DNA from: Verrucomicrobiota bacterium
Lineage (GTDB): Bacteria > Verrucomicrobiota > Verrucomicrobiia > Chthoniobacterales > UBA10450
Length of the DNA: 43,461 nucleotides
Direction: 5' to 3'
NCBI GenBank assembly: GCA_003220055.1
Contig: QHRF01000082.1
Location: 1-43,461 of the forward strand
Both the position numbers and the translations under genes were made by a program. This document shows, piece after piece, positions 1 to 43,461 of the stretch (positions are counted from its first letter, which is position 1; each line of letters begins with the position of its first letter). The notes under the pieces are model-generated. The model did no database searches and was not told the origin of the DNA. It saw nothing but the letters and a program-made list of their open reading frames with translations.

Positions 1-394
1 GAGCGTGCTCCTCGCGGGCGTGAACGACGATCTCGAAACGATTAAAACGCTCGTGCACAAACTGCTCATGTGCCGCGTCCGCCCCTACTACATTTACCAG
101 TGCGACCTGATCAACGGCTCATCCCATCTGCGCACATCGGTCGCGAAGGGAATCGAGATCATTGAAGGCTTGCGCGGTCACACCACTGGTTACGCCGTTC
201 CACAATACGTGATCGACGCGCCCGGCGGCGGCGGCAAAGTGCCGATCAATCCCGGTTACGTCCTCTATCACGACAATGAAAAAATCGTGATCCGCAATTA
301 CGAAGGCAAAATTTTCGAATATCCTGAGACCGGAAACGAAAACGTCCAGTTCGCGCCGCAGCGCGAGTACCACGACGAATACTTGTATTCGTGA
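1..394 (+). CDS. kamA: Lysine 2,3-aminomutase, C-terminal part (cut by left edge)
   Basis: The reading frame is open from the first bases, so only the last ~130 residues are seen. They match the C-terminal part of KamA-family radical SAM/PLP enzymes, which interconvert L-lysine and beta-lysine: the segments [27 protein letters not shown] and [15 protein letters not shown] are typical of the family, the last being the PLP-lysine loop region. The radical SAM CxxxCxxC motif lies outside the window. The gene ends in TGA and is convergent with the TPR gene on the other strand, with a 38 bp gap. Lysine versus EF-P-type (EpmB) specificity cannot be settled from this fragment, although the KamA-like tail favours the metabolic enzyme. 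Confidence 0.88.
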
Positions 395-432
395 TGGACG
401 GCGCGCGGCGCTGTCGGTGGCCCAAATATCGC

Positions 433-1923
433 CTATGACCTTCCGGCGCGCTCAGCGCCAAGCAGAGCTCCACGCCGTTTTGGGGTCATGCTTAATGCCT
501 TTTGAAATTCTTTCTGCGCTTCTTTTGTATTTCCGATTTCGAGCAGGAGATCGCCGAGCTGTTCACGCGCGGGAACGATTGCCCCGGGAGTCACGGGTTG
601 CTTTTCCACTGCGTCTTCCTCATCGGCTGCTGCGCGCATGAGCTTTAACGCTTCGTCATTCTGTCCTTCGGCGTAATTGATCCAAGCCAAGGCGGAATTG
701 AGCTGAACATGAATTTGTGTCGCCCAATATTCGTCGCCGGCCGCTCGCATCTGTTCGTAGGTGCTCTTTAGTCTCGCAGTCTCTGCGCGCGCGAGCTCAG
801 CTTGTTTGCTGCGAGCAAATCCAACTGCGCGCGACCAGGCCGTAATCGCCGCGGCCTGCGGCAAAGCATTCGGTATCGGCGCAAGTTTTGCGGCTTCGTT
901 CCATTTTCGGCGTTCAATTGCGTAACGCGCCGGCATCGCGCTGGCCGCGTAAACCACTTTGAAATACTTCGGCGACAGATCCGTCGTTTTTCGCAAGTCT
1001 TCGAGAACTTGCGCAGCCTCTTGATCGCGACCGAGCTGAAGGTTTGCATAGATCAGGTAATCCATGGCGTGAAGTTCCTCGCCAACATCATCTTGCTCGT
1101 GCGCAGCTTTTCTCGCGGCCGTGTTGGAAGCGATCGACTCCTCCCACATTCCCAATCGGGTATAGATGTGAGACGGCATGTGCAAAGCGTGCGGAGCGGA
1201 GGGAGCGATCTGTGCGTAGACCCGCGATGCTTCGACGCCGCGGCTTGCCATTTCAACGTTGTCGTAAGCGTGAATCAGGTAATGCGGAATTCCCGGATGC
1301 TGCGGATATTTTTTAAACAATGGCTCGAGGATAGCGACGGCCTCTTTTTGTTTCGCGTGAGTTGCATCAGTCGGGGGCGCCACTGCGATCAGCGCCAGGG
1401 CGTAGAAAATCTGGCACTCGGAATCGTCGCGATTCCGTTCGGCAAGCTTACCCATCGCTGCGGTATAGCGACTAACGCGGTCGCGGTACGGCACCGAATC
1501 GTTAGCGTAAATGAAACTTAACGCTTCAATAAATTCGCGTTCGCGGTCGGACCCGCCGAGCTGTCGCGCCCGTTCAATTTCTTCGCGCCCGCGGGCTACC
1601 GTCTCCTCCGGAAGTGGCGGCGGCCAAAGTGGATGAAAATAGGTCATCGCGATTCCCCAATGCGCCATGGCGCAATTCGGATCGGCTTTAATCACTTCGT
1701 TGAAAACCTTTTCGGCTGCCGAATATGCAAACGAATGCAACAGAGCTACGCCCCGTTCGAAACGTTTCTGCACATCGCCCGAGCACGAGACCGGAAATTC
1801 CACCGTGCCGAGTCTCTCCGGCGCTGGATGTTCGTGTTCTCCCGCGCGCATGACCCACGACGCCCCAAGGATTGGTAAAATAAAAAGTGCTGTTTTCAAT
1901 TTGAACGCCGCTCTCATGCGCAT
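433..1923 (-). CDS. Secreted tetratricopeptide-repeat (TPR) protein
   Basis: About 496 residues. An N-terminal stretch of positively charged residues followed by a hydrophobic run (LKTALFILPILGASWVMRA) is a probable signal peptide. The body is helical and TPR-like: the segment with FERGVALLHSFAYSAAEKVF and CAMAHWGIAMTYF is a typical repeat pair, and the C-terminal end (LGDLLLEIGNTKEAQKEFQ) is another clear repeat. Such proteins usually act as periplasmic or surface protein-interaction scaffolds; no catalytic motif is seen. I chose the ATG at 1923 because AGGA lies 5 nt upstream; the frame also stays open to a TTG at 1959. The gene is convergent with kamA and divergent from the DoxX-like gene. 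Confidence 0.72.
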   Translation of the reverse strand: MRMRAAFKLKTALFILPILGASWVMRAGEHEHPAPERLGTVEFPVSCSGDVQKRFERGVALLHSFAYSAAEKVFNEVIKADPNCAMAHWGIAMTYFHPLWPPPLPEETVARGREEIERARQLGGSDREREFIEALSFIYANDSVPYRDRVSRYTAAMGKLAERNRDDSECQIFYALALIAVAPPTDATHAKQKEAVAILEPLFKKYPQHPGIPHYLIHAYDNVEMASRGVEASRVYAQIAPSAPHALHMPSHIYTRLGMWEESIASNTAARKAAHEQDDVGEELHAMDYLIYANLQLGRDQEAAQVLEDLRKTTDLSPKYFKVVYAASAMPARYAIERRKWNEAAKLAPIPNALPQAAAITAWSRAVGFARSKQAELARAETARLKSTYEQMRAAGDEYWATQIHVQLNSALAWINYAEGQNDEALKLMRAAADEEDAVEKQPVTPGAIVPAREQLGDLLLEIGNTKEAQKEFQKALSMTPKRRGALLGAERAGRS

Positions 1924-2020
1924 CCGAATCCTATTCGATAATTCCAATTCAGTCATCAATACCCGTTACAGTAAATCGGTTGTCGATCTTCATGCGTGAG
2001 CGGTGATAGAATGCGCGCCC

Positions 2021-2419
2021 ATGTCCGTATCGATCTTGTACTTGCTCCAGATTCTTGTCTCCGCTTTTCTCGCGATTTTGTTTTTGCAATCAGGCATCGA
2101 CAAAATTGTGGATCGACGTGGGAATCTGGAATGGTTGAAAGGTCATTTCGCTAAAAGCCCGCTCGGTGGATTTGTGCCGCTTTTGTTCGCAGCGCTAACA
2201 ATCATCGAAGTCGCAGCCGGTTTATTGAGCGGAATCGGATTTCTCGCACTGATTTTTGTGCACGATTCGACAATCGCGTTTTATGGCGCGGTGATGTCCG
2301 CAATCGCGATCATCGCGCTGTTTTTTGGTCAACGGATGGCAAAAGAGTACGCCGGCGCGGCGATCCTGGTCCCGTACTTTTTGTTGACGCTGGTTGCGAT
2401 TTACTTGCTCGCGCACTGA
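2021..2419 (+). CDS. DoxX-like small integral membrane protein
   Basis: 132 residues with about four hydrophobic segments (LQILVSAFLAILFLQSGIDK, the GFVPLLFAALTIIEVAAGLL region, FLALIFVHDSTIAFYGAVM, LVPYFLLTLVAIYLLAH). The size, four-helix layout and the GIDK motif at the end of helix 1 fit the DoxX/DoxD superfamily, whose members are mostly uncharacterised and sometimes linked to redox stress. I chose the ATG at 2021 over the in-frame GTG at 2003 because the protein then begins directly with its first membrane helix. It stands alone, divergent from the TPR gene. A palindromic element lies directly after its stop codon and may end transcription. Confidence 0.6.
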   Translation: MSVSILYLLQILVSAFLAILFLQSGIDKIVDRRGNLEWLKGHFAKSPLGGFVPLLFAALTIIEVAAGLLSGIGFLALIFVHDSTIAFYGAVMSAIAIIALFFGQRMAKEYAGAAILVPYFLLTLVAIYLLAH

Positions 2420-2420
2420 A

Positions 2421-2490
2421 ATAACCACCTCGAATAAGCACGAATTTTCGTCTCCGTCATTAGTGTCGCTTCGTGTTCATTCGTGGTTAT
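2421..2490. repeat. Imperfect palindromic element between convergent genes
   Basis: The left arm starts ATAACCAC at 2421 and the right arm ends GTGGTTAT at 2490. The arms stay complementary for about 21 bp, with a two-base indel and a few mismatches, around a ~25 bp centre. It lies between the convergent DoxX-like gene and the TolB-like pseudogene, so a transcript hairpin could serve as a bidirectional terminator. It could equally be a dispersed MITE/REP-like repeat. No transposase is nearby. The rest of the gap, to 2564, shows nothing recognisable. Confidence 0.55.
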
Positions 2491-2564
2491 CAAGGTTCTC
2501 TCACGAATTCTTGGGGGAATCCTGACACGAACCGGTTTCGGTCTTCCGCAGCCTGCCTTGAGCG

Positions 2565-3476
2565 CTACCTCAACGGCGCGTCGGTCGTAAATATGTCGCA
2601 CTCGCCTTGTGCTGCGTGGTCAAACGAAATTCTCTTTCCGTCCGGTGACCATTTGGCGAAGTGTTTCGCCCGTGCAGTTGAGTCAACCGCTGAACGCCCG
2701 AACCGTCTGCATTCATGAGGTAAATCTCGTAATCAGTTCCGCCGCGATTGGAGCCGAACACGATTTTCTTTCCGTCGGGGGACCAGCGCGGCGAGGCGTC
2801 GAAAGCTGAATTGTTCGTCAGATTGCGCTGCGACGAGCTGTCAGCGTCCACGACAAATACCTCGGAATTTTTTTCGCCGAGAACTTTGCGAAATAAAATC
2901 TGTCGTCCGTCTGGCGAATAACTCGGATAAGTATTGATACCCTTGTCGCTCGTGATTCGTTTCGGGTCGGAGCCGTCGGCTTTAATCGTATCAATCTCGT
3001 AAATCTCGTAAATCTCGCCTTCGGGAGCGCTCGTTTGGTTCGGATTGTCCCTGGCCGAGCAATAAATGATGCGCTGACCGTCCGGCGACCAATGCGGATG
3101 AATATCGTCCGAATTGTCCTTTGTCAGCTGGCGTTGCGCATCGCTCTCAAGATCGACAACGAAGATTTCGTTGTGTCCGTTGCGATCGGAAACGAACGCG
3201 ATCTGCTTTCCGTCCGGCGACCACTCGGGCGTGAAGTCGTTCGCATTCGTCGACGTGATGCGCTTCAGCTCGCGTGTCTCGAGTCGCCAGGTAAATGTTC
3301 AACTTGCCCGACCGGATCGAATCAAACGCAATTGTTTTTCCATCCGGCGACCAACTGCTCTCTTCATTGACCGTGCCCATCAATTTTCGGGGTTCAGGCC
3401 TTTGCGCAACGGCGGCGACTGCAGAAGTGAAAAAAAGCGTCGCGCATGCCACGTGATTAACGCTGAAGAAAGTCAT
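2565..3476 (-). pseudogene. TolB-like WD40/PD40 beta-propeller protein, two frameshifts
   Basis: Reading leftwards from the ATG at 3476, a signal-peptide-like start (ending VAAVAQ) leads into a beta-propeller made of repeated WSPDGK-type blades. The frame breaks at about 3260-3275, right after the first blade, and again at about 2650-2670. When the frame is changed at both sites the repeats continue: blades with EWSPDGKQIAFVSDRNG, HWSPDGQRIIYCSARD, SYSPDGRQILFRK, RWSPDGKKIVFGSNRGG and a last KWSPDGKRISFD before a TAG at 2565-2567. Each break is a shift of one base (or the equivalent). Intact relatives are periplasmic six-blade propellers (TolB/DPP-IV N-terminal type). The gene starts 2 bp after the amidohydrolase stop, so the two form an operon. 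Sequencing or assembly error is the alternative to a real pseudogene. Confidence 0.75.
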
Positions 3477-3478
3477 GG

Positions 3479-5161
3479 CTACTTTTGAAAGGCGATTTCG
3501 CCGGCAATGACGGTTCCCGTGCAGCGCGTGTTCAAAATCTCGGGCTCTGGAATTTTCATGATGTCTTGCGAGAGCACGGTGAAATCGGCGAGCTTGCCGG
3601 TTTCGATTGAACCCTTGTCTTTTTCTTCAAACGCGGCGTAAGCGGGCCAGATCGTAAACATTTTCAATGCTTGTTCGCGTGAGACCGCTTGCTCGGGGTG
3701 CCAGCCTTCGCCCGATTCGCCTTTGATACTTTTGCGCGCGACTGCCGCGTAAAATTCAACCATCGGTTCGCCGCGCTCGACCGGGGCGTCGGAGCCGCCG
3801 CAAATAATTGAGCCGGATTTCAGAAAACTTTGCCACGCATAGGCGCCGGCGAGTCGATCCATCCCAAGCCGCGCCTGGGCAAAAAACAAATCGCTGATCG
3901 CATGCGACGGTTGCATCGACGGAATCACGCCGAGCTTGGCGAAGCGCGGAATGTCTACCGGATCGACAATCTGCGCGTGTTCAACTCGCCACCGCGGTTC
4001 TTGAATTTGCCGTTGGTTCGGCGGGACCGCTTTGAACGCGCCTTCGTAAAGATCGAGAATCATCCGATTGGCGCCATCGCCAATTGCGTGTGTCTCGACC
4101 TGAATGCCTCGACGCAGTGCTTCCTCAAACATCGGCTTCAGCTCTTCCGGTTTTTCGGTGAGGTAACCGGAAGTCTCGGGCGTATCGCTGTAAGGCTGGA
4201 GCAGCGCCGCGCCGCGCGAACCGAGCGCGCCGTCGAAAATCACTTTGATGGTGCGCTGGGTGAAATGGTGATTGAACGCGTCGAGCGTGACTCCTTCTTT
4301 TAAAAAATGCTGCGCATCTTCTCCGGGCCCGTAAATCGCGTTGATGAACCGGATTTTAATTTTGCCGGACTCAAACGCCTTCTTAATAAGATCGACATCG
4401 TCTTTGTGGCTGCCGGCGTTTTGAATTTCGCACCAGCCGAGCCCTATCTCGCGATTGATTCCGGTGAGCAGCGCCTGCTGGCGCTCGGCCGCGGTCGGCT
4501 TCGGAATACTTTTCTCGACCAGAACCATCGCGTTATCGAGCAACATCCCGGTTGGCTCACCGCTCGCTTTGTCTTTTAGAATTTCACCGCCGAACGGATT
4601 CGGCGTCGTCTTGTCGATCTTGGCGATCTTGAGCGCGGCCGAGTTCGCAATTGCGCCGTGGCCGTCTGCGCGGGTGAGAAAAACGGGATTGCGCGGCGCA
4701 ATTTTGTCGAGGTCTTGTCGCGTTGGGAATTGCGGCGGTTTCCAGAAGGTTTCGATCCAGCCGCGGCCGGTGATCCATTGGCCGCGCTTGGTTTTGGTGA
4801 CGCGCGCTTTCACTTTGCCCAAAAAATCTTCGAGCGTGTTCGCGCCTTCGAGATTCAAACGCAGCTCGCGCTCACCGATCCCGAAGATGTGGCAATGGGA
4901 ATCGGTCAAGCCGGGAACGACGGTGTGACCGTGTAGATCGACCGTTCGCGCCGCGTGAAATCTCCTGGCGTCCTCGTTCGAGCCCACGAATACGACGCGA
5001 TCCTTTCTGACCGCGATCGTTTCGGCCCGCGGCGTTTTTTCGTTAACGGTGTAAACATTTCCGTTGAAAAGAAGCAGGTCGACATCCTCGGCTGCGCGCA
5101 ATTGCAAAATCGGTCCGCTGAACAATGCCAAAAGGGAGACAAAAGAAATGCGCGCTTTCAC
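3479..5161 (-). CDS. Secreted amidohydrolase, YtcJ-like (amidohydrolase 3 family)
   Basis: 560 residues. The N-terminus (ISFVSLLALFSGPILQLRAAE) is a probable signal peptide, so the enzyme is likely periplasmic. Family features in order: DLLLFNGNVYTVNE beta strand, VPGLTDSHCHIFG with the metal-binding HxH at residues 89-91, FDGALGSRGAAL, the ETHAIGDGAN histidine, VEHAQIV, and GSDAPVERGEP near the end. These define the metal-dependent YtcJ/AepA-type amidohydrolases; the substrate is unknown. The start is a GTG at 5161, since no ATG precedes the signal peptide. The frameshifted propeller gene follows after 2 bp. The gene is divergent from actA, with 220 bp between the two starts. Confidence 0.85.
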   Translation of the reverse strand: MKARISFVSLLALFSGPILQLRAAEDVDLLLFNGNVYTVNEKTPRAETIAVRKDRVVFVGSNEDARRFHAARTVDLHGHTVVPGLTDSHCHIFGIGERELRLNLEGANTLEDFLGKVKARVTKTKRGQWITGRGWIETFWKPPQFPTRQDLDKIAPRNPVFLTRADGHGAIANSAALKIAKIDKTTPNPFGGEILKDKASGEPTGMLLDNAMVLVEKSIPKPTAAERQQALLTGINREIGLGWCEIQNAGSHKDDVDLIKKAFESGKIKIRFINAIYGPGEDAQHFLKEGVTLDAFNHHFTQRTIKVIFDGALGSRGAALLQPYSDTPETSGYLTEKPEELKPMFEEALRRGIQVETHAIGDGANRMILDLYEGAFKAVPPNQRQIQEPRWRVEHAQIVDPVDIPRFAKLGVIPSMQPSHAISDLFFAQARLGMDRLAGAYAWQSFLKSGSIICGGSDAPVERGEPMVEFYAAVARKSIKGESGEGWHPEQAVSREQALKMFTIWPAYAAFEEKDKGSIETGKLADFTVLSQDIMKIPEPEILNTRCTGTVIAGEIAFQK

Positions 5162-5381
5162 TTGACGCTTCCCCGAAGTTTTGACGTGATCATTTTGCGA
5201 AACGGCGACTTTTCCGTATCGGAAGAGTTACCGGGAATTTAGATCGCCATGCAAACTACGACTTTTGTTTTGCCGAGCGAATTTATAGAATGATGGCTTC
5301 GATGCGCGCACATCCTGAGAGTGATTTGAATTCGTTTCTAAGTTGGCGGCTGTGTTGCTCCGGATTGGGCTTCCGCTGATT
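5162..5381. promoter_or_regulatory. Divergent intergenic region upstream of actA
   Basis: 220 bp between the amidohydrolase start and the actA start. It must hold the promoters for both directions, including that of the ACIII operon. An AT-rich stretch with TATAGA at about 5284-5289 could be a -10 element toward actA, but no convincing -35 element sits at normal spacing. I see no inverted repeat or operator. Confidence 0.35.
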
Positions 5382-6107
5382 ATGGCGAATTTCTTTCCAC
5401 GCTGGTGCAACTGGTTGCCGCTGCAAATGGCAATCGCCGGCATTTTGATCGCGTGCGGATTGAGCGCGGCCACCTGGTATTACGTCACGCCAAAATATAC
5501 CAAGGTAGGCTATCAACCGATCCAGCCGGTGCCGTTCCCGCACGACATTCACGTGACCCAACTCGGAATGGATTGCCGCTATTGCCACAGCTTTGTCGAA
5601 GTTGCGGCGCAGTCTAATGTGCCGAACACGCAGACCTGCATGAACTGCCACTCGCAGGTCCAAAAAGACAACCCGAAGCTGGCGCCGGTGCGGGAAAGCT
5701 GGAAGACCGGCAAACCGATTGAATGGGTGTGGCTCCATCGCACCGTCGATTACGTCTTTTATAACCACGCGGCGCATGTGAATCGCGGCATCAGTTGTTT
5801 CAGTTGTCATGGCCCGGTCAATCACATGGCGACGGTGTCCATAGCCGAACCGCATAGCATGGCGTGGTGTCTCGAGTGCCATCGACACCCCGAAAATTTT
5901 CTCCGGCCCGACGATCAGATCTTTAATCTCGATTGGAAACCAGACGATGTGAAGCCGGCCGCGTTCGTAGCGAAGTACGGACAGCCAAAAAGCGTGACTG
6001 AGGATTGGACGAAGAAGAAGCATCTGACGCAACAGGAGATCGGTCAGACACTGAAGGAACGCTGGAACATCGCTCCGAGCACAAATTGCCAAACCTGCCA
6101 CCGATGA
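5382..6107 (+). CDS. actA: ACIII subunit A: pentahaem c-type cytochrome
   Basis: 241 residues from the ATG at 5382; the frame is also open from an earlier alternative start at 5343. One membrane helix near residues 14-34 anchors a periplasmic domain with five CxxCH haem sites: CRYCH (65-69), CMNCH (86-90), CFSCH (139-143), CLECH (163-167) and CQTCH (236-240, next to the last residue). Five haems and one anchor are the hallmark of ActA, the electron-output subunit of the quinol:cytochrome c oxidoreductase alternative complex III. It is the first gene of the operon and overlaps actB by ATGA. Confidence 0.93.
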   Translation: MANFFPRWCNWLPLQMAIAGILIACGLSAATWYYVTPKYTKVGYQPIQPVPFPHDIHVTQLGMDCRYCHSFVEVAAQSNVPNTQTCMNCHSQVQKDNPKLAPVRESWKTGKPIEWVWLHRTVDYVFYNHAAHVNRGISCFSCHGPVNHMATVSIAEPHSMAWCLECHRHPENFLRPDDQIFNLDWKPDDVKPAAFVAKYGQPKSVTEDWTKKKHLTQQEIGQTLKERWNIAPSTNCQTCHR

Positions 6108-9100
6108 AACGCGTCTTTCAACATCCGCCTGAGCCGCTGACCGGTAAGAAATACTGGCGGAGTCTCGGCGAATACAGCAACACGCCCGAGTTTCGAGAAT
6201 GGCTGGAACGCGAATTCCCGGCCGGCGCTTCGGAAATTAGCGAAGACGAATGGTCGCGTCGCGATTTCATGAAATTGATGGGCGCGTCGATGGCGTTGGC
6301 CGGTCTCGGTCTAACGAGTTGCCGCCGTCCGGAAATGCACCTCGTCCCGTTCACGAAGAGCGCCGAGTGGACGATTCCCGGAAAATTTCTTTACTACGCC
6401 ACGGCGATGCCGCGCCGCACCGGCGCAATTCCGCTGATCGCAACCACGGTTGACGGCCGGCCGATCAAGGTGGAGGGCAATCCGCTTCATCCCGCCAGCG
6501 CCGGCGCCACCGACACATTCGCGCAAGCCTCCGTTCTCGATCTTTACGATCCGGCGCGCTCGCGACGCTTCGTGAATCGCGGCAAAGATTCCAATCGCGG
6601 TGAGTTTGACTCCTACATCGACAAATTGCGGGGTCAGCTTGGATCGAACGGTGGAGATGGTCTGGCTTTCCTGGTTGAAGAATTGCATTCGCCGACTCGA
6701 GAAAGATTGCGAGCCGAATTGGAAAAGGCGTTTCCGAAAATGATGTGGTGCGTCTATGACGCAGGCCTAAGCGAGGCGCAAAATGACGCGACTGTGACAA
6801 GCTTCGGTGAAAATGTGCGATTGATTCCGCGATTCGACCGCGCTGACGTTGTGCTCGCGCTCGACAGCGATTTTCTCGATTGCGGTGAGGGCGATCTCGC
6901 CTCCGCGCGCGCGTTCACCCAGCGGCGCCGCGTAAAATCGGCCGAGGACACGATGAACCGACTCTACGTTGTTGAGAACCGGTTCACCATCACCGGCGCA
7001 ATGGCCGATCATCGCCTGCGCTGTCCTGCCAGCCAGATTCCAGCCTTCACCCATCTGCTCGCCGGCAAAATCGCCGCTGCAACCAGAGACGGCGCACTAT
7101 TTTCGCTTCTCTCCACACTGGCCGGGCCCGCCGATACGGCTGAGTTCGACGAAAAGTGGCTGATTGAAGCGGCCAACGACCTGATCTCGAAATCGGGCGT
7201 CAGCATCGTGCTTGCGGGTGCGCATCAGCCGGTCGCTGTGCAATTACTAGCTTACGCAATGAATTCCGCGCTCAAAAATATCGGGCGCACTGTTGTCGTC
7301 CGGGAGTTTCCGCGCAATCGGAACACGAAAAGCATTCTCCAGCTGGCCGATCGGATGAGTCGCGGCGAAATAAAAACGCTTTTCATTTTCGGCGGCGACC
7401 CGGTTTACAACGCGCCGCGCGTGCTCGCGCAGGATCCCGATAAAAAAACGCCGCTCGATTGGGGCGATCTGCAAAAGAAAGTGCCGGAAGTGGTGCGCCT
7501 TGGCTATCACGAGGACGCAACATCGACAATCAGCCAATGGCACGTCCCGCTCGCGCATTATTTGGAATCGTGGGGCGACGCATTAACCTCGGACGGCGCG
7601 TATTTATCGATCCAACCGATGATTCTGCCGCTCTTCGGCGGTCTCAGCGAAATCGAAATGATGAACGCGTTGCTCGGGAAGCCGAAAGTCGAAGGGCCTG
7701 AGCTCGTTCAGGAAACTTTCCGCACCACGAAACCGCCTGGCGATCTTCCGAGCGCGTGGTCGAAATTCTTACGGGATGGATTCGCGGCGCACGTTCCGTT
7801 GCGAGATCGACCGGTGTCATTTAACGGTGGCGCCGCGGCTTCGCTGGCCCACCAGCTTTGGGCAACAACGCCGGCACCGACCTCGGACTCTCCTGAAATC
7901 GTTTTTGTTCGCAGTTACGCGATGGACGATGGCCGTTTCGCCAACAACGGCTGGCTCCAGGAATTGCCCGACCCGATCACGAAACTGACCTGGGATAACG
8001 CGGCGATGATGAGCCCGAACTTCGCCAAATCGCTCAATGTCGAGACCGGCGATCTGATTCAAATTTCAATTAACGACACGGCGAAAGACACGAACGATCA
8101 AACGATTCGACGCGAGCTCGTAATTGCGGCCTACGTTTCGCCCGGTCACGCCGAGAATTCAGTCACGATTCCGATTGGCTACGGTCGGAAGAAAACCGGC
8201 CCGATCGCCGATGAATCGGGATTTAATGCCTACCTGCTGCGGACCGCGAGCAATCCGCATTTCGCAGTCGCCGATGGCAAGAACATCGAAAGCGTGCGCG
8301 TGACAAAGGTCGGAAAGAAATATCCGCTCTCGTGCACACAAGAGCATTGGAGCATCGAAGGCCGCGGCGTGGTGCGTGAAGCGACCCTGGACGGTTACCG
8401 CGAAGACAACGAGTTCGTGAAGAAATGCGGCGGGATGGATGAGCCGCAATCCGTGATGCCATCCCTCTACAGCCATCCGCCGCTGGACGCGCCCCAGCAA
8501 TGGGGGATGACGGTTGATCTCAATATTTGCACCGGTTGCAGTGCGTGCGTCGTCGCATGCCAGGCCGAGAACAATGTTCCGATTGTCGGCAAGTTACAGG
8601 TCGCGCATGGACGTGTGATGCACTGGCTGCGGATCGATCGCTATTACGCCAGCGCAAAACCATTCGACGAAGACAACGGCGAATTTCCGGAAAATCCCGA
8701 GATGGTGCATCAACCGATGATGTGTCAGCACTGCGAGAACGCGCCGTGCGAAACGGTTTGTCCGGTCAACGCCACCATTCACAGCGAGGATGGGCTCAAC
8801 GTCATGGCCTACAATCGCTGCGTCGGCACCCGCTATTGCGCGAACAATTGCCCGTTCAAAGTGCGCCGGTTCAATTTCTTCGATTACAACCAGCGGCCGA
8901 TCGGGAAAAAGAAAATTGCCGGAGAATTCGGGATTTACCGGGAATACGTCGCGCCGTTCACCGAAAAAGGCGCGCCTGACATCACCAAAATGCAGAAAAA
9001 TCCCAACGTAACCGTGCGAATGCGCGGCGTGATGGAGAAATGCACGTTTTGCGTGCAACGGATTGAGGAGGCCAAAATCGCGGCCCACGTGCGCGCCGGC

Positions 9101-9367
9101 ACGTCGAACAACAACTTGCGGATACCGCGCGACTCGTTCACGAGCGCGTGCGCGCAAGCCTGCCCACACGAAGCGATCACTTTTGGCGACATCAAAGATC
9201 CGGAGAGCAAAGTTTCGAAAATAAAACAGCAGGACCGTAATTATCGGCTGCTCGAATATTTGAATGTTAACACCCGGACGAGCTATCTCGGGCGGATTCG
9301 GAATCCAAATCCGAAAATGCCGGACGCCGACAACATCGGCGTGGCGTGTCCGGGAGAGAAGGCATAA
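6104..9367 (+). CDS. actB: ACIII subunit B: molybdopterin-oxidoreductase-like and Fe-S fusion
   Basis: 1087 residues, starting inside the actA stop codon. The N-terminus carries a Tat-type motif SRRDFMK (51-57) before a hydrophobic run that ends in a cysteine (TSC, about 73), as in Tat-exported ActB proteins. The first ~780 residues resemble a molybdopterin oxidoreductase large subunit; in ACIII this part binds no molybdenum cofactor. From about residue 805 comes a ferredoxin-like part with [45 protein letters not shown] and CAQACPH, enough for the usual 3-4 Fe-S clusters. It should carry electrons from the quinol site on the membrane subunits to ActA/ActE haems. Confidence 0.94.
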
Positions 9368-9467
9368 TGGATTTTCGATTTTCGATTTTGGATTTTGGAT
9401 TGCAGACGTTGGCGAACGTCGATCTTTGGCAGTCGCAACTCAGCAATCAGCAATCAGCAACTTAGGG
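9368..9467. repeat. Heptamer tandem repeats in the actB-actC gap
   Basis: In an operon whose other act genes overlap or nearly touch, this 100 bp gap holds two different 7-bp tandem repeats. Four units lie at 9371-9398 (ATTTTCG twice, then ATTTTGG twice). Four more lie at 9434-9461 (CGCAACT, CAGCAAT twice, CAGCAAC). Both have the same period but unrelated units. They look like short tandemly repeated repetitive sequences inserted into a spacer. No terminator-like hairpin with a T run is seen, so read-through is plausible. Confidence 0.75.
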
Positions 9468-10916
9468 ATGAATGACTGGCCCACAGTGCAGGAAGAAGCT
9501 GCGACGACCTCGGATCGGCCGCTGGCGCGCCCGCCCTTGGTGTTGAATCGGCGCAATTTCAGTTGGATCACCGAGCGAATCTCTGGCGTGGTTGAGGATC
9601 GCGCGCCGCGCTGGTGGTGGGTCTGTTTCACCATCACCGGCACGATCGCGATGTTCGGTTTGTTCTGTCTCGGCTACCAAATTTCTACCGGGGTCGGAAC
9701 TTGGGGAAATAATATTCCGGTTGGGTGGGCCTGGGATATCACCAATTTCGTTTTCTGGATCGGTATCGGACACGCCGGCACGCTCATCTCGGCCATTTTA
9801 TTTTTGCTTCGGCAAAAATGGCGGACGTCGATCAATCGTTCGGCCGAAGCGATGACGCTGTTCGCGGTCATGTGCGCCGCGATTTTCCCGGGCGTGCACG
9901 TCGGCCGTGTTTGGATGGCGTGGTATCTCGCGCCTGTCTGGAACAATTACGGCATCTGGCCAAATTTCCGTAGTCCGCTGATGTGGGACGTGTTCGCGGT
10001 CTCGACCTATTTCACCGTCTCGGTTTTGTTTTGGTACACGGGACTGATTCCGGACCTGGCGACGTTGCGCGATCGCGCGACCACGAAGATTAGAAAGTTT
10101 CTCTTTGGCGTCTTCGCATGCGGTTGGCGCGGCTCCAACCGTAACTGGCGTCATTATGAAATGGCGTATCTCCTCCTGGCCGGCCTTTCCACCCCGCTGG
10201 TGCTCTCAGTCCACAGCGTGGTGTCGTTCGACTTCGCGTCGTCAATCTTGCCGACATGGCACACGACGATTTTCCCGCCCTACTTTGTCGCGGGCGCGAT
10301 TTTCGGCGGTTTCGCCATGGTGCTGACGCTGCTGATTCCCGCGCGCGCGATTTTCAAACTCCACGACATCATCACGCCGCAACACATCGACAAGATGGCG
10401 AAGATCATTTTGCTGACCGGCTCGTTCGTCAGTTACGCCTACGTGATGGAATTTTTCGTAGCCTGGTATAGCGGCAACGCTTACGAGCGGTTCGCGTTTT
10501 GGAACCGCGTCCTCGGTCCCTACTGGTGGTATTGGTGGACCGGCATGTTGTTTTGCAATATTCTTTCGCCGCAGCTTTTCTGGTTCCGCTGGTGCCGGCG
10601 AAACATTCTGGTCGTTTATTTCGTCTGCATGTGCGTCAACGCCGGCATGTGGTTCGAGCGTTTCATCATCATCGTCGGTGGACTCCATCGCGATTTCATT
10701 CCGTCCTCCTGGGGCATTTTTATCCCAACCTGGGTCGACATCTGGACGTTCCTCGGCACGCTCGGGATTTTCACGTCTCTCTTCCTGTTGTTCATCCGGT
10801 TCCTGCCGATGATCGCGATGTCGGAAGTGAAAATCGTTTTGCCGGAAGCGGACGTGCACGCGCATTCGCCTAACGGACATCATCCCGTCGCCGCGGGTGG
10901 CATGGAGCGGACATGA
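9468..10916 (+). CDS. actC: ACIII subunit C: NrfD-like quinol-binding membrane protein
   Basis: 482 residues from the ATG at 9468; the frame is open further upstream, but that part is repeat DNA. About ten membrane helices follow a cytoplasmic N-terminus. Family signatures: [38 protein letters not shown] with [17 protein letters not shown], and [13 protein letters not shown]. These are typical of the large NrfD/PsrC-type ActC subunit, which binds quinol and contacts the Fe-S part of ActB. AGGG sits directly against the chosen start, so the exact start is a little uncertain. The stop overlaps actD by ATGA. Confidence 0.93.
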
Positions 10917-11467
10917 GAACGCCCTCCGGTCATGAAGTTTACGCCATGGGCGCGGAATATCCGAGCCCAGCCGCACTTTACGAAGCCGCCAAAATGGTGC
11001 GCGATGCCGGCTTCAAACGCTGGGATGTGTTTTCGCCCTTTCCAATCCACGGAATGGACGAGGCGATGGGGCTCGGGAAATCATGGTTGAGCGCGGTCGT
11101 CCTTGCCGGTGGCATTTCCGGGTTGCTCACCGCGGTTCTCGTGGAATTTGGCCCGTCTTGGGGTCTTTACCCGCTCATTGTTCATGGAAAACCGTACGAT
11201 TGGAGAACGGTACCGGCGTTTTTTCCGATCATGTTCGAGATGACGGTGCTCTTCTCTGCCTTCGCCGCCTTTTTCGCAGTCCTGATCATGAACGGATTGC
11301 CGCGGCCGCATCATCCGATTTTTAATTGGGAGCGGTTCAAACGCGTGACCAACGACGGATTTTTTCTCGTGATCGAAGCGCGCGATCCGCGCTTCACCGA
11401 ACTGGAAGCGCGCGAGTTACTGGAGCGCAGTGGCGGCCAACACATCACCGTCGTGCACGAGGACTAA
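10913..11467 (+). CDS. actD: ACIII subunit D (DUF3341 membrane protein)
   Basis: 184 residues with two central membrane helices (about 58-80 and 102-126). The N-terminal part ([20 protein letters not shown], then [20 protein letters not shown]) and the segment [22 protein letters not shown] are characteristic of DUF3341, the ActD subunit. In known ACIII structures ActD is a small structural subunit with two helices and no cofactor. The gene overlaps actC by ATGA, and actE follows after 2 bp, so translation is probably coupled. Confidence 0.92.
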
Positions 11468-11469
11468 TT

Positions 11470-12213
11470 ATGTTGCGCGGCTTCCTTCTTATTTCTCTTT
11501 TGCTGACGATCGCGGCCGTGGCCGTGCTCGGGTTCCGTGGAGAAAAAGGCACGAATGAGCCATGGGAAATTTTTCCCGACATGGTGCGACAAATGAAAGT
11601 GCGCGCACAAGCGCCGCTGAATTTCTTTGCGGACGGCCGGGGACCGCGGATGCCGGTCAATGGAACGGTGCCGATCGGTTATGAAATGCCGAAACCTCAA
11701 ACGGTCGGCGCGCCGGAGTCTCACTCCGTCGCTGGTTTCAGTGTCGGCCCCGATTACATCGACACCGGTAAAATGGGCAATAATTGGGGAACCGGAATTC
11801 CGGTTCCGGTGACGGCGGAATTGCTTCAGAGGGGGCGCGAACGGTTTAACATCACCTGCGCGATGTGTCACGGCGCGACCGCGGCCGGCAATGGCATCGC
11901 CAAACAGCACGGCCTGGCCACGGTCGTCACCTTGCAAGACGATCGCATTCGCAAAATGGCCGACGGTGAAATTTTCAACACGATCACGAACGGCAAGAAC
12001 ACGATGATGGCCTACGGGCCGAACATCATGGTCGCGGATCGGTGGGCGATCATTGCTTATCTCCGTGCACTGCAACGAAGCCAAGGCGCGGCGATTGTTG
12101 ATGTCCCACCGGAACATCGCGCCGATTTGGAAAAGCCAGCCGAGAATAAACCGGCCGAAGCGAAACCGGGCGAGAACAAACCGCCGGCCAAACCGGAGGC
12201 GTCCAAGAAATGA
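11470..12213 (+). CDS. actE: ACIII subunit E: monohaem cytochrome c
   Basis: 247 residues. An N-terminal hydrophobic segment (2-20) serves as signal or anchor. There is one haem site, CAMCH at 130-134, in a class-I cytochrome c domain preceded by LLQRGRERFNI and followed by the conserved MMAYGPNI stretch (probable methionine ligand) and DRWAIIAYLRAL. This fits ActE, one of the two cytochrome subunits of ACIII. The last ~40 residues are a low-complexity Pro/Ala/Lys/Glu tail with repeated NKP and AKP units. The start follows actD by 2 bp and the stop overlaps actF by ATGA. Confidence 0.91.
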   Translation: MLRGFLLISLLLTIAAVAVLGFRGEKGTNEPWEIFPDMVRQMKVRAQAPLNFFADGRGPRMPVNGTVPIGYEMPKPQTVGAPESHSVAGFSVGPDYIDTGKMGNNWGTGIPVPVTAELLQRGRERFNITCAMCHGATAAGNGIAKQHGLATVVTLQDDRIRKMADGEIFNTITNGKNTMMAYGPNIMVADRWAIIAYLRALQRSQGAAIVDVPPEHRADLEKPAENKPAEAKPGENKPPAKPEASKK

Positions 12214-13409
12214 GCGATCGTTTACAAAATGCGGCGCCGGAAGGCGAATTTTTCGAGACCGACCGTTTTGCCGGTTTGTCGGTGCTTCTCGGCGTGGTGG
12301 CCTTTGTCGCTTTGGCACTGTGCGGAGCGGGCGCGGCGATTGATCCGACGCAGTTCAGTTTTTCGTGGCTGTTTGCGTTCGGCTTTTTCTTCACGCTTTG
12401 CGCCGGCTGTTTTTTCTGGACGATCGTGCATTATGCTACGGACGCGGACTGGACGGTGGTTGTCCGGCGTCAGCTCGAGAACATCGCCGTGCTCGTCGCT
12501 GTCCTGGCGATCTTTTTCATCCCGATCCTGCTTTTGCGACACCATCTTTATGAGTGGATGAACGTCGCACCCGGAAAAGAGGCGACGCTCGATTCCAAGC
12601 GCGCCTACCTGAATCTCAACTTCTTCATCCTGCGCGCCGCTTTCTTCCTCGGCTTCTTCATCATCGCGTCGCAATTACTCCGGCGATTTTCGGTTCGGCA
12701 AGATAAGGACGGCAATCCGCAGTTCACCATTCGACTTCGCAAAGTCGCCTTCGCGAGCCTTCCGCTCTTCGCGCTCTGTCTGACGTTTGGCGCGTTCGAC
12801 TGGCTGATGAGTCTGAACTACCGCTGGTTCTCGACCATGTTCGGCGTTTACATTTTCGCGGGCGCGGCCGGCAGTTCGATGGCGCTTCTCGTCCTCGTGA
12901 TCACCGCACTCCAACGCGCCGGTTATCTCAAGAACGTGGTCACGCGCGAGCATTATCACATCATGGGGAAGTGGATGTTCGCCTTCTGCGTTTTCTGGGC
13001 CTACATCGGGTTCGGTCAATACATGCTCATCTGGTACGCGAACATGCCAGAGGAGACGCAATATTATCTAACTCGGAATACGGAATCGTGGTGGAGCCTG
13101 AGCATGCTGCTGGTAATTGGCCGCTTCTTTGGTCCGTTCGCCATTTTGCTTTTGCAATCAATCAAAAAGCATCCGCGCCAGCTTTGTTACGTGGCTGCCT
13201 GGATTTTGTTGATGCAGATGCTCGACATTTATCTCGTCGTCTTGCCGGCGCTACATGGAACCGGCGTCCATGTGAGCCTATGGGATTTCGCCGCGCTCAT
13301 CGCCATCGGCGCGACGTTGGCGTTCGCTTACTTGCGCATCGTTGGAAAAACTTCGCTCTTTCCAGTCCGCGACCCGCGCCTGGTCGAATCTTTGAAATTA
13401 GTGAACTGA
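12210..13409 (+). CDS. actF: ACIII subunit F: NrfD-like membrane protein
   Basis: 399 residues with about ten membrane helices. Diagnostic stretches include FWTIVHYATDADWTVVVRRQ, FDWLMSLNYRWFSTMFGVY, HYHIMGKWMFAFCVFWAYIG and FGQYMLIWYANMPEET, which match the second NrfD-like subunit (ActF) of ACIII. In known structures ActC and ActF are homologous; ActC holds the quinol site, and ActF is thought to help in proton movement or stabilise the complex. It overlaps actE by ATGA, and the next gene starts 1 bp after its stop. Confidence 0.93.
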   Translation: MSDRLQNAAPEGEFFETDRFAGLSVLLGVVAFVALALCGAGAAIDPTQFSFSWLFAFGFFFTLCAGCFFWTIVHYATDADWTVVVRRQLENIAVLVAVLAIFFIPILLLRHHLYEWMNVAPGKEATLDSKRAYLNLNFFILRAAFFLGFFIIASQLLRRFSVRQDKDGNPQFTIRLRKVAFASLPLFALCLTFGAFDWLMSLNYRWFSTMFGVYIFAGAAGSSMALLVLVITALQRAGYLKNVVTREHYHIMGKWMFAFCVFWAYIGFGQYMLIWYANMPEETQYYLTRNTESWWSLSMLLVIGRFFGPFAILLLQSIKKHPRQLCYVAAWILLMQMLDIYLVVLPALHGTGVHVSLWDFAALIAIGATLAFAYLRIVGKTSLFPVRDPRLVESLKLVN

Positions 13410-13410
13410 A

Positions 13411-13980
13411 ATGGCCAATACCGAACAATTTCAATCGCCCGCGCCGTTTTCGACGTGGGTCGGCGTTGTCCTCTTGTTTGCGCTTTTCGGCGTAATTGTC
13501 GTGGCCGTGATCGGCCCGGGACCACGCAGCGATACTTACGAACGCATGCGGGCTGAGGAGCGCGTGAAAAAACTAAAGGACGCGCGCGATGAAGATGCCA
13601 AGGCGCTGACCAGTTACGCCTGGGTCGATAAAAACAAAGGCACGGTGCGATTGCCAATCGATCGCGCGATGGAATTAACCGTTGCCGATCTGGCAAACAA
13701 GAAACCCACGTCGGCATACGCGATCACGGCGCCGGAATCATCTGCTGCGCCAGGGGGTGTAGCCTCGGCATCGCCTGCACCGTCTGTTTCGCCGCAAGCA
13801 AGCGGAACGCCGAAACCAACTTCAGTCACAGGTCCAAATTCGCAAGCGCGTGGACAACCCGCCGCCGCCGTAAACCCGCCGGCGGTGCAACCATCAACCC
13901 AACCCGGCGCATCCGCTTCACCGAAAGCATCCGGCGCGGTGCCGACGGCATCACCTTCAACCACTCCAGGACAACAGTGA
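13411..13980 (+). CDS. Membrane-anchored protein with Pro/Ser/Ala-rich tail, function unknown
   Basis: 189 residues: one membrane helix (about 15-36), a short charged coiled-coil-like stretch (TYERMRAEERVKKLKDARDE), then a small conserved-looking block with SYAWVDK (68-74) and RLPIDRAMEL. After residue ~100 it is almost only Pro, Ser, Ala, Thr and Gly. Short proteins with a (S/G)YxWVDxxxGxVRxPIxRAMEL block are known to me beside respiratory and SCO genes, but have no assigned function. It starts 1 bp after actF and precedes the CcoN-like gene by 22 bp, so it belongs to the operon. It occupies the place of the small ActG subunit of some ACIII complexes; I see no sequence proof that it is ActG. 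Confidence 0.7.
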   Translation: MANTEQFQSPAPFSTWVGVVLLFALFGVIVVAVIGPGPRSDTYERMRAEERVKKLKDARDEDAKALTSYAWVDKNKGTVRLPIDRAMELTVADLANKKPTSAYAITAPESSAAPGGVASASPAPSVSPQASGTPKPTSVTGPNSQARGQPAAAVNPPAVQPSTQPGASASPKASGAVPTASPSTTPGQQ

Positions 13981-14002
13981 ACATGTCGATCTTGCCTAAC
14001 GA

Positions 14003-15487
14003 ATGACTCCAGCCGCTGACATCCCTTTAAAAGAACCGACCATTTCGGCAGCCGCCGGCGACGCCGAACAGCTCGAGCGTGCGCGGATCGATGCGTCTAC
14101 GCGCGTGCCGGTGCTGATGTTTTACGCATCGGCGATGGTTTGGTTGCTAATCGGAACGCTGCTGGCCGGATTCGTTTCGTTCAAACTGCATTCACCGGAT
14201 TGGTTTTCGGACGTCAGCTTTCTGACCTGGGGCCGTCTCCGGCCGGTGCACATGAATGTGATGGTTTACGGGTGGGCGTCGATGGTCGCGATGGGAACGG
14301 CGATCTGGCTGATGGCGCGACTCTGTCGGACGACGTTGCGGCACCCGCTGATCATCGTCACTGGCATTTGGTTTTGGAACATCGGTGTAGTGATTGGCGT
14401 AATCGGAATTCTCATGGGCTACAGCACCGGCTACGACTGGCTCGAGTTTCCGCCTTATGCCGCGGTCGTCCTTTTTGTCGCTTACGCGCTGATTATTTCG
14501 TGGGCGGTGTTGATGTTCCGTTTTCGCCGCGGGGATCAGATTTATATCACGCAATGGTATTTGCTCGCCGCGTTTCTCTGGTTTCCATGGCTCTACGCTG
14601 CCGCGCAAGCAATGCTCTTCGTGGTCCCGGTCCAGGGCGTGATGCAGGCGGCGGTCAGCTGGTGGTACGCGAATAATCTCCTCTTCCTCTGGTTCGGCGC
14701 GATCGCTCTCGGGACCGCTTACTACATGATCCCGAAAGTAATCGGTCGCCCTGTTTACAGTTACCATCTCGCCACCATTGGATTTTGGACCTACGCGCTT
14801 TTTTCGAGCTGGACCGGGATGCAGCGTCTGGTCGACGGGCCATTTCCGGCGTGGATGATTACCGCGAGCATCGCGGCCACGATCCTGACCATCATTCCAG
14901 TCGCGACCGTCGGGCTCAATCACCACATGACGATGCAGGGATATTTTCCGGTGATGCGTTACAGCCCAACGCTGCGCTTCACCGTGTTCGGCGCGATGTC
15001 GTACACGGTATTCAGCGTTCTCGGGATCCTGATCTCGCTTCGCTCAACCGCGCGCTATCTGCATTTTACGGAGGCTAGCATCGCTTATTCGCACATGGGT
15101 CTGTACGCGTTTTTCACAATGATCATGTTCGGTTCGATGTATTACATCGTGCCGCGGCTGGTTGGTCGCGAATGGCGTTATGCCACACTGATCAAGCTCC
15201 ATTTTTGGGCATCGGCTTACGGCGTTGGATTGATGTCGTTAATGCTATTGGTCGGCGGATTGACTCAGGGCGCTGATCAAAACGACACGTCGATGACGTT
15301 CATCGAAAGTGTGGCTAGCGTGTTGCCCTATGTGCGCGGCCGGACGGTGGCAGCGCTTTTGCTGACAGTTTCGCATTTTATTTTCGCATTCCATTTCGGG
15401 CTGATGTTGTTTGGTCTTGGCCGCACTTCGACGGTTCCGACCTTCTTGAATCCGGTCGAAGCCGAAGGATCGGAGGAGCACTTATGA
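14003..15487 (+). CDS. CcoN-like haem b membrane protein lacking the oxidase active site
   Basis: 494 residues, about 12-14 membrane helices, clearly homologous to cbb3 oxidase subunit I. Low-spin haem b ligands are present: H83 in GRLRPVHMNV and H364 in AYSHMG. By direct motif comparison with CcoN, the catalytic ligands are replaced: the CuB histidine of WWYGHN is N224 (WWYANN), the two CuB histidines of WAGPHH are Q274 and R275 (WTGMQR), the haem b3 histidine of IGHVHSG is Y362, and the cross-linked tyrosine of the LYIWAG segment is S268. PVYSY around 250-254 and MYYIVP remain CcoN-like. It thus probably binds one low-spin haem and has no O2- or NO-reducing centre. The stop overlaps the CcoO-like gene by ATGA. 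Automatic annotation would call it cbb3 oxidase subunit I; the sequence argues against oxidase activity. Confidence 0.9.
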   Translation: MTPAADIPLKEPTISAAAGDAEQLERARIDASTRVPVLMFYASAMVWLLIGTLLAGFVSFKLHSPDWFSDVSFLTWGRLRPVHMNVMVYGWASMVAMGTAIWLMARLCRTTLRHPLIIVTGIWFWNIGVVIGVIGILMGYSTGYDWLEFPPYAAVVLFVAYALIISWAVLMFRFRRGDQIYITQWYLLAAFLWFPWLYAAAQAMLFVVPVQGVMQAAVSWWYANNLLFLWFGAIALGTAYYMIPKVIGRPVYSYHLATIGFWTYALFSSWTGMQRLVDGPFPAWMITASIAATILTIIPVATVGLNHHMTMQGYFPVMRYSPTLRFTVFGAMSYTVFSVLGILISLRSTARYLHFTEASIAYSHMGLYAFFTMIMFGSMYYIVPRLVGREWRYATLIKLHFWASAYGVGLMSLMLLVGGLTQGADQNDTSMTFIESVASVLPYVRGRTVAALLLTVSHFIFAFHFGLMLFGLGRTSTVPTFLNPVEAEGSEEHL

Positions 15488-16437
15488 AAGGACTCGTCCC
15501 GCTTTTCATCGGCCTGTTTGGAACATTCGCGTTTTCTTGGGTCGGCTTAACGGTGATTCCGAATTGGCAAATTGGCGCGCTCAATCCGCAGACGGATGAA
15601 GAGGGAACAGACGCTTACCCCACTCCGAAATCGGGCATGGCCGATCGCGGCCGGCGGATTTACGCGGCAAACGGGTGCATTTATTGCCACAGCCAGCAAA
15701 TTCGTCCCGATTACGACTCCGCGGATATCGATCGTGTCCGCGACGCCGGGCCATCGCCTGGTCCGAAATGGGCTGAACGCCGGAGCGCCCCGCGCGATTA
15801 TATTTTTGATCGGCCGGTAGTGCTTGGAAAGGAACGAATGGGTCCCGATCTCGCGAATATTGGCAAAGCTGCGCCAACTGAAGAAGAAAAGCCGGCGGCG
15901 GCGCCGCCCGCAAACGCTCCTGCGAATTCGCCTGCGCCTGCGCAGTCACCGCCTGCGAATCCGAGCGCGCCTAAACCGGGAACCAGTGGTTCCCCGGCCG
16001 CACCGGCTACTTCTGCCGCGCCGCCCGCTGCCGCTCTGAATCCGTCACCGGCCGCTTCGGCTTCGCCGAATCCAACCGGTCTACCGCCGGCTTATTCCGA
16101 GGCCTGGCATCATCGACATCTTTATGCCCCGCGCAGTATGAGCCCGGACAACCGGGATTCAACCATGCCGGCTTACAAATTTCTTTACGAGAAACATCCG
16201 ATCAGTGGCGAGCGCTCGGCCGACGCATTGCAACTCGAGGGCCGAGACGCGCCGCCGCCAGGCTGGGAAGTTGTTCCAACCTACGAGGCCAAATGTCTCG
16301 TTGCTTATTTGATGTCGCTCGATCAATCGCATCCGCTCAAGGAAGTTAAGACAGCACCGGGCGGTGCGGCCCCGCCAGCGGGCTCGCCTCCGGCAGCGCC
16401 AGCCGGATCACCCGCGCCTGCGCCACCGAAGAAATGA
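15484..16437 (+). CDS. CcoO-like monohaem cytochrome c with Pro/Ala-rich insertion
   Basis: 317 residues. One N-terminal membrane helix (about 5-26) is followed by a CcoO-type cytochrome domain: GCIYCHSQQIRP (haem site C65-H69; CcoO has CxxCHSQ.IRP), then GKERMGPDLANIG (115-127) and, much later, YSEAWHHRHLYAPRSM and STMPAY (226-231), which carries the probable axial methionine. Between residues ~128 and ~202, where ordinary CcoO continues without a break, there are about 75 residues made almost only of Pro, Ala, Ser and Asn. The C-terminus is also Pro/Ala-rich. It overlaps the CcoN-like gene by ATGA and the next cytochrome gene by ATGA, so the three are probably made together and form one complex. 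Confidence 0.88.
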   Translation: MKGLVPLFIGLFGTFAFSWVGLTVIPNWQIGALNPQTDEEGTDAYPTPKSGMADRGRRIYAANGCIYCHSQQIRPDYDSADIDRVRDAGPSPGPKWAERRSAPRDYIFDRPVVLGKERMGPDLANIGKAAPTEEEKPAAAPPANAPANSPAPAQSPPANPSAPKPGTSGSPAAPATSAAPPAAALNPSPAASASPNPTGLPPAYSEAWHHRHLYAPRSMSPDNRDSTMPAYKFLYEKHPISGERSADALQLEGRDAPPPGWEVVPTYEAKCLVAYLMSLDQSHPLKEVKTAPGGAAPPAGSPPAAPAGSPAPAPPKK

Positions 16438-17219
16438 ACGACCAAACTCCACCTTCCACATCGCTCACCCGCCAGGGGATGGATTATGGCGAAACGTCCG
16501 ACGTTCAGGAAGTGCACGCCGCGATTCAGCGCGAGAAACGCGAACCGCGCGTCGGCCTCGAGCCGCTTTCGATCTGGTTGATCGCTGTTTACGGGATCGC
16601 GATTTTCACCGGCGGCGCTTACCTCGGCCGCTACTCTGGAAATTTTTCCGGTGACGGACTCGATCCGCTCGGCGGACCGCCGCCCGCCAAAAAAGGTGGC
16701 GGTCCGCAAGGACAACAACAGCAGGCTGAACTTTCGCCGCGCGACCGCGGCAAAAAGATTTTCGCGGCCAACTGCCAGACTTGCCACCAAGCGAACGGTC
16801 TCGGTGTTCCCGGACAATATCCGCCGCTGGCCGGCTCGGAATTCACGACTGGCGGTTCGAAGCGACCGGCGATGATTGTTCTCAAAGGTTTGCAGGGTCC
16901 GGTCACGGTGAAGGGGCAGAAATTCGGCAGTGCCGTTATGCAACCGTGGGACAAAACATTGACCGATCAAAAAATTGCCGACGTTCTGACTTACGAACGG
17001 AGCGAGTGGGGGAATAGCGCCAGTCCTGTAACTGCCGAACAAATCGCGGGTTTGCGCAAAGAATTGGCGAACCATCCCAATTCGTACACTGAGCCTGATG
17101 TGTTAGCGGTCCCAGAGAACGATGAGCTTCCCGGCGGTGCGCCCGCGGGCGCACCGCCACCGAAACCAGGCGAAGCCGCGAAGCCTGGTGGCAGCCCGCC
17201 GCCGCCACCGAAATCATGA
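16434..17219 (+). CDS. Membrane-anchored monohaem cytochrome c
   Basis: 261 residues. A cytoplasmic N-terminus of ~43 residues, one membrane helix (about 44-66), a Gly/Pro/Gln linker, and a class-I cytochrome c domain with CQTCH at 114-118, PPLAGSEF, and SAVMQPW with the probable axial Met169. The tail is rich in Pro, Gly and Ala. It takes the place of CcoP in a cbb3 operon but has only one haem and differs in length and layout from dihaem CcoP. It is the last gene of the ACIII operon and overlaps the CcoO-like gene by ATGA. It could carry electrons between ACIII, the CcoN/O-like pair and soluble cytochromes. Confidence 0.85.
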   Translation: MNDQTPPSTSLTRQGMDYGETSDVQEVHAAIQREKREPRVGLEPLSIWLIAVYGIAIFTGGAYLGRYSGNFSGDGLDPLGGPPPAKKGGGPQGQQQQAELSPRDRGKKIFAANCQTCHQANGLGVPGQYPPLAGSEFTTGGSKRPAMIVLKGLQGPVTVKGQKFGSAVMQPWDKTLTDQKIADVLTYERSEWGNSASPVTAEQIAGLRKELANHPNSYTEPDVLAVPENDELPGGAPAGAPPPKPGEAAKPGGSPPPPPKS

Positions 17220-17223
17220 CTGG

Positions 17224-17421
17224 GTCATCCCGAGCCCTTCGACAAGCTCAGAGCAGGCTCCGCTGTCCTGCAAAAATAGCCCAAGCCCTGAACGAAGCGC
17301 GCCAGCGCGAAGCCGAACGGGGAGCAGTCTCACCTACGAAGTTTGGATCACGCTTCGGTGCCTTGTGTGATCAATAAGCTTTTGAGAGTTCCTTCTCCCG
17401 CGACTGCGGGATCAGGATGAC
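17224..17421. repeat. Intergenic segment bounded by short inverted repeats
   Basis: The spacer between the respiratory operon and the convergent FAD/Fe-S gene begins GTCATCC (17224-17230) and ends GGATGAC (17415-17421), a perfect 7 bp inverted pair; just inside the left end is CCCTTCGACAAGCTCAGAG. This style (GTCATCC...GAGC...TCGAC) is familiar from dispersed palindromic elements in many soil-bacterial genomes, and a related element lies at 36103-36186. No open reading frame within it looks real. It could be a small non-autonomous element and may also end both converging transcripts. Confidence 0.5.
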
Positions 17422-17424
17422 AGA

Positions 17425-20295
17425 TCACGCGATCGCGTCCGCGAGCAGCTCGGCCATGTGCTTTGGCCGGATGCTGCTGAGATCGACAATTTGATGCCGG
17501 CAACTCGTGCCGGATGCAATAACGACGTCGGCTTGTTGATTGTCGATCTTGCGCAGTAAATCGGCTGCAACTTGGCGTGATAATTCGTATTTTTCGGCGA
17601 GCGCGCCGAACGCGCCGGCCATTCCGCAGCATCCAGTATCGAGCAAAGCTGCTTTGCGTCCGGGTAATCGTTCTACGAGCCGCGCCATGAAGGCCGGATT
17701 CATCAGCGACTTGGCGTGACAATGGGGATGAATCGCGACGTTCGTTTCACGATGTTGAAACAAAACCGCGTCTGGATTTTGTTCGAGCAAATCGTCGACG
17801 AATTTTTCGAAGAGGAAGCAGCGTTCCGCAATCTTCTCTGCATTGTCGATCTTCAGCTCGCGATAATCTTCCACGAACATCGACCAGCACGATGGTTCGA
17901 GGAAAATAATCGGCGGAGCCGATTGTTGAGACGTTGAGGTCCAAGCCGGACTGGCATCGTTGAGAGGTTGAGAAGACATCAAGAGATTAACATTGTGGCG
18001 GCCGGCTTTCGCCGCAGCATCGAGATTGCCCTGACTGAACGCCGGCCGGCCGCAACATTTACGGTTTTGCAGTAGTTCAACCTCGAAGCCGAGCGCTTCG
18101 AGCACTTTCAAAGCTGCGATCCCAATATTCGGCTCGTGGTAACGAACAAAGGTGTCGTCCCACAGAATCACTTTACCGCGCGGCTGATCCGCTCCGTTTC
18201 GTTGTGAATTCCCGGCGAACCAGCGGTCGAAACGCGTTTGCGCGTAATGCGGAAGGGAACGCTTTGCTGAAATTCCGAGCGCTTTCTCCATCAAACCGCG
18301 GATGGGCGCATGGTCGAGAGTTGCGTTTGCCAGCCATGGAATGGTGCAACCGATTCGGCCTAACAAATCGACATTGCTGAAAAGACGCTCCCGGAGCGGC
18401 AAACCGTCGCGCCGGTGTCGCGCATAAAGCATTTCTGCTTTGAGCAACGCAAGATTCACGTTCGATGGACATTCGGGCGTGCAGCCTTTGCAGGAGAGAC
18501 AATTGCTGAGCGCGGCGTCCAGTTCCGCCGACTTCAACGGGTCGTGTCCGTTTCCGCGCAGCTCGAGCGAGCGCCGGATAATATTGGCGCGACCGCGCGT
18601 CGACATAACTTCGTCGCCAGTCGCGATGAATGTCGGGCACATGATCGGTGTATCTTTGCGGCAACCACCACACCCGTTGCATTGCTCGAGATTACCGATG
18701 AAGGATCGGTCCTTGAACGCAAAGGCGAGCCGCGGCTCGAATGGCAGCTCGATCGGTTTAACGAAGTTGTCGCGGAGGTGATTGTCGATTTTGTAGGCGA
18801 ACCCAAAAATTTTTCCGGGATTGAAAATGTTTTTAGGGTCGAACGTGCGCTTGATCTCGCGCATGATATTCAGGAGCGAATCGCCGAGTTGTTCTCGCAT
18901 GTACTCCGCGCGCGCGATGCCGACTCCGTGCTCGGCTGAGAGCGAACCTTTGAATTGGCGCACCAGCGCGGAAGTTTGATCGGCGACGAGGCGGAATTTT
19001 CGCAAATCGTCCGCGCTGTGGAGATCGAGAACGGGACGGACATGAAGCAAACCGCTCGCGGCGTGTCCGTAGTAACTCGCTTCCAGTCCGAGCGATTTCA
19101 TGATCGATTGCAAACCGCGGACGTAATCGGGTAATTGGGCGGGACGAACTGCGGCGTCCTCAATGAAGGCGACCGGTTTCGCCGGACCGACGCAACCGGT
19201 CAGAAGCGACAGGCCGGCCTTGCGCACCGACCAAACCAAATTCATTTCGTCTGCATCGCGGCAGATTTTCGTGCGCAGGCCGAGATTTCGCGACTGCAAG
19301 ATCGACAATCGCTCGGTGACGTCTTCGTAGAATTCGACGATCAAAATTGCTTCGCACGGTTGAGTGTCGAGCTCGAGCAAATCGCGCGCGGCTTGGAAAT
19401 GGAGTTGTCCTTTTGTCTGATCGAGCAACGGGCGATCGATGTGCTCGATTGCGGCCGGCTTGAGATCGATCAATGCGACGGTCGCTTGCATCGCGTCGCT
19501 GACGGATGCGAAAAAGATGAGAGCGAGCCCTTTCTTGCTTGGCAGTGGCGAGATTCTGAGCTCCGCCGAAAAAATCGCGGCGAGTGTCCCTTCGCTCCCG
19601 GCCAGAATTTCATTCAAGTTGTTTGGAGCGCGCGAAAATCGCTCGATGCCATAACCGGGCCAGCGCTTAAGTAATCCGGGAGGCCAGCGGTCAGACATTT
19701 CGGCGGTGTGCGCGCGCACAAGATTGTCAATCTTGCTTCGTTCGTCGCGCAATGATTGGTGTTGCGAACCAACAGTGACTACCCGGCCGTCCGCCAAAAC
19801 AATTTCGGTTGAAAGAACGTGATCGGCAGTCGTGCCGTAAACCGGAACGTGCGCACCGGAAGAATTGTTTGCGATCATGCCGCCGATGGTGGCACGCGAG
19901 CTGGTCGCGACGTCGGGGCCGAAACAAAATCCGTGTGGATTGAGAAACGCATTCAGCTGATCGAGCACGACACCGGCGCCGACGCGGACGCTGCGATTGT
20001 CGATTTTGAGATCATCGATCTTGCGATTGTGGCGCGAGAAATCGACGATTAATCCTTCGCCAACCGCGTTCCCGACCAGGCTTGTGCCGGCGCCGCGCGG
20101 TGTGACGGAAATGTTATCCTCGGCGGCGGCTCTGATAACGGCGCTCGCTTCTTGCGCGCTGGTTGGGAAGGCGACACCGAGGGGCTCGATTTGGTAAATC
20201 GAAGCGTCGGTGGCGTAAAGCTGGCGGGTGAGATTGTCGAAGCGCACATCGCAGCCGGAAGCGCGGATTCTGTGTTGAGCGGCGGCACTGGTCAC
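17425..20295 (-). CDS. FAD-linked oxidase/Fe-S fusion protein (D-lactate or 2-hydroxyacid dehydrogenase, YdiJ/GlcD-GlcF type)
   Basis: 956 residues. The N-terminal half is a GlcD-like flavoprotein: FAD-binding type 4 domain with PRGAGTSLVGNAVG (66-79) and GGMIANNSSGAH, then the FAD-oxidase C-terminal domain with SAEHGVGIAR and FDPKNIFNPGKIFG. The second half is GlcF-like: CNGCGGC and CLSCKGCTPECP provide two [4Fe-4S] sites, followed by two CCG cysteine-rich domains (NRKCCGRPAF and DTGCCGMAGAFG). This layout fits D-lactate/D-2-hydroxyacid dehydrogenases passing electrons to quinone or cytochrome c; the exact substrate cannot be read from sequence. GTG start at 20295. It stands alone and converges on the ACIII operon. 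Confidence 0.87.
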   Translation of the reverse strand: MTSAAAQHRIRASGCDVRFDNLTRQLYATDASIYQIEPLGVAFPTSAQEASAVIRAAAEDNISVTPRGAGTSLVGNAVGEGLIVDFSRHNRKIDDLKIDNRSVRVGAGVVLDQLNAFLNPHGFCFGPDVATSSRATIGGMIANNSSGAHVPVYGTTADHVLSTEIVLADGRVVTVGSQHQSLRDERSKIDNLVRAHTAEMSDRWPPGLLKRWPGYGIERFSRAPNNLNEILAGSEGTLAAIFSAELRISPLPSKKGLALIFFASVSDAMQATVALIDLKPAAIEHIDRPLLDQTKGQLHFQAARDLLELDTQPCEAILIVEFYEDVTERLSILQSRNLGLRTKICRDADEMNLVWSVRKAGLSLLTGCVGPAKPVAFIEDAAVRPAQLPDYVRGLQSIMKSLGLEASYYGHAASGLLHVRPVLDLHSADDLRKFRLVADQTSALVRQFKGSLSAEHGVGIARAEYMREQLGDSLLNIMREIKRTFDPKNIFNPGKIFGFAYKIDNHLRDNFVKPIELPFEPRLAFAFKDRSFIGNLEQCNGCGGCRKDTPIMCPTFIATGDEVMSTRGRANIIRRSLELRGNGHDPLKSAELDAALSNCLSCKGCTPECPSNVNLALLKAEMLYARHRRDGLPLRERLFSNVDLLGRIGCTIPWLANATLDHAPIRGLMEKALGISAKRSLPHYAQTRFDRWFAGNSQRNGADQPRGKVILWDDTFVRYHEPNIGIAALKVLEALGFEVELLQNRKCCGRPAFSQGNLDAAAKAGRHNVNLLMSSQPLNDASPAWTSTSQQSAPPIIFLEPSCWSMFVEDYRELKIDNAEKIAERCFLFEKFVDDLLEQNPDAVLFQHRETNVAIHPHCHAKSLMNPAFMARLVERLPGRKAALLDTGCCGMAGAFGALAEKYELSRQVAADLLRKIDNQQADVVIASGTSCRHQIVDLSSIRPKHMAELLADAIA

Positions 20296-20380
20296 TGGGA
20301 CTAATTTACCACAAGAACGATGGCCTGAGGGAGCGATGGCAAATGAAATGCTATGATTTTGGTCCGGCGGTGAACATTAC

Positions 20381-20716
20381 CTGAAAAGCAAGATTCGTTA
20401 CAACGGGCAAGAATATTCCAGCCCGGCAGAATTGCCGCCTGAGGTCCGCATCGCTTACGAAAAAGCGTTGCACGACGGCGCGGTGAAGAAAAGGTTCGTG
20501 TTTAACGGGGAACAGTTTGCCAATGAAGACGCGATGCCGGCGGACATTCGAAAGCTGTGCGATGACGTGATGGGCGTGATCGAGAACAATGGCGAGGTGA
20601 CAATTCCAAATGGGAAAAGATCCGAGCCGCTTCTAACCAAGCGAGAGCTAGCGGTCGTCGCCCTGTGTGCCGGCGGAATTGTTGCGCTAATTCTGGCGCG
20701 GCTGGCAATGAGCTAG
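20381..20716 (+). CDS. Small protein with duplicated motif and C-terminal membrane helix, non-AUG start likely
   Basis: About 111 residues if it begins at the CTG at 20381; the frame opens after a TGA at 20354-20356 and has no ATG or GTG before the conserved part. A TTG at 20432 would cut the first repeat. The protein has two similar units, RYNGQEYSSPAELPPEVR and VFNGEQFANEDAMPADIR, each NG-(QE/EQ)-(Y/F) followed by LP/MP-x-(E/D)-(V/I)-R, about 40 residues apart, and ends in a hydrophobic helix (ELAVVALCAGGIVALILARL). The function is unknown. It is divergent from the FAD/Fe-S gene (gap 85 bp) and convergent with dinB. Confidence 0.6.
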   Translation: MKSKIRYNGQEYSSPAELPPEVRIAYEKALHDGAVKKRFVFNGEQFANEDAMPADIRKLCDDVMGVIENNGEVTIPNGKRSEPLLTKRELAVVALCAGGIVALILARLAMS

Positions 20717-20780
20717 ACTGGCCGCCTTCGATCCGGGCCGAACTGGCATTAAAGCTACGGCGTGCCAGGGCGCCTTTCCC

Positions 20781-21857
20781 CTACAACAATGCCATCTGCA
20801 GTTCCGCTGCAGGAGTTTCGGCGAAACGCACTCCAACTCCGATCAGACGTACTTTTTTGCCGGTGCGCGCAAAAGCTTCCGTCAGCAAAGCGCGGAATCC
20901 AGCGAGAGAGGGCTCCAAACCAGCGCGTTCCGCCGTGGTCCGGCTGAAATCGGCAAATTTCAGTTTCACGAAAATCTTGTTCACCCGCCGACTGGTTTCT
21001 TTTTGGGCCAGATCGGCCATGAGCTCCTGATAAAGTTCGGCCAGGCGCTCCTCGCATTGTTCCAGCGTCTCGAGATCGCTCGGAAAAGTTTCTTCGGTGC
21101 TGAGCGATTTCCGCGGCCGGTCCGGTTCGACCGGTCGATCGTCAATTCCGCGACAAAGATCGAAGAGCTCGCTCCCAAATTTGCCGAAAAGATCGACCAG
21201 GTCCGGACGTGAGAAACGCTGAAGTTCTCCGCACGTTTTCACGCCCAGTTCCTCCAATCTCCGTTCGGTTTTTTCGCCGATGCCCCAGATCTCGCGCACA
21301 GGTAAATCTTGCATGAAACCCGGGACTTCGGCCGCAGCCACTTCCAACTGCCCATTGGGTTTTCGCATCGCGCTGGCGATTTTTGCGATCAACTTGTTTG
21401 GCCCGATGCCGGCCGACGAAGTCAGTTTCGTTTTTTGAAAAATCAAATCGCGAATCACCTGGGCAAGCGGTCCGGGCGCGCCCGGATGCGCGGTCACGTC
21501 GAGATAAGCTTCATCGAGCGAAAGTGGCTCCACCAATGGACTGAAGCGGTGCAGGATTTCCCGGACGACGGCGGCTTCGCGCCGATAAACATCGAAGCGC
21601 GTGGGCAACACGATCAAATTCGGACAACGTTGCAGTGCCATGAAGGTTGGCATTGCCGAGTGCACGCCAAATTTGCGCGCTTCGTAATTGCATGTGGTCA
21701 GGACGCCGCGGCGATCGCGCGCGCCACCGACCCCAACCGGTTTTCCACGCAAAGCCGGCCGGTCGCGCACTTCGATCGCCGCGTAAAAGCAGTCCATGTC
21801 GAGATGAATGATCGCGCGGGATGTGGCATCCGTGGTCACGCGCCAAGGTAGCTTCAA
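20781..21857 (-). CDS. dinB: DNA polymerase IV (Y-family translesion polymerase)
   Basis: 358 residues from a TTG at 21857; a GTG at 21839 is an alternative start. Y-family features: IIHLDMDCFYAAIEVRD with the first catalytic acidic residues, VLTTCNYEARKFGVHSAMP, EPLSLDEAYLDVT with the DE catalytic pair, SSAGIGPNKLIAKIASAMRKPNG, and a helix-hairpin-helix stretch (VREIWGIGEKTERRLEELGVKT). The C-terminal little-finger domain follows, with GVGVRFAE near the end. The protein bypasses DNA lesions with low fidelity. No beta-clamp peptide or LexA box stands out. It is a single gene. Confidence 0.93.
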   Translation of the reverse strand: MKLPWRVTTDATSRAIIHLDMDCFYAAIEVRDRPALRGKPVGVGGARDRRGVLTTCNYEARKFGVHSAMPTFMALQRCPNLIVLPTRFDVYRREAAVVREILHRFSPLVEPLSLDEAYLDVTAHPGAPGPLAQVIRDLIFQKTKLTSSAGIGPNKLIAKIASAMRKPNGQLEVAAAEVPGFMQDLPVREIWGIGEKTERRLEELGVKTCGELQRFSRPDLVDLFGKFGSELFDLCRGIDDRPVEPDRPRKSLSTEETFPSDLETLEQCEERLAELYQELMADLAQKETSRRVNKIFVKLKFADFSRTTAERAGLEPSLAGFRALLTEAFARTGKKVRLIGVGVRFAETPAAELQMALL

Positions 21858-21947
21858 AACATGGCAATCTCATGTGGGCTGCGCTCAGGTTTGGATTGAC
21901 GGGAAAAATTGGAATCGATAAAAGGATTTGGCTCCCACCTGCAGGCC

Positions 21948-22784
21948 ATGTCTCTCATCCCGAGCGAATCGTACAGTTTCCCCGATCATTTTACGCGTAC
22001 GGTTGTTCCTTCACGCAAACCGAAGAATGAGGCGGCCGAACCGGTTCCGCTCGAGACAAGGCGAAAAAGGTCTGCAGTTGTGCCACTTCCTGATCCGGAA
22101 GTGCGGCCGCCCACAGCTCCGCAGATAAATCCTGAACCGATCCGCAGCAAAATACCTGTTGCGGTGCCGAATCCCGCGCTGCGTCGAGTGAGCGCGCCAC
22201 CGCGACGGATCCCAGACGCACCAGTCAGGAAAATGCCGCTTCCGCCAACTTTGAAACCAAAAGTTTGCTGGAACACACGCGCGCCGGCAATGGATCATCC
22301 TTCGCTGACTTCAGAAAACGGCACTGCGTCTGTGGCGCCAATTATGGCGGCGCGAAACTTAATTTCAATGAATCCGACCAGAGTCGCGCGTTCGGCGCGC
22401 GTCATGCCACCGCCTCAAGCGAGCGTGGTTCAGAATTTCGCTCCGGGGCCCCTGCTGGAACCGATTGCGCCGGCTTCCAATCCGCAAGCAGACTTTTTCG
22501 CGACGCTTGCGCGAACCCGCGAGATCGCGATGCTTGCGCAAACCCGCGAGACCGCTTGGTCGAACCAGCGGCAGAAGATGAAATTCCGTCGATTTATTGT
22601 CTGCGAAAGCGCGGCCCTGGGCGCCCTGCTGGCACTCGCGATTATTGGATTGTCGTTTCATCCCACTAATGCCGCTGTGGTTTGGATCATAAATATTTCT
22701 GCGATTGCTTCGGCGGTTACCGCTGCCCTGATTCCAATCATCTTTTACGCGCTTACGCCAGCGCTGCCGGAGATCGAGCGCTAG
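21948..22784 (+). CDS. Proline-rich protein with two C-terminal membrane helices, function unknown
   Basis: 278 residues from the ATG at 21948; the frame is open from a TTG at 21909. Residues ~10-190 are disordered, rich in Pro, Arg and Ala. Two near-identical units of about 8 residues follow (LARTREIAM, LAQTRETAW; about 192-210). The C-terminus has two helices (SAALGALLALAIIGLSF and NISAIASAVTAALIPIIFYA) with a short loop. This suggests a tail-anchored protein whose basic disordered part faces the cytoplasm. I recognise no family. The neighbours (dinB, histidine phosphatase) do not suggest a role. Confidence 0.62.
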   Translation: MSLIPSESYSFPDHFTRTVVPSRKPKNEAAEPVPLETRRKRSAVVPLPDPEVRPPTAPQINPEPIRSKIPVAVPNPALRRVSAPPRRIPDAPVRKMPLPPTLKPKVCWNTRAPAMDHPSLTSENGTASVAPIMAARNLISMNPTRVARSARVMPPPQASVVQNFAPGPLLEPIAPASNPQADFFATLARTREIAMLAQTRETAWSNQRQKMKFRRFIVCESAALGALLALAIIGLSFHPTNAAVVWIINISAIASAVTAALIPIIFYALTPALPEIER

Positions 22785-22868
22785 CCACTCGACGCCGCTC
22801 TCGCAAGATCGACCTCTAACCGGCAGGATTGCCTTTTCGCGGAATTTACGCCATGACGGTCAGCGAAT

Positions 22869-23561
22869 ATGAAGCAGGCGGTAACGCGAGTCTTCATGGT
22901 GCGCCATGGCGCGACCGTATTGAGCGCTGAAGATCGCTTTGCCGGCGCGACGGACGTAGCGCTGTCCGACGAAGGCCGCGAGCAAACCCGCCGTCTGGCC
23001 GATCGTCTCAGTCACGAAAAAATCATGGCTATCTATGCGTCGCCCTTGGGCCGCACCGTCGAAACGGCAAGCATTCTGGCGGCGCCGCACAAACTCGAGG
23101 TTCAGACGCGTGACGGGTTTCGTGAAATTAACCACGGACGCTGGGAGCAAATGACGCGTCGCGAAGTGGAAGAGAAGTTTCCCGAGGAAGCGGCCGAATG
23201 GGAAAAGGACCCGTACACTTTTGCGCCGCTCGGCGGCGAAAGTGGTTTGGCCGTGACCGCCCGGGCACTTCCGGCGCTGATCGAGCTCGTCCGAGATCAT
23301 CCGGGCGAAAATATTCTGGTGGTGTCGCACAAGGCGACTATTCGGCTGCTACTGAGCTCGCTGCTCGGGTTCGATCCGCGCCGTTATCGCGACAATCTCG
23401 ATCAGAAACCGGCTGCTCTGAACATTGTCGATTTTCGCGATGCCACGCGGGCGCGCTTAACTTTATTCAACGATACTTCGCATTACGATAAGGACGGAAG
23501 CGCGATTCCCGAAATTCCGGAATCGCGTCTGTCGAAATGGTGGAATGCGCGCGGCGCGTAG
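22869..23561 (+). CDS. Histidine phosphatase family protein (phosphoglycerate mutase-like)
   Basis: 230 residues. The RHG catalytic motif lies at 12-14 (FMVRHGATVLSAEDRFAG), then ALSDEGREQTRRLADRL, YASPLGRTVETA, the acid residue in FREINHGRWE, and the second catalytic histidine in LVVSHKATIRLLL. Here the common SHGG is SHKA, a variant seen in this superfamily that keeps the histidine. Length and motifs fit cobC/gpmB-type phosphatases; the substrate cannot be given. It ends 14 bp before the convergent sulfatase. Confidence 0.85.
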   Translation: MKQAVTRVFMVRHGATVLSAEDRFAGATDVALSDEGREQTRRLADRLSHEKIMAIYASPLGRTVETASILAAPHKLEVQTRDGFREINHGRWEQMTRREVEEKFPEEAAEWEKDPYTFAPLGGESGLAVTARALPALIELVRDHPGENILVVSHKATIRLLLSSLLGFDPRRYRDNLDQKPAALNIVDFRDATRARLTLFNDTSHYDKDGSAIPEIPESRLSKWWNARGA

Positions 23562-23575
23562 CGCATTCGATGGGC

Positions 23576-24952
23576 TCACACGTTCTCTGTTTGCTTTCTT
23601 CGGTCGAGAAGCTTGCTCTTAAGTTCCGCGATTACTGCTTCGGACTGTTTCTGACCGATCAGGTCGTCCATTTCACGAGGATCTTTTTTGACATCGAACA
23701 AGCGATACGGCTCGCCATCGCGGTTCAGCATCAGTTTCCAGTCGCGATCGAGATACATCATTTCGAGTGCGAATTCTGAAATGGCAAACTGCCGGCGCTC
23801 GATGTTTGGATCTTGAAAGAGGGGAGCCAATGACTGCGCGAAGTGGGTATAACTGATTTTTGCTCCGGCGAAGTCGGTCAAAGTCGGGCCCGCGTCAAAC
23901 AATTCGACTGGAGATTCGATTATTTTTCCAGCGAGCGACGATCCTTTCAGTTCCGGCTTTCGCACGATCAACGGAATGCGCACCGCGGGATTCAAAAAAT
24001 TCGATTTATGGATCAAATCGTAATCGCCGTTCATCTCCCCGTGGTCGGAAGTGAACAAGATGATAGTCCTGTCCCATTCTCCTCGGGTTTCAATCTCCTT
24101 GAGAATTTTTCCGATCTGATCGTCGATCAAGGTCACTTTTCCTGCGTAACTGGCGCGCAGCTCTCGCGCATTGCCGATCCTGCCTGGCGATTCAGCGAAC
24201 TTTTGATCTAGTTCTCCCTTGGGACCGTGATCTCGAACTCGAGGTCGTTTGACCGGGTCCGGCATGTGGTCCGGGCGGTAGATACTGGCGTAAGGCTCCG
24301 GTGTGTCCCATGGCTCATGGGGTCCGCCGAAACTGACCCAGCAGAACCACGGTTGCGGTCGATTGTAATTGTGAAGGTAATTTTTCGCCTGCTGACCGAC
24401 ATAAACATCGTAATACTCCGCCAACGGAAGTGGCGACGGCCGAACCAGCGTCTTATTTTTTCCAACGCGTTCATTGATATCTTTCCGAAACGCCTCGAGC
24501 AGGCCTAACGACTCCCAACGCGCCGTCATATGACAAATGGTGTCGACGCTGGCGCGCGGTCCCCTGATTTCATCGACATCGTCGAGGCCGTAAGAATTCA
24601 GAACGTGCTCAAAGTTGCGGATGTCCGGCCCGCGCCGATGCAAGGCTGCTTTTCCGAACAAGCTCGTTCGGTAGCCCTCATTGCGGATTGCAGCCATCCA
24701 AGTCGGGGTTCCTTCCGGCAATTCGAATGGGCAATTATCCCAGACGCCGGTGTTATGAGGATAACGCCCGGTCGCGAGTGAGACCCGTGCTGGAAGGCAG
24801 ACCGGCGAATTAGTTACGCAATTCGAAAATCGAACGCCCTCGTTCGCGATCCGATCGATATTTGGAGTTTTGACCCAGTTTCCAGTGCAGCCCAAGGCGT
24901 CGGCGCGGAGCTGGTCGCACATGATAAATAAGATGTTGGGCCTAGTCTTCAT
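23576..24952 (-). CDS. Type I sulfatase
   Basis: 458 residues. N-terminal RPNILFIMCDQLRADALG gives the metal-binding aspartates, and VCLPARVSLATGRYPHNTG holds the CxPxR sulfatase signature (C52), whose cysteine is turned into formylglycine by a maturase. ILFTSDHGEMNGDYDLIHK carries the second metal-binding DH pair. Length and motifs fit bacterial aryl/choline/carbohydrate sulfatases. No signal peptide is visible, so it may act in the cytoplasm. It is the last gene of a three-gene leftward operon and overlaps the sulfotransferase gene by 4 bp. The pairing with sulfotransferases suggests turnover of a sulfated glycan or small sulfate ester. Confidence 0.9.
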   Translation of the reverse strand: MKTRPNILFIMCDQLRADALGCTGNWVKTPNIDRIANEGVRFSNCVTNSPVCLPARVSLATGRYPHNTGVWDNCPFELPEGTPTWMAAIRNEGYRTSLFGKAALHRRGPDIRNFEHVLNSYGLDDVDEIRGPRASVDTICHMTARWESLGLLEAFRKDINERVGKNKTLVRPSPLPLAEYYDVYVGQQAKNYLHNYNRPQPWFCWVSFGGPHEPWDTPEPYASIYRPDHMPDPVKRPRVRDHGPKGELDQKFAESPGRIGNARELRASYAGKVTLIDDQIGKILKEIETRGEWDRTIILFTSDHGEMNGDYDLIHKSNFLNPAVRIPLIVRKPELKGSSLAGKIIESPVELFDAGPTLTDFAGAKISYTHFAQSLAPLFQDPNIERRQFAISEFALEMMYLDRDWKLMLNRDGEPYRLFDVKKDPREMDDLIGQKQSEAVIAELKSKLLDRRKQTENV

Positions 24953-26022
24953 CGACGGGCGCCTGATTTGAAAAGCGACCGGAAACGGTCACGCCAATTG
25001 CGCCGCGCGTAAATAGCGTCCGCCAATTTTCGAAAAGAAAGGTAGGATTGAGACGCGTAGAGCTGGTGCAGATCGCAGTAAGAGCCCGACTCGGTCCTGA
25101 TATCCAATCGCAGCGGCGATGCAGTTTCCGGGCGCCCGAATGCTGCCATCAACCGATGGTTGGATGCTTCGAAGCGATTGCGCAGTCGCGCGAGATCTGC
25201 GTCGCTCAGAAGACTGCGAGTTTCGCGAAGCCTGAGCCGCCGCGAAGCTTTTTCACTTGCCGCTCGGCGACGCAGAAAATCCGAGTAATCAATTGGCGTT
25301 TTCAGATCGAGCAGATAGGCCAGCTCGTAAACATTGAGCGATACCTGAGCGCGGTCGATGTCGATCAAATCGGGAATGGTTTCAAGTCCGGCAGCAGCGA
25401 TGAAGGCGCCGAACACATCGGAGGCGGCTTCATCATAGAACACGATCTTGCAATTTCCGAAGGCAGCGCGCCACGCCTCGTAATGAGCGAACCAATCGGG
25501 ACGGCACAACCGTTCGCCGTCCGTGTCACAAAGGCGGGCGACGAAGGTGCTGATGTCTTCGTGGATCTCGTTCACCTTCACCATCTGATTGAAGTAGGAA
25601 TCGATCCAACGATCTTGTCGCCGCACAAAAAGGACAACCACGCACGGCACAGTTTTCGGGAGCAGATCGTGAAGCCGGCGCGCGTGATTTGGTCGAAAAT
25701 TCTCGGCTGAGAGCACGACTGATTCCGAATCCGGCCGCCAATCTTGGAGGAGTTCGGTCACAAGCCGGGCTGGGTCCAGCGCGCTGACATCGATTTGCGG
25801 GAAAGCACGCTGGAACGTGAGCGACGGCCGTCGACTCAAGGCTGTCGCCAAAAGTTTCGCGTTGCCCGCCATTTCGGCGACAACAGGAAGAACGGGCAGG
25901 TAAATACCGTGTTTTCGCAGATGGCTCGGGTCAGCACGGAGCCGGCGTTGAAGATAAGTCGAGGCCGTCTTGGGAGCGCCGACGTGAAGAACAATCCGCG
26001 GACTGTTCGCCGTCGCCATCAC
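24949..26022 (-). CDS. Sulfotransferase-like protein
   Basis: 357 residues. The start has the P-loop-like PAPS-binding segment IVLHVGAPKTASTYLQRRL (the 5'-phosphosulfate loop of sulfotransferases usually reads PKTGTT/S). VVLFVRRQDRWIDSYFNQMV at about 130-150 matches the 3'-phosphate-binding RxxxxxxxSxY pattern. It probably moves sulfate from PAPS to a sugar or other acceptor; the acceptor is unknown. It overlaps both neighbours by ATGA, the glycosyltransferase upstream (26019-26022) and the sulfatase downstream, so all three are probably translated together. An alternative is another PAPS-binding family of unknown use. Confidence 0.78.
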   Translation of the reverse strand: MMATANSPRIVLHVGAPKTASTYLQRRLRADPSHLRKHGIYLPVLPVVAEMAGNAKLLATALSRRPSLTFQRAFPQIDVSALDPARLVTELLQDWRPDSESVVLSAENFRPNHARRLHDLLPKTVPCVVVLFVRRQDRWIDSYFNQMVKVNEIHEDISTFVARLCDTDGERLCRPDWFAHYEAWRAAFGNCKIVFYDEAASDVFGAFIAAAGLETIPDLIDIDRAQVSLNVYELAYLLDLKTPIDYSDFLRRRAASEKASRRLRLRETRSLLSDADLARLRNRFEASNHRLMAAFGRPETASPLRLDIRTESGSYCDLHQLYASQSYLSFRKLADAIYARRNWRDRFRSLFKSGARR

Positions 26023-26762
26023 AGCGGGACCTTCACTGCCTTGACCAGTTTGCCCTTCTCGTATCGGTGGAGGTAGCCTTTTTCGAGAGAAGCAGCATTT
26101 GGTGGCAACGGCTCATAGGAATGCCAGATCCGAATCGAGCCGCTGATTAACTCGCCGAAGGCTCGATAATTAAAACTTGGAGACAACGTGTAGGGATTGA
26201 AACCCTGAAGCTCTATCGCCAGCGAAAGATACGTTTGGTCGCTCCAGACTTGGTCGCGATACTTTTTCGCCAAGGCCAGGGTCGATTTGAACACGGCTTG
26301 CACGTCCGGTCGACGCGGTGCACAAAAGATCACTCCCGAATTGTAAATGATTTGGCCTAGTGGTGTGACTCCCTCTTTTAACATGACTTGGCGGAAGTCC
26401 CGAAAATCTGCGAGCGAGTAATGAGGCGCGGGCACCATTGCAATTCCGTGGTTCTCAGCTTTTTCAAATCCGAGCGATACATCGCCGATCACGCGCGTAT
26501 CGGCATCCAGGAGCAAGGCCGTCTCTATTTGCTCCGGGAGACAAAGGAAGAGCTCGGTTTTCCGCGCCTTGCCCGAAAGCTGCGAATCGTGTCGCACAAC
26601 TTCTATGCCCGCCGGTAAACGGCCGACATCGGTCGCAGTATCGGTGATCAGGAATATCGGATACGGCGGTAGCCGGCTTTCGCGAACGCAATGGGTCACC
26701 AGATCGATGTATTTGGCGCCCCAACCGAAAAAGATGATCGCGCGGTTGTTCTTCATCGACAT
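26019..26762 (-). CDS. Glycosyltransferase-like protein (GT-A fold, DxD motif)
   Basis: 247 residues. N-terminal RAIIFFGWGAKYIDL and YPIFLITDTATD look like a Rossmann-type nucleotide-sugar domain, and ALLLDADTRVIGD (86-88 DAD) is the metal/sugar-nucleotide DxD of GT8-like enzymes. IIYNSGVIFCAP resembles the later NSG motif. It is short for a GT8 enzyme, and no membrane segment is present. It is the first gene of the glycosyltransferase-sulfotransferase-sulfatase operon. It starts at 26762, or a second Met at 26756, divergent from the second sulfotransferase with ~60 bp between the starts. Confidence 0.75.
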   Translation of the reverse strand: MSMKNNRAIIFFGWGAKYIDLVTHCVRESRLPPYPIFLITDTATDVGRLPAGIEVVRHDSQLSGKARKTELFLCLPEQIETALLLDADTRVIGDVSLGFEKAENHGIAMVPAPHYSLADFRDFRQVMLKEGVTPLGQIIYNSGVIFCAPRRPDVQAVFKSTLALAKKYRDQVWSDQTYLSLAIELQGFNPYTLSPSFNYRAFGELISGSIRIWHSYEPLPPNAASLEKGYLHRYEKGKLVKAVKVPL

Positions 26763-26822
26763 CCGGAAATTGCCGGCAGCGGAGGATATTGCTCATCAGC
26801 GTTCGCCGTGGCAAGTGTCGGG

Positions 26823-27587
26823 GTGGCCAATTTCGCCCCATTAGTAATCGGTGCGACCGGTGGCTCCGGAACGCGTGTGATCGCGCGCATCGCCAAGCTC
26901 GCAGGTTATAATCTCGGGACCAAACTGAATTCGGCGGAAGACTCGCTCGCATTTTATTCGTTTCACGAGACGTGGATTAATCCGTTCGTCTCCGCGAGGC
27001 GTCGTGGACAGGCATTGACGCCTTGGCAGTCGGCCCGGATGAAAGAAGATTTTCACGCGGCTTTGGCGAGTCATATTCCCGAAGCCGAGCGACGCGGAGC
27101 ACGTTGGGGCTGGAAAACGCCGCGCAGCATTTACCTGCTCTCTTTTTTGCATGCGCAATTCGCGCAATTAAAATTCATCCATGTTATGCGCGACGGTCGC
27201 GACATGGCGCTTTCCCAGAACCAAAATCAGCTTCGCAAACATGGACGCGCCGTGCTGAGCTGGCGCGACCGCGTGTTTGGTTCGATGCCGGAGCGCTCGG
27301 TATTGCTATGGGAGAAGGTCAATTCTCAGGCGGCCGATTACGGCGAGACCGGCCTTCGCGAAAGCTATCTCCGTGTTCGCTTTGAAGATCTTTGCGCCAA
27401 ACCTTTGAAGACGACCGCCCAGATTCTCAACTTTCTGGAAGCGGCGGTTGATCCCGAACCGATCACGCGGGCGGAAATAACACCACCGAGAAGTCTCGGC
27501 CGTTGGAAGACTTGTTCCCCGGCGATTATTGGCAAGCTGGAAGCAACGGCGGCGACTTCGCTGCACCGGTTCGGGTATCTGGAGTAG
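26823..27587 (+). CDS. Sulfotransferase family protein
   Basis: 254 residues from a GTG at 26823; GTG at 26808 is possible and neither has a good ribosome site. A P-loop-like PLVIGATGGSGTRVIARIA opens the protein. KFIHVMRDGRDMALSQNQ at about 120-137 is the classic 3'-phosphate-binding motif (xxRDGRDxxxS), and LRVRFEDLCAKP is a further family feature. It likely uses PAPS. It faces away from the glycosyltransferase-sulfotransferase operon, with a shared short promoter region, so the four genes probably form one functional group. Confidence 0.82.
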   Translation: MANFAPLVIGATGGSGTRVIARIAKLAGYNLGTKLNSAEDSLAFYSFHETWINPFVSARRRGQALTPWQSARMKEDFHAALASHIPEAERRGARWGWKTPRSIYLLSFLHAQFAQLKFIHVMRDGRDMALSQNQNQLRKHGRAVLSWRDRVFGSMPERSVLLWEKVNSQAADYGETGLRESYLRVRFEDLCAKPLKTTAQILNFLEAAVDPEPITRAEITPPRSLGRWKTCSPAIIGKLEATAATSLHRFGYLE

Positions 27588-27848
27588 CGAAGACTGCCCG
27601 AACCCGATCCGGATCCGCTACGACCAACCCTCGCCGCAGCCAGTCCGTTTCGCCTTTCGGACGAATCCGTCCGACGGCGGACGGGTGGCGGACAAGATCG
27701 ACCCGCCTCCGCCAGGCTACGGCGTGGCAGGCCCGCCTTCGCCAAATGCCAGTCCGGCTCGGACCTACGGCGCGGCAAGTAATCAATCAAATTCGGACTT
27801 TGCAATCAGGCTTTCTCTTTCAATATTGAGAGGCTAACTTTTTCTCGA
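27588..27848. repeat. Repeat-rich spacer before the aa3 oxidase operon
   Basis: 261 bp without a credible gene. It contains a perfect small hairpin (CGGACG 27658-27663 / CGTCCG 27668-27673) and a GC-rich tract at about 27702-27750 with CGCCTCCGCCAGGCTACGGC and CCGCCTTCGCC, reminiscent of dispersed palindromic repeats in soil Verrucomicrobiota-like genomes. The last ~60 bp are AT-richer and should hold the oxidase operon promoter. Confidence 0.55.
27800..27827 (+). promoter_or_regulatory. Possible sigma70-like promoter upstream of coxA
   Basis: TTGCAA at 27800-27805 and AATATT at 27822-27827, separated by 16 bp, each match the sigma70 consensus at four of six positions, and lie 22 bp before the coxA ATG. 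This is a weak match, given because some promoter for the oxidase operon must lie in this AT-rich end of the spacer. Confidence 0.25.
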
Positions 27849-29735
27849 ATGGACGCTTCCACTTCTCTTCCCGCAGCCGCGGGACATCACCACCCACACA
27901 CGCACGCCGGGGAACACGAACACCATGAGCTCGGTTGGTGGCGTAAATACATTTTCTCGACCGACCACAAAGTCATTGGGATCCAGTACGGGCTTTGCGG
28001 TCTGGTTTTTCTCTTTTTCGGCTTTTCCCTGATGATGATCATGCGCTGGCAGTTGGCGTATCCCGGTCAGGCGTTACCGGTAATTGGGAAGTGGCTGCCG
28101 TATTTCTTTGGGCCCAACACCATGCCCGACGGCAAAATGACGCCCGAGTTTTACAATTCGCTGGGCGCGATGCACGGCACCATCATGATTTTCTTGGGCG
28201 TCGTGCCGGTGGCGTTCGCTGCGTTTGGAAATTTCGTCGTGCCGCTCCAAATCGGCGCGCCGGACATGACCTTTCCGAAGGTGAACGCCGCCAGTTTCTG
28301 GGCGTTCGGCGTCGGCGGAGTGATCATGTTGACCAGCTTTTTTGTTCCCGGCGGCGCGGCGAAAGGCGGGTGGACTTCTTATGTGCCGCTTTCGGATATC
28401 GCGGACAAAGGCCCGGGGTTCCATCCGTTTCTCAACGGGCAAACGCTGTGGCTCGTCGGATTCATTTTCCTGATCACGTCGTCGCTGCTGGGTGCGGTAA
28501 ATTTCATCACCACCATCATTCAACTGCGCGCCAAAGGCCTGACCTGGATGCGCCTGCCATTTTTCGTCTGGGCCCAGTTTGTCACTGCGTTCTTATTGCT
28601 GCTCGCGTTTCCGCCGCTTGAGGCTGCGATCGTCATGCAACTAATGGATCGGACCGCGGCGACGAGCTTCTTCCTGCCCGCCGGAATGATCGTCAACGGC
28701 GCGCCGCTGCACATCAGCGGCGGCGGCAGTCCAATTCTATGGCAACACCTGTTCTGGTTCCTTGGGCATCCCGAAGTTTACGTGTTGATTCTGCCCGCGT
28801 TCGGAATTGTCGCTGAAATTCTTGCTAACAACTCGCGCAAGCCGCTCTGGGGTTACAAATCGCTCGTTTTCTCGGTGCTCGTGATCGGCTTTTTGTCGTT
28901 CATCGTTTGGGCGCACCACATGTGGCTCACCGGCATGGGCTCGACCGTGAGCGCGTTTTTCCAAACCACCACGCTGCTCATTTCGATTCCATCGGTCATC
29001 ATCCTTAGCGCCTTTTTCATTTCGCTCTGGGGCGGATCAATCCGGTTCACGGTACCGATGTTATGGGCAACCGCGTTCCTTCCCATGTTCGGCATTGGCG
29101 GACTGACGGGTATACCGTTGGCGTTTAATTCAGCCGACCTCTACCTGCACGATACCTATTACATCATTGCGCATTTCCATTACATCGTCGCGCCGGGCAC
29201 GATCTTCGGACTCTTCGCCGGGATCTATTATTGGTTCCCGAAGGCAACTGGCCGCACCATGAACGAATTCTGGGGCAAAGTGCATTTCTGGCCGTCGCTT
29301 ATCTGCATGAACGTGATTTTTCTGCCGATGTTTTTACAGGGAATGCTCGGCATGCACCGCCGCTGGTACGATGGCGGCCAGGGCTGGACCCTTTCCGGCG
29401 AACACATTTGGGGCCTGACCGGCTTTCAATGGAACACGCCGATCTCGTGGGCGGCGTGGATCATGGGTCTGGCGCAAATTCCATTCATCATCAATTTCTT
29501 TTGGAGCATCAAGCACGGTAAAAAAGTGAACGACAATCCGTGGGAAGCCACCACGCTGGAGTGGACCGCGCCTTCACCGCCGCCGCACGGAAACTTCGTC
29601 ATCACTCCGGTTGCTTACCGCGGGCCCTACGAATACAGCCTGCCCGGTCGCGAAAAAGATTTCACCATGCAGAACGAACCGGTCGAGCCGGCCGAGCGAT
29701 CCCGGCGAGCGGCCGAACCGGCATTGGCCCATTAG
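27849..29735 (+). CDS. coxA: Cytochrome c oxidase subunit I (A1-type haem-copper oxidase)
   Basis: 628 residues, at least 12 membrane helices. All redox ligands are present: H109 (AMHGTIM) and H444 for low-spin haem a, H442 (AHFHY) for haem a3, CuB ligands H307 (GHPEVY) and H356/H357 (WAHHMW), and the cross-linked Y311. E309 in GHPEV marks the A1 subfamily with a D-channel. The N-terminus is unusually His-rich (eight histidines within residues 13-26). The family reduces O2 to water and pumps protons. It heads the second respiratory operon; coxC follows after 3 bp. It is the only subunit I in the window with an intact active site. Confidence 0.95.
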   Translation: MDASTSLPAAAGHHHPHTHAGEHEHHELGWWRKYIFSTDHKVIGIQYGLCGLVFLFFGFSLMMIMRWQLAYPGQALPVIGKWLPYFFGPNTMPDGKMTPEFYNSLGAMHGTIMIFLGVVPVAFAAFGNFVVPLQIGAPDMTFPKVNAASFWAFGVGGVIMLTSFFVPGGAAKGGWTSYVPLSDIADKGPGFHPFLNGQTLWLVGFIFLITSSLLGAVNFITTIIQLRAKGLTWMRLPFFVWAQFVTAFLLLLAFPPLEAAIVMQLMDRTAATSFFLPAGMIVNGAPLHISGGGSPILWQHLFWFLGHPEVYVLILPAFGIVAEILANNSRKPLWGYKSLVFSVLVIGFLSFIVWAHHMWLTGMGSTVSAFFQTTTLLISIPSVIILSAFFISLWGGSIRFTVPMLWATAFLPMFGIGGLTGIPLAFNSADLYLHDTYYIIAHFHYIVAPGTIFGLFAGIYYWFPKATGRTMNEFWGKVHFWPSLICMNVIFLPMFLQGMLGMHRRWYDGGQGWTLSGEHIWGLTGFQWNTPISWAAWIMGLAQIPFIINFFWSIKHGKKVNDNPWEATTLEWTAPSPPPHGNFVITPVAYRGPYEYSLPGREKDFTMQNEPVEPAERSRRAAEPALAH

Positions 29736-29738
29736 CGA

Positions 29739-30614
29739 ATGGAAATTCCGTACACAATCTCCACTCGACCGGACACCGGTCTGTGGAACGCGAAGATCGG
29801 CATCTGGTTGTTTCTCGCGTCCGAAGTGATGCTCTTCGGCGGACTTTTTTCCGCCTACATTTTCCTTCGGCTCGATGCGCAGCCGGGCGAGTGGCCGCAC
29901 GGACTTCTCAACGTCCCCGTCGGGACGATGAATACGGCGATCCTGATCATGTCATCGGTCACGGTCGTTCTGGCGTGGGCCGCGCTAAAGATGCGCCGGT
30001 ACAACGCCTACTGGTGGTACATGCTCGCCACCATCATGTGCGGCGTCATCTTTCTTTTCGTAAAGCTTTATTACGAATGGCCGCAGAAGTTTGAGCATTA
30101 TGGTGTTTTCCTCAAACCAAGCGCGCTCGAAAAATATGAGCAGTATCTCGGCAACAATCGGCGGACGGAAAAAGGGATGGAGCCGCGGATCGAGATCAGC
30201 GGCCACTTGCACAATCCGGAAGCGATTAAGGATCCGAGCATCAAGGAATACGAAATCGGGCTCGATCCGGTCTTCGTGGATCCCAACAACCCAACGAACG
30301 ACCGTCCACACTTTCTTTACGTTCCGCCAACCGACCACATCGCGAAGATCGAGAAGGAAGACGTTGAGCGCATTGATTCGTTCGGCCCGTGGCACAGCGC
30401 ATATTTCGCGAGTTACTTCACCATTACCGGATTGCATGGGGCGCATGTGCTCGCCGGCGTCCTGGTTTTCATTTACATGTGGCTGCCGGTCAGTAAAAAA
30501 CTTTACCAACGCAATCCGGAGCATCTGGCTAATCGGGTCGAGGTCTGCGGACTCTTCTGGCACTTTGTCGATCTTGTCTGGATTTTCGTCTTCCCACTTT
30601 TTTATTTGCTCTAA
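29739..30614 (+). CDS. coxC: Cytochrome c oxidase subunit III with hydrophilic insertion
   Basis: 291 residues. The first part (NAKIGIWLFLASEVMLFGGLFSAY with the helix I-II glutamate, then NTAILIMSSVTVVLAWAALK) and the last part (ITGLHGAHVLAGVLVFIYMW, EVCGLFWHFVDLVWIFVFPL) are typical subunit III. Between helices, from about 118 to 213, lies ~95 mostly charged residues that usual bacterial subunit III of ~200 residues lacks. Because it follows the third or fourth helix, this insert probably lies on one side of the membrane as an extra domain. The role of subunit III is stability and proton uptake of the oxidase. It follows coxA by 3 bp and precedes coxD by 3 bp. Confidence 0.9.
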   Translation: MEIPYTISTRPDTGLWNAKIGIWLFLASEVMLFGGLFSAYIFLRLDAQPGEWPHGLLNVPVGTMNTAILIMSSVTVVLAWAALKMRRYNAYWWYMLATIMCGVIFLFVKLYYEWPQKFEHYGVFLKPSALEKYEQYLGNNRRTEKGMEPRIEISGHLHNPEAIKDPSIKEYEIGLDPVFVDPNNPTNDRPHFLYVPPTDHIAKIEKEDVERIDSFGPWHSAYFASYFTITGLHGAHVLAGVLVFIYMWLPVSKKLYQRNPEHLANRVEVCGLFWHFVDLVWIFVFPLFYLL

Positions 30615-30617
30615 GCC

Positions 30618-30959
30618 ATGAACAACCCACCTGACATTTCCCAAGACCCGGCCGAGCACGAGGAATACGCGCATAACGTCCAAAAACACGTGAGAGGATA
30701 TCTCACCGTCGGCGCGCTTTTGCTCGCGTTTACCGGGATCACCGTCGCGCTTTCCTATGTCGATTTCGGCACCCGCAAAGCCAATATTGGTGTCGCTATG
30801 CTGGTGGCCACGCTAAAAGCCGGACTGGTCGCTGCCATTTTTATGCATTTGGCCGCGGAAAAGCGCCTGATCTATCGCGTGCTCATTTTTACCGGGCTTT
30901 TTGTGCTCGCACTTTTCTGGCTTACATTTTTGGCCTGGTACAACCCCGTCGTCCGTTAA
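30618..30959 (+). CDS. coxD: Cytochrome c oxidase subunit IV (prokaryotic COX4 type)
   Basis: 113 residues with three membrane helices. VGALLLAFTGITVALSYVDF, then VATLKAGLVAAIFMHL and a last hydrophobic helix are the standard layout of small subunit IV proteins of caa3/aa3 oxidases, with the conserved KAxLVaxxFMHL motif. It supports assembly and binds no cofactor. Its stop codon is directly followed by the ATG of the next gene. Confidence 0.9.
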   Translation: MNNPPDISQDPAEHEEYAHNVQKHVRGYLTVGALLLAFTGITVALSYVDFGTRKANIGVAMLVATLKAGLVAAIFMHLAAEKRLIYRVLIFTGLFVLALFWLTFLAWYNPVVR

Positions 30960-31169
30960 ATGTCACTCAAAGCGTTCCATATCGTCTTCGTGATCTTTTC
31001 AACGCTGCTTGCGTTGGGTGTGGGCGGCTGGTGTATTTGGGTGAATCTGGTCGAGGACGCGCCGGTGTATCTCGCCGGCGCAATCGCTTCGTTTGCCTGC
31101 GCGCTTGCGCTCGTCGTCTACGGCGTCTGGTTTTATCGAAAAATGAAACAGCTTCGCATCCTCACATGA
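30960..31169 (+). CDS. Small two-helix membrane protein in the oxidase operon
   Basis: 69 residues: two hydrophobic helices (about 6-28 and 36-58) joined by a short acidic loop (NLVEDAPVYL), ending in a basic tail (FYRKMKQLR). No family is recognised. It starts immediately after the coxD stop and overlaps the next gene by ATGA, so it is translated as part of the oxidase operon and may be a small accessory subunit. Confidence 0.72.
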   Translation: MSLKAFHIVFVIFSTLLALGVGGWCIWVNLVEDAPVYLAGAIASFACALALVVYGVWFYRKMKQLRILT

Positions 31170-31444
31170 AAAGATTAACGCCCGTCCGGCTCGGACTAGC
31201 GATCTTGTCGTTAACAACGTTGCTCGTCGCGCAGCAAGCAAGCGCATGTCCGTTTTGTTACGGCGCGAAAGACGGCAAATCGACTGAGCACATGGCGGTG
31301 GCTATTTGGTTTCTTTTCGGCGCTGTGATGTCGGTAATGGGTGGGATTGGCGCATTCAGCTTCAAGATTTGGCGGCATGGCCGGATGCCACTCGAACCGC
31401 ATCAGGAAATCAACGAAGAAGATTTGGACAAATTCGATGAGTAG
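31166..31444 (+). CDS. Small membrane protein with exported CPFC motif
   Basis: 92 residues. A probable signal peptide (LGLAILSLTTLLVAQQASA) is directly followed by CPFC at 28-31, then one membrane helix (about 44-67) and an acidic cytoplasmic tail (EINEEDLDKFDE). The CxxC at the mature N-terminus would face the periplasm and could bind copper or act in thiol exchange for the CuA site; this is inference from its place directly before coxB. It overlaps the previous gene by 4 bp and coxB by 8 bp. No family is named with confidence. Confidence 0.7.
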   Translation: MKRLTPVRLGLAILSLTTLLVAQQASACPFCYGAKDGKSTEHMAVAIWFLFGAVMSVMGGIGAFSFKIWRHGRMPLEPHQEINEEDLDKFDE

Positions 31445-32327
31445 CCTCGCGCTCATTAACGAATTTCTTGGCCAGCCGCCAAACGCCTCCGAGCATGGCT
31501 ACCAGATCGATCACATTCTGGAATTCGCCCACTGGTTCATGGGCGCGTTGTTCTTTGGATGGTCGGCCTTTTTTGTTTTTGTGCTGATCCGATTCCGCCG
31601 GAGCCGCCAACCGAAGGCCGATCATGCAGGTGTTCGCAGCGGAATTTCCACCCACCTCGAATTTTCGGTCGTTTTGATCGAGGCGGTGCTGCTGATCGGG
31701 TTCGCCATTCCACTTTGGGCGAAGCGGGTGAATGAATTTCCACCGACCCAGGACGCGATTCTGGTTCACGTGGTTGGTCAGCAGTTCAACTGGACTTTCC
31801 ACATGCCTGGCCCCGACGGCCAGTTCGGGCGACGTGAGATCGATTTAGTGACGAATTCGAATCCGCTCGGCATCGATCCAAACGATCCGGCCGGCAAAGA
31901 TGACATTGTGGTGCTCGGCGAATTGCATGTTCCCGTCAATCGCCCCGTCATCATTGAGCTTTCTTCAAAAGATGTGATCCACAATTTTTGCTTGCCGCAC
32001 ATGCGCATAGCGGCGGACGCGATCCCCGGCTCGCTCATCCCGATGTGGTTTAAACCGATCAAGGCCGGCAATTATGAAGTGGTTTGCGGTCAGCTCTGCG
32101 GACTCGGTCATTACGGAATGAAAGGAATGGTCGTCGTCGATGAACCGGCTGAATACCAAACCTGGTTAAAAGAACGCGCCGAATTGGCCGGAACGCAGAA
32201 CGCGCCTTCAGCCGCACCTGCGCCGGGCCAACAGCCGCCCGGCGGCGCGCCGAAAACGGAAAATCCCGCCGAGCAACCGCAAAACAAACCCGCCGCGCCA
32301 CCGACCTCGCCAAGTCCTGGCGGTTAA
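31437..32327 (+). CDS. coxB: Cytochrome c oxidase subunit II (CuA)
   Basis: 296 residues from the ATG at 31437; the frame is open from 31341, but that part overlaps the upstream gene. Two membrane helices (about 28-52 and 74-95) and a periplasmic cupredoxin domain with the CuA ligands H182 (VIHNF), C217, C221, H225 and M228 in VVCGQLCGLGHYGM. The usual glutamate between the cysteines, which binds through its backbone, is Q219. QQFNWTF is the conserved aromatic stretch for electron entry. No cytochrome c domain is fused; the last ~60 residues are Pro/Ala-rich. It comes after coxA, coxC and coxD, unlike the common coxB-first order. Confidence 0.94.
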   Translation: MSSLALINEFLGQPPNASEHGYQIDHILEFAHWFMGALFFGWSAFFVFVLIRFRRSRQPKADHAGVRSGISTHLEFSVVLIEAVLLIGFAIPLWAKRVNEFPPTQDAILVHVVGQQFNWTFHMPGPDGQFGRREIDLVTNSNPLGIDPNDPAGKDDIVVLGELHVPVNRPVIIELSSKDVIHNFCLPHMRIAADAIPGSLIPMWFKPIKAGNYEVVCGQLCGLGHYGMKGMVVVDEPAEYQTWLKERAELAGTQNAPSAAPAPGQQPPGGAPKTENPAEQPQNKPAAPPTSPSPGG

Positions 32328-32413
32328 CCTTACGCTTTGTCCGGGGCGCGTGCGCTCCCCAGATTTGAGCTTTTCATCTGCGCAATCCGCGTAATCCGCG
32401 GTTAATTTGTGAA
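32328..32413. repeat. Short repeats in the coxB-ctaA gap
   Basis: 86 bp. A GC-rich near-palindrome (GGGGCGC to GCGCTCCCC, 32343-32360) is followed by a TTTT run at 32371-32374, which could be a weak terminator after coxB. Two copies of AATCCGCG, 9 bp apart (32384-32391 and 32393-32400), follow just before the ctaA start. Confidence 0.4.
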
Positions 32414-33415
32414 ATGACGCGTCCCGCGAGATCGACAATGTGGCTCAATCGCTTCGCCTGGTTCGCTGCGTTCGCGACGCTACTGCTGATTTGCAGCGGC
32501 GGAATGGTAACGAGCAAAGGCGTCGGTCTCGCTGTGCCGGATTGGCCGACCACCTTCGGCTACAACATGTTCTTGTTTCCGGTCTCAAAATGGATCGGCG
32601 GTGTTCTGTTCGAGCACACTCATCGCCTGATCGCATCGACGGTCGGATTCCTCACCATCATTCTCGCGCTCTGGCTCTGGCGAGTCGAAGACCGCCCGGC
32701 CGTCAAGACACTTGGCCTGATCGCTGTCGCCGGCGTCATTCTTCAGGGGATCCTCGGCGGGCTGCGCGTCACCATGCTGAAAGACCAAATCGGAATCTTT
32801 CACGCCTGCCTCGCTCAAGCATTCCTCGGCTTGATCGTGCTCATCGCGATTGTGACCGCGAACTTCTGGCGATCGCTTGCGCCAGATGTCGGTTTGAGAA
32901 AAATCGCGCCGATCAAAACACTCGCGCTCGCGACCACAATCGCGATCTACGTGCAGCTCGCGTTGGGCGCGACCATGCGGCACCAGCACAAAGATTTGGC
33001 GATCCTTGATTTTCCGACCGCGAATGGCGGGTGGATTCCAGATACTAGCGCGGCGGCGCTCACAAAAATCAATGCCTGGCGCGACGCGCGCGCACTTTCC
33101 GATGTTGATGCATTTCAAATCTGGTTGCAAATGGCGCATCGCTTTCTCGCAGTGTTGATCGGCGTCGGCGTGATCACGTTTGCGACGCGGATTTGGCAAG
33201 TCCAAAATGCTTCGCGAGTCCCGGTTCTTTCAGGGTTGTCGATCTGGTGGGTCGTTATGTTTTTTCTCCAGTTCACCCTCGGAGCGTGGACCGTCTGGAG
33301 TAATAAAGCGGCCGATATCGCGACCGCGCATGTCGCCGTTGGCGCGGTCATGTTATCGTTTGGCGTGACCGCATGGGCGCTTTGCTCGCGAATCTTACAA
33401 CCTGCCACTCAATGA
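32414..33415 (+). CDS. ctaA: Haem A synthase (COX15/CtaA family)
   Basis: 333 residues with about eight membrane helices. Family histidines occur as expected: FEHTHRLIAST in the first half, GIFHACLAQAFLG, MAHRFLAVLIG and IATAHVAVGAVML; the GVGLAVPDWPTTFGYN loop is typical of COX15. It oxidises haem O to haem A, needed by the aa3-type oxidase encoded upstream. The start is probably 32414, with a second Met at 32438. The stop overlaps ctaB by ATGA. Confidence 0.92.
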   Translation: MTRPARSTMWLNRFAWFAAFATLLLICSGGMVTSKGVGLAVPDWPTTFGYNMFLFPVSKWIGGVLFEHTHRLIASTVGFLTIILALWLWRVEDRPAVKTLGLIAVAGVILQGILGGLRVTMLKDQIGIFHACLAQAFLGLIVLIAIVTANFWRSLAPDVGLRKIAPIKTLALATTIAIYVQLALGATMRHQHKDLAILDFPTANGGWIPDTSAAALTKINAWRDARALSDVDAFQIWLQMAHRFLAVLIGVGVITFATRIWQVQNASRVPVLSGLSIWWVVMFFLQFTLGAWTVWSNKAADIATAHVAVGAVMLSFGVTAWALCSRILQPATQ

Positions 33416-34317
33416 AATCTGCGACATTTGAAACTACTCCGGCGGAGACTGGGAAATCGCACTCCCGGGTAGTTCGTGATCTGGTCGAACTGGTTAAAGC
33501 GCGGCTCACGTTGCTGGTTTTACTTACGACAGCGGTCGGCTTTTATCTCGGCGCCGAAGGACCGATCAACTTCGTGTCCCTGTTGCACACGGTTTTCGGA
33601 ACGGCGGCTGCGGCAGCCGGCGCAGCCGCGCTCAATCAGTGGTGGGAGCACAACCTGGATGCCTTGATGCAGCGAACGCGATCGCGTCCGGTCTCAGCGG
33701 GGCGAATGCGGCCGCGGGACGCTGTCATTCTCGGTAGCGCATTGTCGATCTTCGGCGTGGCCTATCTCGCCTTCGTCTGCAATGCGCTCAGCGCTGCCCT
33801 CGCCGCGATCACGATCATCATTTACATCTTCGCCTATACGCCCTTGAAACGCGTGAGCACCTTCAACACTGCGCTCGGTGCGGTCCCCGGTGCATTGCCG
33901 CCGATGATCGGTTGGGCGGCGGCGCGGGGCACGTTGAACGCGGGCGCGTGGACGCTTTTCGCGATTCTGTTTTTTTGGCAGCTACCGCATTTTTTCGCGA
34001 TCGCGTGGATGTATCGCGACGATTATGCCCGCGCCGGTTTCCAAATGATCTCGAGTGATGATCGCACTGGTGAACGGAGCGCCAGCCAAAGTGTCTTCTT
34101 CTGCATGCTCCTTTTTGTCGTTGCCGGTTTGCCTGCGTTTCTTGGGATAGCCACGGTTTTTTATCTTTTGGCGGAGCTGATCCTCGGTGCCGTGTTTGTC
34201 GCCGTAGCGATGCGATTTTTGAAAACGCGCGCGCGGGCGGATGCGCGACGGTTATTTATTACCTCGATTATCTACCTGCCACTGTTGCTCGGCGCCCTGG
34301 TGTTGAGTAAAGCATGA
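33412..34317 (+). CDS. ctaB: Protohaem IX farnesyltransferase (haem O synthase)
   Basis: 301 residues from the ATG at 33412, which overlaps the ctaA stop; the frame is open further upstream, inside ctaA. A UbiA-type membrane prenyltransferase with about nine helices. The first Asp-rich-type motif is NQWWEHNLDALMQRTRSRP and the second includes WMYRDDYARAGFQM. LVKARLTLLVLLTTAVGF near the start is typical of COX10/CtaB. It makes haem O from haem B and farnesyl diphosphate, the substrate of CtaA. It overlaps sco by ATGA. Confidence 0.94.
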   Translation: MKSATFETTPAETGKSHSRVVRDLVELVKARLTLLVLLTTAVGFYLGAEGPINFVSLLHTVFGTAAAAAGAAALNQWWEHNLDALMQRTRSRPVSAGRMRPRDAVILGSALSIFGVAYLAFVCNALSAALAAITIIIYIFAYTPLKRVSTFNTALGAVPGALPPMIGWAAARGTLNAGAWTLFAILFFWQLPHFFAIAWMYRDDYARAGFQMISSDDRTGERSASQSVFFCMLLFVVAGLPAFLGIATVFYLLAELILGAVFVAVAMRFLKTRARADARRLFITSIIYLPLLLGALVLSKA

Positions 34318-34967
34318 ACGCGAGCACGACCACTTTAGATAGCCAGTCATCGAGAACTGCGACGGTTTGGAAGACCGTCCTAATCGCGATTCCAATTCTC
34401 ACGCTGGCGCTCTTGCTTTGGTTGCGACAGCTGGAAGTGACTGCGCTTCGCCAGCGCACGATTTCTTCTTACGGAACGGTTCCCGAATTTGTCCTGGTGA
34501 ACCAAGGCGGACAAAATTTCGGTTCGGCTCAATTGCGCGGCAAAATCTGGATCGCCGACTTCATTTACACCACTTGCCCCGGACCGTGCCCCATGATCAG
34601 CAGTCGAATGAGTGAATTGCAGAAGCCGCTCGAAAAAACGGACGTCCATCTCGTCTCGTTTTCGGTGGATCCGGCGAAAGACACCCCGCAAGTTTTGCGC
34701 GGCTACGCCGAGAAATTGCGGGCCGAGCCCGGCCGCTGGGATTTTCTGACCGGCCCGCAATCGACGATTTACAATTTATCGCGCAACGGGTTCAAGCTTG
34801 CGATCTCGGACGGCGGCGGAGAGAAAGGAATTCCAGTCCACAGCACGCGAATGATTTTAGTGGATCGGCATGGCGCGATCCGCGGTTATTACGACGCGGC
34901 TGAAGCCGACGCGGTCACGAAATTGGTCGCCGACACGACTCATCTCCTGCGCGAGCAGCCGAAATAA
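34314..34967 (+). CDS. sco: SCO1/SenC copper chaperone
   Basis: 217 residues. One N-terminal membrane helix (about 20-38) and a periplasmic thioredoxin-fold domain with the copper-binding TTCPGPCPM (C88 and C92; the SCO CxxxC) and the distal histidine in GIPVHSTRM. SVDPAKDTPQVLRGYAE is a further SCO signature. SCO proteins deliver or reduce the CuA site of subunit II. It is the last gene of the oxidase operon and overlaps ctaB by ATGA. Confidence 0.93.
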   Translation: MNASTTTLDSQSSRTATVWKTVLIAIPILTLALLLWLRQLEVTALRQRTISSYGTVPEFVLVNQGGQNFGSAQLRGKIWIADFIYTTCPGPCPMISSRMSELQKPLEKTDVHLVSFSVDPAKDTPQVLRGYAEKLRAEPGRWDFLTGPQSTIYNLSRNGFKLAISDGGGEKGIPVHSTRMILVDRHGAIRGYYDAAEADAVTKLVADTTHLLREQPK

Positions 34968-35199
34968 GAAAAGCGAACGCGGTTGCCGGTTGTCCTCAAA
35001 CCAACTGACAATTTTGTAATTGTTGATCACGCCGGTTGAGCCACGCCTTTCGTCATAATGCAGGTTTGAGACGCATGGCGGAGGAGTTCATCAGAAAAAG
35101 GGATGCCAGGAACAAGGCGGAGACGGCAGTAATAGACTGCGCGGCCCTATGTCACTCATTCGTGACAATTTCCTGGTTTGCCGTCCGGCTAGGCCTGCC
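34968..35199. other. Spacer between sco and rfbA, no gene seen
   Basis: 232 bp between two convergent genes. Reading frames here are short and show no signal, domain or ribosome site. I see no strong terminator hairpin or repeat. It could hold both transcription ends. Confidence 0.5.
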
Positions 35200-36096
35200 T
35201 CAACCGACCGGTTCCGGACCGGCGGTGGGACCTTCGTCGCAGACCATTCGCAAGTACTCGCGGTAATCGCCGCTTGGCAGTTGATCGATGATTTTCGCGA
35301 GATTCGATTGGGTGATGAATTTCATCCGCAACGCAACTTCTTCAAGACATGCGACTTTAAGTCCCTGTCGATGTTCGATCGTGGCGATGTAATTGCCGGC
35401 TTCGAGCAGACTCGTTTGCGTGCCGGTATCGAGCCAGGCCATCCCGCGGCTGAGCAATTTCACATGGAGCTTGTTTTTCTTAAGGTAGAGCAAATTTAAG
35501 TCGGTGATTTCGAGCTCGCCGCGTGCGGACGGGCGCAACGTTTTGCAAAGATCGACAACCTGATCGTCGTAAACATAAAGACCCGGCACCGCAAAATGTG
35601 TTTTCGGATGCTTCGGTTTTTCTTCGAGACTGATCGCGCGACCATTGCGGTCGAACTCGACCACACCATAACGTTCCGGGTCGCGCACCTGATAACCGAA
35701 AATGCATGCTCCGCTCTTGATCGCGAGCGCTTCACGGAAAAAATCAAGTTTCCCGTAGAAGATGTTGTCGCCCAGAATCAGGCACGCGCCGGAGTCGCCA
35801 ATGAATTTGCCGCCGATCAAAAAAGCCTCGGCGATGCCGTTTGGTTTCGCCTGTTCTGCATATTGGATCTTGATTCCGAGCTGGGAACCGTCGCCCAGGA
35901 AATCCTGCAGCATTGGCACATCTTTCGGCGTGGAAATGATCAGGACATCGCGCTGGCCGCCGAGCATGAGGGTCGCGAGCGGATAACAGATCATCGGTTT
36001 GTCGTAAACTGGGAGCAGTTGTTTGCACACGATCTTGGTGATCGGAAAAAGTCGGCTGCCGGCGCCGCCCGCAAGAATGATGGCCTTCTTTGTCAT
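35200..36096 (-). CDS. rfbA: Glucose-1-phosphate thymidylyltransferase
   Basis: 298 residues, the usual length. The nucleotide-binding loop KAIILAGGAGSRLFPIT, KQLLPVYDKPMICYPLATLM, VLIISTPKDVPMLQDFLGDG, GIAEAFLIGGKFIGD and LILGDNIFYGK are diagnostic for RfbA/RmlA, which makes dTDP-glucose from dTTP and glucose-1-phosphate for rhamnose and other deoxysugars of surface glycans. The other rml genes are not in the window. It is separated by ~100 bp, holding a palindromic element, from the Dabb gene on the same strand. Confidence 0.95.
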   Translation of the reverse strand: MTKKAIILAGGAGSRLFPITKIVCKQLLPVYDKPMICYPLATLMLGGQRDVLIISTPKDVPMLQDFLGDGSQLGIKIQYAEQAKPNGIAEAFLIGGKFIGDSGACLILGDNIFYGKLDFFREALAIKSGACIFGYQVRDPERYGVVEFDRNGRAISLEEKPKHPKTHFAVPGLYVYDDQVVDLCKTLRPSARGELEITDLNLLYLKKNKLHVKLLSRGMAWLDTGTQTSLLEAGNYIATIEHRQGLKVACLEEVALRMKFITQSNLAKIIDQLPSGDYREYLRMVCDEGPTAGPEPVG

Positions 36097-36102
36097 GCTT
36101 CT

Positions 36103-36186
36103 GTCATGTCGAGCGAAGTCGGGACATCTCTAGATATTTCCGACCTCGGAAATAGGGACAGATTCCTCGACTACGCTCGGAATGAC
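36103..36186. repeat. Palindromic repeat upstream of rfbA
   Basis: The left end, GTCATGTCGAGCGAAGTCG (from 36103), pairs with the right end, CTCGACTACGCTCGGAATGAC (to 36186), with ~18 of 22 positions complementary, around a ~40 bp centre which itself contains TTTCCGA/TCGGAAA (36137-36143 and 36148-36154 region). This is a REP/MITE-like unit, related in its GTCATCC/GTCATTCC ends to the element at 17224-17421. It lies between the Dabb and rfbA genes in the transcribed direction. Confidence 0.65.
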
Positions 36187-36195
36187 AAAGAAAAA

Positions 36196-36513
36196 CTAGG
36201 AAAACCGCACATCTTTGCCCGGATCCATCTCAAAATCCAGGTTGAGCGAATCGGCCGTGTTCGGTTTGATAATTTCTTCCATGAACTTCACAAAAATGGG
36301 GTCCTCTCGAAATATCGCGAACTTGTCCATCGATTCGAAATCGATCGCGATGAAAAAGGGCCACTGCAACTCCGGATCGACGCGCTTTCCGCATTTGATA
36401 TTCAGCACCTCCGGAATCTTCAAGAGCTGCATTCGAGTGTTCATCATCATCTCCTCGACGCGAGCGGGAGTTACCTCGGGCTTGAGTTTATAAAGGACGA
36501 CGTGGTGAATCAT
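36196..36513 (-). CDS. Dabb (stress-responsive alpha/beta barrel) domain protein
   Basis: 105 residues, one domain. The start MIHHVVLYKLKPEVTPARVE and the later GKRVDPELQWPFFIAIDF and FMEEIIKP are typical of the Dabb fold, a dimeric ferredoxin-like alpha/beta barrel found in plants and bacteria. Bacterial members have no settled function. It lies upstream of rfbA on the same strand, with a palindromic element between them, and is divergent from the membrane protein at 36590. Confidence 0.85.
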   Translation of the reverse strand: MIHHVVLYKLKPEVTPARVEEMMMNTRMQLLKIPEVLNIKCGKRVDPELQWPFFIAIDFESMDKFAIFREDPIFVKFMEEIIKPNTADSLNLDFEMDPGKDVRFS

Positions 36514-36532
36514 GGAAGGCTAAAGGTATTAG

Positions 36533-36550
36533 GCGGTCTCGGCAGACCGC
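36533..36550. other. Short perfect hairpin in a divergent promoter region
   Basis: GCGGTCT (36533-36539), loop CGGC, AGACCGC (36544-36550): a perfect 7 bp stem with a 4 nt loop between the divergent starts at 36513 and 36590. No T run follows, so it is not an obvious terminator. It could be an operator-like dyad or part of a dispersed repeat. Confidence 0.4.
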
Positions 36551-36589
36551 GCAAGTGGTAATCGGGCGATCTCAGAAGCAAAAATATCG

Positions 36590-37852
36590 ATGGACGATTC
36601 CGGCTTAAACAACTCTAAAATGGCGACCGTGGAGGCCATCAATAAGCATCGCGATCTTTGGGTAGCAAGCGCCCTTGCCCTGGTCACACTGCTCCTTTTC
36701 TATTTTTCGACTAAGGCGACGCAGTGGCATTTTGATTATACCTCGCGCATCGCTTCGGCCCTTTTGCAAGGCGATCTCGGCCTTCGCCAACCGGCGCCGT
36801 CCTGGCTCAACGAAATGGTTCCGGCCAACGGCAGATATTACTCTGTATTTCCGCTAGGCGCGGTTCTGAGCATGATGCCGGTCGCCGTCTTACAAAAAAC
36901 AAGACTGATCCACGATTTTCCGGGCCGCGCTCTGGCCGCATTGATCGCAGCCCTCTCCGTCTGGTTTCTGTTTCGTTTGTCGGTGATCGGAACCAAATCG
37001 CTGCCAAAACGAATTTTACTTTCGCTGGTTCTGATTTTTGGGACGTGGACCTGGTGCAATCTCGGCTTCGGCGGCGCCTGGCAAATTGCGCTTGGCCTTG
37101 CTCTACTCGGCCAGATAGCGGCTTTGTATTTTGTTCTGGTTGAATTTCGGCCGCTTCTGGCGGGAGCATTTTTTGCTCTCGCGCTCGGCAATCGCACCGA
37201 GCTGGTGCTTTGCCTCCCGATCTTTATTTATTTTTTGATCAGGCGAGCGGCTCCCGACGCCAAAGGTTGGAAAGCACTCGTGCAACAGTCGCGCGAGAAA
37301 TCGCGAGTGTTCATCTGCTTTTTGATTGTTCCCGCCGCTCTCGGTCTGTTCACCGCCCTTTACAATTACGCCCGTTTTCACTCGATCTTCGATTTTGGCT
37401 ACTCGCACATCCCCAACGTTTTGCAGGAGCCCTGGTACCGGCACGGACTTTTCTCGCTTCACGCTATTCCCTGGAACGTTCACAAAATGTTGTTCGAAGG
37501 TTTTCGAGATGCGCCCAATTTTCCGTTCCTGAGTTTTTATCCGTTCGGTTGTTCTATTTTTCTGGTCAGTCCGTTCCTGTTTTTGATTTTTCGCGAGGGT
37601 GGACCCCACAAAGCCCCCACATGGATCGCTATCGCTTTACTGACATTTGCGCTCTGGGCTCATGGCAATCCGGGCGGATGGCAGTTCTCCTATCGTTACG
37701 CCACGGAGCTTTTGCCGTGGATGTTTCTTTTGTTACTCGGCAACGGCCCGGCGAAAATTTCTGCGATCGAGCTGTCACTTTTTGTTGTTTCGGTGACGAT
37801 CAACGCGCTCGCCACCTATCAATTTCTTTGGACGAATCAAATCCACCCTTGA
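36590..37852 (+). CDS. Polytopic membrane protein, GT-C-like glycosyltransferase suspected
   Basis: 420 residues with about ten to eleven membrane helices. After helix 1 comes the exoplasmic-type segment HFDYTSRIASALLQGDLGLR, which resembles the first loop of GT-C enzymes with an early Asp. The region GNRTELVLCLPIFIYFLIR and the C-terminal WQFSYRYATELLPWMFLLLL also recall dolichyl-phosphate-sugar transferase-like proteins. It is followed on the same strand, after 22 bp, by two PIG-V-like genes, which supports a role in membrane glycosylation. I could not assign a family with certainty. ATG at 36590; a second in-frame ATG lies at 36620. Confidence 0.62.
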   Translation: MDDSGLNNSKMATVEAINKHRDLWVASALALVTLLLFYFSTKATQWHFDYTSRIASALLQGDLGLRQPAPSWLNEMVPANGRYYSVFPLGAVLSMMPVAVLQKTRLIHDFPGRALAALIAALSVWFLFRLSVIGTKSLPKRILLSLVLIFGTWTWCNLGFGGAWQIALGLALLGQIAALYFVLVEFRPLLAGAFFALALGNRTELVLCLPIFIYFLIRRAAPDAKGWKALVQQSREKSRVFICFLIVPAALGLFTALYNYARFHSIFDFGYSHIPNVLQEPWYRHGLFSLHAIPWNVHKMLFEGFRDAPNFPFLSFYPFGCSIFLVSPFLFLIFREGGPHKAPTWIAIALLTFALWAHGNPGGWQFSYRYATELLPWMFLLLLGNGPAKISAIELSLFVVSVTINALATYQFLWTNQIHP

Positions 37853-37874
37853 GCGGTAGAACGAAGATTTTGCA

Positions 37875-39035
37875 GTGAACGAAGAAGCGCCAACATCGCC
37901 GTGGCAAACAATCAGAAACGCCGGGGCGCGGGTCACAGGTCTCTTGCCGGGCGACGACTGGCTCGTCATCGGCTGGGTGCTGACGATTCGAGTTTTGCTC
38001 TTCGTCTTCGGGTCGAAGAGCTATCAGATTCTCGAAAATAAACGGACCGCCGGTTGGTTCGGCTGGCTCGATCTTTGGAATCGCTGGGACGCGGACCAGT
38101 ACCTCAAGCTGGCGAAATTTGGCTACACCAATGTCAGTGTTTGGAAGGCGTGGTTCTATCCGCTTTATCCCTGGTCTGTCCGCATCGTTGCGTTCCTAAA
38201 CGGGAATTATCTCGTTTCGGCTTTGGTCGTCTCGGCGGCATCGTTATTCGTCGCTGCGCTTTTGTTGCGGCGGCTGGTTGAGATTGATTTTTCTCCGCAG
38301 GTTGCGCTCCGATCGGTCTGGTTCTTTTTAATCTTTCCGACCGCATATTTTTTGCACGCGCCCTATACCGAAAGCCTGTTTCTTGCGCTGGTCCTCGGCA
38401 GCGTGCTGGCCGCGCGGAGAGAAATTTGGTGGCTGGCAGGAACACTTGGAGCACTTGCGTGGATGACGCGCGCGAACGGCATCGTTTTGGTTCCCGCACT
38501 CGCGGTTGAAGCCGGCTATCAACTCTGGAAAACGAAACGTTGGAATTGGAAATGGCTTTGGATCGCGCTCGTGCCAATCGGATTCGGTGTCTATCTGTTC
38601 CTGAACTGGCGGGTCACCGGCGATCCGTTCGCGGCTTTTCGGATGCGCAAAACGATGTCCTCCACCTCGGTCGCCTGGCCCTGGGTTGGAATGCGCGGCG
38701 CGCTCGGGATCATGATGGATTGGAAACCCGGTCAGGCCGAAATGGTCGGAACGCAGGAATTCGTTTTCGCCCTCGTTGGCCTGATTGGCGTGGTTGTCAG
38801 CTGGATAAAATTGCGGCCGATTTACGCAATCTGGATGACCGGCAATTGGCTACTTTTCGCCGGCGTGACCTTTTTGGAAAGCATGCCCCGTTACACCCTG
38901 ACCATGTTTCCAATTTTTATTCTCTTCGGTTTGCTCTCGGCCAATCGTTTTTGGAGCGTCGCCCTTACCGTGTGGTCGTTGCTCTTTCTGGGGCTTTTCA
39001 CCAGTTTGTTCGTGCGCGGCTGGTGGGCGTTTTAA
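37875..39035 (+). CDS. PIG-V-like mannosyltransferase family membrane protein (copy 1)
   Basis: 386 residues, about nine to ten membrane helices, GTG start. PIG-V/GPI mannosyltransferase 2-like signatures: LWNRWDADQYLKLAKFGY (catalytic-type WDxxxYLxxAxxGY in the first exoplasmic loop), WFYPLYPWSVRI, FFLIFPTAYFLHAPYTESLF, and MTRANGIVLVPAL. Bacterial members presumably transfer a sugar from a polyprenyl-phosphate donor. The next gene is a close paralogue in tandem, 15 bp downstream. Confidence 0.82.
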   Translation: MNEEAPTSPWQTIRNAGARVTGLLPGDDWLVIGWVLTIRVLLFVFGSKSYQILENKRTAGWFGWLDLWNRWDADQYLKLAKFGYTNVSVWKAWFYPLYPWSVRIVAFLNGNYLVSALVVSAASLFVAALLLRRLVEIDFSPQVALRSVWFFLIFPTAYFLHAPYTESLFLALVLGSVLAARREIWWLAGTLGALAWMTRANGIVLVPALAVEAGYQLWKTKRWNWKWLWIALVPIGFGVYLFLNWRVTGDPFAAFRMRKTMSSTSVAWPWVGMRGALGIMMDWKPGQAEMVGTQEFVFALVGLIGVVVSWIKLRPIYAIWMTGNWLLFAGVTFLESMPRYTLTMFPIFILFGLLSANRFWSVALTVWSLLFLGLFTSLFVRGWWAF

Positions 39036-39050
39036 AGATCGACGATCATC

Positions 39051-40172
39051 GTGAAGGCGATGTTATGGCGCGTCACCGGCTGGTTGCCGCGCGACGATTG
39101 GCTTGTAATTGGTTGGGCGTTGGCGATCAAGACGCTGCTATTGGCGCTTGGTGCCGCGAGCTATCAGGCATTTGAAGAAGAAGACGTTCCATTCGGCCGG
39201 TTGTGGCTGGAAATCTGGAACCAATGGGACGCGACCCACTTTCTGCGAATCGCCGAGTTCGGTTACAGCGCCGCCGATAAATTCAAAGCGTGGTTCTATC
39301 CATTTTATCCGTGGTGCGTCCGCGCCTTTTCCTACCTCACCGGCGATTTCCTGATCGCTTCCTTCATCGTGTCCGGGATTGCGCTTTTGTTCGCCGTTGT
39401 CATTTTGCGCCGCCTTACTGCCATCGAGTGGAACGCCGCAATCGCTCGCCGCGCCGTTTACTTTTTTCTGATTTTTCCTCCGGCTTACGTCCTCCACATC
39501 GGCTACACCGAAAGCCTTTTTCTTGCTTTAGCCATTGGCTCCATCTTCGCGGCGCGCCAGGAACGCTGGTGGCTCGCCGGCGTCCTCGGCGCCTTTGCCT
39601 GGATGACCCGCGCGAACGGCATTGTGTTGCTTCCGGCGCTCGCAGTCGAAGCTGGTCACCAATGGTTCATCACCAGGCGCTGGCGCTGGCAATGGCTCTG
39701 GATCGCGGTCGTTCCCGCTGGCTTCGCCGTTTACTTGTTTCTCAATTGGCGCATTTCGGGCGACCCATTCGCGTTTCTAAAAATGCGCAGGCAGCTGTTC
39801 CATATGTCCTTCTCCTGGCCATGGAACGGAATCGCGGACGCGTTTCGCAATGTCCGCCGCGCTCCAAATCAGGCCGAAATTGTTGGGACCCAGGAAGCGC
39901 TCTTTACTCTTCTCGGGTTCGCCTGTGCGATCGTGAGCTGGGTCAAGCTCCGGCCGGTCTACGCAGCTTGGGTAACCGGAAACTGGCTGCTGCTGGCCAG
40001 TGTCACTTTCATTGAAAGCATGCCGCGCTACACCCTGACCATGTTTCCGATTTTTTTTCTCTTCGCTTTCGTAGGCGAGAAGCGCTTTTGGAGCGCTCTT
40101 GTCACAATCTGGTCGCTGCTTTCCCTGGCGCTTTTCAGCGGCCTTTTCGTCCGCGGCTGGTGGGTATTCTGA
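39051..40172 (+). CDS. PIG-V-like mannosyltransferase family membrane protein (copy 2)
   Basis: 373 residues from a GTG at 39051; an ATG at 39060 is an alternative. It matches the previous protein along its whole length, with many identical blocks (DDWLVIGW, KAWFYPFYPW, YTESLFLAL, WMTRANGIVL, ALAVEAG, MVGTQE/IVGTQE, ESMPRYTLTMFPIF, and the FVRGWW end). The same catalytic-type segment, WNQWDATHFLRIAEFGY, is kept. It is a tandem duplicate that has diverged, mainly in the first loop and near residues 250-280, so the two may differ in substrate. Confidence 0.82.
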   Translation: MKAMLWRVTGWLPRDDWLVIGWALAIKTLLLALGAASYQAFEEEDVPFGRLWLEIWNQWDATHFLRIAEFGYSAADKFKAWFYPFYPWCVRAFSYLTGDFLIASFIVSGIALLFAVVILRRLTAIEWNAAIARRAVYFFLIFPPAYVLHIGYTESLFLALAIGSIFAARQERWWLAGVLGAFAWMTRANGIVLLPALAVEAGHQWFITRRWRWQWLWIAVVPAGFAVYLFLNWRISGDPFAFLKMRRQLFHMSFSWPWNGIADAFRNVRRAPNQAEIVGTQEALFTLLGFACAIVSWVKLRPVYAAWVTGNWLLLASVTFIESMPRYTLTMFPIFFLFAFVGEKRFWSALVTIWSLLSLALFSGLFVRGWWVF

Positions 40173-40193
40173 GTCAGAGGTCAGAAGTCAGAA
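40173..40193. repeat. Heptamer tandem repeat, three units
   Basis: GTCAGAG, GTCAGAA, GTCAGAA stand head to tail directly after the stop codon of the second PIG-V-like gene and 4 bp before the nuoA stop codon. The 7 bp period is the same as in the two tracts of the actB-actC gap, with a different unit. Confidence 0.75.
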
Positions 40194-40197
40194 AGGC

Positions 40198-40569
40198 TTA
40201 CTTTCGGAAATCGAGCGCGCCTTTCTTCAAAGCATAAACGTAACCAACCATTAAGATCGTGATGAAGCTAAGCATGCTCCAGAAGATCACGCTGCTGTGC
40301 ACGATCGCTTCCTTGTAAACGACCGCCCATGGATACATGAACACGATTTCGAGGTCGAACAGGATGAAGAGCATCGCCACGAGATAGAACTTTACGCTGA
40401 AGCGTGGTTGTGCCTCTCCTTGCGGAATCATCCCGCACTCATAGGCAGTGTCTTTCGCCGGCGTGCGTCGCCCGCTTTTTCCGAGCAGCACGCTGATCAA
40501 GAGCGCCGACGCAGCAAAACCGATCGCAACAATGATCTGCAGGAGAACCGGCAGATATTCTTGAATCAT
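40198..40569 (-). CDS. nuoA: NADH-quinone oxidoreductase subunit A
   Basis: 123 residues from the ATG at 40569, with a GGAGG ribosome site 5 nt upstream; the earlier in-frame TTG at 40581 is less likely. Three membrane helices; AYECGMIPQGEAQPRFSVKFYLVAMLFILFDLE is the diagnostic NuoA/ND3 loop and second helix. In complex I it sits at the junction of the peripheral arm and membrane arm. Here it is not followed by nuoB: the next sequence is the heptamer repeat and a convergent gene. It lies downstream of a small gene, 29 bp away, on the same strand. Confidence 0.94.
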   Translation of the reverse strand: MIQEYLPVLLQIIVAIGFAASALLISVLLGKSGRRTPAKDTAYECGMIPQGEAQPRFSVKFYLVAMLFILFDLEIVFMYPWAVVYKEAIVHSSVIFWSMLSFITILMVGYVYALKKGALDFRK

Positions 40570-40598
40570 TGCGGCCTCCAACTACGGCCGAGTTGTGA

Positions 40599-40925
40599 TT
40601 ATTTTACCACCGCCAGACGCGGGCTTGGAATATGTCCGTTTTGGGGCGCGATCGCTTTCGCCAGCGATGAAGGGAGACCCTTGTATTTCTTGCCATTCTT
40701 CTTCACTGCGCCGCGCGCAACCAGGTTCTGGAGTTTTTCGTAAGCACGCAACCGAAGCATTTCCTCGCCTCCGCTCGCGGCGTTTCGCGCGCGAAGATTC
40801 TCGTGCACAATATCAAAGAGTTCCTTGAACTCGTAAGAGGCACGACGAGAGAGCACCGCCACGAGTTCCTCGGTGACCAAATCAGGAACTCGACGAGAAA
40901 ATGCGTTTTTCTTGAGAATAGCCAT
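40599..40925 (-). CDS. Small conserved-looking protein, function unknown
   Basis: 108 residues from the ATG at 40925; the frame is open further, but the upstream stretch has Cys-rich, non-typical codons. It contains mostly helix-forming residues, with VTEELVAVLSRRASYEFKEL and RLRAYEKLQNLVARGAVKK followed by a basic patch (NGKKYKGL). The second half reads like a small winged-helix unit (AYEKLQNLVARGAVKK...YKGL), which would suggest DNA binding; this is a guess from pattern. It is directly upstream of nuoA on the same strand. Confidence 0.6.
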   Translation of the reverse strand: MAILKKNAFSRRVPDLVTEELVAVLSRRASYEFKELFDIVHENLRARNAASGGEEMLRLRAYEKLQNLVARGAVKKNGKKYKGLPSSLAKAIAPQNGHIPSPRLAVVK

Positions 40926-41044
40926 AGGGCGAAAACAGTAGCACGTTTTGTTCAAACTAACAGCACAATCTGACACTGGTCGCTGACTTAGACCATGCTA
41001 GGTAATTTAGCGCCGAAATGGCGCACTTGCCGGCGCCTACCAGT
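40926..41044. other. Spacer with small hairpin
   Basis: 119 bp between two leftward genes. GCGCC (41010-41014) and GGCGC (41020-41024) form a 5 bp stem. On the minus strand it is followed by an AT-rich stretch, so it could be a weak terminator for the gene at 41045-42760. The rest should contain the promoter of the small gene-nuoA pair. Confidence 0.35.
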
Positions 41045-42760
41045 CTATCGATGCCCCTGTTTTTGGCTTATCGCCCAGGCGATAGCGGGCAGGGCAAGTC
41101 CTATGTCCAACGTTACCGGCCCGGTCGATTCAGTCACATAGCCGTCGCCGTCATATCGTTGGGAAGAAACGAGCGGAGTGAGGTGTTTGGTCACGATTTC
41201 TGGCGGCGGCAGCTTGCCCACATCGACATAATCGGAGATCGCCGGCATAAAGGCCGCGCTCATTAACAGCATCGGCCGCAAGGCCGCGTCCAGTCGCGAG
41301 TAAAGTAGTGCTGTATCCACGTAAATGAATGCGTCCGTCGGGGCCGGCACCGCCCGCACGGCCAATCTGTACGCGGACGAATCTGCCAGTGCTCCGGACG
41401 CTTTCGTGCTCCGACTGATCGCCGATTCCACCGATGCTGAATCGAGTCCGGCAATCAGGAGCTGGTTCGACAACGCAATTGTCGGTGTGATCGCGAAGAG
41501 TGCGGCCGGCGATTGCATGTAAAAATAAAGAACGCCGTTCTTTTCCGTTTTTGTCCAAGGCGCATCCTCATCGATCGCATGGGTCAGCGCATTCGCGATT
41601 TTGTTTGCGCGGACCGGATCTTTTACACGTAAGCTGGTAATGATCGACGGCCATCGCGCGCTCTGCGGCCAATCGGCCAACGATCCCAATTCCAGATCGA
41701 AGGCGGCTTTCCAATCGTCTACGCTCACGCCGGCGCGTGTCGCGACATCGAACACTTTCTGCAGCCAGCTTCCGAGCGGCAAACCGCCTTGGTCGATTCC
41801 GGCAAGTCTGCTGGGATTGAGCAATGTCGCGAGATACAAAACTGTGTCAGCACTGCCGAGCGCGAGCGATGAGCGCGTCAGTTTTTGGTCGGACTGCGCC
41901 TTTGGCATTCCGACAAACAAAACGTTACGGATTTTCCCCTTGTCGAATCGCGGAGCGGCGCAAATGCTCCGAATCTGTTCAACCATCGCACTCTGATCCG
42001 CAGAAGTCCCGATGGCATTGCTCAGCGACGTTAGGTTTCCCGATAACGCTTTCGGCTGGAGATAGAAGAGTAAGGAGTAACTCGAAGGCATGTGCGCCAT
42101 TGCCGCGTGAAATGTGTCATCGCCCTCGAGCGTTAATTTTCCGCCACCGGACGAACCCGCCGTGGTGCCAGCGCGACCGTCGGCTCGATCGAGAACCGCT
42201 TTTAGTTCGGTCAGGTCGTTCGATGCGAAAAACCATTGTCCGTCGTAAACCGTCGCGATCTGATTTGGCGCCGCGCCCGCGATGTCGATCTTATGTTGCT
42301 CATAATCCAGGCTCTCGTGCGCTGAAGCATCGCGCACGATTTGTGACCGCCATTTGCCGACGATCTTTTCCGCCTCGGATTGGCTTCCATGAAAACGAAA
42401 ACCACCCGCGAAATGTGGCCCGGTGTTGTCGATCGAAGTGACTGCGAGGAAGGCGTCCTTTAGGTCGAGCTGCTCGATATCACTCACCGTCTCTGAGACC
42501 GTGTCGCTCTGCGGAACTCTCGAGAGCGGCTTGTTCAAGAAATCCTGGACCGCCGGTTCCTGGTAGAGCTTGTAAAGATCGGACTCGTGCCATTCGTTCC
42601 GGGTGCGATTGAAATCCGGGAGATGCGCAAGCGCGATCGTCCCGCGCGGGAGCAGCGCGGTCACGGCTGCATGCGGCGTGCGCTCGGCGCGGCGTAATCC
42701 GTACAAAATCCCGATCGCCGCCAGCGCGGCGATGAATACCATTAGAGCGAGACGCTTCAT
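41045..42760 (-). CDS. Large exported or membrane-anchored protein of unknown function (DUF3352-like)
   Basis: 571 residues from the ATG at 42760; the frame is open to 42781. A basic start and hydrophobic run (LALMVFIAALAAIGILYGL) form a signal anchor. The rest should be periplasmic: LLPRGTIALAHLPDFNRTRNE, repeated alpha/beta-type segments with phrases such as DAFLAVTSIDN and QWFFASNDLTELKAVLDR, and DAFIYVDTALLYSRLDAALR. The layout (an early xLPxxTxxxxHLPDF and late repeats of a similar fold) resembles the poorly known DUF3352 family, but I am not certain. No cofactor motif is seen. It lies between xerC/D and the nuoA pair, all on the minus strand. Confidence 0.65.
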   Translation of the reverse strand: MKRLALMVFIAALAAIGILYGLRRAERTPHAAVTALLPRGTIALAHLPDFNRTRNEWHESDLYKLYQEPAVQDFLNKPLSRVPQSDTVSETVSDIEQLDLKDAFLAVTSIDNTGPHFAGGFRFHGSQSEAEKIVGKWRSQIVRDASAHESLDYEQHKIDIAGAAPNQIATVYDGQWFFASNDLTELKAVLDRADGRAGTTAGSSGGGKLTLEGDDTFHAAMAHMPSSYSLLFYLQPKALSGNLTSLSNAIGTSADQSAMVEQIRSICAAPRFDKGKIRNVLFVGMPKAQSDQKLTRSSLALGSADTVLYLATLLNPSRLAGIDQGGLPLGSWLQKVFDVATRAGVSVDDWKAAFDLELGSLADWPQSARWPSIITSLRVKDPVRANKIANALTHAIDEDAPWTKTEKNGVLYFYMQSPAALFAITPTIALSNQLLIAGLDSASVESAISRSTKASGALADSSAYRLAVRAVPAPTDAFIYVDTALLYSRLDAALRPMLLMSAAFMPAISDYVDVGKLPPPEIVTKHLTPLVSSQRYDGDGYVTESTGPVTLDIGLALPAIAWAISQKQGHR

Positions 42761-42810
42761 GAGCCGCCTTCCATCAACCATTAACCCTCAACGATCAACT
42801 TCGGTTTCGA

Positions 42811-43461
42811 TTACGCCCGGGGATGAAATTGTCGATGCACCGCTTTCAAACGCTGCTGATCGACGTGGGTATAAACCTGCGTCGTCGAAATATCGGCGTG
42901 GCCGAGCATCTCTTGAATGATGCGCAGGTCCGCGCCGTTGCTCAGCAGGTGGGTCGCGAAGCTGTGCCGGAGCAAATGCGGATAAATATTTTTTTCCAAG
43001 CCCGCGTGGCGCGCTTTTTCCTTCACGATCTGCCAGATTCGCGCGGTCGTTAATTTGGTTCCGCGTTCGGACAAAAAAATCTCGCTCCCGCTCCGGCGCT
43101 TTATCAGTCTCGGCCGCTCGGTGGACAAATAACAGGCCAGCGCCTCGCACGCTTTGCGTCCCACCGGAACAATCCGCGTTTTGTTTCCTTTTCCAATCAC
43201 ACGAATCATTCCTTCCTCCGGATAAAAATTTTCCAGGCGCGCACAGGCCAGTTCGGAAATGCGGAGGCCGCTCGCATAGAGCAATTCGATCATCGCCCGG
43301 TCGCGTAACCCGAGCGGCACCTTCGTGTCGATGCCATTCAGTAACTGTTCGACCTGGATTTCGTTCAACGTTTCGGGCAAATAACGCTCGATTCGCGGCA
43401 AACTGAGCGGTTCGGTCGGATCGCGCTTGATCTCGCCTTTGCCGGCGAGAAACCGAAAGAA
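42811..43461 (-). CDS. xerD: Tyrosine recombinase XerC/XerD, C-terminal part (cut by right edge)
   Basis: About 216 residues are seen; the frame is open at the window edge, and the end of the N-terminal SAM-like domain (FFRFLAGKGEIKRDPTEPL) is included. The catalytic set is complete: Arg in LYASGLRISELA, Lys in IGKGNKTRIVP, His-x-x-Arg in LLRHSFATHLL, His in MLGHADISTTQ, and the Tyr nucleophile in TQVYTHV. These define a site-specific tyrosine recombinase of the XerC/D type, used to resolve chromosome dimers at dif. The VYTHV and HPRA end is more XerD-like, but XerC cannot be excluded. No dif-like site was found in the window. Confidence 0.9.
   Translation of the reverse strand, partial: FFRFLAGKGEIKRDPTEPLSLPRIERYLPETLNEIQVEQLLNGIDTKVPLGLRDRAMIELLYASGLRISELACARLENFYPEEGMIRVIGKGNKTRIVPVGRKACEALACYLSTERPRLIKRRSGSEIFLSERGTKLTTARIWQIVKEKARHAGLEKNIYPHLLRHSFATHLLSNGADLRIIQEMLGHADISTTQVYTHVDQQRLKAVHRQFHPRA

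Follow-up and report, generated by a model that had tools for sequence, protein, structure and literature searches.

A CcoN-like protein without the ligands of the oxygen-reducing centre in a verrucomicrobial ACIII operon, and the apparent recurrence of this loss

An ACIII operon of a Chthoniobacterales MAG, ordered actABCDEF-ORF-ccoNOP, encodes a CcoN-like protein of 494 amino acids (plus strand, 14003..15487) in which all the CuB and haem b3 ligands are replaced. This protein has very probably lost the ability to bind either CuB or haem b3, and without them it should be unable to reduce O2 or NO. We consider it reasonably likely that such an inactive pseudo-oxidase is kept as the membrane core that anchors CcoO and CcoP to ACIII, and comparisons between related clusters suggest that the ligands were lost independently about ten or more times in Verrucomicrobiota. 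The window analysed here, to which positions refer unless a locus is named, is a stretch of 43,461 nucleotides corresponding to one whole contig (C60) of a host genome of 2.08 Mb that is 80% complete.

The ccoN open reading frame starts with an ATG at 14003 and its stop codon ends at 15487. Its product matches PF00115 (COX1) with 204.6 bits and, in phmmer searches, CcoN chains with an E value of 4e-43, while its score against the NCBIfam CcoN model TIGR00780 (176.6 bits) is far below the equivalog cut-off of 583. An AlphaFold2 model of the protein (pLDDT 87, pTM 0.89) superimposes on the CcoN of P. stutzeri (3MK7) with a Z score of 48.6 and 1.8 Å over 444 residues, which corresponds to a CcoN fold. 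The assignment as a CcoN homologue, first made from the sequence alone, was thus borne out by the PF00115 match and by the structural comparison. With a subunit I sequence and a 12-helix fold, the protein would be classified as a C-family haem-copper oxidase subunit I by descent and fold, and not as a functional one by the features tested. A recent origin from a true cbb3 oxidase of the same genomes was rejected, since the true fused CcoNO proteins present in some relatives (L053-L058) are only ~27% identical and belong to a separate clade.

Ligand positions were assigned using a HMMER alignment to the 3MK7 sequence together with a 180-row alignment, and the motifs flanking these positions align without gaps. 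A functional cbb3 oxidase has three CuB histidines, a haem b3 histidine and a cross-linked tyrosine. In the window protein, the CuB positions H207, H257 and H258 (P. stutzeri numbering) are occupied by N224 (codon 14672..14674), Q274 and R275 (codons 14822..14827), the haem b3 position H345 by Y362 (15086..15088) and the position of the cross-linked Y251 by S268 (14804..14806), all on the plus strand. The same positions hold the three FeB histidines and the b3 histidine of NO reductases, which are consequently missing as well. Each of these replacements had been named in the sequence-only reading, and mapping them onto a CcoN of known structure confirmed them all: neither alignment offers another histidine at the CuB or b3 sites of the window protein, and the replaced ligands support the proposal that it is non-catalytic as an oxygen reductase. 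The low-spin haem b pair is retained, as H83 (14249..14251, plus strand; H60 of P. stutzeri) and H364 (15092..15094, plus strand; H347).

Upstream of ccoN, the window contains an adjacent actA-actF set (5343-13409). On the plus strand, it encodes the penta-haem cytochrome c ActA (5343..6107), with five CXXCH motifs in the translation, as also found in ActA homologues upstream of ActB in relatives; the molybdopterin-oxidoreductase-like, Fe-S-containing ActB (6005..9367; Fer4 families, QrcB/QrcC-like, TAT-variant signal); the NrfD-like ActC (9264..10916; PF03916, E 6e-21); ActD (10913..11467; PF11821, E 3e-55); the mono-haem cytochrome c ActE (11326..12213; PF13442, E 4e-13); and ActF (12210..13409), which has no family match and was assigned by its position and its homologues. 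The true starts of ActA, ActB and ActE may be later. Between actF and ccoN lies an unannotated ORF of 189 aa (13411..13980, plus strand) that has no match in Pfam or NCBIfam searches; tblastn detects it in relatives, and homologues occupy the same place in most loci. Downstream of ccoN, both haem c subunits of a cbb3 operon are found on the same strand (15484-17219), each with one CXXCH: a CcoO-like mono-haem cytochrome c (15484..16437; PF02433, E 6e-19; CIYCH) with the Met motif STMPAYKFLY, and a CcoP-like mono-haem cytochrome c (16434..17219; PF00034, E 2e-13; CQTCH). The CcoO proteins of the window's family are ~100 residues longer than those of other lineages (~300-360 versus 200-220 aa) and have a segment rich in Pro and Ala that separates the haem motif from the Met ligand, and the 189-aa ORF and CcoP have Pro-rich C-terminal tails. 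Converging on the end of ccoP, the minus strand encodes a fused FAD-oxidase and Fe-S/CCG protein (17425-20295) resembling the D-2-hydroxyglutarate dehydrogenase YdiJ, with a score below the cut-off.

The window also encodes a complete, genuine aa3-type oxidase on the plus strand, ~10 kb downstream of the ccoN cluster and not adjacent to it, with subunits I, III, IV and II in this order (27849..32327; PF00115 with 438 bits, PF00510, PF03626, PF00116; CtaD/CoxA with 572 bits), followed by the assembly genes ctaA, ctaB and SCO1 (32414..34967, plus strand; PF02628, PF01040, PF02630). The whole host genome has two COX1 matches, and no bd oxidase match was found in this 80% complete assembly.

The replacements are not peculiar to one assembly. 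In the bacterial family of the window, N224 and R275 are invariant (35/35 sequences) while Q274 and Y362 are found in 34 of 35, and they are accompanied by G211F, T215G and S240A (P. stutzeri numbering). Within this family, the dN/dS ratio of ccoN is 0.04-0.08, similar to the 0.04-0.09 of those pairs of intact ccoN genes for which it could be computed (several others failed or saturated and were left out). This conservation and these ratios rule out a sequencing error, chance or a pseudogene, and they support the part of the earlier proposal that invoked selection, in the sense that the altered gene is retained under selection with its replacements fixed in the family. The expectation that homologues would share the same substitutions holds inside the window's family only; other degenerate lineages carry unrelated residues at these places. 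Constraint on ccoN is in part relaxed in these other lineages, since their dN/dS ratios are higher (0.10-0.37). The sequence-only reading had also stressed that both low-spin histidines are kept: this is correct for the window protein but not as a property of the family, where 26 of 34 sequences have both histidines, four have one and four have neither. Relatives at 68-86% identity carry Q, A or Y in place of H83 and/or Y, Q or D in place of H364. One genome of the family (G007) has a second, intact ACIII-type ccoN (L039 / L155) besides its degenerate copy (L052); the intact copy contains one TGA within the matched frame.

A homologue of the window CcoN is encoded by 50 of 58 relatives; at the level of the class, the count is 230 of 286 genomes, which takes in distant true cbb3 oxidases. 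The ACIII-linked proteins are of three kinds, namely intact ones, those of the window's family and other degenerate members; the loci were picked for diversity and not at random, so that the proportions given below are not prevalences. Intact members, which have the six histidines and the tyrosine in 92/92 cases by definition of the class, occur in Opitutales, Pedosphaerales-like bacteria, Chthoniobacterales and a few Planctomycetota, and their genes hold the same operon position as the window ccoN. Among 59 other degenerate members sampled, 38 lack any CuB histidine, 54 lack the b3 histidine and 42 lack both low-spin histidines. Two Chthoniobacterales relatives apparently represent early stages of loss that keep the complete low-spin pair: L064 misses one CuB histidine, and L065 misses the tyrosine and one CuB histidine; both are single MAG sequences in which errors are possible.

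Despite these losses of ligands, the operon around ccoN is kept. ActF is encoded upstream of ccoN in 30/30 loci of the window's family, 49/49 other degenerate loci and 73/81 intact loci, and this gene linkage supports the earlier suggestion that ACIII is the partner of the protein. CXXCH motifs are kept in CcoO in all degenerate loci where they could be read, and in CcoP in essentially all. A strict MPx(Y/F) pattern detects the methionine motif of CcoO in 64 of 78 non-intact loci; it also misses 18 of 77 intact CcoO proteins. The degenerate clusters of one family (f6; L042, L045, L047, L199) have gained c-haems: their CcoP has two CXXCH motifs and is followed by a further cytochrome c gene. 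In another (f15; L169, L170, L173, L206), an extra CcoP-like cytochrome match lies in the actF-ccoN gap. All 53 genomes with degenerate clusters that were tested encode another COX1 protein scoring at least 370 bits. In three genomes (G060, G065, G181), an intact ACIII-linked CcoN is the only COX1 protein, and no bd oxidase match was found in the G065 and G181 genomes. An A-type coxA gene flanks 26 of 50 degenerate versus 4 of 36 intact clusters, a comparison that ignores relatedness.

How many times the ligands were lost was estimated from quick trees with SH-aLRT support only, such that the exact number is uncertain. Taken at face value, the CcoN tree, which groups 63 degenerate rows with an SH-aLRT value of 99, would indicate one ancient loss, after which the degenerate ccoN would have spread into many ACIII operons by replacement. 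This interpretation was set aside on the basis of the neighbouring genes. In a tree of ActB and ActC from the same loci, intact and degenerate clusters are interleaved, requiring 14-15 changes of which at least 12 are forced by starred branches, and an AU test rejects a single all-degenerate clade (p 6.6e-15); the CcoO and CcoP tree is interleaved as well (14-15 changes, at least 9-10 of them forced) and also rejects such a clade (p 2.4e-6). Since both flanks reject it, a single loss would imply that ccoN alone was swapped each time. Moreover, the degenerate CcoNs form long branches, which attract each other, and even the CcoN tree itself places L197 and L064/L065 within the intact members. 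We therefore regard a single loss followed by spreading as quite unlikely. Because the two flanks of ccoN agree and a regain of six histidines is implausible, repeated independent loss appears to be the better account. The window's family has its loss in common with family f6 alone according to the ActB/C tree (92), and additionally with f3 according to the CcoO/P tree (96*).

What, then, may a CcoN protein do without its oxygen-reducing centre? In the model that we favour, it would serve as a non-catalytic scaffold, a membrane core that fixes the c-haem carriers CcoO and CcoP on ACIII. Menaquinol would be oxidised at ActC/ActB, electrons would run from ActB via ActA/ActE to the CcoO and CcoP c-haems and exit from there to a true oxidase (here the aa3 enzyme) or to a soluble cytochrome c. 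The assembly into one complex, this electron path and a purely structural role of CcoN are all predicted from genes, the contact between CcoN/O/P and ACIII being suggested by gene order. The earlier proposal was a non-catalytic haem b subunit, possibly an electron conduit or an assembly partner of ACIII. As a conduit, its low-spin haem would relay electrons between the CcoO/CcoP haems and quinone or another partner. In favour of this, the window protein has both H83 and H364 in a fold that stays CcoN-like around them, and 26 of 34 family members keep the pair, which suggests some use of haem b in this family. However, one or both ligands are lost in the remaining eight family members, including L006 and L007, two members of one genus that both lack the low-spin ligands and between which dN/dS is still 0.055. 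Among the other degenerate members, 57 of 59 show such a loss, the exceptions being the early-stage L064 and L065. A haem b conduit is thus possible for the window protein, but it could not be the general role, as the ligands were repeatedly lost while the gene stayed, and we consider this explanation unlikely. Because some close relatives and nearly all other degenerate members lack one or both ligands, the window protein probably carries its haem b as a vestige or an optional feature.

Fixed in the old pocket, the polar residues N224, Q274, R275 and Y362 could instead have conferred a new activity in redox chemistry or ion movement, for instance as a proton path or as a sensor. They are invariant or nearly so across the window's family, where G211F, T215G and S240A accompany them. 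In other degenerate lineages these places are filled by unrelated residues, so that there is no common new chemistry, which makes such a site very unlikely as an explanation. Still a little less credible is that ccoN is a decaying remnant on its way out, its retention being due solely to its location inside an essential operon: the stepwise loss of ligands and the dN/dS of 0.10-0.37 in some degenerate pairs would fit with this, but nearly all loci, from many bacterial families, have an open ccoN of full length, the dN/dS of the gene is low in the window's family, and its order with CcoO and CcoP is conserved along with the haem motifs of both. Returning to the scaffold model, we lean, if only slightly, towards a broader reading in which the core of an ACIII-linked oxidase underwent some ten or more parallel conversions in Verrucomicrobiota, each yielding a structural arm of ACIII that is metal-poor or metal-free and brings c-haems to other acceptors. 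Stages of this conversion would be preserved: at first one or two ligands are missing, next CuB and b3 are gone but the low-spin site stays, as in the window, and finally no haem ligand is left. It would represent a repeated natural experiment in which a terminal oxidase is dismantled while its electron-carrying subunits stay, and cultivated strains would be expected to have an additional cytochrome arm on their ACIII.

One family with degenerate clusters (f20) carries pmoA in 12 of 12 genomes. In one of its loci (G086, L233:11397-17087), a Sec-dependent nosZ (957 bits) and nosD lie between actF and the degenerate ccoN, and nos genes inside the ACIII cluster have been described in Methylacidiphilum caldifontis (PMC11102522). 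Because of pmoA and of this matching locus, f20 appears to correspond to Methylacidiphilaceae. From the place of nosZ and nosD in G086, the ACIII/CcoOP cytochromes may also feed N2O reductase. The ACIII-linked CcoN proteins of f20 (L231-L238), whose genes are followed by coxA, read SESSHFV or ADAAHQT/V at the seven ligand and tyrosine positions; a single histidine is left at one CuB position and all other haem and copper ligands are lost. No COX1 protein scoring like a true CcoN (360-380 bits) was found in f20 genomes. A cbb3 oxidase beside ACIII has been described in verrucomicrobial methanotrophs (PMC8498564, PMC6688271, PMC10205796) and, in strain SolV, the ACIII-linked cbb3 gene was tied to a high O2 affinity (PMC6688271). 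Judging from its residues, the ACIII-linked "cbb3" of f20 should not reduce O2. If this is true, aa3 and ba3 oxidases would have to account for the low-O2 life of verrucomicrobial methanotrophs, and genome surveys in which cbb3 genes are counted as an indicator of microaerobic respiration would call for similar caution.

Compared with the cbb3 CcoN of 3MK7, the window protein is alike in its fold, its transmembrane helices, its low-spin haem ligands and the N-O-P order of its operon. It lacks the ligands of CuB and of haem b3 as well as the cross-linked tyrosine; its relatives form a clade separate from true cbb3 (~27% identity), and the CcoP of its operon has one c-haem motif instead of two. 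A linkage between ACIII and a C-type oxidase is already known from Opitutaceae and verrucomicrobial methanotrophs, as PMC8498564 reports with reference to Refojo et al. 2010. The window cluster has the same operon with homologous genes; the known system is described as an oxidase, whereas the copies of the window's family and of the pmoA-carrying family are degenerate and many Opitutales copies are intact. For the loss of the active site from many such clusters, we found no report in searches of the open-access literature. In Flavobacterium johnsoniae, ACIII hands electrons directly to an aa3 oxidase within a supercomplex (PMC8552683, PMC8361435). A transfer from ACIII to aa3 is likewise proposed for the window cluster, while the F. 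johnsoniae supercomplex has no described CcoN/O/P module. Enzyme relics without cofactors do occur in respiratory complexes, an example being the molybdopterin-like domain of ActB. As in that case, an enzyme domain would have been retained as a structural part after losing its cofactors; with the degenerate CcoN, by comparison, it is the very core for oxygen reduction that has been retired, and its loss appears to have been repeated, with several stages caught.
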